From Physcia stellaris (taxonomy: Eukaryota; Ascomycota; Lecanoromycetes; Caliciales; Physciaceae): a stretch of 64,000 nt of DNA. The stretch spans positions 682,001 to 746,000 of the forward strand of contig JABSSW010000001.1 of assembly GCA_018902385.1 (NCBI GenBank), in the 5' to 3' direction. The first letter of the stretch is position 1. Each line of letters begins with the position of its first letter. The notes beneath the pieces were generated by a model that was not told where the DNA came from, ran no database searches, and worked only from the letters and a program-made list of their open reading frames with translations. Shown here piece by piece: positions 1 through 64,000 of the stretch. The translations under genes were made by a program, and so were the position numbers.

Positions 1-342
1 GTCTCGAGCCGCCTGTAGATGCTGCGGAAATTCTTGCGGAATGGTGGCTGCAGCTAGTTGTCTCTTTTCGTCTTGGTCCGATGCATCATCCTGGTCAATC
101 GCGTCCAGTGCCGTTTGGAAAGAAAGAATCTCGCTCTGTAACTGTAATAGAAGCCGCGCTGCTGTTCTGTCGAATCTCCTATAGACCGCCAGCTCCTTGT
201 CTGTTGCAATGAAATCTGCGACTTGAGCATAACCAGTGACGCGCGGAATCGTGTTCAATGGAACTGTGGCCGATGCATTGACAGCATGGCTCGGGAAGGC
301 TTTGTGCTGTATTCTATGGTTGTGTTGCGGTAGCAGAGCCAT
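1..342 (-). CDS. DUF6594-domain protein, N-terminal part (cut by window edge)
   Basis: The minus frame is open from an ATG at 342 to the window edge (114 residues). After a short lead of about 30 residues it carries the fungal DUF6594 opening: a Gly-Tyr motif, then a stretch in which FIATDKELAVYRRFDRTAAR is followed by LLLQLQSEI and an acidic segment (AIDQDDASDQDE). In this family the domain starts with a GYP-like motif, an IFRRF-like motif and a helix ending in acidic residues, and finishes with C-terminal membrane helices; those helices would lie left of position 1. The function of the family is unknown. Confidence rests on the order of motifs; the C-terminal half is not visible. Confidence 0.75.
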   Translation of the reverse strand, partial: MALLPQHNHRIQHKAFPSHAVNASATVPLNTIPRVTGYAQVADFIATDKELAVYRRFDRTAARLLLQLQSEILSFQTALDAIDQDDASDQDEKRQLAAATIPQEFPQHLQAARD

Positions 343-896
343 CAAGAATTAAAGAGGGGAAGCACAGTATGAGTATGCCCAAAGAGAGAGTTGGTTGCGA
401 TCCCCGTCATATTTACTTCTCTTGCACCGAATCAACCTTGCTGCGAAAGTAAGGCTTTTTTCAGACAGCAACTCAGCTGTGAAAGCCACGAGTCAGCCTG
501 TTTCACTTCGTCACGAGGCCACGGTCCAAAGCAGGATTGTTTGCTCCTTAGCGCTAGCCTTGTCAAACCCTCCAACTGCTCAAGAAATACCTCACTGCGA
601 TGAGGCTGCGGGCTGTGCATGCTCGAAAGAGAAGCCACAGACTGAATTGAGTGGCTTGCGCGCGCGACACCGACTCAAGGATATGTGGGGTGTGCATGCA
701 CGCTCCCTAACTCTTCCCACCGTCAGTGGGAGTTCGAGTCTTTTCATATACTCAGCCATCTGGCCATTCATCTGATCTTTGCCTTTGCTCCTGGATTTCC
801 GGGCATTCCTCTCGCAACCTTCCTACGCCCCGTGGTTATATAGACGTTCAATTCCTACAGCACAACAGGATTTTCGCAAGGCTGCAGCAGGCACAG

Positions 897-3312
897 ATGA
901 CTCAAAACACTGCTCAGCATAATCATTACATCTCCTACCTCGATAGTAAGCCTGATCATATGAGCTTGAGGCAACAATCCCCCAAGCTACAGCAAGACAT
1001 GGTCAGTGGTCAACAGAGTCATACGCTTGAGACAGGATCATGTACTCACCCCATCGCAGGATTCAACTGCAGCTCTGGAATTGGCCTTCTTTGCTGGGAT
1101 CGCGCTCACTGTCGTCGCTTGTTACTACGGTCGCTCATCGCTCCTCTTCCTTCTTTTCGCTACCATACAGTCAATCTTCTTGACTGGCCTCCTCCTTTGG
1201 CTATGGCCCTCTGGACAACCTCGACGATTTCATGCCACCCGCTCAGCGTGCACCAAACACAAAGTTCTCTTCGCTGAATTCTGTGTCTTTGTCCACCTGA
1301 TATGCGCATGGCTGTCCCTACTAGGCAGGATCCAGGCTGCCCGCTTCGGGGTGGTCGTTCAGCCATGGCTACCGGCCCTTACACTTAGTACCATCATGAT
1401 ACTTGAACTGGTCGCCTCGCTCGCGGTTGTTCTAGCTCATGCCACCGGACACCATGATTTCTGTACTCGTATTAGGCGAAGAATCATCTGGCTTGGCCGA
1501 GGCCTGCAAAAGTCGATATGCTGGATCGGTTACATTTTCCACTCTATGCTCCAGGAGGTTCCAACAGACTTGGAACGCCAATCAAAGAGCAATCTTATCT
1601 CCAGCGTTTGGCCTCAGAGAGAGCATGGCAAGAGAGAGAATGGCATCATCGGGTCGGTGCAGGAGGATGGGTTACAAAGTGAAGGGTCTAAAAGTACGCG
1701 ACGGATCAATCTGGACAACGAGATTGAGGAAGTCAGAAGACCCTCTCATCATGAGGAATATGAAAATCTAAGACAAATGAGACGTACGCCATCAACTTAT
1801 GATTTAGTACATCAGGAGCTTCGATCCATTGGCGCGAGGGTCAGGTGGTCGGCTGTCCGTTATGCCATGTTTCCTAAACTTCAAAGAACGCCATTCCAAG
1901 ATTTATCTCTACTAATTGCCGTCCAACCCCAAGTATGCCCTCCGGTAGATGACCATGGACATCTTCATCAATCTCATCCACTTTACCAATTTCCGGGGCG
2001 GCCTAGGTCGAACACCCCACGCAGTCCCGATTCAAGTATGACAGCTGTTGTCATGGACATTGTCGACCAAAATAATACACATGGTATCTCCCAGCTCCAG
2101 CCTTTGGAGAATGGCGAGCAGCTGCGCCCTCCGATCCCACGTCGCCGGTCGAAAGCCTCTCGCCCATATATTCAGCTTCCAGGCAAGATATATAATGTTC
2201 GGGTCAATGCACTGCCAGACACTGGTTCAAGTCAGAATGTCATTGACTTCTCTTTCGTGGAACGACTATTTCCACCAGTACCCCTTCAGCCACTGAGCGA
2301 CAGTGACAAACCTTTACGGGCCCCAGACGAAGAGCTAATTCCTTGTGTGGGAAAGGTTCGCCTGCCCTGGGTCTTTGAAAATGAAACAGAAGTCTACGAA
2401 AAGTGGTACTATGTCGTTGAAAATTGCTCTCACGACGTCATCATCGGAAATGGTCTCTTGAGGGAAACTGAAACCATGGAGAAGCACCTGGATCGGCTGG
2501 AAATCACTGAGCCAACAGATCCAGACTCTTTGCCTGGGAATTTGGTCAGTGAAGCACAAGAGCTCGATCGTCTCCGGCAAGTCGTTGTTGGTAAAGTAAA
2601 TGGTGAAGACACGACAGCAAGCTTAGACACTGGCTGTGAGGCCAACCTCATGTCTTATGATTGTGTTACGCAGCTTGGACTTACACCTATTTCGTTGCCA
2701 ACAAGCAAGCAGATCGTCACCTTCGCAAATGGTCGGACCCGCACCACACTCGGCTTTGTCGAAGTCGACTGGAGCTTCGCGGACACGCCAGACATCACTA
2801 CTAAGGTAAAGTGCTATGTACTGCCCAAATGCATCCATTCCATCATCTTCGGAGCTCGGTTCGTTGTCCTCGAAAAGCCATGGGAAAAGCACGCGGAAGC
2901 ACTGGGTGTGCTGACTCTGGAGGATGCCGGCGATGCTGGCGTGGTACACCTGAAGCAGAAATTCCTGGATCGCATTATCAAACCGAAAGAAGATCCACAA
3001 GCAGCAGCACAACAGAAGCTCAAACATGAGAAGTTCGATCGGCTTGAAGCGATCCTTGGCTCACCCACTACAGCCAATATGCCAGCTCCCCCACCGCGTG
3101 CTATGCTTGCCCCAGCGGTGGGGTCGAACACTACGCAGCATGGAGCACAATCTTCCGCAATTTCCACCGTCAGCCAGACACCTACTTCGCAAATCATCGC
3201 ATCTAATCCCTTATCTTCATTGGCTCAGGCCTCCACTGGCGGACCGTCGAGCGGACAGAACGTAATTCCTGGCGCTATGGTACCCTCACCCCAGTCGCCT
3301 ACCACCCCTTGA
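897..3312 (+). CDS. Membrane protein with two retropepsin-like aspartic protease domains
   Basis: Two exons, 897-1001 and 1060-3312, give 785 residues; the 58-bp intron (GTCAGT...CAG, branch-like CTCAC) keeps phase 0, and 897 is the first ATG in the exon 1 frame. The N-terminal third has four hydrophobic segments at roughly residues 38-62, 65-88, 107-126 and 139-165, so it should sit in a membrane. A basic, polar linker follows. Two retropepsin-like units come next, each with a DTG catalytic motif (Asp about 422 in PDTGSSQNVID; Asp about 558 in LDTGCEANLMS) and a later hydrophobic-hydrophobic-Gly motif (VIIGNGLL; IIFGARFV). The C-terminus is Pro/Ser/Thr/Gln-rich. Retropepsins work as dimers with one DTG each, so two units in one chain could form an intramolecular pair. 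No reverse transcriptase or integrase is nearby, so I read it as a host gene with a recruited protease fold. The substrate is unknown. Confidence 0.7.
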
Positions 3313-4183
3313 TCCGTCTTACAGCTCTCTTCGGCGACTCATTTTATGGTGCTTTTCGTAGTGCAGTCATTCGGAGTTTCAAAGTTCGGAGGCAGGCGTT
3401 GGAATCTGGGTTTTTGGATACCCCCGAATTAAAGCTCTCTGAATTATCGCCTTCTACTGGGCATGCAAGTTACCTCGTATGAATACTTTTCCCCTACCCT
3501 TAGCCATGACGGGAACGAATCATCAATACATAATTTCGAAGGGTCTTCTCTGTCTTCTTTCCGAATAAAGACATCGAGAGATAATGAGCCTGATTCCCCC
3601 AAACCTTGGATACTTCAATCTACTTATGCTTAATTAAGATGTGGGTTTCTCCCATAGATCAGGTTACTGGATTTATGTCAGCGTTTGCAAGATTGTCTAG
3701 GAATGAGAAATCATACCAGGCAATCTCGGATGAGGCGTGCGCGGAGAACTTCTGGACTCAAGCTTTTCAGAGTAGTTCAAGCATCAGTGGTCCATAGATA
3801 TGTGATAGTACCGCCTACATATTGTAGTGTCCTCAAGCATGCCCAGTGCATTGTTCCCATCCAAAAAGCTAGAGGGTTTCCAGTTTTGGGTGCTTTCAGA
3901 AGGCAATTGAAGCACATCCAATAGCTCTGCTTTGCTTGTATTCTTCAATTTCTCCATAGCGATTGGGCTGTTGAGAGATAAATACCTTACTTCAAAAAGT
4001 AATATCATAGCAGCAATCCGGGTCTACGACCGAGTATTGTTCTTTCTTACTTCCACGTCTACCGCTAATACGCTCCTTCAGCCTCGTCAAATCTGCTCTG
4101 CTATTACCGGGGAAAGGTCCAGATGTTTTCAAATAAGTACAAACACGAATCAAAGAATATGCACACTGATCATTTGATTATAC
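3313..4183. other. Intergenic stretch, no gene recognised
   Basis: Only short ORFs without family features are seen on either strand. The end nearest 3312 probably holds the 3' UTR of the retropepsin-like gene. Confidence 0.5.
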
Positions 4184-4185
4184 TA

Positions 4186-4961
4186 GGGAAGTTCAGACCT
4201 GGGTGTAGCCTCGATACGTAGCGATGTCACTACCTACACTCGACGCTTTGTCTGAAGAGGAGAAACACCCATCGTAACGAGCTCGATACGTATCGAAGCT
4301 AAGCCTCTAACATGAATCTATTTTTGAAGCGATATAGCAATAATCCTTGATGTTGCACCTGCTGACGAGCGAATTCTCAGAAGCTGATTTGAATTTCATC
4401 TTAATCATCACAGTCATGACTCGCATCGGCCTCCACGATAACCTTCTGAGATTTCTCACTACTCATACGACCACTGATCCTACCTAGTTGGAGCTTGTAG
4501 AGGATTTGGATGATTCGTCCTGGTCTTTTTCCTCCTCCGGCGACTCTTCGGAGGACGAGAACATGAAAGAGATGCTGGCTGTTATGAATAAGATTCAGAA
4601 TATCGGATGTCTGACGGACCGTCAATCTATGACGAAGATTTCTGCAATAATCAACCCGGTATTGTGGTGGAGTAGAGGGTGCGTCGGATCGAGCTGTGCT
4701 ACGGCTCATGTCGACTTAGAGGCGATGGATAGGGTAGACTGAAAGCGGAGTAAACACCAGACCAAATTCTCAGCTAAGGGGACGGGGGCCAAGCGCTCTA
4801 ACGTTTCAAACTAACCACCAACAATTAAACGGTCAGAATCACATCTACAAGACGTATCGAGTGGTTCACGGAGACGGTCAGGCCCACCAGGCCTGTATTG
4901 CGTGTAGCCAACATGTAGCGAGCAGTGTGACGAGCTCGCTACACTCAGATCTAAACTCCCC
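4186..4961. mobile_element. 776-bp DNA transposon derivative with terminal inverted repeats and TA target duplication
   Basis: The two ends are inverted copies. The first 24 bases from 4186 and the reverse complement of the last 24 bases up to 4961 match at 20 positions, and the four differences are all transitions. A TA dinucleotide flanks each end (4184-4185 and 4962-4963), as expected for Tc1/mariner-type insertion. The inside carries a short acidic ORF (4488-4742) beginning ELVEDLDDSSW that may be a transposase start, but nothing long enough for a working enzyme. A 10-bp perfect stem (TGTAGCGAGC at 4915-4924 and its complement just before 4945) lies near the right end. The size suggests a non-autonomous or internally deleted copy. 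Superfamily assignment is open: TA favours Tc1/mariner, but a PIF/Harbinger relative is possible. Confidence 0.6.
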
Positions 4962-5406
4962 TATTACCTCCTCTGTTTTAGACAAAACAGCGATAGACGA
5001 CTTCGCGAACGGGAAATTAACGGGGAAGAGGACCCCGGGGGCCCCTACCAAATGAAGCAAGCTTCAAGCTGTCTCGAGCGTGGACACCGAATTTCGAAGC
5101 ACCCTAGTTGAGGCGGGTGGACGCTAGGTTATCACATCCGTGCCGCTGCCAGGTGTTAGCTTTTTCGTCACAATGTTTACTAGTAGATGCGAATTTCCAG
5201 GCTAGCTCGCGACGAGCGCGGCCCTTTCTACTGTTATGATTTCCTATCCTGCGCTCATGTCTCCTGCCCTCTTCTGCCAAGCTAAAAAGGGTCGTCAACT
5301 TTCCACTTCTATCCCACGACTGCGCAACGCATGTACGGGAGACCTTGTTCAAGAGCCAGAGATACTTCAATTGGCTTCTTGCATCTGAGGTTTCCGCCCT
5401 TAGCGC

Positions 5407-6646
5407 ATGGCGTTCGCAGCGCGTTTCGGGATTTTGATCCCAATCCTCGTCGTTATCGTTTTGACACGTCACAGTTCCGCCTGGAATGATCGATTCGCGA
5501 GTATTGACTATTCCAACTGTGGTGTATGCAACCTTTCATGAATAAAAACCACATCCCGAGCCCTGCTGATTGATTTCAGAAAGCTTGTGTCGGCAAGCGT
5601 CTGAACCAAGTAAGCCAGTTCGGCTGCACCGACAACAATCGATTGTTCAAGGATGCGCCGGCGGTTGCATGTCTATGCTCTGAAGCAGGTCTCGAGAGTA
5701 TTATAGTCAGTTGTATGCGGACTGTCTGTCCCCAGGATGAGGAAGGAATATTGGGCATTTCTGCCTTTCTTGACAAATTCTGTTTACGTACGTCCATTTC
5801 CAGAGCTACTGCAATTTCCTCTTCTCTTATTATCGAATAGCTGCTCCCGCGTTGGTCGTACAGCAAAACGTGGTAGCCAGGCAAGCATTCGAATCCAGCG
5901 GCATCATCGAACCCAGCGGCATTATCGAACCTAGCGGCATCATCGAATCCAGCGGCATCATCGACCCCGGGCCTACCGATAGTTCTATCACTTCTGGACC
6001 TACAATCACTAGTTCTGGGGGCCCAATTACCTCTCATGGAACCACTGTTCCTAGTTCGACGCTGATCGATGCCCCTATTTTTACCACCACGTCATCCGCA
6101 GCTACTTCAACAGGTTCAAGCCCAAGGCCATCAGGCGGCTTATCAAAGGGTGCAATTGCTGGTATAGTCGTTGGCGTCGTTATTGGCGTGTTTGCAGTCG
6201 CAGCGGGCGCCTTTCTGTTATGGCGTCGACATAAACGGCGTTGGGCCGACCAAACTGGAGCTTCAAACAGCAACGCTCACGACTTGCCCGAGTCCGTTGA
6301 GGCGAAAACGAATAAGGAAACAACGGACGAGTCTAGCGGCGGTGGTGTCCTCGTAAAGCCCAAGCAAACAGGAGGTGCCGCTAACAATCCAACGGTGGAT
6401 CCGAACGATAGGTTCAATGTCATGTCCCTTCCGGAACTGATCAGCATAGAGAACCGAGATGGAACAAGGCAGCAACCATCCAGCACTGCTAAAAGGAAAG
6501 AACAAACAGGACCAGATGAGTTGAGACGGTTGGAAGAAGAAGAGAGAAAGATCGCAGAAGCTATTACACATGCCGAGCACTTGGAACGATTAAGGATTGA
6601 GCAGCGAGCCGTACAAGCACGTATCCAAGAAGCCAGGAATGGCTAA
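5407..6646 (+). CDS. CFEM-domain single-pass membrane protein
   Basis: Three exons, 5407-5523, 5580-5787 and 5841-6646, give 376 residues; introns are 56 and 53 bp. Residues 1-25 form a signal peptide (core GILIPILVVIVL). The spliced product then has eight cysteines in CFEM order, starting with a C-x3-C pair (NCGKAC, created exactly by the first splice) and including ACLC, SC, VC and a final FC. CFEM domains sit outside the cell and serve in haem/iron binding, adhesion or host interaction. A four-copy E-(S/P)-SGII repeat and a Ser/Thr-rich stalk follow, then one membrane helix (GAIAGIVVGVVIGVFAVAAG, near residues 200-225), a basic stop-transfer sequence, and a charged cytoplasmic tail ending in a coiled coil. 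The architecture is that of a cell-surface sensor, not the seven-helix Pth11 type. The specific role is inference. Confidence 0.82.
5891..5962 (+). repeat. Four tandem 18-bp coding repeats
   Basis: Four consecutive 18-bp units encode a six-residue repeat (E, S or P, S, G, I, I) in the extracellular stalk of the CFEM protein. Units differ by one to three bases, so the array could vary in copy number between strains. Confidence 0.9.
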
Positions 6647-7517
6647 AGAGCTAGATGTACGAACGGAGCCTCCCCTGGATCTGATCAGTTTCATTGGCCA
6701 CCGTCGGTGAGGCTGCATTAGACTCTCTGAGGGTCTTGTTGAAAAAGGACGATATCAAAACTCCATGGTCTTGATCCCTTTCGGGTTTACCCGGTCGAAC
6801 GTTGTACAAACATTTCTCTTGAGCTTTCATAGGCGAATTGAGATTGATGAATGCAATCGAAGATAACGAAGAAGACAAACGGATTTCAACAGCTCTACAG
6901 ACAGGAGCGTTTGGGTCGTAACTGCATACGAGAAGCAATCATGCATTGGAGCCCAAGCGCGGAGGTATTCCGTCAGGCGACTGTCTTCCAAAGATACAAC
7001 GTGCCACCTCAATTACTTGCTTAGAGCAAACAGTTCGACTATATCAACACCAATCTACCTCTCTCTTCGAAACATTGTTGACATCTCATCGACATCAGTC
7101 GGTTCCGATGCTCATACTGATCAGTATTCGCCTTCGTCGAAGACCGATTCTTTCCACCTGCATCAATTCCAATCTACTTGGTAAGCAAAGTATTACTCTG
7201 TTCCCCATCTCGACCTAGTACCATCACTGGGATCTCCTTCCAGTCGAGGTGACCAATAGTTTTGGGGTCTATGAGGCATTGATCACCGGCGTATTGACCC
7301 AAGCTATCTCTTTCTTGACCTTTCGTACTGCTTCCATCGGACAAGACTCACAATCAACACCTTCTTTAGGATCCTTTCTAAGTGATATTAGTGTACACAG
7401 AAACCGGTTTGTCATACTGGACCTAATGCTTTACTCATCAAATCCTTTCTATTATGACTTCTCTCGACTGATGCACCGACCCAATTCACAATCTTCGAAG
7501 CTGAATCCGATTGCATT
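6647..7517. other. Intergenic stretch, no gene recognised
   Basis: Short overlapping ORFs only. It probably holds the 3' UTR of the CFEM gene and the promoter and leader of the amine oxidase gene. Confidence 0.5.
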
Positions 7518-9346
7518 ATGGAATGGAAAGCTCACTATTCATCTGACCCCAGTCCAACAGACAGGATGTCTCGCCTACAAGAGGATTTCGCACGTAGCCC
7601 GCATAATGGCAGCATCCTGAGTAATTCACCGAACACTACGACGCTTCGACGAAAACCCCCGGGAAGGCGAGTGCCTCATATATGTGTGGTTGGCGCTGGT
7701 ATGGCCGGCCTGAGATGTGCGGAAATCTTGACCAGGCATGGCCTCAAGGTTACTATCCTTGAAGCTCGAGACCGTATAGGTGGCCGCGTATGTACCTCCC
7801 ATGCAGGGGAAACTCAAGCTGAATAAAGAAGGTCCATCAAAGCGACCACCTTGGTCACCTCGCGGATCTGTGAGCTTTTATCATTGGGTAACCGCGAAAG
7901 AAGTGGCTAACGTTGCTTAGTGGTCCAAATTGGATACATGGGGCTGATCAAAACCCGATCCTTGCTCTAGCGGAGGAGACGGCAACCACGACATTCCATC
8001 CAGAAGACGAATCAAGTTCAGTGTATGATGAATACGGTAAGTTGTTAGAAAAACAAAAAGCCACTAAGCACAGTCAGCTTGTTTGGGATATCATTGGCAA
8101 TGCTTTTAAATACAGCAACCAAGAGTCTGCTTCGATACCTCAGGAGCGGTCTTTGATGGACTATTTCTTGTCAAGCTTGAAAGATCAAAAACTGGGTGAA
8201 GCCTCTTCTAGCCTGGTTCTCCAGATGGCCCGAATCTGGGGTGATTACATTGGGGATCCGATCGAGAAGCAGAGCTTGAAATATCTGTGGTTGGAGGAAT
8301 GCATTGACGGAGGTATATATTCTCAACCTGAACGTCATACAGCAACGCTGACTGCACTAGAAAATCTATTTGTTGCTAATACATACAAACCTATCCTGGA
8401 CCGCATAGCTAAATCCGCTCTCACAAAGGCCGAACTGCATCTTTCAACAAAAGTCACGAAAGTAGCGTCGAACACGAAGCCTGATGATGGTGTTGCCGTA
8501 TCCACCAACACAAACGATACTCCATTACTTTACGACGAAGTTGTCGTCACAGCACCATTGGGCTACCTGAAGCGCAACCTCTCCATCTTCTCACCACCTC
8601 TTCCAAACCAGCTCACACGCGCCATCGCTCACATCTCCTACGGTCGCCTTGAGAAGGTATACATCACCTTCCCCGCCGCCTACTGGACCACAAACCACGC
8701 CAACAACGACTTCTTCACCAACTTCCTCCACCCAACCTACGCCAAGTCGCAAAACCCCTCAGCATGGAGCCTCGAATGCGTCTCCCTCGCCGCCCTCCCA
8801 ACCAACCACGCCCATCCAACCCTCCTCTTCTACCTCCACGGCCCCTGCGCCGCTCACATAACCTCCCTAATCAACAACCTGCCCCCAACAACCCCAGAAT
8901 ACTACACCCGCCTCAACGCCTTCTTCACACCCTACTACGCCCTCCTCCCTCACTACTCCGCCACCTCACCATCCTGCGTCCCCGCCGCCTTCCTCACGAC
9001 CAATTGGCAGAACGACGAGCTCGCGGGCTATGGCTCGTACAGCAATTTCCAGGTCGCAAGCTCCGGCGAGCAGGTGCTGCTGGATAGCGATATTGAGGCG
9101 CTGCGGTATGGGGCGCCGGAAAGACGGGTTTGGTTCGCGGGCGAGCATACGGCGCCGTTTGTGGCGCTGGGCACGGTTACGGGGGCGTATTGGAGTGGGG
9201 AGGCGGTTGCGGGGAGGATTTTGAGGGGGTATGGGATGGCGGATGGGGGGGAGGGGGATGTGGGGGTCGTTGGTGGAGGTGGGGAGGTGGGGAAGGGTGG
9301 AGAGGGGAAGGGCACGGGTTTTGGGGATGGGCTGGTGGGTTTGTGA
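7518..9346 (+). CDS. FAD-dependent amine oxidase (polyamine oxidase-like)
   Basis: Three exons, 7518-7787, 7832-7869 and 7921-9346, give 577 residues. The N-terminus holds the dinucleotide-binding motif [15 protein letters not shown] and the RIGGR motif. A 38-bp middle exon supplies the expected bridge ([13 protein letters not shown]) into GPNWIHG, which fixes both introns (44 and 51 bp; the second has a CTAAC branch site). The C-terminal FAD-contact block is [20 protein letters not shown]. The enzyme should oxidise an amine (polyamine or similar) with FAD, producing aldehyde and hydrogen peroxide. No signal peptide and no C-terminal peroxisomal tripeptide is seen. The last 45 or so residues are Gly-rich and encoded by a very G-rich strand. 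Substrate cannot be told from sequence. A second in-frame ATG at 7565 is possible as start. Confidence 0.85.
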
Positions 9347-10178
9347 GAGTTGGCCGGTTATGACGGTAGATGTTACGGATTCGGCATTCCTTTCTTTGTA
9401 GGGCGTACGAGGACATGCTTAATTGCTGGGATTAGAGTAAAGGAAAAGGCCTGAACGGCGTCCACGGTCTACAAAATGACTTTGTCTTAGACGGCTCTCA
9501 ATTACGCAGATAGATAGCTAGACCACACATCGGATTAGAACAGAATGACGTAATTATATTCGAATATCCTCGTTTGTCACGTGTGTTTCGTTCGACGTCG
9601 TAATTTCGTATTTACGAATAAACGCATATAACTCGGGTCCCGTGTATCGCCAGCTCAGCCGCTCATACAAACCAAACAAGATCAGGACATCAACGAAGTC
9701 TATTCTACGCTACCAAATTCACTACCCTACGGCTTTCCATGCCTTTCATTGGTCGACGGTGGCACTTTAGAGTCCGCGTTCCTGGGCATGGCTCGGGCTG
9801 ATTCTTCGCTGAGCGCCATACTAGTGCATGGGATAGCTGCTTCCCAGAGTTCATGAATATCTTTCTTTCATAGTAGCAGCATGTTGACATTTTTCACGCC
9901 CTTCACTAAGAATCAAGTCCCGTGGACCGAGAAGGGGATTCTAGCGAAAGTGGGCTGGTGGTTGGTCTCGTGAGAATGTGGCGTCAAATGCTTGGGGTTC
10001 GCATCGGCTTTCTGGTTTTATTAGAGGGGGGCACCGGCGTCGTTGATGGGGGTCTTTGGGATGTTGAGGTGGGATTGGGGGGAGCTTTTCGGATCGAGAT
10101 CTTTTGCGAGAAACGGGGTTTGCATGAGTTGTGACTGGTTTCAGATGGATGTCTTCTCTGGAACATACAAATTCGAAT
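9347..10178. other. Convergent intergenic stretch
   Basis: It lies between the ends of the amine oxidase and the secreted-protein gene. ORFs here are antisense shadows or random; nothing recognisable is seen. Confidence 0.5.
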
Positions 10179-11289
10179 TCAAGTCTCCGCTGTCGCACCA
10201 GAGGAATTCCCGCCTCTGGTCCCTTTCCCCCGGTCAACATTCGTAAGTAGCGTAACATTATTCCCCGTCCCATCAGGCTGAGTCGGCAGTGGCAAAAACT
10301 GCAAGCCGCCAACCGCAACGTGCTCATCCCGATCATCCAGGACGTAAAAGTCCAGCTCCCTCGCACCGTACTCCTGGATCACTCTCTGCAGCGTATACAT
10401 CACGTGACAGACCTGACTTCGACTGGGCATTGCAGGCGGAATGGGGGCATACCTGACCACCAGGCTTCCATCGAACGGCCAAGCCGGACTTTTCTTGAAC
10501 CCGGGGACTGGATCGCGTGCGTTCCCGCCGTCGGAAAGCCGAAGGGCGACTTCCTCGCAGAATTTGTGGAACCGTTCGGTGTCCCATACATCGAGGGTCG
10601 GCCCAAAGGTTCGGACGCTGAGGCGCAGAGACGGGTTGTCAGGGATCGGAAAAACGAAGGATGCTTCGGGGCCAGGCCACTGCTTGCGCGGCTTGGGGGG
10701 TGGCGAGCGAACGTTTGCGCTCAGAGCGCCGATGACTAGCGAGGTATCGGGGCGGTAGACAATCTTTCCGGTTATGGCTCCGGGGCCGTAGACGAGCTGC
10801 GCCCAGAAGAGACTCTTCATAGCGTCGGACAGGACAGGTTTTTGGACCTGCAGGTTGATGCGTCCTTGGGGGCAGGTGATGAGCTGTTCGGTGTAGGTGT
10901 GTGGTGCCATGGCTCTCTGGTGGTAGCTGCGTCTGACACCGGGCAGGTTACCGCAGACGAGTTGCTCGAGTTGCGTAAAGTCGGTTTTGACATCTTCGAT
11001 CTGGGCTGGATCCAATAGCGGGATGACCAGATCGATTTGGATAACGAACTGTGGCCTTTGAAAGATGCCTAATTCGGAAGGCCATCGCGTTTGGCTGTGA
11101 TGTATGTTATTGGTCGATTTAGAATGACTTCGACCACCAGCTTACCTACGGATGAGGTCGACCGATCTCGGAATTGCTTACAGTGGGCTCAGTGGTATTG
11201 AGATCTTGGAAGAGCCGGCCGTCGCACAAGGAAAGCCTGATGAATATGGTGCACAGGACAATGAAATTTTCTGGACATATAGCAAACAT
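10179..11289 (-). CDS. Predicted secreted protein of unknown family
   Basis: Two exons on the minus strand, 11150-11289 and 10179-11094, give 351 residues; the 55-bp intron starts GTAGGT and ends CACAG, and joining in phase 2 removes the only stop between the two open stretches. The first 24 residues (MFAICPENFIVLCTIFIRLS then LCDG) look like a signal peptide. The mature part begins with a conserved-looking FVIQIDLVIPLLDPAQ block and has few cysteines, several Trp/Pro-rich stretches, and a predicted alpha/beta mix without motifs I know. I cannot assign a function. The start ATG is chosen because it alone yields a secretion signal. It could be an effector or a wall protein; that is guesswork. 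Confidence 0.6.
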
Positions 11290-12444
11290 CGTATTCCATG
11301 CTTCGGAAATCACTATCCACGAATATGGGACAAGGTACCATTTTCAACAATCCGTGCCGTCAAGATTGACGTTCCCATGTGCATTACGGAATATTCTCCG
11401 TATTCTGTTCATCTCAGGCGTACCTATCGGAACTGGAAGCGCATGTATAGATCAAGAAATGGATGGACTAATACCCGCGACCTGTGATCCGCCACACGCA
11501 TCGAATAATAATAGACTGAACGTCTAGCACAAGGGGTAGAGGTGGCTGCGTACCTCGTGCCAAGCGTGATCGATGTCTGGGTTCAAATTTTCGACATAAA
11601 CAGTGTTCTTCGGGTGCTAAGGAGGTGGGACGAAACTGCAGCAGGTGGCTGGGTTTTGGCATCGTGCCTTTGTATATAGGCCGCCAGCTTTCTCTCTCGC
11701 TGTGCTGTAATTTGCGTCTCTTCTTTTCTGAAGAGGCCGTCCTTTTCTGTATGAGCTTCATTTAGGCAGCGGACGGCGTCGCGTAGATTGGGGATTTTGA
11801 ATTCGGCGTCGTTGCCGTCACATGTGGTCTTAGCTGCCTACTGTAGTAAGCTACCACATGTGAAAGACGACCGCCCATACACCACGTATATAGCGTTTAT
11901 TTAGCAACAAGGTGAATGGCGCTCTGGCGAGCAGGGTGCGCTAGTAAAGCTCGACTCTTTGACCCTTTTGACGCTCTGTAGTCTAGGGAAGATGACAAGA
12001 CGAAGTGGGCAGAGGGCTATTAAGGCCGACTAATGGATTCTTTGTTCGGCAATCATACAAAATCCCCTTGGATGGATGACTTGGTCAATCTAGAGCTTTT
12101 GGGCTAAACTGATAGAGAATTCGAAACGGTAAGGCATGTCGCGAGACGTGTTTCCTGACCCAAAGATATAGTGGTGGATGTTGACATCGGTGAGTCTTGT
12201 TCAGCTGGTTATTGTTCGGCACACTGCACGTAAAACTTGTCAGCCTGTTGTCTGATTACGGTAGGATGACTTTTTGGGTACCACGCGGGCTGCTTACTGA
12301 TGAATGTCAGCCTCAAACATTAATGGGAACTTTTACTATCACACCGTAATTGACCACGCATCCCACCTACATTCACATACATCATGCCTCACATCTTCTT
12401 GGTCTCTCCAAGATACAGCATATCTTTCACCCGCTTATCCATTC
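11290..12444. other. Intergenic stretch with a hairpin, no gene recognised
   Basis: It lies between the secreted-protein start and the SGF29 end. ORFs here lack family features. It contains the inverted repeat at 11818-11863. Confidence 0.5.
11818..11863. promoter_or_regulatory. Inverted repeat with two CACATGTG boxes
   Basis: An 11-bp arm (TCACATGTGGT) and its exact complement enclose 24 bases. Each arm contains the palindromic E-box-like octamer CACATGTG, a bHLH-type site. It lies about 530 bp upstream of the secreted-protein start. Binding is inference; it may instead be a small repeat. Confidence 0.4.
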
Positions 12445-13778
12445 TCATCTACTACCAAAATCCAACACATACCTCCTCCCGACCTCCATCTCCTGGTTTT
12501 GATCATCCTCAAAGCGCAATCGACAGATATCTTTCTTCATACCCGTCACCTCGGCTCTGTAAAATGTCGTTGTCTCTGGATAGCACGCAAGCACATGCTT
12601 ACCAATGGGGTAGTCTGGCAAGGATACATCAGGCGAAGGGATAGCGAGCAAGGCCGTAGCCGAGGTCTTATAGATTTGGCCGGGGGCGCCCGACTCGTCT
12701 GGTTCAGGATCTTGGACTTCAAATCTATTGGGGCCATTAGTGGTTGCTAAAAGTCTTATGGCGTAGATAGGATAGAGCGCGATATGGATTGGATGGGGAA
12801 GGGGTAGGTTACTTCTTCTTATTGCCGAGATCTGTGATGGATTTAATGTTGCATAGTATCCACTGACTGCCATCTTCCTTCATCTTCGTCTGCTTGTAGG
12901 CGACTTCATCACCGACATTGAACTTCCCGGCTTTCTCGCCCGCGGGACCTTTACTGCCTTCAGAACCTTCCTCAATTTTCACGACCGGTTCTTTAGCCTC
13001 CTTAAATTCTTTAAGTAATGGAACGGAACCGCTGCGAACACTTTGAGTCTTCAACTTATTAGTAGTTGAAGGAGCACTCGGCGAAGGGCCAGGCGAATCC
13101 GCTGCACCGTCAGTCTCCAATTTTTGACGTTTTGGGTTCCGCGATTTGGGGTTTTGGGTAAGGCGTGGGGGTTCGCTTTCGCTGGCCATGCGGAGTGCTT
13201 GAAGGATGCCAACATTTTTGATGACGTCGTTTGGTTCTTCATTTAGGATCTTTTGCTCTTCTTCGGCGGCGCGGAGGCCTTCGCGGTAGAGTTGGGAGAG
13301 GTCGTCGAGTTGTTTCATTGTGGGTCTTGATGCTAGGATTCTTAGAGTGTATTCATGTGACAGTGATTGGATGTATTTCAACTACTAAAAGATTGAGGAA
13401 GGAAAAGGAAAAGGAGCAATCTCCACCTAGGTCGGTTTCCGCTTGAGATGATAGCAACGGTAAACTTAGAGCCTTGAAAGAGATGTAATCGTAGTCTCCA
13501 AGTTAAGTAGATGCTCATTGTGGGGAGTAAAGCCTTTGGGGCAATGAACATAAATATGAGATAATATTAGACCTACATTTACCAGTTTCAGGGTCGACCT
13601 TAGCCATGGCCGCCTCCAGCTCTACGATCTGAGCGGAGATTTCCGCTGCTTTTGCATTGATGTGTTTAAGTTTCTTTACATCGGTGACGATTTGGTTCCA
13701 CATATTGCGCTCTTCGTGTGCATCTGCTGAATCATCCTTTGCCATGCCTGCCCGAGGTCGATTACGAGCAGCCATCAT
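12445..13778 (-). CDS. SGF29: SAGA complex subunit SGF29 (tandem Tudor histone reader)
   Basis: Three exons on the minus strand, 13577-13778, 12813-13332 and 12445-12724, give 333 residues (introns 244 and 88 bp). The N-terminal helical region (AARNRPR start, then IWNQ-like and EGLRAAEEEQKIL segments) matches the coiled-coil part that anchors the protein in SAGA. The C-terminus is the SGF29 tandem Tudor domain: GDEVAYKQ, FEVQDPEPDE, VLACYPETTTFYRAEV and LRFEDD are hallmark blocks; the Tyr/Phe cage binds H3K4me2/3 and guides Gcn5 acetylation. Joins are fixed by frame and by the motifs GKSSRPTMKQLDDLS and KKKKFEVQDPEPDE. The first intron is unusually long for this window. Two ATGs stand side by side at the start; 13778 is the upstream one. 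Confidence 0.92.
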
Positions 13779-14580
13779 TGGGAGCTTTGCAGGCTTCACG
13801 TGGCCGTGTGCAATAGAGGAGTATCAAGGATTTGCAGGGCATGTTTCAACAGCCATAATGTAGACAAGGATTTCCGTTGCAGGATATCTTCATCCGTACA
13901 TTCATCCGTGTATTTCATTCGAAGCAAGGAGAAACGACGAGGGGAGATAGGACTTAAGAAAGGCTTGGCAGCTAGCCGCGGGATCACGGGCCGTACTCGG
14001 GATATGCACTCGCTCTTCGAGTATTTCTGGAATTCTGCCGAATCACACATCTCCCCTCTAACACTTGAGGCAACTTTGCTTTTACATACTTCCAGTTTGC
14101 AAGCAACACGTCAAGGTATGTATGATGCATTACTGACGTTCCTCTGGTCTGGCTCCGTGGCCGGCGTCCCCCCTGCGGCGGCTCTTTAGCTTCTTTGGGA
14201 AGGTGCTTCCTCTGCAACCAATGACGAAGCTTTCAGTGGTGTGCCAGGTAAGCACCTGTTACCCAAAATCAGGAAATTAAGGTCTGTTTCGTCGAGGAAC
14301 GTGTTCGTGACTGCAGTCGGAAGCGTACTTATTACTGAGCGAGCTGTCGAGGATACGAGTACGGTACGCCACATATCTAATAAGTGAGATCGGCATCTCC
14401 AGTATGCAGGCACGTGTTGATTGGGATTGGTCAACAACAGCTTTCGGATTGTTTGGGACGGATAAGACCGTAGTACCCTATCTTATTTCGTAGTATGGAC
14501 CAGCGAAAGTATATATGTCCTAAATTCCGCCTTTTCTTTTCTAACCCTGGGTTATATCGAAGCTGTATTATATAAGCACC
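13779..14580. other. Divergent promoter region between SGF29 and the phosphoesterase gene
   Basis: No supported gene. Short ORFs on both strands lack family features. A TATA-like ATTATATAAG lies a few bases before the ATG at 14581. Confidence 0.5.
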
Positions 14581-16873
14581 ATGAAAGCTTCAGTTCTCTT
14601 TACTTTCGCCTGTAGTGCGCTTCCTATCTTTGGCTGTGAGAATTGCCAAGGAGATCATGTTCGCAACGTTAGACGTATGCAACCAGAGGCTCAGAACGCC
14701 ACCACCGCTCCGAGAGGACCTCTTGCATGGGGACAACTGAACTTCTTGCATACAACCGACACTCATGGCTGGCTTGAAGGGCATCTCAAGGAACAGAACT
14801 ATGGCGCCGACTGGGGCGATTTCGTGAGCTTTACACGGCATATGAAGCACAAGGCGGGAAATCTCGGAGTTGATCTGCTCTTGATTGACACAGGCGATCT
14901 TCACGACGGAAACGGTCTGTCTGACGCCTCCAAACCAAATGGAGCACTGAGCAATCTGATATTCGAAAACATCGACTATGATGTTTTAACGTAGGTCTTT
15001 TCGAATTACAGCGCGTGGTCTGGGAGCATTTCATTCTGATCGAGAGTTGCCTCTCATGCATAATGCTTGACGGGAATAGTAGTACTAATTCCTCAATCAC
15101 GAACAGGATTGGCAATCATGAGCTATACGTTACGGATATCGCCTATGAGACATTCAATCAGTTCAGTAAAGTCTATGGAGAGAGATACGTTACGAGCAAT
15201 GTTCAAATCTTGAATAACAAAACAGGACAGTTCGAGTACATCGGGTCAAAGTTCCGCTACTTCACCACTCCGCATGGACTCCGCATCATGTCTTTTGGTG
15301 TCCTTTATGACTTTACTGGCAATTCTAATGTCAGCAAAGTTATCAAGGCGGCGGACCTGGTTAAAGAGAGCTGGTTTTTGGATGCCGTTCAATATCCCGA
15401 GCCTATCGACCTATTTCTAGTCATTGGACATAACCCTGTGCGGCCAACTGTGCGTGGCTCGACTTTCGGGACAATATACAAGACCATCAGGGGATTACGT
15501 CCAAATACTCCCATTCAAGCTTTTGGTGGGCACACGCACATTCGTGACTTCGCCGTCTTTGACGACAAGTCCACAGGCCTTGAATCTGGCCGGTACTGTG
15601 AGACTGTCGGTTGGCTCTCTATGAGCGGTATCAATTCGTCCACATTCCACGGTAATATGAAGCCACGAGGAGTCCCGAATCCTACCCAGCCAGCAAAATC
15701 CGTTACAACTGGTAACACACCGACCTCAAGCTTGGTCTATCAAAGACGCTATCTTGATTTCAACCGACTAACATTTGCCTTCCATGCTGTCGGTTCACAA
15801 GACAATACATTCGACTACCATTCGGGCGAAAGAGTCACCGACCAAATCGCCACTGATCGGAAGAAGCTCAATTTGACGAATCTATATGGCTGCGCACCAG
15901 CGACATATTGCCAGTCATGCAAACCTTTCGGTGCTCCGGGAAACATATTCCCACTGCTAGCCACAGCTTTGTCCACCACAGTGATCAACTCGTCAAGAGC
16001 TAATAATCCACGACTGATCATCATCAATACAGGCAGTGTCCGTTTCGATCTAGTGGAAGGCCCGTTCACATTGTAAGCAACCATTTATCCCCCAGGAGGC
16101 TTCGAAAGCCTTCGGAGTCCACCTCCTTTCGACATTTCACTATCTTCCTATCTCCACGTAGACTTGTCGATCTTTTTTTTAACACCAACCGCTGATAAAT
16201 GAGCAGTGATGACAGCTTCATCGTATCTCCTTTCACGGACGCCTTCCAATATATCCCGGACGTACCATACAAATATGCCAGTCAAGTCTTGGGTGTGTTG
16301 AATAAAATTCCAGCCAATAAGAAACGCAAAAATCTTCGATCTCGAGACTTTGACTTCACATCCATGACTGGCGAAGTTTGCCCTGAGGGGATGGTAGAGC
16401 ATGCCCATGACTCATTGGAACCTCGTTCAGAACCTATGACACGAGGTCGACAACGCCGTCAGACCGCCAACCTTACTCCGGGCTACGTCACTAAGGGTAC
16501 GTTCTTGAGGATATACTTAGTGAATGATATACTGATGATCTGTTGTGCAGATGACTTCGGTATGGATGGAGATGATACAATCCACTCCAATATTCCGTTC
16601 TATCCGCAGCCAGACTACCTGCAGGCGAATGCTTCCCTTCCGACCAGCGGCGCAAAGCCTGAGACTGTTGACCTGATCTTCCTCGATTTCGTTGCTTCCG
16701 ACGTAGTTTCGGCTCTCAGGGGCCTAGGTGCCAGCTACACAGTGGCTGACACGTCATACTATCTTCCCAAAACTTTTACAACGAATAGCTATCTACCTGC
16801 GTATGCCAAGATTGCATGGCAAGCAAATGTACCGAACTGTCCGGTAGGTGCGGGTGTAGGGTCTAGCAATTGA
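14581..16873 (+). CDS. Secreted UshA/5'-nucleotidase-type metallophosphoesterase
   Basis: Four exons, 14581-14990, 15107-16072, 16207-16496 and 16551-16873, give 662 residues. The first 18 or so residues are a signal peptide ([18 protein letters not shown]). The metal-binding blocks of calcineurin-like phosphoesterases appear in order: [17 protein letters not shown] (completed by the first splice) and GGHTH. The second half matches the nucleotidase C-terminal domain. Such enzymes remove phosphate from nucleotides or similar esters outside the cell using two metal ions. Introns are 116, 134 and 54 bp; each join restores a family motif ([36 protein letters not shown]). Several NxS/T sites fit a glycoprotein. 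It is longer than bacterial UshA by about 100 residues, as is common for fungal members. Exact substrate unknown. Confidence 0.88.
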
Positions 16874-17321
16874 TCGCTGTTGTCTTAGACCGTCTCCAAT
16901 TGGAAAGCGCGTCTTCTTGGATAGATAGGCTTTGTTAGAGGATTTTCATGAAATTGATATTGTCCATGAGACAGCCTTGCATCGTCATCGAAGGTATGCC
17001 ATAGAAAATTGAAACTTTTCTCCAAGAGGGCCAACTCTGGTGTGCTTGATATGATTACTAGTTGTAGCCTTATTGGCCGTTACCTGACTCTAGCCCCTGA
17101 GCCAGGCATTAATACATGTATTCCCGGCTACGCTCTCTTAGGGCGCGAGGGCTTATCGATAACGAACTGTGGGGCTCTGCAATGACCTCAGACTCGAATG
17201 TTTAGAACGATCGAGTTGCGACGCAAGGCCAATTCGTTCTAGCGAAAACTCTTTTTTTCCCTCTTTTCAACACGTCACCCTTCGTTTTTCATAGATTCTC
17301 CAATAGCATAAGGTCCTTGAG
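16874..17321. other. Intergenic stretch before mannose-6-phosphate isomerase
   Basis: No gene seen. A pyrimidine-rich tract (CTCTTTTTTTCCCTCTTTTC, around 17246-17265) precedes the start at 17322 and fits a fungal core promoter. Confidence 0.5.
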
Positions 17322-18946
17322 ATGCAAATACCACTCATACGGTTGCAATGCGGTCAGCACCCAAACGAAAACGTAAATAACACAGACTGATACTTTACGT
17401 AGGGGTGAACAGCTATGATTGGGGTGAGATGATTATCTCCCGTCAACGATAAGAGAATCAAAGCTCAGAAGTCCTACAGGGAAGGTTGGATCTCAATCCG
17501 CCGCAGCCAAATTCGCAACAGCTACGCCGTCGAGTGGATTTTCAATTGAGCAAGAGAAGCCTTACGCTGAAGTACTCAAACTTGATTTGAGGATTGGAAA
17601 GTCGCTGGGCTAAGCTCACATAGCTATGGATGGGAACGCACCCTTCGAACCCATCTAAGGATGTCCAGACGCAGCGAACACTACTCGATCTTGTCCAGGA
17701 CAATCAAGCACTCATGTCCCAAGCAATCAGCAAGCGCTTCGGCGAGAAGTTGCCATTCTTATTCAAGGTCCTATCCATCAGGAAAGCACTGAGTATACAA
17801 GCGCATCCGAATAAGAAGCTGGCGGAGCAGCTGCATGCGAAGGACCCCAAGAATTACCCCGGTAAGGGATATGCCCCTTCCATCGTATCTCAAGGCTTAT
17901 AGGTCCAGATGACAACCATAAACCCGAGATGACTATAGCAGTAACACCATTCGACGGTCTCTGCGGCTTCAGGCCTCTCGCAGAAATATCGCATTTTCTC
18001 TCCACCGTCCCTTCATTACGAAAGCTCATTGGTGACGGCTCAGCAAAAGATTTCCAATCCGCTGTCCAAGGGCAGGAGACCGCTGACTCAGATGAGCAAA
18101 TGAAGAAGAACAAGAAAGCCCTAGAAAAAGCGTTTTCAACGCTTATGAATTGCGAGAAAGCAAATATCGCTGCAGCGGCCAAAGACCTAGTCCAATCCGC
18201 CGAGTCGGAGGGCGAGAACTTCGCAGGTGGAGGCGGGCCCTCGAACGGTGGAAAGGAGCTTGCGGACCTCGTGGTTCGCTTGAATAGCCAGTTCGAAGGC
18301 GATATAGGGTTGTTTGTGCTTTTCTTCCTGAACTACGTCAAGCTTGAGATTGGCGAAGCCATGTTCCTAAAAGCCGACGATATTCACGCGTACTTGAGCG
18401 GAGGTGCGCCAATCTCCGTCCTTTCCAACTTCTCACAGAGCAACGTAGGCTAATTGAATGACAGATATCATCGAATGCATGGCCTCCTCCGATAACGTCG
18501 TCCGCGCCGGCTTCACTCCTAAATATCAAGATATCCCAACTCTTACTACCATGCTAACGTACAGCTACGCCCCAATCTCGGAGCAAAAGATGTCTCCCGT
18601 CGACTACCCCTACGTTACACTCAACAGCACTGCCTACTCATCCTCGTCCAGCGTAATCCTCTATGACCCGCCCATCGAAGAATTTTCCGTGGTTAAGACG
18701 GAGCTCAATGGCAAAGGTGCGAAAGCTACCTTCGAGGCCATTGAGGGCCCGAGTATCTTCATTTGTACGAAAGGCAGTGGAAAGATCAGCGTGGGACCTA
18801 AGACGGAGAAGGTGGACGAAGGGTATGTGTACTTTGTAGGAGCAACAGCTGAGGTCGTGTTGGAAAGTGAGAGTCCGAGCTTTACTACATTTAAGGCGTT
18901 CTGTGAGCTGCAGGGCAAGGAAACGGCTCAGACCAACGGCAGTTGA
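17322..18946 (+). CDS. PMI40: Mannose-6-phosphate isomerase (type I)
   Basis: Six exons, 17322-17352, 17403-17423, 17480-17571, 17624-17861, 17903-18403 and 18465-18946, give 454 residues. The enzyme interconverts mannose-6-phosphate and fructose-6-phosphate, feeding GDP-mannose and wall glycan synthesis in the cytosol. Diagnostic blocks: [20 protein letters not shown] (assembled from three exons, one of only 21 bp), [22 protein letters not shown] (zinc-binding Gln and His), DDNHKPEM (zinc-binding Glu), [20 protein letters not shown] and [14 protein letters not shown]. Every splice restores one of these. Introns are 50, 56, 52, 41 and 61 bp. A Gly/Ser-rich loop near the middle ([18 protein letters not shown]) lengthens it slightly relative to yeast. 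It is the best-supported gene here. Confidence 0.95.
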
Positions 18947-20054
18947 AAAGCATCCAGTATTATGATCAAGGTATTCACGTAGCTATGAAGAGATGCGCTA
19001 CGAGATAGTCAAATGGCTGGATAGCTTTACGGGTGACTTAATATAGATGGAAGATAGATGGAGAGGAATCAAAACCAGACGCTTTTCAGCTCTCCATTGT
19101 CACTGTTGCAATCTCGTGACCACACCATCTGTGATACTTTACTTCACGGATAAGTTATAAGGTGCTAAGGTTACTGTACAAGGTAGTCTTGAGCTAGAGA
19201 TGCCACATAGATGGCCTTATACTAGATATGATAAGGCTAGAGTGCCAAGAGTGCTTAAACCTTCTGCACATGGCAGGAATATCAACGACCATCATTACTG
19301 CCACTGCATTACCTCGTATCGACAGAAAATGGGCAGCTCCCTGTAGGAGACCTGTATCACACACCTGGTCTTCTTCCCGAATCGATGGCTCTAGACCTGT
19401 AGCAGCACACCCCTCCCGTTCACTCTTCTACCTTAAGCGAATGCGAGCAAAGCATGTTCGACGGGAAGCAGGCTGACAATGGGGCTACAGCGTCGACGTG
19501 ATCTTCGGATCTGACGTCTCGAACACTGGACCGTTGGATGTCAGCTGACTATGAGAGCTGTATCAGGCAAGCATTAGCGAGTAACCGTAAAATCCTCACA
19601 TCACCTGCTTCTCCTCCTTCCAGAACCTCCGAGTCTAAGAGTAAGGCTGTCAGCCACAATGCCTATTTCATTATGTTCTGTTTTCTAGCTTTCTGACCCT
19701 GGATAGTACCAATGATCTCTTGCTGGTAGATCAGGCGTAGGTTATGCAACTGCGAGGCACAGCTCATACCCTTAGCCTGCCTGCACCATCCCAGACTTGT
19801 AGCACAGAACGGTGGCGTTCGTAATGCTCAGCGCTACCAGAGCCTCTTTGGTCGCGTTGTGTGGAACCAAGTCAGTCACGTTCTAGAGTAGCAGGATTAC
19901 TCGCCTGGACTTGCGGCATTTCAAAATGTACCAGCAAAATGCTCTCCGTATTCGGTACTGGTGGCCAGAACCTCATCCGTAGTATATATATCTCGATGTA
20001 TCTGCTTGGAACTTCATTTCATCATTTTCCTCACTCTCGACCTTCTAGTTTACA
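18947..20054. other. Intergenic stretch, no gene recognised
   Basis: Short ORFs without recognisable families. The last 80 bases before 20055 hold a TATATATATCTC-like box and probably the GMC promoter. Confidence 0.5.
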
Positions 20055-21743
20055 ATGTTGTTCCCCGTAATTTCCCTTTTGCTACACCTATTGCTCGTCC
20101 CACAGCTACGTGCGACTCCAGTCCCACCAAAGCCGTTGACGGAAAGGGCTGGGACGCTGTACGATGTGATAGTCGTAGGCACTGGACCTGCAGGTGTTAT
20201 AATTGCGAGTCGACTCAGCGAGAACCCAGCACGAAACGTGCTTCTTTTGGAAGGAGGTGGACCATCCTACTGGATCACTGGGGGCACTGAAAGACCATCC
20301 TGGCTGGCTGGCACTAGCCTCTCGCGCGTTGACGTACCTGGACTGTACTCTACGATCTACTCGAATCCTTCGACTCAACTTCTGTGCCAGAACAAAATCA
20401 GAGCGTATGGTGCTTGTACTATTGGGGGCAACAGTGCAATAAATGCCGGTTTGTTCTACGAACCACCGGCCTCTGACTTCGACAAATACTTTCCGACAGG
20501 CTGGAAATACAGTGACGTCGCACCTTCGATAAGTCGCTTGTATGCGACACAGCCTTCTACCAACAACCCGTCTCTAGACGGCATATACTATGAGCAGTCA
20601 GGATATACGTTGGCCAAGCAATGGCTCGTAAATAACGCGGGATACACAGAATTGAGTATCAATGCCAACTCTGCCAAGAAAACAAAAGTATTCGGACATC
20701 CTGTCTACGATTACGCCAATGGCCAGCGCGGCGGGCCAGTCGTGAGCTACTTACAAACCGCATTGAAACGCTCTAACTTTCACTTGCAAAGCGGTACATG
20801 GGTTCAACGTATCGTCCAATCCAAGGGTGTCGCCACTGGTGTCGTTGTCAATACTGGCGGAGTTACGAGTACCATCGGGTTGACTGCTAAGGGCAGAGTT
20901 ATCGTCAGCGGCGGCGCGCTCAAATCTCCAGAGCTATTGATGAAGTCTGGCATCGGTGACCCCACAACTCTGACCACCCTCTCCAATGCCGGTCAGCTGG
21001 GTGGTCTGGCATCATCCAATTGGGTAAACAACAGCGCCGTTGGCGTAGGACTCTTTGACAATCCCAACACCTTCATCGAACTCTCAAGCCCTGCGCTCCA
21101 AGCCTATAATTACAACTACGACAATCCGATCCCTGCCGACCGCGACCTCTATCTGACCAAAAAATCAGGGCCTTACTCCTTTGCCGGTGGCAGCTGCTCT
21201 TTCTGGGATACCGTGGTACACGCCGATGGCACCGTTGCTGGCGTACAAGGCGGCCTGGGTGCCGCGGGCTATCAGGATTATACTGACAATAACACGGTCA
21301 CAATGAACATCTACGGTACCTCAGGCCTCAAGTCCTCCGGCAAGGTTGTATTGGGTGGAAGTGATTACCTTCCTGGCCCTGATGGCAATGTCTACTACAG
21401 CAACCCGCAAGATGCGCAGGACATTGCAACGTTCATCCGAAGGCTCTTCGACGCCTTGCCTGGGACCGGGCTTACGCCGAGGAATTTGGCGCAAACTTCG
21501 AGCGTGGCGGATATTGTCAAGTATATTACGAGTTGGACACCGTACACGCGAGGTCAGGTGAACCATTGGTCTAGCTCATGCAGGATTGGAAGCTGTGTTG
21601 ATGTCAATACGACGGTTATCGGAGCGAAGAATATTCATGTGGTCGATGCTTCGATTGTGGCGCCCTTGACTGTCAACCCACAGATGGGAGTCATGATCGC
21701 GGCTGAGAGAGCTTGGGAGCTGATTAACAAATTGATGGTTTAG
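20055..21743 (+). CDS. Secreted GMC oxidoreductase (cellobiose dehydrogenase flavin-domain-like, AA3)
   Basis: A single open exon of 562 residues. A signal peptide (MLFPVISLLLHLLLVPQLRA) is followed by the FAD-binding motif VVGTGPAGVIIASRLSE. The active-site region reads VNHWSSSC, with the catalytic His, and the partner motif VDASIVAPLTVNPQMGVM carries Asn where cellobiose dehydrogenases have it. The whole matches the dehydrogenase domain of cellobiose dehydrogenase, but there is no N-terminal haem b cytochrome domain and no cellulose-binding tail, so it would need a separate electron acceptor (oxygen, quinone, or a lytic polysaccharide monooxygenase system). Expected role: extracellular oxidation of sugars or oligosaccharides in plant-wall breakdown. 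It converges with the hydrolase gene, with 281 bp between stops. Intronless structure is usual for this subgroup. Confidence 0.88.
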   Translation: MLFPVISLLLHLLLVPQLRATPVPPKPLTERAGTLYDVIVVGTGPAGVIIASRLSENPARNVLLLEGGGPSYWITGGTERPSWLAGTSLSRVDVPGLYSTIYSNPSTQLLCQNKIRAYGACTIGGNSAINAGLFYEPPASDFDKYFPTGWKYSDVAPSISRLYATQPSTNNPSLDGIYYEQSGYTLAKQWLVNNAGYTELSINANSAKKTKVFGHPVYDYANGQRGGPVVSYLQTALKRSNFHLQSGTWVQRIVQSKGVATGVVVNTGGVTSTIGLTAKGRVIVSGGALKSPELLMKSGIGDPTTLTTLSNAGQLGGLASSNWVNNSAVGVGLFDNPNTFIELSSPALQAYNYNYDNPIPADRDLYLTKKSGPYSFAGGSCSFWDTVVHADGTVAGVQGGLGAAGYQDYTDNNTVTMNIYGTSGLKSSGKVVLGGSDYLPGPDGNVYYSNPQDAQDIATFIRRLFDALPGTGLTPRNLAQTSSVADIVKYITSWTPYTRGQVNHWSSSCRIGSCVDVNTTVIGAKNIHVVDASIVAPLTVNPQMGVMIAAERAWELINKLMV

Positions 21744-22024
21744 GCTACTTGTTAAGCGATTGCTTTCCATCATCTAGACGAAGTATACATGAGGAGTTGA
21801 AGGATTTGATACTTCATTAAGAGTCGATAGACTGATAAAATCTGACAAGTGCTGAATCAAGTCTTCTTTTACAGTTCAAGGTCCTTGAGTTAACAGCATT
21901 CCCTATCTCAATTTGGTGTACATATATTTCGGAGATACCATGCCTCCGATATTCGTAACAAAGAAAGTAACGCCAGCTTATGTAGTCACTAATACCTTCA
22001 ACGCATATTTCATTTCGGCGTAGC

Positions 22025-23007
22025 TCAAGATTCGCCACGCCCTCGCAGCGACCCAAACCGCGTCAACCAGTCAAAAAGCTCAACCGCAAACCTCGCAGGC
22101 TGATCAACCATAACCAAATGCCCCGCGTCCGGAATGAACGCACAATCCCTAACCTTCCCCTCAGGCAACCTCCTCATCAACTCCTCCACCTTCCCCCTCG
22201 GGATCCACCCATCCTGCTCCCCCCACACAATCTTCACCTCGCACCTAACCCTCGCATAAAGCTCCCCATCCAGCATCTCAGCCACATCCCCATCCTCAGC
22301 CTGCGCAATCTGCCGCACGAAACTCCTCTGCTTCTCCCCATCCGCAACCCAGGGAGCAGCAAGCACATCCTCCCACCCCGCCCTCAGCACACCGGGATCG
22401 TGACACGCGCTCCGAATCACAGCCCTGACGACCGCGTCGAAAATGCCCGGGGAAAGCTGCACGAAGACATGCGGCTCATCGCGCACGAGGGTGTAGAAGC
22501 CGTCGCCCCAGGGGAGCACGGCGTTGGCGTCCACGAGCATCATGCTCTCGAAGTCGACGCCGTGCAGCAGGTGCGCGCGCAGGGCGATCGTGCCTGCGAT
22601 GTCGTGCGCTATGGCCGTCGGGTGGGCGGGGAGGCGCGCGTGCTGCAGGAGGGCGGTTAGGGCTTTGGCTTGGAATTTCACGGAGGTGTCGCCCACGAAG
22701 AGGGGGTGGGGTTGTCTTTTGGGTTTGGATTTGGATTTGGATTTGGAGTTGGGGTTGGATGCGGGGTGTAGTTCTGGGATTGGCCGTAGCCGGGGAGGTC
22801 GTAGGTCAGGATGCGGTAGGGACCTTTGGCGTGGAGGGCTTGGATTGTGGGGTGGAAGACGGCTGATGACCAGGGGGTTCCGTGCACGAAGACGACGGGT
22901 TTTATGGGCTGCTGGGGTGAGGTTGGGGGGTTGGAGGGCCCGGTGAGGCTGTAGCGGATGTCCCAGCCCTCGAAGTGGTAGACTGATGGGAGATCGATGG
23001 GTTTCAT
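22025..23007 (-). CDS. Alpha/beta hydrolase (Asp-nucleophile type) with a frame change at a hexanucleotide repeat
   Basis: Minus strand from the ATG at 23007. The first half (oxyanion motif VFVHGTPWSS; YRILTYDLPGYGQSQ) and the second half (PLFVGDTSVKFQ; nucleophile elbow AHDIAGTIALR; WGEQDGWIP; PDAGHLVMVDQP) are both well kept but lie in different frames. The switch falls in a low-complexity stretch at about 22715-22762 with four TTTGGA units. No GT donor is available there. A GC-AG intron at 22716-22762 would join the halves in frame; otherwise an indel in the repeat has broken the gene or the assembly. The nucleophile is Asp (HDxA), so the relatives are epoxide hydrolases and haloalkane dehalogenases rather than Ser esterases. 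Without a signal peptide it should be cytosolic. Confidence 0.75.
22724..22747. repeat. Hexanucleotide microsatellite (TTTGGA)4
   Basis: Four uninterrupted units, flanked by degenerate ones, lie at the point where the hydrolase reading frame changes. Confidence 0.85.
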
Positions 23008-23644
23008 GGTATCGTTGGGAGTTGTCTTTGGACGAGGCAGCAAGGCTGAGGCTGACACAAGATATTGATATTTCTGATGCGAATTCTCGATGGTGGTCTT
23101 TTGCTTCCTATCTTGCAACGCTTATCATACAGGATAATTCTTTGATATAGCGATAGTCTTGACAAAGTCAAGTAGATGGACAGGGTTTGCCGACCCCTCC
23201 ACATAGATAGGGACGTTTAGTCTACCACGCCAACGCTAGCACGATTCAGTGTGTTCCTTCCCACCTTCTCACCTACCTACTTACATCGTACTTTGTCGGC
23301 CAGCCAGGATCAGCTAGTTGTAGCGCGGATCGCAATCTTGGCAGGTATTGACGATTGATAGGACTTGGATCTCTTGGTTCGAGGCTTCGAATCGACCCCA
23401 TATGGCGTCGGTTATGCGGCTAAAAACCGAGCCAATCACCTCTAGGAGGTTCTTGGCTCTATACAACTAATTTAACCCTTGGTGTTTTGCTTTTCTGTTC
23501 GAGCAGGCCACTTCAAGCACCTTTACCCCATGGCCTCCTCTCATTCCCTTTGCCTATGCTTTTTTCCGATTCCATGCACTGCTTTCGCATTCACTGTTAT
23601 AAGTCGTCCTCATTTGGGGCTCGTAAGTAGCCAATCAGCCCCGA
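23008..23644. other. Edge of the accessory island, no gene recognised
   Basis: Promoter-proximal DNA of the hydrolase gene, then anonymous sequence leading into transposon fragments. Confidence 0.45.
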
Positions 23645-24373
23645 TTATTCAATAAAAGTCGACGCCTTCTTAATTATTTCTGTAATGCCATTACTAACTA
23701 TGGCGTTGCTTTCTTCCATTTTTGCGTGTCCCCTGCTGAATTGGACAGTCATCTTGTCCATGGCGTTCATCGTGTCTCTTTGAATGGGTGCGTACTTTGC
23801 GTCTTCGAGGTAGGTCACGACGGCCGTGAGCCAGCCCTCAATAACCTCAGGTGGTGGTTTTTTTTTACTTCGGACGAGCCCCTGGCATTTCTCGATATTC
23901 TCAACGAGCATTGCTCTCTGCTCGTGTACATTTTCATGCGTCTGGACCAATTCTGGCCACTCTACTCTCCCCACCATAATCAATTGCACATTGGCTGATG
24001 CACAAAGGCTACGCGGTTTGAGTGATGCGTCAATTAGGTCGATATCTCGTTGCGTTGGTAAGTTGTTTCATAAATTGAATCTGTAGCATAAGTTGGGTAT
24101 TTTTTCTCTCAAAATGACTGGATGAGTCAGTGTTTCGTCCACACGCAACGCTCTGAATGCATTTGACCCAGTGGCATGTGCTCCTGCACAGTAGCCACAC
24201 CGTTCCTCCTTTGTGCGTTGGATCGTGGTGTGCCCGTGATGATGATATTTGTAGCATTGTATTGTTCTGCATGCTTCGTTAAACACCGGGCATGCTTTCA
24301 ACTCTCCCCCAACCATGATGCTGTTATCCAGCATGCTGTTGCCCGTTTCTGGGACAGACACTTCGATGACCAT
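23645..24373 (-). pseudogene. LINE (Tad1-like) ORF1 fragment with a decayed zinc knuckle
   Basis: Two open pieces on the minus strand, 24373-24068 and 23989-23645. The first resembles the gag-like ORF1 of fungal Tad1-clade LINEs: VIEVSVPETGNS, then GGELKACPVFNEACR, CYKYHHHGHTTIQ and RCGYCAGAHAT, which is the zinc-knuckle order of that family with one Cys already lost. The second is a charged helical stretch (EKCQGLVRSKKK, QRDTMNAMDKMTVQF) of uncertain place. No endonuclease or reverse transcriptase is seen in this window, so it is a truncated relic. Confidence 0.45.
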
Positions 24374-24467
24374 CGTGTGGTACTGTTTAATAGCCCTTAA
24401 ATGCCGGAGAGGAGGTCGTCTATGTCAGAGACGAGTGTAACAATTGTGATATGTCACATTGTCGTCA

Positions 24468-24499
24468 AATGACGTGTTGTTATATAACAACGCGTCATT
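24468..24499. repeat. 32-bp near-perfect palindrome
   Basis: Two 16-bp arms meet without a spacer and differ from perfect symmetry at a single pair; the core is TTGTTATATAACAA and each arm carries a TGACG-type motif. It may be a transposon terminus or a binding site. Confidence 0.7.
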
Positions 24500-25343
24500 G
24501 ACGTAATTGACAGACTGTATGATTTATTAACGAATGATTAAAGAAGTTAAAAACTAGAAAAACTTACTGCCGGCGTCAATTCGTGACGCGGTTCCCATTG
24601 ACATGCACGGCAATTGGCAGATCGTTCATGTCAATACAACTGTAAGTATTTTTCTGTGGCTTGTTCCTCGAGGATAGATATATTTTCCATCCTCTTAGTT
24701 CTTTCACATTCTCATTTTCCTCTCTCATCGTGCGTATCGCTTTCTGTTTCCCTGACCATCACGGGCGGGATCGTAGGCCTCCCATTGGCCTGTAAATACT
24801 GCTGGTCTATCATCCCTAGGCACTGCGGCGCACATCATCCGCACACAACCGCTCATCTGGAGCCCTTGGTCTTGAGCAGCATCTCGCCGCTCAGCAGATA
24901 GGTGTTTCCGGAATCGATGATGAGCTCATTATTCTGAGGACTCTGCCAGTGAAATGAGTCCACGACTTCCTGTTCTCCCCATTTCTGAGTGTAGATGACC
25001 TCGGTCTTGCGGAAGCCATTATCCGTCTCAATTTGGTCGCCAATTTCACCGATGATGACGAAGTGCATGATGCCGAGCTTGGGAGGATTGAGGCAAATGA
25101 AGATGAGATTTATGCAAATAGATTGGAGAGATGAGAGGGAATAGATTAAGAAATTAGGTCAAACTTCTTGACCTCTACAACGGTCATAATGACCGCGTAT
25201 GTTTGGACGACCGCTCTGGCTTTCCTTCAGAGCACTGCCGTCCAGGTGTTGTTGTCCCTTGATTTTTCTGCTTCTTCTGCACTTGCCGAGTGTACAGTTA
25301 TTACTGTACGAGTACAGGAGGTGCAAATACAGAATATGGGAGT
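24500..25343. other. Anonymous accessory DNA
   Basis: It contains a short minus ORF (24853-25068; FHWQSPQNNELIIDSG) that I cannot place, and little else. Confidence 0.4.
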
Positions 25344-25344
25344 T
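25297..25344. repeat. Dispersed repeat copy 1 (matches 28733-28777)
   Basis: Shares TTATTACTGTAC and then GTACAGGAGGTGCAAATACA with the second copy, apart from a 5-bp insertion and a few base changes. Confidence 0.6.
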
Positions 25345-25958
25345 CAACAGCAGCATATATACGCCAAGAACGTCATCACCATCCTTCGCAGCATCCACGG
25401 CGGCGCCATCCTTTTTGAAGACTCCTTAAGCGCGAAGAAATTGAGCTTCTTCAGTGAGCTCGGAAGATTCTTTAGCTTGACATCATTTGCTGAACTCGGT
25501 TCAGCTTTCGATGTGACAGGAGTTGGTTTTGAATTCGACGATTTTGCAAGAAAAGGGCGACCTCTCTTACGCTTTTGAGGGGCTGTCGTCGATCCGGATT
25601 TGGGCATTGTTCCGATATAAGTGATTTCCGGCGATTCTGTTTCTGCCGTAGGACTCAATGATGGTGTTCTTGTAACGATTGGAAGGTCTGAAGAAAATTC
25701 ACTCTTGCTTCCGGGGCTGGAAGATAAAGATGAGTTCTGAGATGGAATGCTTTTGGTTGGATTGTTGAGTGGAGTTTGGTCATCTGTCGAAGGTAGAGGA
25801 GTTTTGAGGCCCACATCATTTCCAACGCTCGCCTTACGGCGGCGACGTTTCCTTGTTGACGAGCCTCTTCCTCCTCGATTTCGGGTAGGCCTTCTTACGC
25901 CTCTCTTGGGCGCATCTCCTGCATCTGGTTTGTCGGTTAGTCCAGGTGTGGGCAACAT
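25344..25958 (-). CDS. Hypothetical Ser/Pro-rich ORF with an AT-hook-like motif
   Basis: 204 residues, low complexity, basic. Near the middle QKRKRGRPFLAK is an AT-hook, a minor-groove DNA-binding motif, and an Arg/Lys block (STRKRRRRKAS) lies near the start. The reading continues in another frame past the end as KDGDDVLGVYMLLLNSHILY, which suggests that the ORF is a damaged piece of a longer gene, probably transposon-borne given its surroundings. No function is claimed. Confidence 0.35.
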   Translation of the reverse strand: MLPTPGLTDKPDAGDAPKRGVRRPTRNRGGRGSSTRKRRRRKASVGNDVGLKTPLPSTDDQTPLNNPTKSIPSQNSSLSSSPGSKSEFSSDLPIVTRTPSLSPTAETESPEITYIGTMPKSGSTTAPQKRKRGRPFLAKSSNSKPTPVTSKAEPSSANDVKLKNLPSSLKKLNFFALKESSKRMAPPWMLRRMVMTFLAYICCC

Positions 25959-26462
25959 TCGGTCTTTGCCCTTTACATCAGGGCCTTTGGTTTTCGGTTC
26001 CCTGAGAAGCTAGGTAGATGTGCATCTCTTCTCGTGCCTCGAGTGACTGAGGGAGTAGGAGAGCGGCGGGTTACACCGTGCGACAAAACAGTTCTGTATT
26101 TGGGCTGATCTGTCTTGGTCTGATAAGTGGATCAGATTTCTTGTCTGTCCAGATTGGTCTATCCATTTTAGGATCGTAGCCATTTTTCCTAGATCACGTG
26201 TTGCGTCTAGTTCAAAGCCATCGTATGTCTCCAGGTTACGCTGGGCATATTGGCTTAGTTCGTAATCACGTTGTCCATATGGTGTAGCCAATAGGTCGTC
26301 GTAGTGAAGGAAGGGAATGGTGTAGACCTTATAACCAATTGCTCCTTCATTTTTTCCGACAAGTATGTTGTATTCCGAGAACAACCAAAATTGACCTTTG
26401 ACACCTATAAGGAACCCCGTTGATGCAAATATCTGATTATGTAGGTTTGGATAGCGCCAAAC

Positions 26463-26756
26463 TTACAATACACCTAAAGCAAATATGAAGGTTAAAGTGT
26501 ATTTTCTCGATCTTGCAATTTGAAGGCTCCAAACCATTGGCATGGGCAATAAGACTATACTGAGATCAATCACAAAATCGATGATGCTCGTCGAAAGAAC
26601 ATTGGCTTGGAGAGAACCGCAAGACCCAGGTAACAAGGGGTTCCACGTCTTAGCAAATGGTCGGCAGTTTAAAAAGGTCGCGAGTAGAACACCAAAACAA
26701 AACAAGAGGACTAGGCCTATCACTGTGAGAGTGAAGGGCCGGGAAAAGGTGTTTCC
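26463..26756 (-). pseudogene. Fragment of a fungal rhodopsin-type integral membrane domain
   Basis: Part of a 190-residue minus ORF (26463-27035). Its last 95 or so residues match the middle of the fungal extracellular-CFEM-receptor/rhodopsin-like domain: CRPFAKTWNPLLPGSCG, then IIDFVIDLSIVLLPMPMVW and a following IARSRKY segment. The helices expected before and after are missing. The preceding part (VVNKHEGNAEDYTTRYAMML) is unrelated and unknown to me. A GTAAGT at the 3' end would give only a 34-bp intron out of phase, so I treat the piece as a relic or chimera rather than a working gene. Confidence 0.5.
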
Positions 26757-27334
26757 TTTTTTATCAGCGAGGCTGTCTACCAGTGGTCTAACTGCTTCGT
26801 GTGCTGACATGTTGACCGGTGACTTGAATTCAACCCATACAATTGCAGCACATATGTTTAGTCCATTACTGGAACTTCTTAATCTTTCAAATGCCTCGTC
26901 TGGAAACTTTCCCAAGGGGGTCAGTATTTGAGGCACGGGATTCCAAACTTTGGGTTCCAAGGCATTGAGTAGTAGCATCATGGCGTATCTCGTGGTGTAG
27001 TCTTCAGCGTTGCCTTCATGCTTGTTTACTACCAATCGGAGAGCGGCTTCAATCCTTTGTGAATCATATCTAGCTCACTAGGAAAACCTGCACCCCCAAT
27101 CCCACTCACGGACCTGAGCCTTTTTCGCATAAAGCTTGAGGTGCCAGCCGTACAGATTCTTACTCTCATACTCGAAATCGGCGTTAGGAATTGACCTGCT
27201 TATGGCGAGGTTTCCGAATGACTTGCCTGCTGCGAAAAGGCAGGCCTTGAATGAAATGGCTCGCTCGATGCGAGGCTTCCGGAATTAGTGCCTGATAGTA
27301 CAGGGCTTTTATTGTATTCAGTGCGTAAGTGCGC

Positions 27335-27625
27335 TTATGTGCTGCAACTCCGCGGACGCAGAAATCGATCGGAAAGTATGGTCGATCCGGGCATGGGAAT
27401 ATGAGAACCCGCATATACTTCTCGAGCCTTTTCATCTCTCCATAAAGTCAACTTCTTCGTAAGATATGCATGAAAGATGTTGTCGGACTTTTTGGACTCA
27501 GGATAAGGTCGATGCTTCGGAATATGACCCGAATTGCAGGATGAACAGCACACCGCGGGTCTGGCTAGTTTGTTCTCTTTATATTCGACGTAGGCCTCGT
27601 CGTCGTATCGCTTTAATTCGCACAA
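27335..27625 (-). pseudogene. Possible DNA-helicase (RecQ-like) C-terminal fragment
   Basis: The minus ORF has a CC-x2-C motif (AVCCSSCNSGH) followed by YLTKKLTLWRDEKAREVY, the layout of the tail of repeat-associated fungal RecQ-like helicases. No helicase motor motifs are nearby. The call is tentative. Confidence 0.25.
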
Positions 27626-27680
27626 TCTATTGCAGGGAGAGTTGATTAGATCGATGTATGCCGGTTATTCTATGAGGGGG

Positions 27681-27732
27681 AGTGCCCGATACGTAAATCA
27701 GCTTAGCCTCCCTGGCTCTAACGGCCGAATGG
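27681..27732 (+). repeat. 52-bp direct repeat, copy 1
   Basis: Same length as the copy at 28113-28164 with about three quarters of bases shared; both end in GGCCGA(A/G)TG. Confidence 0.55.
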
Positions 27733-28112
27733 TGGTTTGAGTTCGAGGGTCGGTAAGTTGCTCTCGTTTTCTCAGCACCTAGAGTTATGCCTACATGAGG
27801 CTTTATAATGGCCACATGGCCCCAATGGCCGCATGGTCGAGCGTAGGGTACCCTTTGTAAAGGTTGTTTGGGAAGGTGTGTACTTGTTCTAGCGCTTCAA
27901 TTCTGCGTCCAAACCAATGAACGTCATCATGATTACACGTAGATGTACACTCCGGGCACGTGCCCTCTGAAAACGACCCGTGCCTGATTTTTCATCGTAG
28001 TGAGTTGGCTTGAGGTAATATGTAGAAGGGATTGATGACGTGTAGAATGGCTGTATGGCCGAGATGACTCTGTAGGCCGAGTGTTCACACAACGGCGGGA
28101 AGTCTTTAGTGG

Positions 28113-28164
28113 AGTGTCCGATAATTAGATCGGCTCAGCTTCCGTGGCCTTAATGGCCGAGTGC
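28113..28164 (+). repeat. 52-bp direct repeat, copy 2
   Basis: See copy 1, 432 bp upstream. The interval holds further GGCCGA motifs and GGCC-type palindromes. Confidence 0.55.
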
Positions 28165-28272
28165 CTGCATTGTGTGGCAGAACGTCGCCGCCTGACCTCT
28201 GCGCTGCAAGGGCAACCATCTGCAGCTTCCTGCTGGTCCCTTCAGCAATAGCATCCCGCGTGTCATGGTCAC

Positions 28273-28725
28273 TTAAGTGGCCTTCTCCTTTCCACGCCTA
28301 GTCCTCTTCGTAGGGGGAGCTTCGTTCTGCACCTCATCGGCAGCCGCCTCTGCAGCCACAACCTCGTTGTCCAACTTAACGAAGGTTGGATCGTCAGGGG
28401 TTACCGTCTGCGAGCTGTCGTCATCTCCGATCTGTGCTTGAGACATATGGAGGGTCGGTGAGGATTGTTGAGCCCGAACTGCGGCAGACCCGATGGAGGA
28501 AGTTGCAGATTTGGAAGGGGTGCTAGGAGAAGCTGCAGAGGAGGAGGCCTGCGTTGCCGGGAGGCCTGGGAAAACAGGACGTCCAACGATCTCTTGAAAT
28601 AGCGACGAGATTCGCCGCTTACAACGTAGCTGATCTACGAGGGAAGTCGCTGCACGGGTTACGGCGTAACATCGAGTGGTAATACCGAATGGAAACGCCG
28701 GGCTCATAACCATTTGAAGTAGCAA
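28273..28725 (-). CDS. Hypothetical Ser/Ala-rich ORF
   Basis: 150 residues with a basic N-terminal part (LVDQLRCKRRISSLFQEI), a Ser/Ala/Pro-rich middle and a basic tail (PTKRTRRGKEK). No family recognised. Base composition is ordinary, unlike the mutated DNA just to its right. It may be the C-terminal piece of a transposon protein. Confidence 0.25.
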   Translation of the reverse strand: MLLQMVMSPAFPFGITTRCYAVTRAATSLVDQLRCKRRISSLFQEIVGRPVFPGLPATQASSSAASPSTPSKSATSSIGSAAVRAQQSSPTLHMSQAQIGDDDSSQTVTPDDPTFVKLDNEVVAAEAAADEVQNEAPPTKRTRRGKEKAT

Positions 28726-28732
28726 AACGACT

Positions 28733-28777
28733 TAATTTATTACTGTACAGGAGGTGCAAATACATAATATGAGAGTG
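28733..28777. repeat. Dispersed repeat copy 2 (matches 25297-25344)
   Basis: A 45-bp segment containing ACTGTACAGGAGGTGCAAAT; it ends about 30 bp left of the piggyBac-like inverted repeat. Confidence 0.6.
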
Positions 28778-28807
28778 CCAAGCCTTGTGTGGTGCACGGA
28801 CCATCCC

Positions 28808-28840
28808 CTCCGCATCCAATTAGTGAAATTTAGCGTGTTT
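28808..28840 (+). repeat. Left terminal inverted repeat of the piggyBac-like element
   Basis: Exact reverse complement of 30908-30940. Confidence 0.9.
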
Positions 28841-28959
28841 ATTTCGTGATCTCCCCCCCCACCTGCAACCACCATTACTCCATCAATAATACGTCTATTC
28901 TGGCCATTGCGACGTCGTTTGAATCGTCTGAATCGAGTCTATTACATCATATAAACAAC

Positions 28960-30720
28960 ATGTCATTTGCTGAGTCAACACCTGAACTAATCACCGTGCA
29001 AGAAAAAAAAACACGCGTCGATACAAACGCTTCCATTTCGAAATCGAAAAAACGACGTTTCATTGTATTGAAACAAAAAAAAGCCGTTCAAACGTCTGAG
29101 TCTGATTATACATCTTTTATTACATTTATTCATCGATCATTTCAATTGAATCACGCTTGTATGACGTCTTGAAAATTCGTTCAATTGTTTTTGTTTCTTT
29201 TGCAGTCGATATTCGACTTATTGTTTTATCACATCAATCAGACGATTTACATCAAAAAAATCAATTGAAATTCATTCATTATGATGAAATTACGTCAATG
29301 AATTGTTATACGCATTTTCATGATTCAACATCTGACAAAAAACGCAACAATTCAATCATTTTGATTTCAAAAAAATTTTCACGATTTATCATTCAATCGC
29401 GGTCGATATCAAATCATTGAACGTCATTTGAACGTTGAATTTAATCAACAAAAATCATACAACAATGCATCATGATTTTGAAAAATCGAAAACGTTTTGA
29501 ACGTTTTCAAATCTCAACTATACTCGTTTATTCGTTTTGAAAGTCATTTTGCAATTGACGAGTTCGCAGTCGAATTTCACGATCGTATGAATAACAAATT
29601 TCGTCTGTCACACAAGTCAGCGAAAAAAAACTTCGTTTTATACGTTTTGATCATGATAGAGACATTCTACACGATTTCATGATGTGAGAATTTCGCGATG
29701 ATTTCGAATATCATAAAAACGATATCACGATCGATATATTTTCAAGAACGATTCGAAAACGCAAGAAAAACATTATCGAAATCACTGCTACGACGATTAA
29801 TTTTGCATTTACGAAAAAAATAATATATATTTTTTGCGAACGAGTTACACGCAATTTACGTCATCAACATTTCGTCTGTTTCATCGACAATTTTTTTACG
29901 AATTTTCATCTCGTCAGAGCTTTTCTGATTCTCAATGTCGATATTTGTGACATTGTACGAGACAACGCATCTGATATATCACTGAAATTGAAAAAAATAG
30001 CTGTTGCAAACAAGTCACAGTTGAATTTAAAACAATGAATACATCGAATTGTGAACGAATTGATCAATTGTTTCGTTTGAAAAAATTTCGAACGTGATCA
30101 CGTGATTTCATTTGTTATTATTGCATATATTTCACAAACAAACGAGCAAACATCACGAAAAATTCGATTCACGATCGATGTTTTTTTTCGAAACGATTTC
30201 AATAAAATCGTCGTCAAACAATTCATTATTGCAATGCAATACAATTTTCATATGAATCATGTGAATCGTGCAAATCAATTTCGAAATGAATTGACGATAT
30301 CACGATTCGAACAATTCAAATGAACGAAACGAATGATCGAATACATGATGAATGCGATCAATATTAATGCATATATCGTTTGAAATCATTATCAATCACA
30401 GACGAATTCTGATCATCGAAATCGACGTATATTTATTCAAAAATTGATTGATGAATTTTTACGAAATTCAGATATCATATATCAGTCGTCAAAGTGTGTC
30501 AAATCGACGTATTGTGTGTGAAGTGATTGTTCGATCAATTTTCACATCAAGTTTCGAAAACGTCAAGCATTCATTTTCAAAAATGTCAACATACAACATC
30601 GTTCGAGTCGTAAAACGTTTGATTATTGTATGACATGTAAAATGAATTTATGCGTGTCACATGAATGTTTCAAAAATTATCATGACTCGAAAAAATGATC
30701 ATACGAGTGCTTTGATCAAT
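28960..30720 (+). pseudogene. piggyBac-type transposase (DDE_Tnp_1_7), broken
   Basis: Read in pieces: an N-terminal start MSFAESTPELITVQEKK at 28960; the first catalytic-Asp region HFAIDEFAVEFHDRMNNKF near 29545-29600, followed by SAKKNFVLYVL, which is the piggyBac IDE-GR-KP order; the late block YNFHMNHVNRANQFRNE and ININAYIV near 30240-30375, matching YN-xx-MGGVD and NAYI; and the Cys-rich end CMTCKMNLCVSHECFKNYHD near 30628-30687, matching the zinc-binding C-terminus. Stops and frame changes occur throughout. The normal enzyme cuts and pastes at TTAA. Confidence 0.8.
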
Positions 30721-30907
30721 AGAAAGATCTGAAAACGTTTCGAGACACTTGAAAATGATTTAATGATTTCAAACGAATTCCGAATGTAATCATATTTCAG
30801 TTATTGAATGTTTATATACTATCGAATTTTTTCACTGAATTATACACATATACACGTAAATTTGATGAAGTAATGATGATTGAAGTGAAAAAGAAAAAAT
30901 CGCGTGA

Positions 30908-30940
30908 AAACACGCTAAATTTCACTAATTGGATGCGGAG
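30908..30940 (-). repeat. Right terminal inverted repeat of the piggyBac-like element
   Basis: Exact reverse complement of 28808-28840. Confidence 0.9.
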
Positions 30941-31239
30941 AAAATATCTCGCCTAGAATATTCAATTAGGTCACGCATTGTTTTAAGATATCTAGAGCTT
31001 CAATGCTTCAAGATGAATCTGAATGAAGTCGATCGCGTTTTCGTCTGTTTATTTCATTTCTCTGAGACAGTTACTTTGATGAGAAGTATCGTGAGTTCTT
31101 CTATGTTACGATCGACTCGACTGTTTTTAGACGCACGACGAGCTCCGACTAGATTACTCGGGCCGGCGCTATAATAAGAGTTTCATCGATATCATGAAAG
31201 TTCTCAGTACGATAAAATTAGTTTTTTTGAGCTTTACAC
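30941..31239. other. Short spacer of ordinary composition
   Basis: Base words such as CC, CT, AG and GG reappear here, between two strongly mutated blocks. No gene seen. Confidence 0.5.
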
Positions 31240-32471
31240 GAAAGTTAATATATTAGATTTCACACATCTTGATGTTTCGAATTTTCAATCACTTTTTGAA
31301 CTCGATTACACATTTTTGCGATCAACAAATCACACAAAAACGCATTGAAACATGAATAAAATGTTTGATTTCATTTGTAAACGATCAACGCGTGTTTATA
31401 TGATGTTTTTAAATCACAAATTGACGAAACAACGAACAAATTGTTTCATCAATTATTATTTGAATAATCATCGTTTTATTTTTCACGATCACGTTTTTTT
31501 CGAACGACGTTTTATCAATGTTTTTGTTTTTGTTTTTCGTTTCGAATACGCATTGTTGCACGTTAACGACGATTTCAATGATAACTTTGTTGATTGAATT
31601 AAACAATATGACGTTGACAATTTGACGATTCGTTTGAAATTTGAAAAAATTTGAATCGCAATGTGAACGACATTATAATTTTCATTGATGACGAATATTA
31701 TTGAAAAAACGATAAAATGATTACATTTGATCAACTCGTTATACGAATCGATTAATTTAATCGTGAAAATCGTTGTCGTCATGAACGAATATGATTTGAT
31801 CGAATTTTTTTGATATGTTTTCAATTCATTTGCGTATGATGTTTTGATTCAATTGATTTCAAACGTTTTTTCATTTCATGCAAATTGATTTTCAATTTTT
31901 AATTTGATTTTGATGACGTTTATCGATGTTTTTACGATTTCAATTTCAAACATGTTCGATGACGTTGATATTTGATAATCGTGAAAATCAATCGATAAAT
32001 TTGACGATATCGTTGAATGAAAAATATTGAAAATTGTTTTCGAATTTATGCGCAAAAACATTGTTTTCAACAACGAATCATTCAACGTCAAAATATTTGA
32101 TTCGAAAAACGTTTTTGATTCAAAAAAACAATTTTTGTTTCAAAATTTTTTTTCGATATTTGAATCAATTAACATTATCGTTGTTTTTATCATTTTTTTG
32201 TTTAATATGATTACGTCAATAAATTTTTCATTTGATTTGTTTATCACGTTTCGTTTTTTGATTTGTTGTTTCGTTTTTTTTCAAAATTTTCAAAGCAAAA
32301 AAAACGACGTAATGAATTTTTTTTTCGATTTCATTTTTTTCGATCAACAATCGTTTCATTTTTTTTTTGTTTTTGCAAAATAAAAGTGCATAGAATTTTT
32401 TTTATTATAACAAAACGCAATTCAATCGAATTTCATGTTGAAATTTTCAATTCGTTTCATTATGACGTCTT

Positions 32472-32656
32472 TGTAAGACGCGTGCTCAGAAAACAAATAA
32501 CATAACGAGAATATTTGATCTAAAAAACAAATATGTACACGACAAATCGAAATGTCTGAAATAAATTGTGCGTCAAATTCAGATCACGTTAGTTTTCATA
32601 TGAACTCTCGCTGATAAAATAAGTTTTCAATCGAGATTTCAAACATGCTCGTAACA
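32472..32656. repeat. Left LTR (185 bp)
   Basis: Direct copy of 34374-34558; TG...CA ends. Confidence 0.88.
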
Positions 32657-33896
32657 TTATTTCTTCGTCTTTTTCAAGCTTCGTTCCGAAGCGAATAATT
32701 CATTTTTTTTATCGGTCGACATTGCAAAGAAATTCATTGACTGTGACCTAAATATCAATCTGATCGTGATTGAAGCCGAAAATCCCCAAGCAGATGCGAC
32801 AGAAGTGAAAAGATAAATCCGAAAGTAAAAAAAGGAGTGCGAAAACAAAGCATATAAAACCACGAAAATGAAAATCTTGTTGAGAATTTTGATCGCGAAG
32901 ATATTTGCAAATTAATATGATGAAACGATCGATGTTTCAGAACAAAGCAAAAACAAAAGCAACAAAACGGTATCGATTTCGCGAGCGTATGCTGTTTCAA
33001 ATTTTTCGGATTTGAGCTTTTCGAGTTTTTATTAATCGACACGTCCTGATTGACTGCAGATTTTGAGGCAGAAAATTCGATTGACAAAATGTTGACGTAT
33101 TGACGGCAAGCAAACAGGCAGACAGAAATCTGTGAAAAAGACGAATTGAATTGACTGCGTGACAAATTCACATTGATTGTTGTTTTTCATCTTTTCATGT
33201 CATTTGCTTTCGTATCGCTGTATGTAATAGATTCATCTCTTGATGTTGACTGCAGAGATGTAAAAAATCGAACGCATGCGTTTTGAGATCGTTCTAGTCG
33301 ACTCATTAATAAAATTTCATTGAAACAGGTTCACTAGTCGTTGTAGCGGACTCACTGACGTCATTGAAGCAGACTTATTGAAACAGACGAAGCGAAACGA
33401 AACGTGAATCTCTCGATCATGCTGAAGATGTAACAGATCTAAAAATCGAAAATTTTGAAATTGATTTTGAATGATTGTTTGTTGATTTGATGATTTGATT
33501 GTTAGATTGTTGTGAATGATTTCTATTTTTCTCTTTATCAAGCGATGTCTCAACGTTTCAAAAGATAATTATTGTAAAAATCATTCGAAAATAAATGAAC
33601 TGACTGACTCGAAAAAGCACGGAAGTCGTTTATTGGCTAGATGTCGAAAACTCGAAAAAAAAAATCGACAATTGACTGTCGTTGTAGCAGATTCATTGAT
33701 TGACTGATTTCCAAAACAAAAAGATCAATTATTGATTGAATGTCGACTGATCTCGACGAACAAGAAGATCGATTAATTGATTGTCATTTTCGCAAACTCA
33801 CGATCATTCTCGCTGATTCACGATGCGCATAGTGAAAGTAAAATGCAATCATCGCTTCCAAAAAAAGAATTTCAGACGTTGACGATTTTCTTTTGA

Positions 33897-34054
33897 CTCG
33901 CGTATTTTTACGAGTGATTTGAGATTTTCAGATCGGCGATTTTCTTTTGACTTGCGTATTTCTACAAGTGATTCGGCGATTTTCTTTAACTATTCGCGTA
34001 TTTTTACGAGCATATTTGGCGATCTTGTTTTGCTTACTCGCGTATTTCGACGAG
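33897..34054. repeat. Four hairpin-forming 18-bp repeats inside the LTR element
   Basis: Copies at 33897, 33951, 33993 and 34037 follow the plan CTCGCGTATTTTTACGAG, with short self-complementary ends around an AT-rich loop. In copy 2 the arms read CTTG and CAAG instead of CTCG and CGAG, so both sides of one pair changed together. Confidence 0.6.
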
Positions 34055-34373
34055 CAACTCACTTGTTTCGACAGAGCGTTTGACTGAATGTCACTTAATC
34101 TCGCAAAATTCAGAGCGAGAAATCGTTGTGTTGAAAACGTGAAGATGATCTCGTTATCGTCATTGCTGATTGAAAAATAATGCGCTGAAGACGTCATCGT
34201 CGCAATTTGATCGAATTTCGTGCTGAAAATGAAATCGTCACGAAATTGATCGAAAAATTCGTGCTGAAAATGTGCAATCGTCACGAATTGAACGATTTTG
34301 TTTTTTTTTACTCGTTGATCGTTGCAACGAGTGTGAAGTTTACATCGTTCGTCACGATGAAAATCAAATATAA

Positions 34374-34558
34374 TGTAAAACGCGTGCTCAGAAAACAGAT
34401 AGCATAACGAGAATATTTGATCTAAGAAGCAAATATGTACACGACGAGTCGAAATGTCTGAAATAAATTGTGCGTCAAGTTCAGATCACGCTAATTTTCA
34501 TATGAATTCTCGTTGATAAGATAAGCTTTCAATCGAGATTTCAGACATGCTCGTAACA
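34374..34558. repeat. Right LTR (185 bp)
   Basis: Direct copy of 32472-32656; TG...CA ends. Confidence 0.88.
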
Positions 34559-35285
34559 GTCTTTGTGAAATGTTTCGTCGATCAAAATTCAAAAACAAAA
34601 CATATTTCGAATTTCATCATTATGTATAAAAAATTCGTTTGTAAATATTGCACGATTTTTTCAATCAAATTTTTTTTATTTCAAAACAAATTGAAAACGT
34701 TTTTGTTTGATTTTTTCGTTAAAAAACGATTTTTATTTATTTTTTCGTTTGCAAACATCATGTTTATACATCATTTAATCAAAACAAAAAATCGAACAAT
34801 TGAATTTCAAATTATTTATGTGTTGTTTCGCAAATCGTTTTTTGATTTTTTTATTGCACAATACGTATTTAACGAAAAAAATTTTTTGAAATTCGATGAA
34901 TTTTTTTTTGCGATCACGATTTTTGAATATTTCGTAATTAAAAAAATCATGAAAAAACAAATTGTGTTTTTTCGCATGTTTTTTGATTTTTTTGACGATT
35001 AATGACATTTTCATAAAATTGATGTTTTTTTTGTTTAATTTTTGATTGATTTTTCGAATTGACATATGTTGTTTGAAATACATGTTTGTGATTATCGTTT
35101 TGAATGTATTGAAAAAATGATGTTTACGTTTTTTTATGCGAACGTCGATCACATAATGATTTTTTGTTTTGCGAAATTTATTGAGCATGTTGAAAATTCA
35201 ACATCAAATCAATTATACAGAAATATTTGCATGTGTGAAATGATTTCAAAGAAAGAATGCGAAAAAAATGTTTACATCAATATTT

Positions 35286-36354
35286 GATGGGAATTTCTTC
35301 CGCCGCTACGGTCTCCCTGGTTACTGCCGCGTAAAGCTCAAAAAAACTACCCCTATCGTACTTTCCAACTTCAGCACAGAGGACTTCAAGGTCTTGGTCG
35401 ATGACCAGCTAGATTCACAATTAAGCCTCGAGACTAGGTGTCTTTCCTAACTCGCAAGGATCGACTGATCGGTTTTAGCCACATGATCTTACTGCACGAA
35501 ACAAAAGCGATGCCTTGACCTGCCATACAATCTAAGCGAGATACTTGACCCGTGTACGCCTGAGATAAATTTGGAGTTGACTGTTTCGCTTTAATGGTTG
35601 CATCGAGGAAGACGATCTCTGGACTGGCGCATGGCGTCAGCACCGTACGATACCCACTCGACAATGGACGATTGAATACATAAATTTCAGGCTCTGAAAC
35701 CAGGTAAGCCGCACACACAATAATCTTCAGGCAGTCTCTTATCACATGGTCTCCGGTATATGGTATTGGACAATCTTACCTCTCATGTATCGCCATCGAT
35801 GAACTCATCATGGCAAGACGCGGACCCGTTTATGGCACAAAAACCGGCATGAAGGTGACACGAAGATGATATGATTTCCCGATTTAGTCTTGAGTCGAAT
35901 AAAGGCAGGTCTGTTAAGGTATTGCCGTTGAACATGCTACCACTTTGGTGCCTGAGGCCGTGTGATTGGCAACGACATTTTCTAAATCTTTCGTTGAACG
36001 CGGGCATTGTCTTGAATTATCTACGTTGCGGCAGTTGCGTTACGTGTACGCGATCAGGAATTAAAATGACTGATGAGTTTTACATGGGAGATGCCATGAT
36101 CTGTCATTCAAAGTCCCGGAACAAGAGCTCCTCCCCTCTGACTGCATCAAATCCATCAAAGCTACCCGTCGAGTGTTGATCAAAACCGTCTCTGGGCATA
36201 TATCAAGCCATAGGGAAGTCTGACCGACCCTCAACACCAAATCCGCGGTGTCAAGCAAAGATCCACAGCAGCCACAAACACCTCCTCTCTCCCCTCTTCC
36301 CCCTTTCAACAAACACCCCACACCATCAAACCACCTCCCAACCGCACAGCAACG
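35286..36354. other. Return to ordinary DNA, no gene supported
   Basis: Composition normalises sharply at about 35285. Minus ORFs at 35434-35745 and 35783-36007 are open for 75-103 codons but do not join into a known family. The last 100 bases are probably the promoter of the next gene. Confidence 0.45.
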
Positions 36355-37396
36355 ATGCTCCGCAACGCATTCTCCCCACTCCCATCCCCCTCTTCCCAGC
36401 CCGAAAACTCCAGCATCATCCTCCGCAACGCATTCGCCCCCCTTTCCCACCCAAGCACCTCAATACAGCCAGCCAACCCGCCGCCCGCACTCACGCAACC
36501 GACTCTCTCGCGCGCAGCATCCGATCTCCTCGCCTCTGGGATCTCTGCTTCTACTCTGCTAGGCGCAGCCGTAAGCTTCTCTTGTCTCTCCCATCTCCTA
36601 TCCGTTTCTTTACTACTCACCGTCCATTCGCTCTTTTGCTCCTCGCTTTCCCCCCAGCTTTTGGACTGGCGCCACTCCCCTTCCTCCTCACCCAAATACT
36701 CCCCTTTCTCCTCCCCAACAACACCCACTAACCCCCCCAACCCCACAAAAGTACGAATCCCTCTCCCTCCTCCGCGCCGCAACCCAGCACACCTCCACGC
36801 AGCACCAAACCCTGCTCAATGACCGCTCCTCGACCAAGCCACCCCACCATCACCATCAGGAGCAAGCATCCCAAACCGTAAGCCGCGCAGCGAGTTTCTC
36901 GCGCCTGCGTCCTGTGGGGTCTGGGAGTGTTGTGGGGAAGGCTGGGGAGGAGGAGGTGCGGGAATTGGAGCTGCGGCTTGAGAGGATGGAGGGTGAGGAG
37001 CGGGGGTTGAGGCGGGATGTAAGTTTCTTTGTTTGGCTTCTTCTTTAGTTTCAAGTTTGAAGTTTGATTTTTTTGGAGTTTGGGTTTTCATTAAGAGGGG
37101 ACTTGGTGTTGATTCCATGAGACGAATCTTGGGGAAGAGAGAGAAACTGTAGAGGGACTTAAGGGGATGGGGAAAGGACAAGAAGCTAATGAGAGTGTTA
37201 GATCGAGTTCCTGAAACGGTATATCGAGCACGAGATGTTGGGTGGGAAGCATCAGCGCGAGTTTAGCTTCGAGATACAGGGTGGTGAGGGGGTGGAGGAG
37301 AACGCTGAGGATGATATGAGGAGATTGGATGACGATGATGAGATCCCGGAGAAGATGGCGAGGGGGCAGGATTCGCCATTAGGGTCGGCGTTTTGA
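36355..37396 (+). CDS. Coiled-coil protein of unknown function
   Basis: Three exons, 36355-36570, 36752-37018 and 37202-37396, give 225 residues; both introns (181 and 183 bp) have GTAAG donors and AG acceptors and are in phase 0. The N-terminus is Pro/Ser-rich (two near-copies of LRNAF...PL), exon 2 has a His/Gln patch and then a strong heptad region (EVRELELRLERMEGEERGLR) that continues into exon 3 (IEFLKRYIEHEML), and the C-terminus is acidic. No signal peptide or membrane helix. I do not recognise the family. The long coil suggests a structural or adaptor role. It is convergent with the helicase gene. Confidence 0.65.
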
Positions 37397-37896
37397 ATAT
37401 CAAGAGTATTCGGTTCAAATTGAGCCAAAATGGCTTCATCGGCTCCTGCGTGCATGGGCCCTTTTGGTCAGATGAAGAGAATTAATGACAGTATAACCCT
37501 CTTGCGTATCAACATGGAAGTAGTTTCTTCCCACACCGAGAAGACACATGTATATTGGATAGCATCGCCACGCCGGTAGTATTTTTGTGTCGCAGGAGTC
37601 CGGTATCTAGTACTGACTAGATCCGACGACGAGGAACCCGAATTCAGGTGCCTTATGTCAAACTTTGTAGGGCCTATCGTGACAGCCTGAGGTTCTAGCT
37701 GTACTTTACTCCAAAATTGCGACAGTCGACGATGTTCATGTGACTGAATTCGCCCATAAGCTTATTGAGCTCGAACAAGGCGTGTTCTTCCGTGAAGGCT
37801 CGGTCTGGGTAATCCGACATGCTTGTCAATGTTACGCTGATGAGCCGATAAATCTGAAGGTCTGCAGAAGCTGCAGGCATACCAATGATTGTTTGT

Positions 37897-40311
37897 TTAG
37901 GTCTGAAGATCTGCTATGTTCGGATAACGCAGGTCTGCATTCTCCTCCAGATGATTCATCCAGCTCTTGAGGAACTTGCTGCCCCTGTCGAATCATTCCA
38001 GATTAGCTGTTGCGGCAGGTGGACTACTCACATAGCGGAGATCGAAATTGAAGCAAATGGGAAACTAATCTTGCTTACCGACCAACCGTCTCCGAGTCTC
38101 CTATCACGCATAGATGGCGCTTGGGTCTCGTCATTGCCACTACACATATAATAAGTCCATGCTCAAACTCAAATGTTCGGAGCTGGAAAGTGCATTACCA
38201 TTCAATCTCCGCTTCTCAGCCAGGAAACCAACCTCGTGCTCTGGGTTACTCCTTACGAGGCTGACTATTACAGCTTCCTTCTCGCGTCCTTGAAATCCAT
38301 CAACACTGCCTAATTCAATGCCAGGAAAGTGCTCCTTGAGGTCATGCGACAGGAGCGCTAGCTGTGCATTGTAAGGCGTTACGATAGCAATGTCCTCAGC
38401 AAGGACACCAGCATGGACCAGATTACGAACGTGCATTTTCACAAGTGCAGCCTCCATCTCATTGCTCTTGCTGTCACTCATGATGGCTCCTTTGGTTGTC
38501 TTCTCTGTGCCTTCGTCTTCGGTTTTCTCAGGGAAATCACCACCCTGCGTATCGTAAAACACTAAAGGTTCCTTGGTATCATCCGTATCTTGCACTTGGT
38601 AAGGAAGGTCTTTAAGGAGTCGGGCTTTGACGGTATCGGCTGCGATAAGCTTCGAGTCGTACATCTCATCAGATGGAAACTTCATTATCTTCTCATGCAT
38701 TCGATACTGTGTTGTGAGCATCCGCTTGATCGACGGACCATGTAAAGTCAGCAGGCGATCGAACAGCGTGACTTCTAGAGATATCTTCAGTAAGTTCTCC
38801 TTTGCCGCCTTTGTATCTGTTTTCGCCTTGTCCACCTTTGATTTGGTGTTTGTCGACTTGATGGTGGGCGGAAGCTGAAGATGATCGCCTGCTAAAATGA
38901 CTTTCTTTGCAGAAAGCAATGCTACCCAGCACTGTGCCTCTAGCGCTTGACTTGCTTCATCGATGATCACCACATCGAATCGTTCATTCTTGAGCTGAAA
39001 CCCTCCTGCACCATGCAAAGTAGCTAAGACGACTTTGCTTCCGCTAACGAGAGTCGTCACGCATTGACTTTCTCGTTCTCGAAACTCCTTTCTCAGCTCC
39101 TTCATATCACCGTAGATGGCTCTTGGCTCTTTGCCACTACGAGTCTTCTTGATGCTGGCTTGCTTTGCATCCATTTCCTTTCTTACGTCTTTGACAATTT
39201 CTGCTGCATCCGAGGTCTGAGTCAAGACGTCAAGCGAATGATTTAGCACACTGGGTAGCAATCGAGCTGGATGACCAAGGCGAATGATTGGTAGCTTATG
39301 GGGTGCTAGCCTCTCGACAATATTGTCAACGGAGATATTAGAAGGCCCGCAAACCAAGACACGAAGCTTGCGCTGCACAAGCTGCAGTATTAGCTCGATG
39401 AGGGTGTACGTCTTCCCAGTCTAGACAGCGTCAGCCGGACTTCGACTATTCGGGCATGTGTAGCTGCCGTACCCCTGGCGGGCCGTGGATCAAAGCAACT
39501 TCTGGCGAAGCAAGTGCAAACTTTATAGCATCTTTCTGTGAGTCATTGAGCGTTGGGTCATAGAATTCCAGACGTCCAATCTGATCTTCAGAGTCCTTTG
39601 AATCTGAAGACACTGGTGAGGGAGACTCTAGGCCGAAGAGCACTCGTGTCAATGCAGTATATTGGCTCTCGTCCAATCGCTTAATCTTCTCCATGATTTG
39701 AGTCATCCTTTGTTCACTCATTATTAGAATAATCTCTTGGCATGGGGCATAAGCTTACCTTCTATACGTGACGTCGTTGGCTAACTTGACTCTGGTCAAA
39801 AACCCAAGATCAGTATCATTCAAATCAATAGAGACAAAGAAGAAAGTGTTGAAACCCACACATCCACTCACACCCACAGACGCCCTCCTAATTTATCCAT
39901 ATCTTCCTCCTCTTTGCCTAATGCAACTTGTACGGCTTTTCGACCAACCCTGACAACTACTCCCTCCACGCCTCTTCCCTCCATGCCAGCCTTTTCTTTC
40001 TTCCTCTCACTACCCTTAGGCTGCTCCCCTACCCTTACAACATCCCCTACGCGAACACCGTGCTCGCCTATCTCTCCAGCGTTTCCGATTGCATGATCCT
40101 GCTCTAGCTCCAAGACAGTCTTGCCGCCGAGACCGGTACGCTGAGATGTAATCACGAGGTTCAGGATAGCAAGACCAGCGCGTGAAAGTGCAGTAGGTGA
40201 GGTCGAGGACAAAAGTGCCGAGGTTGAAGCCGTCTCGGCAGCAAGTTCATCGGAAAGGAGGGACAGCTGGGTGGAGGCGAAAGTTGGGACGTCGACTGCT
40301 TTTGGTGGCAT
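37897..40311 (-). CDS. SF1 DNA/RNA helicase of the Hcs1/IGHMBP2 (Upf1-like) group
   Basis: Six minus-strand exons, 39872-40311, 39759-39791, 39473-39716, 38199-39420, 38079-38139 and 37897-37984, give 695 residues; introns are 80, 42, 52, 59 and 94 bp and each join preserves frame and motif. Motor motifs: Walker A HGPPGTGKT (built across an intron), Ia VCGPSNISVDN, Walker B VIIDEASQ, III LAGDHLQLPPT, TTQYRMH, V GSVDGFQGREKEAVI and VI NVAMTRPK (also built across an intron). The N-terminal domain has the beta-barrel features of the group (LWVVKLANDVTYRR). Relatives are yeast Hcs1, the ATP-dependent helicase A linked to DNA polymerase alpha, and human IGHMBP2. It is divergent from the dynactin gene, with 801 bp between starts. 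Confidence 0.93.
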
Positions 40312-41112
40312 TGTAGCGATATTGAGTGTTGAGTATGATAGATGCAGTTAGTTGACTCAATATCGCTAAGCACTGAATGATATCGATTGAGTAGATCGTG
40401 ATGATTTCATCTCCACAGGATCCAAAGACGATATTTGGCAACGTTGACAGATGCTTTTGAATGGTGGAACTTCTTCACGTACCAGGACAGAATTCTTGGT
40501 TTTTTAATTGCGTCGCTGGTAAACTGGAATAGCAGTTCATATACATAGATTAGACAATTTTTTTTTCATCAGATTGGAGTCAGCCCAACGCAGCGCGCAG
40601 AGTTACAAATTTCCTTCCAGGACATTTCTCGGCCTAAACCGCTGCTAGTAGGTAAGCATTAGTACACGCGGGGCGAGCCCAGGTTCAAATCCACCCTTAG
40701 CCAGCTATATTAGCCTCTCCAAGATGGTAAATTGATAGGTTATCCTTTCACGCAAGGACGAAAAACCCCTTAGGAGGAGCAGAATTGGATAACTCTGGCT
40801 CCTTTTTGCTATTTTTATTATGGAATTCTTCTTCGTATTAGAACGTCAATTTCAGTTGAAGAGACCTGTTGCGCAAGTGTTGAAGGACTGTCGACATGTA
40901 AAGTGTCGCCTAGTGATTTTGATACTTCGTTTAAACTGGGTTTAGTCCGGACTCCGAGGAGTGGAGCTAGCTGCCCCGCTTTGGCGGCTCTGCGGGACCT
41001 TGCATGATGGTCAAAGCTTCTTCCCTCCAATTTATTGCTTCACTAAGGTAAGTTCGCTCGCTTGCCCCCCCCGGCGGCTCTTCGACCTTGCAACAGTCGA
41101 CAGTCACATACA
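40312..41112. other. Divergent intergenic region
   Basis: No gene seen. It contains a tRNA B-box-like word (GGTTCAAATCC, 40682-40692) without a foldable tRNA around it. Confidence 0.5.
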
Positions 41113-41736
41113 ATGCCTCCAGCATCGGCACCAGCAGCCTCCACCAAACCCGTCAAAGCCGAATACGTCGTCACAGACACAGGCAACAAAGTCTCCCGCC
41201 GCTCCCAACTTCATGGCACCCAACACGTCATCCTCGGCGGACGCACCGTAATTTGCGCTGATGTCTGTATCCGCGCCGACCTCGTTCCCACTCGACCACC
41301 CTCCTCACAAGACCCCTCCAAGCCCGCCAAATCCAGTACCTCGGTCGCAATTGGTCGATATACCTACGTCTCGTCTGGAGCGCTGCTAAGACCCCCTTCG
41401 AGGCCGTCGAGGGCGACGTATGCGTATGGTCCGCTCAAGATCGGGGATCATGTATTTATTGGGAAGGATTGTATCATTGAGGCTGCCATGATAGAGTCGC
41501 ATGTTTGGATCGGGGAGGGCGCGGTTGTGGGGAAACTTGCGATATTGAAAGAGGGGTGTAAGATTCTTGAGGGGACAGTGGTACCTAATGGTATGGTTGT
41601 TCCAAGCGGGGCTGTCGTTGGGGGTAGGCCTGGAAGAGTGGTGGGGGAATTGGGGGTTGGTTGGGGTGTGGGTGTTGGTGGAGAGGAGGTTGAAGGGGGC
41701 GACTTGAGGGAGCTGTGGAGAAGCGTTGGGGGCTGA
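41113..41736 (+). CDS. DCTN5: Dynactin subunit p25 (DCTN5)
   Basis: A single exon of 207 residues. After a short Ala/Pro lead comes the p25 signature KAEYVVTDTGNKVSRRSQLH and then left-handed beta-helix hexapeptide repeats (VIICADVCIRADL-like; IGDHVFIGKDCII; SHVWIGEGAVVGKLAILKEG). The LEGTVVPNGMVVPSGAVVGG block matches the end of the helix in DCTN5. p25 caps the pointed end of dynactin and helps link the dynein motor to early endosomes, which is needed for hyphal growth. A loop (TRPPSSQDPSKPAKSS) and a Gly/Val-rich tail are species-specific. The ATG at 41113 is the first in frame after an AC-rich leader. Convergent with the Arf6 gene. Confidence 0.9.
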   Translation: MPPASAPAASTKPVKAEYVVTDTGNKVSRRSQLHGTQHVILGGRTVICADVCIRADLVPTRPPSSQDPSKPAKSSTSVAIGRYTYVSSGALLRPPSRPSRATYAYGPLKIGDHVFIGKDCIIEAAMIESHVWIGEGAVVGKLAILKEGCKILEGTVVPNGMVVPSGAVVGGRPGRVVGELGVGWGVGVGGEEVEGGDLRELWRSVGG

Positions 41737-42165
41737 TGTGGAAGGGCAAAGTCATGGTTCCGTGGCCAACGAAATCCTTAATTTACAGCATAGCCGGGCG
41801 AAGATACCCCATTCATTATAGTTTTGATTTGAAGAAAACTTAGACCTCATCCTGAAGCTTTAATTGAAGAGTTTGTTGCGAGCTTTCTTGTGAAAGTTTG
41901 CGGAAGCCGCTCGTAGAAAGTAGGACGCCATTATAGAAAGCAAAAATCATGCTATTACAAATCGATACAGTTCGTGCCACCTGAAAGAAAATGTTGTAGC
42001 ACGTATTCCACCCGGGGACACGCTCAGATTGAAGGCCAAAGCAGCAAACGCTTGAAAGCAGACGGGAAAGGCTGTCTGCGCGCTGAAAGAAAAGCATAAT
42101 GTACAGTGGTATCGTTGAAAAATCAAAAGTCGTGAGGAAAGCATCGAAAATCCGCAAGTTTGGCT

Positions 42166-42962
<797 letters not shown>

Positions 42963-43670
42963 GATTACGGTGTTGTTCTGTGAAGTCCTTGATCAATTAC
43001 CAGCAATGCCTGTATGTTGCGCCTGGGGCAGGTGGACGTCTATGAGATCGAGGCGTGAGATTGCGGTGAGGAAGATGGTCCAGATATTGGTCGGCGCAAA
43101 TTCGGCAAGCTTCAAAATGGGGAGGATGTTGAGCTGAGGTAGGCTTGAAGAGCAGGAAGTAGGGACTATTTCAAGTGATGCTGAGCAGGGGCCAATATCC
43201 AGGAATTGGCATTTGTGCGCCCACCTTCAGCTCGGACCAGCATCAGGTGCGTGAATTGAATTGGATAGGGCGATTTGTGGAGGGACTAAAAGTAATCTTA
43301 CCTGCAAAGCATTTCAATCGGCCCCATTCGACATCTGATACATTAGCCTCAGTTTGATGAGACAGACGCGGGGGGCTGCCTTAGAGCGAACTTAGAAGCC
43401 AACTTTAGGCTTACCCCTGACTCGCAATCACCCCCCACCCTTCTAACCTTATACCTTAGCTACATGTGCATGTAGGCTTCACGGGGTTACTCGTCACACG
43501 TATTCCGTCGCACAGCACATCAACCGCAGAAGCAATATTATGGTTGTCACCCCATTCATTAGATCCAGTTCCCAATCCTGCCCTTTGAGTCTCTCTGCAG
43601 CTTTCGTTACTGTCCATCAAATCTTACAGACGCACTTCACCCTTTTCGCCTTGTTTCATTGCTCCCCCTC
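42963..43670. other. Intergenic stretch between two minus-strand genes
   Basis: It should hold the Arf6 promoter and the 3' UTR of the methyltransferase gene. No gene seen. Confidence 0.5.
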
Positions 43671-44991
43671 TTACCCACGGTCACCTATCCAGATCACATC
43701 AGCCAATTTTCTCACCAGCTTCATCTTGTTGATCATGTCTTGCGTCCCTAGGGGGTTTCCCCCTGAGTGACTAGCAAAGCCACACTGTGGGCTGACTCCA
43801 ATCCTGTTCAACGCATCTTCCCGGGTGTCGCCGCTACCCTTGGCAATGATATCTGCAGCTTCGAATACTCTACTCGTCAATTCATCGGGGTTTTCCATCT
43901 TGGGAAATTTTGAAGTTATGACGCCTAGTATGACGTTCTTAGTTGACGGCAGGTACTCAAGTGGTGCGAAGCCACCAGCACGCGGGGTGTCGTATTCGAG
44001 GTAGTATGTATTGACATTCAAGTCTTGGAATAACTTCTTCGCTATACGGTCGTATCCACCTTCGGAGAAGTGTCGACCCTTGACAAAGTTTCCTCGGCAT
44101 ATATGGACACCAACATGCATGTCTGCAGGACGCTTTGAAATACAGTCATTGTACAGTCTGATGTACAAGTCCAGCGTCTCTTCGGCCGATCTGATGTTGG
44201 ATTTATCTTCTTCCCAACCCACCAGCATCTTCTCTGAGCAGAAATCTAAAACTCGGTAAGCATGCGGTAATACAGTGATCGCTCATGAACATACAGGCAA
44301 AATTGGGATCATCGATCTGTACGTTCCTCAGTCCATGGTCATATAATACCTGCAACTCCGTCTGATATGCTTTTGCAATATCCGCAAAGTACTCTTCGTC
44401 ATTACTATAGACCGATTTCGGATAGGCTTTGCCTTCTCGATATCGCATGTGGTACCATTCTGGAGCGGCCAGCGTCAATTTGGCTCCACGTACTTTGTCC
44501 GCCGGCAGCAGACGCTTCAGAAAATCCCATTGTTCGATATATGTGCTTCCGGTATGCTTAATTTTGCCGACGCAAATCACGCTTTCAACAGGTCCGTGGC
44601 CGTTTTCCAAGAAAGCAGCAATGTCGGGCATGTAAGAGCGAAAAATATCGATTCCTGGCTGTTTGATGGTCTCAAACCCCTTCAGACCCTCGAAGAAAGT
44701 ACCCCAGAACACTGAGATTTATCTTGGTTACTCGAAGATCAAGAAAAGTTATCGGTGGTTTCGCTGCTTACTGTGCCTTCTATACTCGCCATCCGTGATC
44801 ACGTCAAAGCCCATGTCGAGCTGGGCGCGAACGATTTCTTGAATAGCTTTGTCTTCAGCGATCTTCAATTCTTGTTGCTTCGAGGCGTCATTCTCCGCAG
44901 CTTCCCGAGCTTGGAGAAGATAGTTAGGACGGAGAAGCGAGCCTATATGCTCTGCTCTGAAGGGGGGATTCCTATGCAATTTGGACGACAT
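43671..44991 (-). CDS. MetE-like (cobalamin-independent methionine synthase C-domain) methyltransferase
   Basis: Three minus-strand exons, 44772-44991, 44295-44711 and 43671-44245, give 403 residues, introns 60 and 49 bp. It is a stand-alone catalytic domain of the UROD/MetE fold, about half the length of full MetE. Landmarks: FRAEHIGSLLRP at the start, DMGFDVITDGEYRRHMFWG (spliced), QIDDPNFAYFCSEKML (spliced), and the zinc-ligand regions HVGVHICRGN and SPQCGFASH. These short fungal relatives are annotated as 5-methyltetrahydropteroyltriglutamate-homocysteine methyltransferase-like; true methyl donor and acceptor are uncertain because the N-terminal folate-binding half is missing. Confidence 0.88.
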
Positions 44992-46408
44992 GACTATGAA
45001 CCTTCCTTTTTGTCTGAGGATTGGCTCGTGTCGGTTGGATTCAGTCCTTCTGCTGAGAGATATGTCCTACAGTTGAAAGCCGGTGGACTTAGAGGTACAA
45101 AGTGAACGTTCCATGGGAGGGGCCCTTGGGTAATGCCTAATTAATACAATTCAAGCACAGGGGAAATCGGCAGATGAAATTGGATTGTATGCCCAGATGC
45201 CGATAAACACACCCCACAATTTGCTCCGTCCCCCACATACTGCTAACCAGAACTGCTGAACGGGTATCGACTAGGGTCACTGTCCATTGTGAAACCCGGT
45301 GCGGCACAGATTATAGCATGCTTCTAGAGGGCCATAACCGAGGAGCTGGTGTCCTTTCATAGGATTAGATAGCAAGCATGATGTACGGCACTTGAGCGGC
45401 ATCCACGAGCTTTGCGCGACTCGGCTGGTGCCCGGTTTCTGGCTGTTGCTGTATGTCATGAGTCGTGCGAGTATAACCGGATGGTTGTACGAATTGTGGA
45501 AAGGCAACCGATCAGGGATACTATATCACGTCTGTGAAGTTACATTCCCAGCTCCTTGGCGCAACTACCCGCTGCATTGTGCGAACTTTGGATGTTCAGG
45601 ATTCTCGGGTTCCCAACAATGTGATTGCCGTAGAAAAGACTCAGCTAATGAGTGCTTCACGATCTCCTTATCGGATTGATCGAGCAGATCGTCTTTTTTT
45701 GGTAGGAACACCCCATCCATCATCAATCGAAAACCGCAGATCAATCTGCCTGATCGAACAAGTGAATCCTCGGAGCGATCCTCTCAAGCTTGCCGGGGCC
45801 ATTGCACAGAGAGTGTATACTGTATGCGGAGAGACCGAGAGAACCGCCAGGCCTTTCCACAATGTCGGCTATCATCTCCAGGTGTTGGAACGGCCATTAA
45901 GACTCGGAGATTGAAGCTTCATACAATGAATTACTACCCATATCTGCTGGGAGAAATTGCCAATGAAGGTGTGGATACATGGTTGTCCTACTTGTATTTC
46001 ACCGGAACGCGGCGGGTCCACCCCATTGCATGGGGGATTGAGCTGTTAAGAGGCACACCGAATCCCTTAGGATAGGAACAACTAAGTAAGTCCATGAGGA
46101 GCAATTCGGAGATCTCATCTGTTCATTCGTGGCACACTGGATGAACGGCAGATGACGTTGAAATCGACTTTCAAGTGCCGCCAAAGTCACCCCACCTCCA
46201 TTCACCCCTTGGACAAATCGGGATGGAAGCGACATGAGAGATCTACTCTCTTGGCATTTATGATATTACACAGTGCTTAATCTCCTGCCTTTGACCATCG
46301 GTCCCTTACGTGTGTTTCGACAGTCCTATATGGAAGATAGCGTTAAGGCCTACATCAAGTCTTTATTCACTCGCATTAGTGACAAATAACCAGGAATCCA
46401 GGTTGAAG
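44992..46408. other. Intergenic stretch, no gene recognised
   Basis: Plus ORFs at 45534-45914 and 45824-46075 are open for 80-125 codons but show no family features. They may be remnants of a decayed gene. Confidence 0.45.
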
Positions 46409-47566
46409 ATGCCGCTCATCAATTTACCGCCTGAGATAATCTACAGTATCGCATCTCATCTACCAAAGAACCAAGATCTAGCTTCCACTTCGTGGCACGA
46501 GGAGCCCCCGTTTGACATCGTGGAGTCACAAGTGCGGGCAAACCGAAGTTTATCTCACGTGTGCCGATATCTTCGCCGAGTGATGTTGAGAACGCTGTTC
46601 AAAGTCACTCCAGTAGTATTCAAGTGCCGTCCTGACGCTTACGACAAGGAACTCCGTACTATTTTGCTCGCTCTGGAGGAAGCAAAGCGCTATCTAAGTT
46701 CTCCCCAATCGTCGGTAGCACACCTCGTTGTTAAATTCTTGATGGAAGAGTCTCCTTCGGATATACAACTGCTGCCGGATGCTTTCGTTCAAGAAATATG
46801 CTCTAGACTTCTGCAAAATTTCACGCCCGAACATTTGACAATAGTATTCCCTAGCCAACTTTTCCCGTTTCTTTCTTCTCCCACCCAGTCGGAAATGGTT
46901 GGTCAAGACGATAGTTGGGCATTCGATATGCCCTTACATGTAATACGTCTATCATACCCACGAACTCAATCTCATCCTAATGAGGCCTCTATCTGGGAGT
47001 ATCCATGGTCCAACGTCACCCTGAACGAAGGGTCCTCGCTGAAGGCGTACAGCACTTATGAATTCTATTCAAAGCAGAATCCGTCCGTCTTCCTGGACCT
47101 CAACTTTTCGGAAAAGGTCGTTTCAAGCACATGGTCGATTACGATCCGGGAATTTGAATACGTTGCCATTTTTCCTTTAGTAAACCATATGACTCTTGTA
47201 CTCGCTCACCTCAAACACTTAACCAATCTCGAAACTCTGTCAACAAGGTTAGCACCTCATGAAGACAGTGCAATACTGTCTGACCCAGACAGAGTGGGCG
47301 CCGCTCAATACAACGACCTTTGGTTGGGTCTCGAGGAGAACTATGTCTCCATCGCCCGCTCTGTTCAAAAATCCAGCCAGACTCATCGAATACGGAAATT
47401 CAGACCTTTGGATTGCGTTCACCCACATGTCTTTCAGACTCTCTATTCGATAATTACGCAACGTCTGCCACACTGGCAGTTTGAAAATAGTGGATATGCA
47501 GAGTTTACAAAAGTTTCCGAACTGGCACCCACCTCCCGCTTCCAGTACCGCTCTGAGCCTCAATAA
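46409..47566 (+). CDS. F-box-like protein
   Basis: A single exon of 385 residues from the ATG at 46409. The N-terminus INLPPEIIYSIASHLPKNQD followed by LSHVCRYLRRVMLRTLF is the F-box helical pattern (LPxEI, then a Cys/Arg-rich second half). The remainder is a long region without clear leucine-rich or WD repeats. F-box proteins link substrates to SCF ubiquitin ligases through Skp1. Fungi carry many such solitary, fast-evolving members. The target is unknown. There is no evidence of introns. Confidence 0.65.
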   Translation: MPLINLPPEIIYSIASHLPKNQDLASTSWHEEPPFDIVESQVRANRSLSHVCRYLRRVMLRTLFKVTPVVFKCRPDAYDKELRTILLALEEAKRYLSSPQSSVAHLVVKFLMEESPSDIQLLPDAFVQEICSRLLQNFTPEHLTIVFPSQLFPFLSSPTQSEMVGQDDSWAFDMPLHVIRLSYPRTQSHPNEASIWEYPWSNVTLNEGSSLKAYSTYEFYSKQNPSVFLDLNFSEKVVSSTWSITIREFEYVAIFPLVNHMTLVLAHLKHLTNLETLSTRLAPHEDSAILSDPDRVGAAQYNDLWLGLEENYVSIARSVQKSSQTHRIRKFRPLDCVHPHVFQTLYSIITQRLPHWQFENSGYAEFTKVSELAPTSRFQYRSEPQ

Positions 47567-49128
47567 GCTGGCGGGAGTACTTCATGGGTCGTCTATTCTA
47601 TAGTATTATATGAGGTAGAGGGAAAACCTTCAAGACTTATTGGAGGCGATTCTCTAGGCGGGATAGTCCAACATTCTCCCGGGACTGCTGTCCACTTTTT
47701 AGGTAAGAGCTACCTGTAGCGGCCTACTTCATCTTATCCTTCTTTTACTTCAGCCAGCCAAATCTCTATATATTCACTACCAACTCCAAATAAGCTATTA
47801 TCAAGCCATCGAAGTAATGTCTACAGATCCGTGGATTCAGCAATTTTCAGAAGAGTATCCCGTCAGTGGACGGACCATGACCAGGCGAAAGACTCGAGCG
47901 AGGTTCTAGAGGAGGCTATGAGAGACGAAATAGAACAAGGTCTACAAAAGCATAAGGCACATTAGCAATTTAGGAGATGGAGCCTGTGCCAAAAGTTGAC
48001 TATTCCATGGTTTTCATGGTCTCTTGAGTCCAGTGGTTTATAACGTTTCATTGTCCTATTACCCGGCAGGACGCAGCCTTAAAGACCACATGTCTTTTCA
48101 CGCGTATCAACTGGCATTTGTCCGACATTGGAAGAAGCCCTGCGGTTAGAATATCTGCCTTGTTACAAATGGACTTAGCAGCAACCAGAACGGATATTAC
48201 TTGCAGTGGGGCTCAAGTTGAATCTCAAAATCTGCTGTCAGAACCAAATCCTCAAGCAGGCAAAGTTCGCTGCTATCAATCTTGAGAACAATGTGGTGGA
48301 CGGCTTCAACACCATGGCTGCACCTCTCTGGGCGTGTGAAGGCGCTAAAGGGTATCACTACCATGGTAGCCTTTAAGGACAAGGGCTTGTTTTAATGGCC
48401 TGCGATCATTAGGGTCTTGGCAAGAGCCCATTGAAGAAGTATTTGCAACAATACTTTGAACCCTTTATCGTGCAGACACTACAAACCTGTTTTCCACTTT
48501 CTTATCTGGCCCTTTGCTCTCCTGACGGTCTCTTGCGCGTGCTAGGGAAGTGTTCAAGAGGAGAAATATTAAGGTTGAGGGTCTTTCCTTTGTAGCGGGG
48601 TTACACAGGTGCTTTGAGGTTGAGTCAAGACTGACGAGTTTCTTTCGCAATGGCGGTGGTGGTTATGGGATGGAGGTTGGCGTGAACGATCTTTCTCGTT
48701 GACGGCCTATTTTCGTCTAGTTTCGTCTACTTGGTTTTCTGGACAAATTCGGGCAGACGAAGGTATTTGTTCGTACAGTTATTACGTGCCACACATTTTT
48801 TGGTTCAGGAGCATGAGATAGACGTCCGTTGATCCTGATGGTGTCCTTGTGACTTGTTCGCTAATCAACGCCAGAGAGCACGCCTCCTTTGGTTTGATTT
48901 CCTCAGGTGTGTACGGTAAATAAGCAACGGCACTTCAAGAGACAAAATGAGTCATACCTTGATGTTGAGCCCTTAGAATGCATCAAAAGTGGATCATGAG
49001 GAAGGAGCAAATCCAGTTTCTCATCTATCCAGTCCTATTTCTCGCACATGTGCAGTACTTGTCCTCTCGACACGCCTCGATAGCTACCGAATGCCACGAC
49101 TTGGAAGACAAAACGGAAACTCTCATAA
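47567..49128. other. Intergenic stretch, no gene supported
   Basis: A promoter-like patch with TATATATTCAC (about 47765-47775) precedes a short open stretch ending near 47966 that reads as a 40-residue acidic and basic tail (EEAMRDEIEQGLQKHKAH); it cannot be tied to a credible start. The rest is anonymous. Confidence 0.4.
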
Positions 49129-50115
49129 ATGTCAACCATCGATATGGATTTCAAAATCGTACCATTCGCAAAAGTTAACGATGCTCTTGAAGGGAAGAAA
49201 GTCACAGGCATTGAGCAGCGTTCGTACAACACCTCTTTCCACAAGCAGGAAGAGATCGCCGCAGTCCTGCCAGACACAGAGCACAAGCCTCCCCACTCAG
49301 TGCAACCTTGGATCCTACTTGAACCTTGGCTGGACCTGATCATGAGCTCTCGGAACCTCACCGAAGCAGACGTGCACCGAATCAAACTCCCTGGCTGTTT
49401 CCTCGCTGTTCTTTGCTCAGCATTCGCCGTCGGCATTTACATGGGCCGTATCAACGCTAGTGATGCAGAAGACTTGGAGGCATGCTTCCCGAAGACAACA
49501 GCTCGCGGCATCAATATCTCACAATTACTGCAAACTGGAAGGTATTTCGTAAGACTTGACACGTGCAGCTTGAAGGATGCTGTGGCTGGTGGGAAAGGGC
49601 CTGTGACATCAGCGCAGCAGCTGTGGACTCGGTTGGCAACTTCCCACCGCGGATGCAGTGGTGTCATGGCCATGCGAGCGTACGATATCTCTGCTCCGAT
49701 CTATATCTACCTGTTTCCATGGGAAGATAACATGCGGACAGAGTTGGAATATCGAGTCTTCTGTCCACCATACAGTGAAAGAATAGCAGCTGTCTCACAG
49801 TACAAATGGCATGACAGATGGCAACACGCTGACGAATCTGCGCCCAACCAACGGAGGGTTGCCGAGCGGGTATTAAACGGGGCTGAGGTCATCCATCGTC
49901 AATTGATTGATCATCCCGCCATGACGGACGAGTTGAAGCGATCCGGTTTTACGTTCGACATTGCGGAAGAGTTGGGAGGGGAGAATGTTCGCTTGATCGA
50001 GCTCAATGATTTCGGAGCAATGAGTGGATGTGGCAGCTGTCTTTTTCAGTGGATCGAAGATGCGCGGGTGTTGTATGGGAAGCTGTCAAATGTGGAGTTT
50101 CGAGTTGCTTGTTGA
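49129..50115 (+). CDS. D123-like (CDC123 family, ATP-grasp-like) protein
   Basis: A single exon of 328 residues. Blocks fitting the D123 family are RYFVRLDTCSLKDA, an EYRVFC motif in the middle, and LIELNDFGAMSGCGSCLFQW near the C-terminus; in CDC123 the equivalent places form the ATP-grasp active site and bind nucleotide and eIF2gamma. The protein is more divergent than true CDC123, so it may be a fungal paralogue with another client. No signal peptide or membrane helix. The start at 49129 gives MSTIDMDFKIVPF. Confidence 0.6.
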   Translation: MSTIDMDFKIVPFAKVNDALEGKKVTGIEQRSYNTSFHKQEEIAAVLPDTEHKPPHSVQPWILLEPWLDLIMSSRNLTEADVHRIKLPGCFLAVLCSAFAVGIYMGRINASDAEDLEACFPKTTARGINISQLLQTGRYFVRLDTCSLKDAVAGGKGPVTSAQQLWTRLATSHRGCSGVMAMRAYDISAPIYIYLFPWEDNMRTELEYRVFCPPYSERIAAVSQYKWHDRWQHADESAPNQRRVAERVLNGAEVIHRQLIDHPAMTDELKRSGFTFDIAEELGGENVRLIELNDFGAMSGCGSCLFQWIEDARVLYGKLSNVEFRVAC

Positions 50116-50266
50116 TGTCTCAGAGGCATATGCTATATAACCCTAAAAACATATAACAAGCGCAGATATCTAGGGTTAACGAATCGTCAAGCTGAAAAAA
50201 CTCCTTTCCATCACAACCCCGAAGGTCGTTGCACAAACTAATTGCCTGGCATGAGGGACATTGCTC

Positions 50267-51697
50267 ATGTCCTTATGCCAGCGGCTGAATCCTACTTTGA
50301 GTTCTGGGGTCATTGACACCGTCAGCCTTCCACGATCACGACTATATCGAACAAGATGCTTGTCCAACTCCACGCGTCTCGGTTCTACCACAAGTGACGA
50401 TGAGTCCCAGGTAACTTCTAAGGTAATCGCAGACTTGTCAAAGGCATATCGCTCTAAGGTTCGGAATCGGACAGTGATCCCTCGAATATCAAGATCCCCA
50501 CTCTCCCTTCGGAGCTCTGTGAAAAGGGAAAGCATCATTCGAAAAGTCCATCTTGGGCAAGGTCCTGCCGGCAAGCCAACCTCATCCCTACAAGCTTCGA
50601 CCCTCGAACATGGGGTGCATCCAAGGAGCTTGCTGTCGTCTGACAATGAGAAACAATCTGGAACACTTCAGATCCGGAAGTACCTGTATGAATTACCATT
50701 CGACAGACGCGCAAACCCGCTGGAGATGCCCCTCAGGGCCAGTCATTCTCCAGGAACAGAGGAAATGAAAAGTTACGACATTATTGGGTCTCATGGCAAT
50801 GCCAAAGATCTGGCAATTGGTAACCGCTCGTCATCAAAGGACTTCCTACACCTAGTAGGAACCTGTCAATGGGAGCCACCGCCAATTCAACCTGTTATTG
50901 ATAATGGTTCAACGATAACACAAGTTCCGTACACCAGCCTAGGAAATGTATACTCCGACACAAGCAACCAGGCATCATATGGCCAAGGACGAGCGAAGGC
51001 TGGTATTTTAGGTCGGTGCGACCTTATGGCGGCGTCCATTACCTCCCGAGATCTTGGTGGCTCTAATAGAAGAGAAGTGATGACCCCAGGTATAGCGAAT
51101 GCTCAGCAAGCTAGGCAGGAAGCTATCGTTGAAAGGGCACACATTGTTAGATCAGTGGCGACGAGAGGGTACTGTGATCCTGATGAAGTAGACTCAACCC
51201 CATCAAATCGGAAAATGACGCCCAAGAACCAGGCTGAACAGGATTCTTGGGCTGAACAAGCGGATACAACCTCGTTTCTAATGATTCAAAGCATTAATCA
51301 CCCAGATCGGAAAAACATTGAGCCCATGATCCGGAAATACACATTCAACGACCAAAAGCAAGCGACGCAAAATACTTTGTTGGACGACGTGGACAAGGGG
51401 CTTGGCGATTTGCTATACACATACAATCAGCTACAGCTAAGAAAGCCTCAGAACCAGGCCAAGAACAACGCCGTTGAGTGGGTTAGCCGCAAAAGATATC
51501 CGCATTGGCAAAGAATCGCGAATAATGCTGAGGCTATCGAAGAGTTTGGCAAGACTATAGAGCTTGTTTCTCAGTCGATCGAGGGATTAATTGACGATCT
51601 CAGGGATCTCGATGTAGCAAGGGACACCAATAATGAATTCAACGAAAGTTTCCTATATCGAAAAAGCCTTTGGGAGATGGCCTCGGGCGCACGGTGA
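50267..51697 (+). CDS. Hypothetical protein, 476 residues
   Basis: One long open frame from the first ATG at 50267. It is Ser/Arg/Asn-rich and without known motifs; the last 110 residues are helical and charged (YNQLQLRKPQNQAKNN; EEFGKTIELVSQSIEGL) and could be an all-alpha domain. An opposite-strand ORF of 156 codons overlaps its start (50176-50646) and is also plausible, so the true N-terminus is uncertain. The frame length argues that it is, or recently was, a gene. No function claimed. Confidence 0.45.
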   Translation: MSLCQRLNPTLSSGVIDTVSLPRSRLYRTRCLSNSTRLGSTTSDDESQVTSKVIADLSKAYRSKVRNRTVIPRISRSPLSLRSSVKRESIIRKVHLGQGPAGKPTSSLQASTLEHGVHPRSLLSSDNEKQSGTLQIRKYLYELPFDRRANPLEMPLRASHSPGTEEMKSYDIIGSHGNAKDLAIGNRSSSKDFLHLVGTCQWEPPPIQPVIDNGSTITQVPYTSLGNVYSDTSNQASYGQGRAKAGILGRCDLMAASITSRDLGGSNRREVMTPGIANAQQARQEAIVERAHIVRSVATRGYCDPDEVDSTPSNRKMTPKNQAEQDSWAEQADTTSFLMIQSINHPDRKNIEPMIRKYTFNDQKQATQNTLLDDVDKGLGDLLYTYNQLQLRKPQNQAKNNAVEWVSRKRYPHWQRIANNAEAIEEFGKTIELVSQSIEGLIDDLRDLDVARDTNNEFNESFLYRKSLWEMASGAR

Positions 51698-52219
51698 ACC
51701 TCGGAAAGGTCTTGATATTCCAAAAGTCTCGAACAATCGAAGATATGTGGCTAGCGAGGCACCTCGAGTTAGACTTGTGTACGAGCTGCCGGTCACAGCT
51801 GTCACCACAACTTGAAACTCAAGGAGACTGCAAGATTCTTGCAAAGGTGCTGTTCTATAGCCATTTAGGCTCTGCCTTCGGTTCCACTTAGGACACCATT
51901 CCTCCATCCAAATTCCAGATTAGGGTAGATCTACACTCTAGACCATACTAAGTGGATTCATGGTAAGTTGAGATCTTGGGTCTTCGAAAAGAGAATGGTA
52001 CGCATAACATGACCCCTGCACGTTTGTCAAGATGTTTGCCAAAGAGTGTGAAAGCGTCCGCTGATCGTTTATATGTATGCAGCTCTATAACCTTTATATC
52101 TATTCAACAGCTTGGCATGGTGTTCCTCTTCCGGACTGGCTTTTGTGAGTCCATCAACACGGTTTCTGTCGTGTCTAATAAAGCTCGAAATCGCACGGTT
52201 CCAACCGAACGAAGGACCT
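51698..52219. other. Anonymous stretch with short ORFs
   Basis: Overlapping short ORFs on both strands; nothing recognisable. Confidence 0.4.
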
Positions 52220-52887
52220 GAACCACCAGAGTAGGTGAAGCCGAGGATTTTCTCGCATCCGCGCTCTTTGCAAATGTAGGGACGATTGTGTTTGTCCATA
52301 TGTTTCCTAAAGAGGATACTTTTTTCATCAGTTTTTCAGCTTCATAATCCGACGGTCCTAGAATCCGCCAGTCATCCCAGCCCCACCCAAAGTATATAGC
52401 CAAATAGGAACACGCGTCAGAGTTCTGGCGCCAAGCTTTTGAGTTGATTGATGAGGACAAAGGCAGGCTCCGGCTTGGTAGGCCAATCGACGGTATCCAT
52501 TTCGTCAGATGGACTTTGTGTATTTGGAAAACTCATTTTATGAGCATGGAAACTGCTTCTAATGACTGGCGGCATAACTAGCCATTAGCAATCATTAAGG
52601 ATACACAATTTTCGAAACGTACATCTGGACCCAGTGGGTCGTGAATATTCTGAAAGAGACCGAGGACCGCGCCCTAGTGGGGACATCTGATACTCTCTAG
52701 GCAGTATACTCTCCTCATCGACTACGTCCACTGTTAGCGGGCAAGTCGCCAATGTCAGGAGCAAGCAACAGTACCTACCGAGAGGGTTATGGTGTTTGCG
52801 TCCTTGAAGTACGGTGAGAATGCCCAGAAACAGCATGATAGTCCCAAAAGCAATGCTCGTGGCAACCTCAGCGGATAATTGAGCCAT
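52220..52887 (-). pseudogene. Broken C2H2 zinc-finger gene with N-terminal membrane helix
   Basis: On the minus strand the ATG at 52887 opens MAQLSAEVATSIAFGTIMLF, a membrane-helix start, followed by a GTAGGT donor. Further down, a helical part (YFGWGWDDWRILGPSDYEAE) leads toward a C2H2 finger of the fungal type KHMDKHNRPYICKERGCEKI then GFTYSGG. The helical part and the finger lie in different frames, separated by what looks like a one-base loss near 52308, and the second half of the finger (expected LRHQREVH) is replaced. I read it as a recently decayed host gene. Confidence 0.55.
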
Positions 52888-54134
52888 TGATCTCACAAGG
52901 GCGACGATTACGGCTATGAAAACAGAAGGATGTGTAGACTCTATGCAACGATGTGTGTGTGCTCAAAGTTGTGGAGGCAACGAGTGACTTCCTACATGAA
53001 GCTGTGAACAGAAGAGAGGATTGTCGCGAAATCAGATGGCTCAAAAAGTGTTTTCGGTGGGACGACGGATTTATATCGTCTGTAAGACTTATATAAAGAC
53101 TGATGGCCATCGGAAAAGGCGACTGACACACTGATTGCCAGCAACCGTCACAACTGGTACTTTTGACCATTTCACTCCCTCGGAAGGTCAAGGTCGGAGA
53201 CAAGCCCAGGAGTACCACTGATGACGGGCCACTGCGACAGCCTAGATGCCAATTCGACACTTCTGCACAAAAGTACTTTGGTATACACCCTCAAAACGCC
53301 GAGGAGGTCGCCCATTCTTGTCAATTAGGCACAGCCATTCGCTCTTCATAATTTCAACGTCTCAGTCAAGGATGTGCGTCATGTTTGCTTTCCCGGATGA
53401 CTTATACAGAGCCTTATTGGGTCATATTTATGAGGTCAAGAGTTTGTGGTATAATATCGTGTAGACCTTTGGCTCAGAAGTTGTACGCGAGTCCAGGCTA
53501 CAACACCGCTAAAAGCCACACTCTCTCAGCCCTTTGGGGTGTATCAGGCTCTTTGGTGCGGACAGAGTAGGTAAGGTCTTATCTGTCAACAAGCCGAGGT
53601 ACCTCTGGCTGGAAGATGATGCTGTCCAGCTCGGACTGTACCGTGCCTTGCTCCCTCCACGAGTTTGCGTGCTTCTGCATCGTCTGGGGCCCCCAACCAC
53701 AGCTTCGAAGCGGCTAGCCAGAGCCCGATCTTCCCACGCGCAGTGAGATGGTATGACGACGCATTACGTGGATGGTAGCAGTGGCTGGCACAGCCCTTAC
53801 TATGAAATTGTTCCGTGATCGGTACCTCGGCAAAATCTTGTGGGATCTCAGCGCAAGTGGCTGAGAAGGGTCTAGTGATGTTGCTAATGCAAGGGACCTT
53901 TGCTAGCGTCTTACAGCGAGCCAGACGAGCCAGACTCCCAAACCAAACGTCCCTCGGGAAGTCTGGATTCGGGAACGCGACGTCGAGACTGATCAAAAGA
54001 ACCAAGGCCATCAGGCTATGTGAACATCACGAACATAAAGGAGAATGGTTTCGTACGTGAATCCTCAAGTACTCCTCGCTATCAACCTTCCGCAAGATCA
54101 CTAAGCAATTTCACAGATCCACGACTACCCTTCA
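52888..54134. other. Intergenic stretch, no gene recognised
   Basis: Only short ORFs and antisense shadows. The last part is the likely promoter and leader of the Clr5 gene. Confidence 0.45.
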
Positions 54135-55368
54135 ATGGCCCAGCGCTCGACTAGCAGTCGGTCATGCACACCTACGAAGCCTCTTGCTCCATGTCGCCCT
54201 TATACCAGGAAAGACTGGGAGCGCCAGAGACAAAGGATTGAACATCTTTATTGCAAAGAAGATCAACCTCTCAAATGTGTGATTGATCAAATGAATTCCC
54301 GACACGGGTTCTCTGCAACGTCAGTGAATCCTATCCAATGTTTGACAATATGAATCATCAGTAACCATTTCCAGTGAGCGACAGTACAAAAGGAAAATCA
54401 CAGAATGGCGCCTAGACAAGAATGTCAAGGACGACGAAATGAGAGCCATTATCTCAATGCAAGAGGCGAGGGCAAAGGAAGGCAAGGGAAGTGTGTTCTA
54501 TGTACGCGGACGTCTGGTATCGTCCAAGAAGATAGAGCGATTTCGCCAAAGAAAAGGTTTCTGCAGAGGGCTCGATACGACCTTACAAAAGGGCGAGGCA
54601 ACGGCCGGTAAGTTGCTATTTATTGTACACCGAGACCATCCTATTGAGAAACAGGTTTAGATTCCAAGGAGGACATTAGCTGTCATAGTCCGTCGCCTGA
54701 GCCATGCTTGACTGGAGTTACCCAAGGCTCACCTCGTGCACTCGGTAACGGACTTTCTGACGAACAGCTCTCCACGCGCTCGATTGGTCTGGAGGCTACT
54801 TGTCAGAAGCCTAGAAGTAAAATCCTTACCCTGCTGGAGCCGAATTTGCAGTCCTACAACGATCCAAGTATCGTTGAATGGTATAAAAGCCGGGAGGGTA
54901 GTCCTGAAACTGATCGAGCCCGGACGACTAGAATGACAAATGACAATTACCCTGGATTGGTAAAGGCTCCTCCCATGTACCTGATCAATATCCTGCCCAG
55001 GCCACAAACGGGTCGCTGACAGGTCTTACCCTCGGTCTTTCCAAGGGATCTACTACTGGAGATTCTCGAAATGACTCGCACAGGATTGAATTGGAAACAC
55101 CAAAGCGGTTACCAGTCCAGTCTCTCCTGAATTCCACTCAAACTGACGAGCGGCTTTCCAAAGATTTCGGTACCGCTAGATTGGGTGACAGCAGCATCGA
55201 AGACCTTGTATTGAATGGACTCAGATGGCTAAGCTCGTACGCTCCTTGAGGTGACTGGTATACATCTCTTTTGTCAGATACGCGCAATTTAGCCGACGTA
55301 CCGATGGCAGAATCACCGAGGACCTTTTATCGCCTGCTGCAGCAATCCTCCCATTTGTCAAATATTGA
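54135..55368 (+). CDS. Clr5-domain protein
   Basis: Five exons, 54135-54319, 54375-54607, 54661-54959, 55001-55236 and 55278-55368, give 347 residues. The Clr5 domain lies near the start: YTRKDWERQRQRIEHLY, then MNSRHGFSAT joined by the first splice to ERQYKRKITEWRLDKNVKDD. This helical fungal domain is found at the N-terminus of many proteins and is thought to act in DNA or chromatin binding by analogy with Clr5 of fission yeast. The rest is polar and probably disordered. Introns are 55, 53, 41 and 41 bp, all GT-AG; the exon 3-4 and 4-5 joins rest on frame only and are less certain than the first two. Confidence 0.72.
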
Positions 55369-57379
55369 GCATCTCTCAATAATATATACTGTGTACCTCC
55401 CGGCAGTCTACGTGCCTCAGGCACAACGGCGCTCTCTAGCAACGTCTGATGACTAGGACCGCTCGAGGTCTGATAGCAATTGATCATATACCCATAGACC
55501 TCTGAGGTCCGCAATAATATAGTGCTGAGTCACGCCATTCCTCACGCGGCAGGCCTGCCGATCGGATGATTCATCCAAGACTACGACACTTCCTTTCTTC
55601 TTTTTCTTGCCGTTTCTTCTTTTTCTATTGCCAATCCCCGAGCAAAAATTTCCTTTCAGCTTCCAGGCATCCAGAGAAGTAGATATATATCCAGGGGTAG
55701 ATTTCTACAGCAGGAGCTTAATTTCCAAAAAAAATAGACTCCATCGATTTCCGCAGGTGCTGCAGGCAGGGTCCAGTTGTATGGACCGGCCAATTGGGTT
55801 TAGCGCCTTGGCATCTGCACACATTCTGTGCTCCATTTCCTGCCTGTACCTTACAAGAACAACGAGTATCTTTTGATAATTCTGAAGACTTACTCGACGC
55901 TAATACAATATCCAATATCAAGAGAATCGAAAAATGACTTTCAGTTCTACTTGGGTTGAATAGCTGCAAGGCAAGTCGTGCAGTCTTCTTCAACGCTCAC
56001 AAGACAGACCGTTTTTCATGTGTGCTGTCGCGAACATTCTCATATCGACACCGGCGAACTCATCGAATGTACGGGCACAACTCCTGTAAAGATTTGCCAG
56101 CTCCATTTGCCATACCCTTATTAAAGCAAGGTACAGGAGGTTAAAATAGTGAAAGCACCCTCCCTATCAATTTATTGCATGGCGAGGACCAGCTGTGTTG
56201 AAAGAGGACCGATTAAGAGAATCTATCTGGAATGGTGGCCTAGTTGATTCGATCTTGAGCACAGGCAGCTATGAGACATGATCGGGTTCCATTGAGGTAG
56301 CTTTGAGTCAACTGTCATGCACGACTGTGGCTTCGTGCCCAATTTCTGGGATTCAATCAGTATCGTGCAGGCTTGTGTCATTATATGCTACAGACCGTGA
56401 GCCAGGCGCCAACCGCTTCAGATCCTACGAGGGCAGATGTCAATCAATCGCTGCCATTCTACCAGTATTTCGTAAAATAGGGATAACGGTCGCGCATCTT
56501 GGGATATCTAGTTTATTGGTGCCCTACACAGATCAACGGACCACCGAAAAGAAAAGGAAAGGCTCAAAATGTATACTCCTAATCCAGCCTTTTGCCGTTG
56601 CAAAGAAGCAACATCCACGATACTGCGTCATCATGGCCAGCTTGCTCGGTACTGCTTGGAGAAAATACTGCCACGGCGGCAGGGAACTGTAGTCGGCACA
56701 AGTCGTTACTTTCTGGCCATGGTGCTGTGGTTATTATGCCAACGATGGCCATATACCAGTCAGAGACACGCAGATGTGTCACCAGTTCACCGCCCATTCA
56801 TTTTGTATGGTGGGGCAATGAGGCTAAAAGCAATAGATATTTAATTAAGATGGGCGATTGTGCTCCTGCAGGTTGATTCTTCGTCGGGTTAGTCCTCTGG
56901 TGACAATCGAGCAAGCTCGCCGTTTGGATAAGGCAGCCATGCCACAACATTCTGCCATCACTCGTCGAGTGCATCTGGCATCCTGAATCATGAGAGCATG
57001 TTGAAATATTCCCGAATGGTCACGGGTCCCGTGTATGGGGTCCGGCCGTGTCGTTGGGCTGCAGTTCGAAGCTGAGCTTGGAATGTTGAAGACTGGGCAA
57101 TCATTTGCGAAGACTTGGAGCCTGTAACCGACGGTCAGCTGCAGGAGGTTAAACATGAGAATATCAATCTCATTGGTAGAAACATGCATGGACATCGAAG
57201 AGGTTGGTGGGAAGATCCCAAGATCGGGATGTCAGTCTAACCTTATCAGGAAATCTGTGAAGGAAGGTTCAGGTTCACCTGAGATACTACATTTATAAGA
57301 GCGCACTTTAGATCCTGCCGCGTCCAAGTCTATCTTTATTCTTTCTTGTATGGTTAACGCTGTCTAATTCACAGTAACG
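55369..57379. other. Two-kilobase stretch without a supported gene
   Basis: ORFs of 60-130 codons occur in several frames (for example 56303-56692) but none shows a domain. A pyrimidine-rich CTTTCTTC-type tract lies near 55590-55630. Confidence 0.45.
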
Positions 57380-58220
57380 ATGCACATCCGCCTTGCCACT
57401 ACGCGCGATCTGCACCGTCTTGCTCAAATCACAGTCACGTCCCTGGTCGACGATCCGGCCTTTGACTACATGTGGCCCAAGCGGCACGAGTTCCCGGAAG
57501 ACAACTTCTTCTTCTGGCAACTCCAGCTCAAGCAATGGTTATATGACCCCAAGAAAACATTCCTGGTGATGGTTTTAGACGCTCAAGATCCCACGCCTGG
57601 GGAAAAACCGGTCTTGGTTGCTGATACCATCATTTCTTACATAATTTGGGAGCGACTTGGACATTCATCAGCTGCTCGACATCGCTGGGCGGAAAAGGAC
57701 ACGTGGCACAATTTACTAGACAGTGCATTCACCCTCAGTTTCGCGGTAGCGTGGCTTTTACTAACCTTGTGCTCGAACAGGAGGCACGGCTTGGGCAGAA
57801 GCCTGGTCAATCTCGCGCAAGTATGAACGACGGGATGCCGATACGAAGCGGCTTGCTGCTATAGCTGAGGCTTCGGGAAACGACAGGCGCGAATGCTTTG
57901 CGGACGTCAGCGAGATGTGGAATTTGGAGCTCCTGGTTACTGATAGACGCTTTCGGAGGCGAGGTGCTGCCACACGTCTTATCGAATGGGGCACTGCTGA
58001 AGCCGATAGTGAGGGAGTATGTTGTGGAGTTGCGGCCAGTGGAATGGGAGCCCGCGTGTACCGTGCTTGCGCATTTGAAAGGCTCAAAACGGGCGTCGTG
58101 CAGGTTCATGGCCAGAGTGAAATGTTACAGTATGAGGTGATGCGAAGAGCTGCTCGCACTGCCGCGGGCTCGCACGATGAATATGACAACCACAATGACG
58201 GCGGTACCGATGAGGCGTAG
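57380..58220 (+). CDS. GNAT-family N-acetyltransferase
   Basis: Two exons, 57380-57722 and 57781-58220, give 260 residues; the 58-bp intron has a TACTAAC branch site and a GTGCAT donor. N-terminal IRLATTRDLHRLAQI is the usual GNAT start. The acetyl-CoA-binding motif A is LELLVTDRRFRRRGAATRLIEWG, here with R-R-x-G-A/A in place of the canonical Q/R-x-x-G-x-G/A. The closing block (GMGARVYRACAFERL) matches motif B. Fungal members of this group acetylate small molecules or drugs, but the acceptor is unknown. The C-terminal tail is acidic and Asn/Gly-rich. Confidence 0.78.
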
Positions 58221-58399
58221 GAGCCAGTGTCATCAGCTTTCGGAAGGTCAATTATGAGGTATTGTAAAAGCTTCACTTGTGTAAAGTCTCAAGTTTTGGA
58301 GTGTGCGGGCAGCGTCGCAGAGATAAGGATAGCTGCTGTAACCATCGTGATAGCCTCGATTTGGAAAAGGCCTTCAAAGTAAGTCATGATGGCCTAAAA

Positions 58400-59285
58400 C
58401 TGGCGGGAAATCCTTACAGATGCCAATCGGTTGCAGCCACAAGCCTTGAAGTGGCCGGACCGCCGATTATCAGCCCAGCAGTTTCGACAACAGTTCCAAA
58501 ATTCCGCCGCAGTGGAAGATCAGTCGATTGAACATAGTCTAAGGCCAGACAAGTGAGCAAGGGCACCGTAAGCAGCTGTGTCGCCTACTCCGTACCGTTG
58601 ATAATGTCAGTAGTCGAAAGTCCCAGACCTGAAGAGCCCATCCCCACAACGACTCGTGACAACGAGAGCTGCCATAGAGACTGGCTCAAGCCGCTGAAAG
58701 AAATGAACTATTCGCAGGCCTCACCGTAGGATTTGGTCGGACTCTGTACCACAAGATGAATACGAAAGCAAATGAAAGCGCTGCTGCTATTGCCAATAGC
58801 TTGCTCCCAAATACATTAGAAAAATGGGCATACTGAGTGATGCTTTAGCAATCTTAGGACCATTACGAAGGTGAAGCACACTCACAAGCGTTTGAAATGC
58901 AGACTGACTTATCGATTCTGTACAACCAATCCACACAGCATTGCTGAGCTGGTTCAAGTTCGAAGCTAAGGTGTAGGTGATTAATAGGGGCCTCCAGCGG
59001 GGAACTTCTCGCAGGGACTACCTATGTGTCCGCTGTAGCTACTGAGGAGGTACGACAAATCGTACGGAGCAATGAAAACACTGACAGCATGTCAGCCATA
59101 AAGGATTTCGGATACTTCGGGACGTGCCTGAAGAACCACCCAATGAATAACCCTGGCAAAGCTTGGACAAGGGAACCCTTCATCCTCTCCACGACGCTGG
59201 TAGCATCATCAGCTGGTGTTATATCTGGGATATCATTCCTCACGCCGTGGAGCAAGGCTGATTCCTCGGATCTAGGGCTGCTCAT
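58400..59285 (-). pseudogene. Decayed MFS drug-transporter gene
   Basis: Minus-strand pieces in order: ATG at 59285 (MSSPRSEESALL), TSSVATADT near 59040 (first-helix motif region), NLNQLSNAVWIG near 58926-58960, and GMGSSGLGLSTTDIING near 58600-58645. These match successive parts of a 14-helix MFS multidrug transporter (the ATADT-like, LSNAxWVG-like and GxGGGG-like motifs). Stops and frame changes separate them and the C-terminal half is absent, so the gene is dead and truncated. Confidence 0.55.
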
Positions 59286-59575
59286 TGTATCCTCCTCCGT
59301 CTTTGGGGCCCAATTGCCACGTCTATGATTATCCACGACAGACACAACCGATATCAGGGCATGCCATGCTAAGGAAAGACATTGCAACTTTAGGGGCATC
59401 AACAGGCAGCCAGTTAATCATGCTATCTTAGAGATGATGCAATCTTGCATATGAGACAAAAAGGGTAACTGGTCAGAATCTGCTGCCAAGAGGTAGCCTT
59501 GTTGAATCCTAAACGGCTGAAGAGGTTCGTGTTTAATCTTATCACTGAAACTATGAAAGTAAAGAAACTCCGCGT

Positions 59576-60941
59576 TCAACCACTCTGACCCGAGTAGTAG
59601 GGTTCATCGTCTGCCGAGTCGGTGTGATACCGTTCATTGTCGGATTCCTCCTCCTCATGGGTTACTTGCGGCTTGCCTTGTAGCCTGTCCCACTCTTGTA
59701 TGAGGCGATCAGCCTTGTCAAACGGGTCACGCCCTCGCATCCCACTCATGGCAAGTTTGAACAGTTCCCTCGCTAGTCGGTAATGAGGCATGTGAAAGAA
59801 CTTCAACAAATCCACCCCAACCGTATCTTCGAATTTCCGCTTCAATGCTCGATCTTCCTCCGTGGCCGGTTCATCGTTGGCATGGATGTCTTCGAAGTCG
59901 TCGGATCCACCGCTCGCGTCGTCTTCGGTGGACCAGGCCCAGATCCAGGACGGAGGCTCGCAGTTCATGAAATGCGGTGCGAAAACGGTGCTGTCCCAGT
60001 CCAGCACGCCGGTAATCTGCAAGGTATTGCTGGTGTTGGAGATGTTGGCCATGACGTTCCGGGGCGCTAGGTCGAGATGGCATAAGCTGAAGAACACACC
60101 GGCGCCGAATAAGCCTGCAGCATCCATCTCTTTGGCGACGATGATGAGTCGATCGAGGTGGTCCAGGTGTGGATCATTCTGAAGGGGGTCTAAAATCAGC
60201 ATTACCATCATCTGAAAATCGAAGCCGAAAGGGACGGCTTTGAGGTGTACTTACCGGATATGCGCGTTTGTCTGCGGCGTTCCAACGCTCGAATTGCAGG
60301 ACGAAAATATCCAGGATGGACTGTTTAGATAGCAATCGATGGTCTTCCTTTTCTGGTTCTGGATCGACCTCGAAGGGACAGAATCCGTAGACATGTGGAT
60401 TTTCGTTATCGCTCGTGATAGTGTCAAGGATTCCTGCGAAGTCGTTTCGAACAGTCAATTGCGAAAGCAGCAATTGTCCCCATTGTTCAGCAACGGATAG
60501 CTTGTGTTCGTGACTTAAGCCACGATAGATAGCATGGAGATCTTGTCCTGGTATCCTGGTATGAACGACGTACGGTTCGTTCAAAGGATTAATATGTGTA
60601 AGGTCGAAAAAGACAATATGTGCCATGGGGATTGAGGTATGCTGTCTAACGTAGTGCAGAATTGCCATCTCACGTTCCTGCTGAGCGAACTCATAGCGTG
60701 GGACCCTTAAGATAAGTCGATCGGAAGCAGGCGTCTGGACTCCAAATATGCGGTTGAAGCTGCCTCCTCTCAATTTTTCGACATTGAAATCCCCGGATTC
60801 TGAGGGCCAAAGTTGTCGGCATAGTTGGTGGATACGAGGAGCGAAGTCCTCCCATGTTTCATGGCCGTAAAGATCCGTGGACGTTTGGGAGACAACAGAT
60901 GAACTGGTGGATTTGCTGATTACTGGGGAAGTCATGGTCAT
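59576..60941 (-). CDS. APH-fold phosphotransferase family protein
   Basis: Two minus-strand exons, 60255-60941 and 59576-60211, give 440 residues; the 43-bp intron is GTAAGT...TTTCAG, phase 0. The aminoglycoside-phosphotransferase/choline-kinase fold is shown by GGSFNRIFGVQ (glycine-rich loop), LILRVPRYE (conserved Lys position taken by Arg), FSLCHLDLAPRNVMAN (catalytic HxDxxxxN) and GVLDWDSTVFAP (metal-binding D). The tail is acidic and disordered. Such fungal proteins are abundant and mostly uncharacterised small-molecule kinases or pseudokinases. The start is the first Met after an open but unrelated upstream stretch. Confidence 0.82.
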
Positions 60942-61836
60942 ACTTAGTCTTTTGAGGTGTTTGCAGTCGCCAATGAGAAGTGGAAGAAAAGAAAGGTATA
61001 CCAGAAGAGTACGCCTGCTAAGTGAAGCCACGCTGTGACAAAGAGACCAAGGATGAATGATATTGTTTGTTGAACAATCATGGTGTTTCGACCATAGGCA
61101 AACAATAAACCCTTCATGATTGTGCAAAGTCATCGTGGCTTCAAACGTGTCGATAGTCGCACGCATACAAGTAATTGCCATGGCAATTCATGAGTATCAT
61201 TACGGACTCTGAAGGTGGCCCTGGTGGAGCCGCGAAATGTGTTCACGCATTGCCTCCATGCAATATGCTTGTGTCCCAGTGGACCCAGAGTTACTGCGCA
61301 ACGTAGAAGATGTTTGAGTCTAGTACTTTGAACGCAATTTAAGAGCAGATAGTCGTAGACAGACTCGGTGCTGTGAGCGGCAAAGGCTTGAGGACCGGCT
61401 TCTTGGCTTAATCTTTTCCCATATAGACCATTGGGAAAACCATCATCAGGCGAAGCGGCTCGGGCGGACAGCAAATTTCAAGCCTCAGTGCTACAAATTA
61501 TCCAGCGGTGTTTCGAGAGTCCGAGAAGATTGATGATCAGCCACCAATGCTAGCGGAAACTACGGCAAAGGATAGAACCCAGGCTTAGCAGCCGTCATTT
61601 TCGCCTATCAACCGATTAGAACCAGGCTCTGCACGGTTAGAAGCTGGACGATCTGGGTCAAAGTCAATAAGCTCGATGCATGCTTTGGATATCTAAGAGT
61701 AGGAAATGTAGATTATTGTAGAATGGAAATTCGCTCCAAACCTCATGACAGACATGATGATCATTATATGCTTACCGAAGCCGTAACGGTATCGTCAGCC
61801 ACCTCACACCTCCAATTCCTACAACTCCCACAAATC
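60942..61836. other. Intergenic stretch, no gene recognised
   Basis: Contains the APH gene promoter and the 3' side of the peroxidase gene. ORFs here lack features. Confidence 0.5.
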
Positions 61837-62433
61837 TCACAGTCCTGCCTTCTCCCCCTTCTTGATCTCCTCCAAAATAACCGCCTCCAGCGTCTCCGGC
61901 TTCGTCGTACTCGCCCACCTCTGGACCACCTTCCCATCTTTTCCAACCAAAAACTTCTCGAAATTCCACTTGATCCTCTTCATGCCCATTAGGCCGGGCA
62001 TCTCCTTCTTCAACCACTCCCACACCGGCTCCGCCTTCTCCCCATTGACCTCCGTCTTGCCCAAGATGGGGAAACTGACGCCGTAGTTGACCTGGCAGAA
62101 CTGCTGGATCGTGTCGTTGTCGCCCGGGTCTTGGTTCATGAATTGGTTGCAGGGAAAGCCGAGGATGGTGAACTTGTCCGGGTGTTGCGCCATTATGGAC
62201 TTGTAGAGGGATTCAAGGGCGGTGAATTGGGGGTGAAGCCGCATTTGGAGGCGGTGTTGACGACCAGGACGACTTTGCCTTTGAGGGAGGTGAGGGGATA
62301 GGGTTGACCTTTTTCTATAGAGGGTGGGTTAGTGAAGAACGGAGAGTTGGATACTTTATCGAGGGGATGGAAGATCGGGTGCAAGCTTACTGTCTAAGGG
62401 CTTGAAATCGTAGAAGGTTGTTGCAGATGCCAT
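61837..62433 (-). CDS. Glutathione peroxidase (thiol type) with an apparent one-base frameshift
   Basis: Minus-strand exons 62391-62433 and 61837-62314, intron 76 bp. Start MASATTFYDFKPLD, then KKGQPYPLTSLKGKVVLVVN, the catalytic-Cys region NTASKCGFTP, then QFTALESLYKS, FPCNQF (partner motif), and KWNFEKFLVGKDG with the conserved Trp and Asn. The enzyme is the Cys-type peroxidase of fungi that uses thioredoxin or glutathione to reduce peroxides. The frame breaks right after CGFTP in a run of five C (62230-62234 on the plus strand as G); a sixth C would restore the frame to 173 residues. Either the gene is newly broken or the run was miscalled. Confidence 0.85.
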
Positions 62434-62822
62434 GGTGCGCGATCGAAGAAATGTCTGGATAATGAATGGTCTGCCGAGGTTGATGTAGAGTTTTGGATGC
62501 TGATGAAGAACGAATCGAGATGGGAGAGGAGGGAATGATGATGATCTCAGTAAGAGCATGAGACAGGTAGGTAACGTTCCTGGATGACAGGCCCGTGACT
62601 GCAAGCACGGCGGAAACAGATTGGTAAAGACCGAGCCGAGGATCTCGGAATAAGCTAGTATGCTTAGCAGGCACATGCTTGGAGCTAATTAGCGCGCGGC
62701 TCTTATCCGACAACCTTGCTCGTCCACAGTCAGTCGATACATAATCCAAATGATTTCCAGCCTTGAGAATCCGAATTTCGATATTGCATTTCATTTGGTG
62801 GTTCTACAGCTGATCGACATCT

Positions 62823-64000
62823 CTAGTGGTCTTTCTTGCGCACTAACACTACAGGGTCGCCGGCTTTGACAACATCGTTCGGCCTTACTAGCAATTTTTC
62901 CACTTTACCGCCTGCTAAATCTTCCTCTGCTCTGACTGTGATCTCCAACTTCATCGCTTCAAGGATTGTTACCGCCTGGTTGGCTTCGAGGATGTCTCCT
63001 TCGTTTGCTGTAATTTTCCATACATTGGCATTCAAAGGGCTACAGATTTTCGATATCGATGGATCTAAGTGATTGAGTTATATTAGCATGGCAACGAAAA
63101 TGGAGTGGCATTTACAGTGAACGATTGGGGTTCATACCGTTAAGCAATGCTTCAACTTTGTCCATCGGAATCTTTCCCTCTGCTTTCTCTTTGTCCCATT
63201 TCTCCATCAATTCGGCCTCTAATTCTGCCATCTTTGTCTGTGCCTCTGCTTGTTTTTTCCTTATCTCCTTCACTTCGTCGCGCGTACCTTCAAGCAAGCG
63301 ATTGTGTTCTTCCATATCAAAGGTCGTGTCTTCGACCACGTACTCGTACCTTCCACTGTGGAATACGGCCAGTTGTCGCTCGTATTCTTCTTCTGAGACT
63401 TCGTGAAATGCTAACTGATCAAAATCTTCGAAGAGCCAAGGTCGTGATAGCGAGTATCCTTTCTTCGAACCAAGAATGTCGACCCCGGGTATTGTCAAGC
63501 CTGTCAGCTGATAGCCGCCCGGTGACTCGACGTTATAAAGAGCCATGCATGCTCCTCCCCATGAGACCTGTCCTTCGGGAGTAAAGACACGAGAGGGGTT
63601 CATCTTAGGGCAATACACTCTCCTCCGGGGATCGATGGGCAGGCATAGTGGAAGTGCCGCAAAGAAGCCGACGCTGATAGCCATTAGACTGTTGTTGAGC
63701 AGTATCTTCTTCAGATCTGCCTTCTCAAGCCCGTTGTTCTTAGCTACAAACTCCATGTTGTCTGGTAAGTACGATGCATAAGGTCGTTGCGTCTCCATAT
63801 AACGCTTGATCGCCTCTTTTTCTCGAGAGGTGTCGAAGGTTATTGGAAGCTTGAATATTCGGCTAGGCATCTTTGCCTTAGACAGATTCCCAATTGTTTC
63901 TTCCAAAGATACTAGATGTGAGATGAGATTATCTTGTGAGATCTGTAAACCATCGTAGTAGATGAGAAGCGAATTGCAACAGCCGACGGTATTGACAAGA
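62823..64000 (-). CDS. DUR1,2: Urea amidolyase/urea carboxylase, C-terminal part (cut by window edge)
   Basis: Minus-strand exons 62823-63064 and 63138 to the window edge; the 73-bp intron starts GTATGA and ends CTTAG. Reading from the edge: VNTVGCCNSLLIYYDG, SLEETIGNLSKAKMPSRIFK, MNPSRVFTPEGQVSWGG, SPGGYQLTGLTIPGVDILGS, RPWLFEDFDQLAFHEVSEEE, then a charged helix and the biotinyl domain ILEAMKLEI near the end. This is the KipI-like plus biotin carrier part of urea carboxylase/urea amidolyase, which carboxylates urea with ATP to allophanate in the cytosol. The biotin-carboxylase and any amidase part would lie beyond 64000. Some fungi keep this enzyme beside urease. Confidence 0.88.

Follow-up and report, generated by a model that had tools for sequence, protein, structure and literature searches.

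The nearest described counterparts of the process considered here are the RIP systems of fungi, whose target contexts were reportedly the subject of a survey by Clutterbuck in 2011. In Neurospora crassa, RIP, with its enzymes RID and DIM-2, turns C:G pairs into T:A in repeats, on either strand and in dependence on the 3' neighbor, and the accessible part of PMC5496416 gives the order CpA > CpT > CpG > CpC; the same part reports that Trichoderma reesei RIP, in which duplicated DNA undergoes C-to-T change via a cross, prefers CpA and CpG about equally, with CpC last. CpT is a target in Magnaporthe oryzae, Botrytis cinerea, and Sclerotinia sclerotiorum, and the predominant one in M. oryzae and B. 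cinerea T4, with CpA as the other main target (PMC4352252, in excerpt); the term CpC is absent from the text of that paper, which concerns mixed CpA/CpT signatures. Two RID homologs have also been noted in Botrytis and Sclerotinia (excerpts of PMC2432034 and, for Botrytis, PMC8399656). Effects on CpC have been described as CpC-to-TpT double changes in Monilinia (PMC8959702) and as repeats poor in CpC, among other dinucleotides, in Stagonospora nodorum (PMC2621366), in both of which CpA-type RIP dominates, and as a maximal SNP density at CpC in Rhizoctonia solani AG8 (PMC4014442), a basidiomycete discussed for CpG-biased hypermutation; these three sources were likewise available in part. C-to-T change in the transposons of Microbotryum and Tuber (with CpA second in the latter) occurs in a CpG context (PMC4352252), and the RIP-mutated rDNA pseudogenes of filamentous ascomycetes are most mutated at CpA (PMC5555474, in excerpt).

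The repeats described here, from a 64-kb window (the whole stretch of DNA analyzed) of the Physcia stellaris genome, resemble those of N. crassa in the type of change, its presence on both strands and its dependence on the 3' neighbor, in a genome with RID- and DIM-2-like genes; they resemble those of the Magnaporthe, Botrytis, and Sclerotinia species in having CpT as a target, those of T. reesei in C-to-T change of duplicated DNA, and the remaining cases in the loss of CpC or the mutation of transposons and rDNA units. In contrast to these systems, the order here is CpC > CpT >> CpA, CpG, with CpA largely spared, CpC most changed, and CpG among the least affected. C-to-T change almost only before C or T appears to be a near-reversal of the usual RIP rule, and the sequences suggest a known process with a differing order of targets. 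A statement of a preference for CpC and CpT only was not found in the literature searched, which was in part available as excerpts and had most subscription papers outside its range; the CpY context may already stand in print.

We posit that the island in question consists of repeats in which a RIP-type process with this order of targets has caused hypermutation, a reading to which we assign a probability of roughly 0.85. It comprises a 2.14-kb inverted-repeat DNA transposon on the forward strand (28803-30940; inverted ends 28808-28840 and 30908-30940), present as a mutated copy with a DDE_Tnp_1_7 transposase frame, and an adjoining older repeat (30945-35260) with a nested LTR element (32472-34564). 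The transposase we take to be of the PiggyBac type. One similarity search gave 40 matches to the transposon, its own copy counted, and a second search also gave copies; copy L020 contains a PF13843 match with an E-value of 1.4e-14. The left (30945-32471) and right (34565-35260) parts of the older repeat show 67-69% and 74-75% identity, respectively, to a tandem pair of copies, located on contig C28, that are without the LTR insertion; CpY loss is near-saturated in both parts, which pooled retain 3.1 CpC+GpG per kb. The left (32472-32662) and right (34374-34564) LTRs are 91% identical, the right differing from the left by 15 transitions, of which 14 are at CpT/ApG, one at CpG and none at CpA, and by two transversions. 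The interior (32663-34373) is partly mutated, with 14.6 CpC+GpG and 81.8 CpT+ApG per kb, where unique DNA has 122.1 and 127.7. A Pfam search with three open frames, one from the LTR element and two from the older repeat, gave nothing above the cut-off.

A preliminary description had placed the island at 28960-35285. Its signature is confirmed; its limits need correction, as the affected repeats run from about 28803, with the first ~150 bp less mutated, to near 35265. Within 28960-35285, CpC, CpT, GpG, and ApG are mostly lost, while CpA, CpG, TpA, and TpG stand at the density of unique DNA. With 32657-34373 excluded (leaving 4,609 bases), the observed/expected ratios are 0.08 for CC, 0.32 for CT, 0.07 for GG, and 0.40 for AG, as opposed to 1.42 for CA, 2.67 for CG, and 1.26 for TG; in the comparison stretch 7500-22000 the first four are 0.91, 1.07, 1.07, and 0.97. 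The excluded segment, which had been set aside at the outset, is the interior of the LTR element and bears a weaker form of the same signature (CC 0.24, CT 0.75). CpY occurs 86 times in the island against 341.5 (sd 12.2; minimum 299) in 1,000 composition-preserving shuffles, and RpG 99 times against 322.9 (sd 11.7; minimum 286). The YpR dinucleotides are near-constant between island and unique DNA (per kb, CA 70/68, CG 56/57, TA 54/51, TG 67/65), as is the YpY total (266/263), within which CC and CT have shifted into TT; this is what a pure CpY-to-TpY change predicts. The initial hand count in six lines, of 44 cytosines followed by A in 19 cases, G in 24, T in one and C in none, is exact, and the near-absence of ApG and GpG there amounts to two and zero; the dinucleotide counts agree with the claim drawn from it, that C was lost before pyrimidines and kept before purines. 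The flanks, like the unique DNA examined within the window, are near-normal in their dinucleotides. The CpY index, (CpC+CpT+GpG+ApG)/(TpC+TpT+GpA+ApA), is slightly low in the 500 bp of the right flank, at 0.74 versus 0.89-0.93, which counts against a RIP reading.

With C-to-T change apparently almost confined to sites before C or T, which all but inverts the usual rule, the standard RIP tests would miss it. Thresholds quoted for RIP are a TpA/ApT of at least 0.89 and a (CpA+TpG)/(ApC+GpT) of at most 1.03 (PMC10998396, PMC6180176, both in part); the five mutated sequence classes lie at 0.36-0.64 and 1.17-1.40, on the unmutated side of both; the preliminary description had suggested that indices built on TpA/ApT could miss the pattern. 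The coding outcome is also unlike the usual one: within transposase matches, the stops are almost only TGA (95, with six TAA and no TAG). In the island copy such matches lie at 711392-711679 and 711841-712374 of contig C1.

Contig C22 carries a near-unmutated full-length transposon copy with a near-normal GC content of about 0.46, which makes the direction of change, from C to T, readable. We compared it with 21 AT-rich copies (GC 0.23-0.32; a further one, L053, gave no alignment and was left out), the DNA read outside the window amounting to about a quarter megabase picked by similarity. Over cells of both strands, C had become T at 3168/3549 CpC (89%), 2830/3595 CpT (79%), 436/5425 CpA (8%), and 161/4258 CpG (4%) sites; in the reverse direction, with T in the C22 copy, the counts were 0/190, 32/844, 117/5124, and 134/4244, respectively. 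A preference for CpA is clearly absent from the copies read, and the RIP-like process with a CpY preference proposed at the outset is upheld by them; other repeat families likewise show CpY over CpR. That the transposons are natively AT-rich, or shaped by codon use, with no mutation process at all, would fit the GC content of the 21 copies; this notion is refuted by the C22 copy, which represents the same element and differs from them mostly by CpY changes, and by an rDNA unit altered in the same way. The coexistence of this copy with mutated ones counts against a RIP reading, and suggests that the process is leaky, that such copies are recent arrivals, or that it is no longer active.

The individual copies also bear on a two-step history, in which classic CpA RIP was followed by another process. 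More mutated copies do carry some CpA change (73/305 in L030); nevertheless, the least mutated ones already have CpC and CpT changed with CpA at.00-.05, and the disturbance of CpA or CpG counts expected from such a history is absent from the island, where CpA, CpG, and TpA occur about as densely as in unique DNA. On these per-copy figures we reject this suggestion from the first examination as highly improbable. Slow decay of 5-methylcytosine deposited by DIM-2 in heterochromatin, in a CpT-leaning context (here CpY), rather than acute RIP, would accord with the presence of a DIM-2-like gene and with the CpT preference that the accessible part of a review gives to DIM-2 (PMC13297926). We consider it unlikely, given that, of the 7,336 substitutions separating the C22 copy from the others, 6,608 are C>T or G>A and that one copy (L027) has changed at 302/407 CpY but 3/550 CpR, which is too concentrated for slow background decay, and given that the transposon ends are less mutated (.56 and.50) than the interior bins (.83-.96). 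Decay of methylated CpG is rejected by the 4% change at CpG in the copies and by 2/68 in the rDNA unit.

The 3' base decides, with NCY at.70-.95 and NCR at.03-.10 over all 5' bases, and the 5' base has little influence. Deamination of the AID/APOBEC type follows a 5'-neighbor rule, and the deaminase option raised earlier accordingly lacks support. A UV dipyrimidine signature, in which C is mutated in TpC as well as CpC, is rejected by TCA at.10 and TCG at.03. Both strands are mutated alike (.84/.86). CpY>TpY is indistinguishable by sequence from RpG>RpA, and the damaged base might in principle be G after a purine, in a repeat-directed lesion. The RpG context is preferred by SN1 alkylating agents and tumor signature SBS11, and the order of CpC over CpT fits, but chemicals would not choose repeats and spare flanks, and we know of no enzyme for such a lesion; we regard this as very improbable.

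The mutated rDNA unit agrees with the RIP-type reading. Relative to the Rfam consensus, C-to-T changes occur at CpC in 76/87, CpT 52/93, CpA 3/72, and CpG 2/68, or 128/177 CpY versus 5/140 CpR (Fisher p 3.5e-40); the count covers the displayed alignment only, apart from a pair of variable blocks of the LSU (454-635), those SSU blocks preceding 1491 that aligned poorly, the first block of one alignment and the tail of the last block of another. A functional 5.8S gene was sought in the assembly, and the sole match, with 39 of 2,644 candidates scored, was the mutated unit. The 119-bp 5S genes keep CpY and are unmutated in all four read, a small sample of the eight matches listed. RIP in general touches duplications beyond a certain length and identity and leaves short repeats alone, a trait on which these genes and the less mutated element ends bear only tentatively.

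As read from sequence, the direction, the context, the action on both strands, the mutation of repeats with unique flanks spared, and the weaker action at ends are evident, and the same pattern is seen in three repeat families and the rDNA. C:G is changed to T:A on both strands of repeats with unique DNA spared (within the window), and C is chosen by its 3' neighbor; the marks of canonical CpA-type RIP, with CpA as main target, TpA/ApT raised, and (CpA+TpG)/(ApC+GpT) lowered, are not found, with CpA at 8% and both indices at the values given above. RIP in most fungi typically prefers CpA, and the absence of this preference here counts against the RIP reading. The genome encodes one DIM-2-like and two RID-like methyltransferases, for each of which NCBIfam returned a superfamily below its cut-off, with one weak match in addition. 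Mechanistically, duplicated sequence would be recognized, presumably by homology sensing and before meiosis, and C converted to T on both strands, probably via a C5-methyltransferase of the RID/DIM-2 kind that reads the 3' neighbor as a pyrimidine, taking CpC first, CpT next, and CpA and CpG little; a RID-like paralog, or DIM-2, might set this context. Purified RID has no detectable methyltransferase activity in vitro according to the available part of a 2026 review (PMC13297926).

We tentatively suggest, at rather less than even odds, that one of the two RID-like paralogs switched its target from CpA to CpY, which would leave stops almost only at Trp codons (TGG to TGA), Gln and Arg codons largely spared, and TpA indices blind. 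The pattern bears on how RIP picks its cytosines, and the conjunction in one genome of a near-reversed preference, two RID-like paralogs, and a near-unmutated reference would allow tests, paralog by paralog, of the enzyme and residues that read the 3' base. An index of TpA excess scores CpY-type repeats as unmutated, and surveys resting on such an index could undercount them. If the paralog switch is true, genomes scored as RIP-free may hold saturated CpY-type RIP.

The preliminary description held that the AT-rich island at 28960-35285 had lost CpT and CpC and kept CpA and CpG; its hand count of six lines was matched exactly on recount, and a full dinucleotide count bears the claim out. With 32657-34373 set aside, CpC and CpT stand at 0.08 and 0.32 of expectation and the corresponding other-strand steps, GpG and ApG, at 0.07 and 0.40, and there is no depletion of CpA (1.42), CpG (2.67) or TpG (1.26). 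In 1,000 composition-preserving shuffles the minimum was 299 for cytosine-pyrimidine steps (CpY) versus 86 observed in the island, and 286 for their complements (RpG) versus 99. CpY makes up a share of 0.13 among the cytosines of the island, and none of 112 one-kb windows elsewhere falls below 0.39; the remainder of the window (G000:C1:682001-746000, from an assembly of 43.97 Mb in 147 contigs) has a GC content of 0.49, with CpC, CpT, CpA and CpG near expectation. By their appearance, the window's open frames are fungal. Per kilobase, each of the YpR steps, and likewise the summed YpY steps, are nearly as frequent in the island as in unique DNA, CC and CT having moved into TT; a purely CpY-to-TpY change on both strands accounts for this pattern.

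The island is a composite. A 2.14-kb transposon with inverted ends occupies 28803-30940; its first ~150 bp, at the left edge, are far less mutated, and a 501-bp probe from it scored at at least 40 places, its own included. A 641-codon frame in a mutated copy, L020, matches DDE_Tnp_1_7 (E 1.4e-14), which we take to be of the PiggyBac type. An older repeat follows as one unit in two parts (30945-32471 and 34565-35260); apart from short LTR matches, two 501-bp probes from it detected nothing elsewhere beyond a tandem pair of copies on contig C28, 67-75% identical, in which no insertion separates the two parts. Inserted in the older repeat is an LTR element (32472-34564; 191-bp LTRs, 91% identical), the inside of which is the stretch set aside from the count. 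This LTR occurs genome-wide in several pairs ~1.7-1.9 kb apart, and the element may belong to a small non-autonomous family. The right edge of the island is sharp (GC 0.24 at 35200-35249 and 0.54 at 35300-35349). The window also shows abrupt GC-skew reversals at 8001-10000 (-0.32 to +0.25) and 36001-38000 (-0.34 to +0.23), and a block of GC 0.62 at 22001-23000.

The direction and context of the change emerge from 21 mutated transposon copies, namely that of the window and 20 fetched ones, compared with a copy on contig C22 recovered by transposase search (L052; G000:C22:31626-32825 and flanks; GC about 0.46). Reference cytosines have become T at 3168/3549 CpC and 2830/3595 CpT sites, and at 436/5425 CpA and 161/4258 CpG sites. 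In the reverse comparison, cytosines of the 21 copies face a T in the C22 copy at 0/190 CpC, 32/844 CpT, 117/5124 CpA and 134/4244 CpG sites, and the C22 copy is therefore nearly, not wholly, untouched; beside 21 mutated copies it is either an escapee or a recent arrival, and shows that one or the other occurs. C>T and G>A account for 6,608 of the 7,336 substitutions, at nearly equal strand rates (.84 and.86); 200-bp bins give.83-.96 in the interior and.56 and.50 at the termini. Every NCY trinucleotide lies at.70-.95 and every NCR at.03-.10. In 21/21 copies the rates at CpC and CpT greatly exceed those at CpA and CpG: values for the six copies with the least mutation are CpC.79-.88, CpT.60-.70, CpA.00-.05 and CpG.00-.04, and the top values in any copy are.98,.97,.24 and.09, respectively. 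CpC exceeds CpT except in near-saturated copies (L015 and L019), where the two are equal or slightly reversed, and the order of CpA and CpG varies among the 21. A reference-free count, limited to columns with C kept in at least two copies, gives CC.68, CT.73, CA.09 and CG.07.

The same contexts recur in other sequences. The two LTRs of an element are identical at insertion; the window pair now has 17 differences, comprising 14 transitions at CpT/ApG, one at CpG, none at CpA and two transversions, with 26 CpT, 25 CpA and 22 CpG sites available and no CpC left in either LTR. When the fraction of sites differing as C/T was taken pairwise with the window copies, the LTR family (26 alignments) gave CpC.85, CpT.57, CpA.09 and CpG.13; the deeply diverged older repeat (three alignments) CpT 16/17, CpA.22 and CpG.28; and the transposon, with no reference used, CpC.73, CpT.76, CpA.11 and CpG.05. 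Relative to unique DNA, the inside of the LTR element keeps 12% of CpC+GpG and 64% of CpT+ApG, and the transposon and older repeat about 3% and 20-31%. The layers of the window thus agree that CpC goes before CpT. The only 5.8S match found in the assembly lies in a 45S unit on contig C41, likewise mutated in the CpY manner, in which LSU, 5.8S and SSU all match Rfam over the fetched stretch; no functional 5.8S/45S unit was found in the assembly, the only one detected being this hypermutated pseudogene (G000:C41:42500-50000; L033, L034). Capital consensus positions in Infernal alignments are strongly conserved; at these alone, in alignment blocks covering part of the C41 unit, C has become U relative to the Rfam consensus at 76/87 CpC, 52/93 CpU, 3/72 CpA and 2/68 CpG sites (Fisher p 3.5e-40 for CpY versus CpR; 7e-7 for CpC versus CpU). 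A subset of the blocks taken alone has 0/28 CpA and 0/36 CpG changed.

The sole sense codon that a CpY change on either strand makes a stop directly is TGG (to TGA), and frames are therefore expected to accumulate TGA. The 641 codons of the L020 frame include 16 TGA and 0 TAA, TAG or TGG, versus a longest TAA/TAG-free run of 566 codons in 500 simulated sequences; this frame is the longest run of the 21 copies, and the best runs of the remaining 20, which include many partial copies, are 189-510 codons. Over all 21, the transposase frame has 0 TGG, 249 TGA, 47 TAA and 8 TAG, and keeps 452 CAA, 48 CAG and 323 CGA; as TAA and TAG are present, some further change (at CpA, or frame shifts) must occur. 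The 25 transposase matches genome-wide sum to 95 TGA, 6 TAA and 0 TAG.

Canonical CpA-type repeat-induced point mutation (RIP) was considered and rejected: in five mutated classes TpA/ApT is 0.36-0.64 and (CpA+TpG)/(ApC+GpT) 1.17-1.40. Judged by published thresholds, both values would class the DNA as unmutated, and the standard indices do miss the island, as the preliminary description had said they could; a combined CpY index falls from 0.93 in 7500-22000 to 0.06-0.24 in these classes. Published reports give the orders CpA>CpT>CpG>CpC in N. crassa and CpA~CpG, then CpT>CpC, in T. reesei (PMC5496416); CpT then CpA in M. oryzae and B. cinerea T4, and CpA then CpT in B. cinerea B05.10 and S. 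sclerotiorum (PMC4352252); and CpA in 240/242 in Zymoseptoria (PMC10294615). They name CpC, alongside other contexts, in Monilinia, S. nodorum and Rhizoctonia, and also hold CpT-dominant counts where CpA-type RIP is expected (PMC2621366, PMC7882544, PMC6180176). In such reports saturation of CpA may leave CpT as the visible variation; this caveat does not apply to the island, because the comparison was made with a near-unmutated reference and CpA has been preserved.

As regards targeting, the CpY index is normal in the left flank (1.09), slightly low in the right (0.74) and 0.89 in the window outside the island. Each of the four 119-bp 5S genes read, among eight matches listed, keeps 33 CpY+RpG steps. 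In this small sample, flanks and 5S genes are consistent with a RIP-like homology-length rule; the sequence read beyond the window was about a quarter of a megabase of 44 Mb, picked by similarity to the island. One intact 5S gene (L051) lies near an AT-rich stretch, its flank falling to GC 0.24-0.38.

PF00145 has four matches in the assembly, interpreted as three methyltransferase genes, since two adjoin on contig C5; introns were predicted from the sequence. L010 is DIM-2-like, matching at E 2e-181 the solved chain 9bap, presumably Neurospora DIM-2; it reads SPCQGFS versus SPCPGFS in that chain. L009 and L011 are two RID-like paralogs, 40% identical across 174 residues in the catalytic part and 34% identical along an N-terminal stretch; both keep PPCQ and QIGNAVPP, and the open frame ends soon after the latter. 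In both, the catalytic domain lies near the end of the frame. The RID assignment is by motif wording, architecture and the descriptions in PMC2432034 rather than by a tree. Two RID homologues are likewise reported there for Botrytis and Sclerotinia, the RIP of which, according to PMC4352252, has a CpT component. On the testable sequence features, the process in P. stellaris works like RIP, and its predicted methyltransferase set is that of filamentous ascomycetes.
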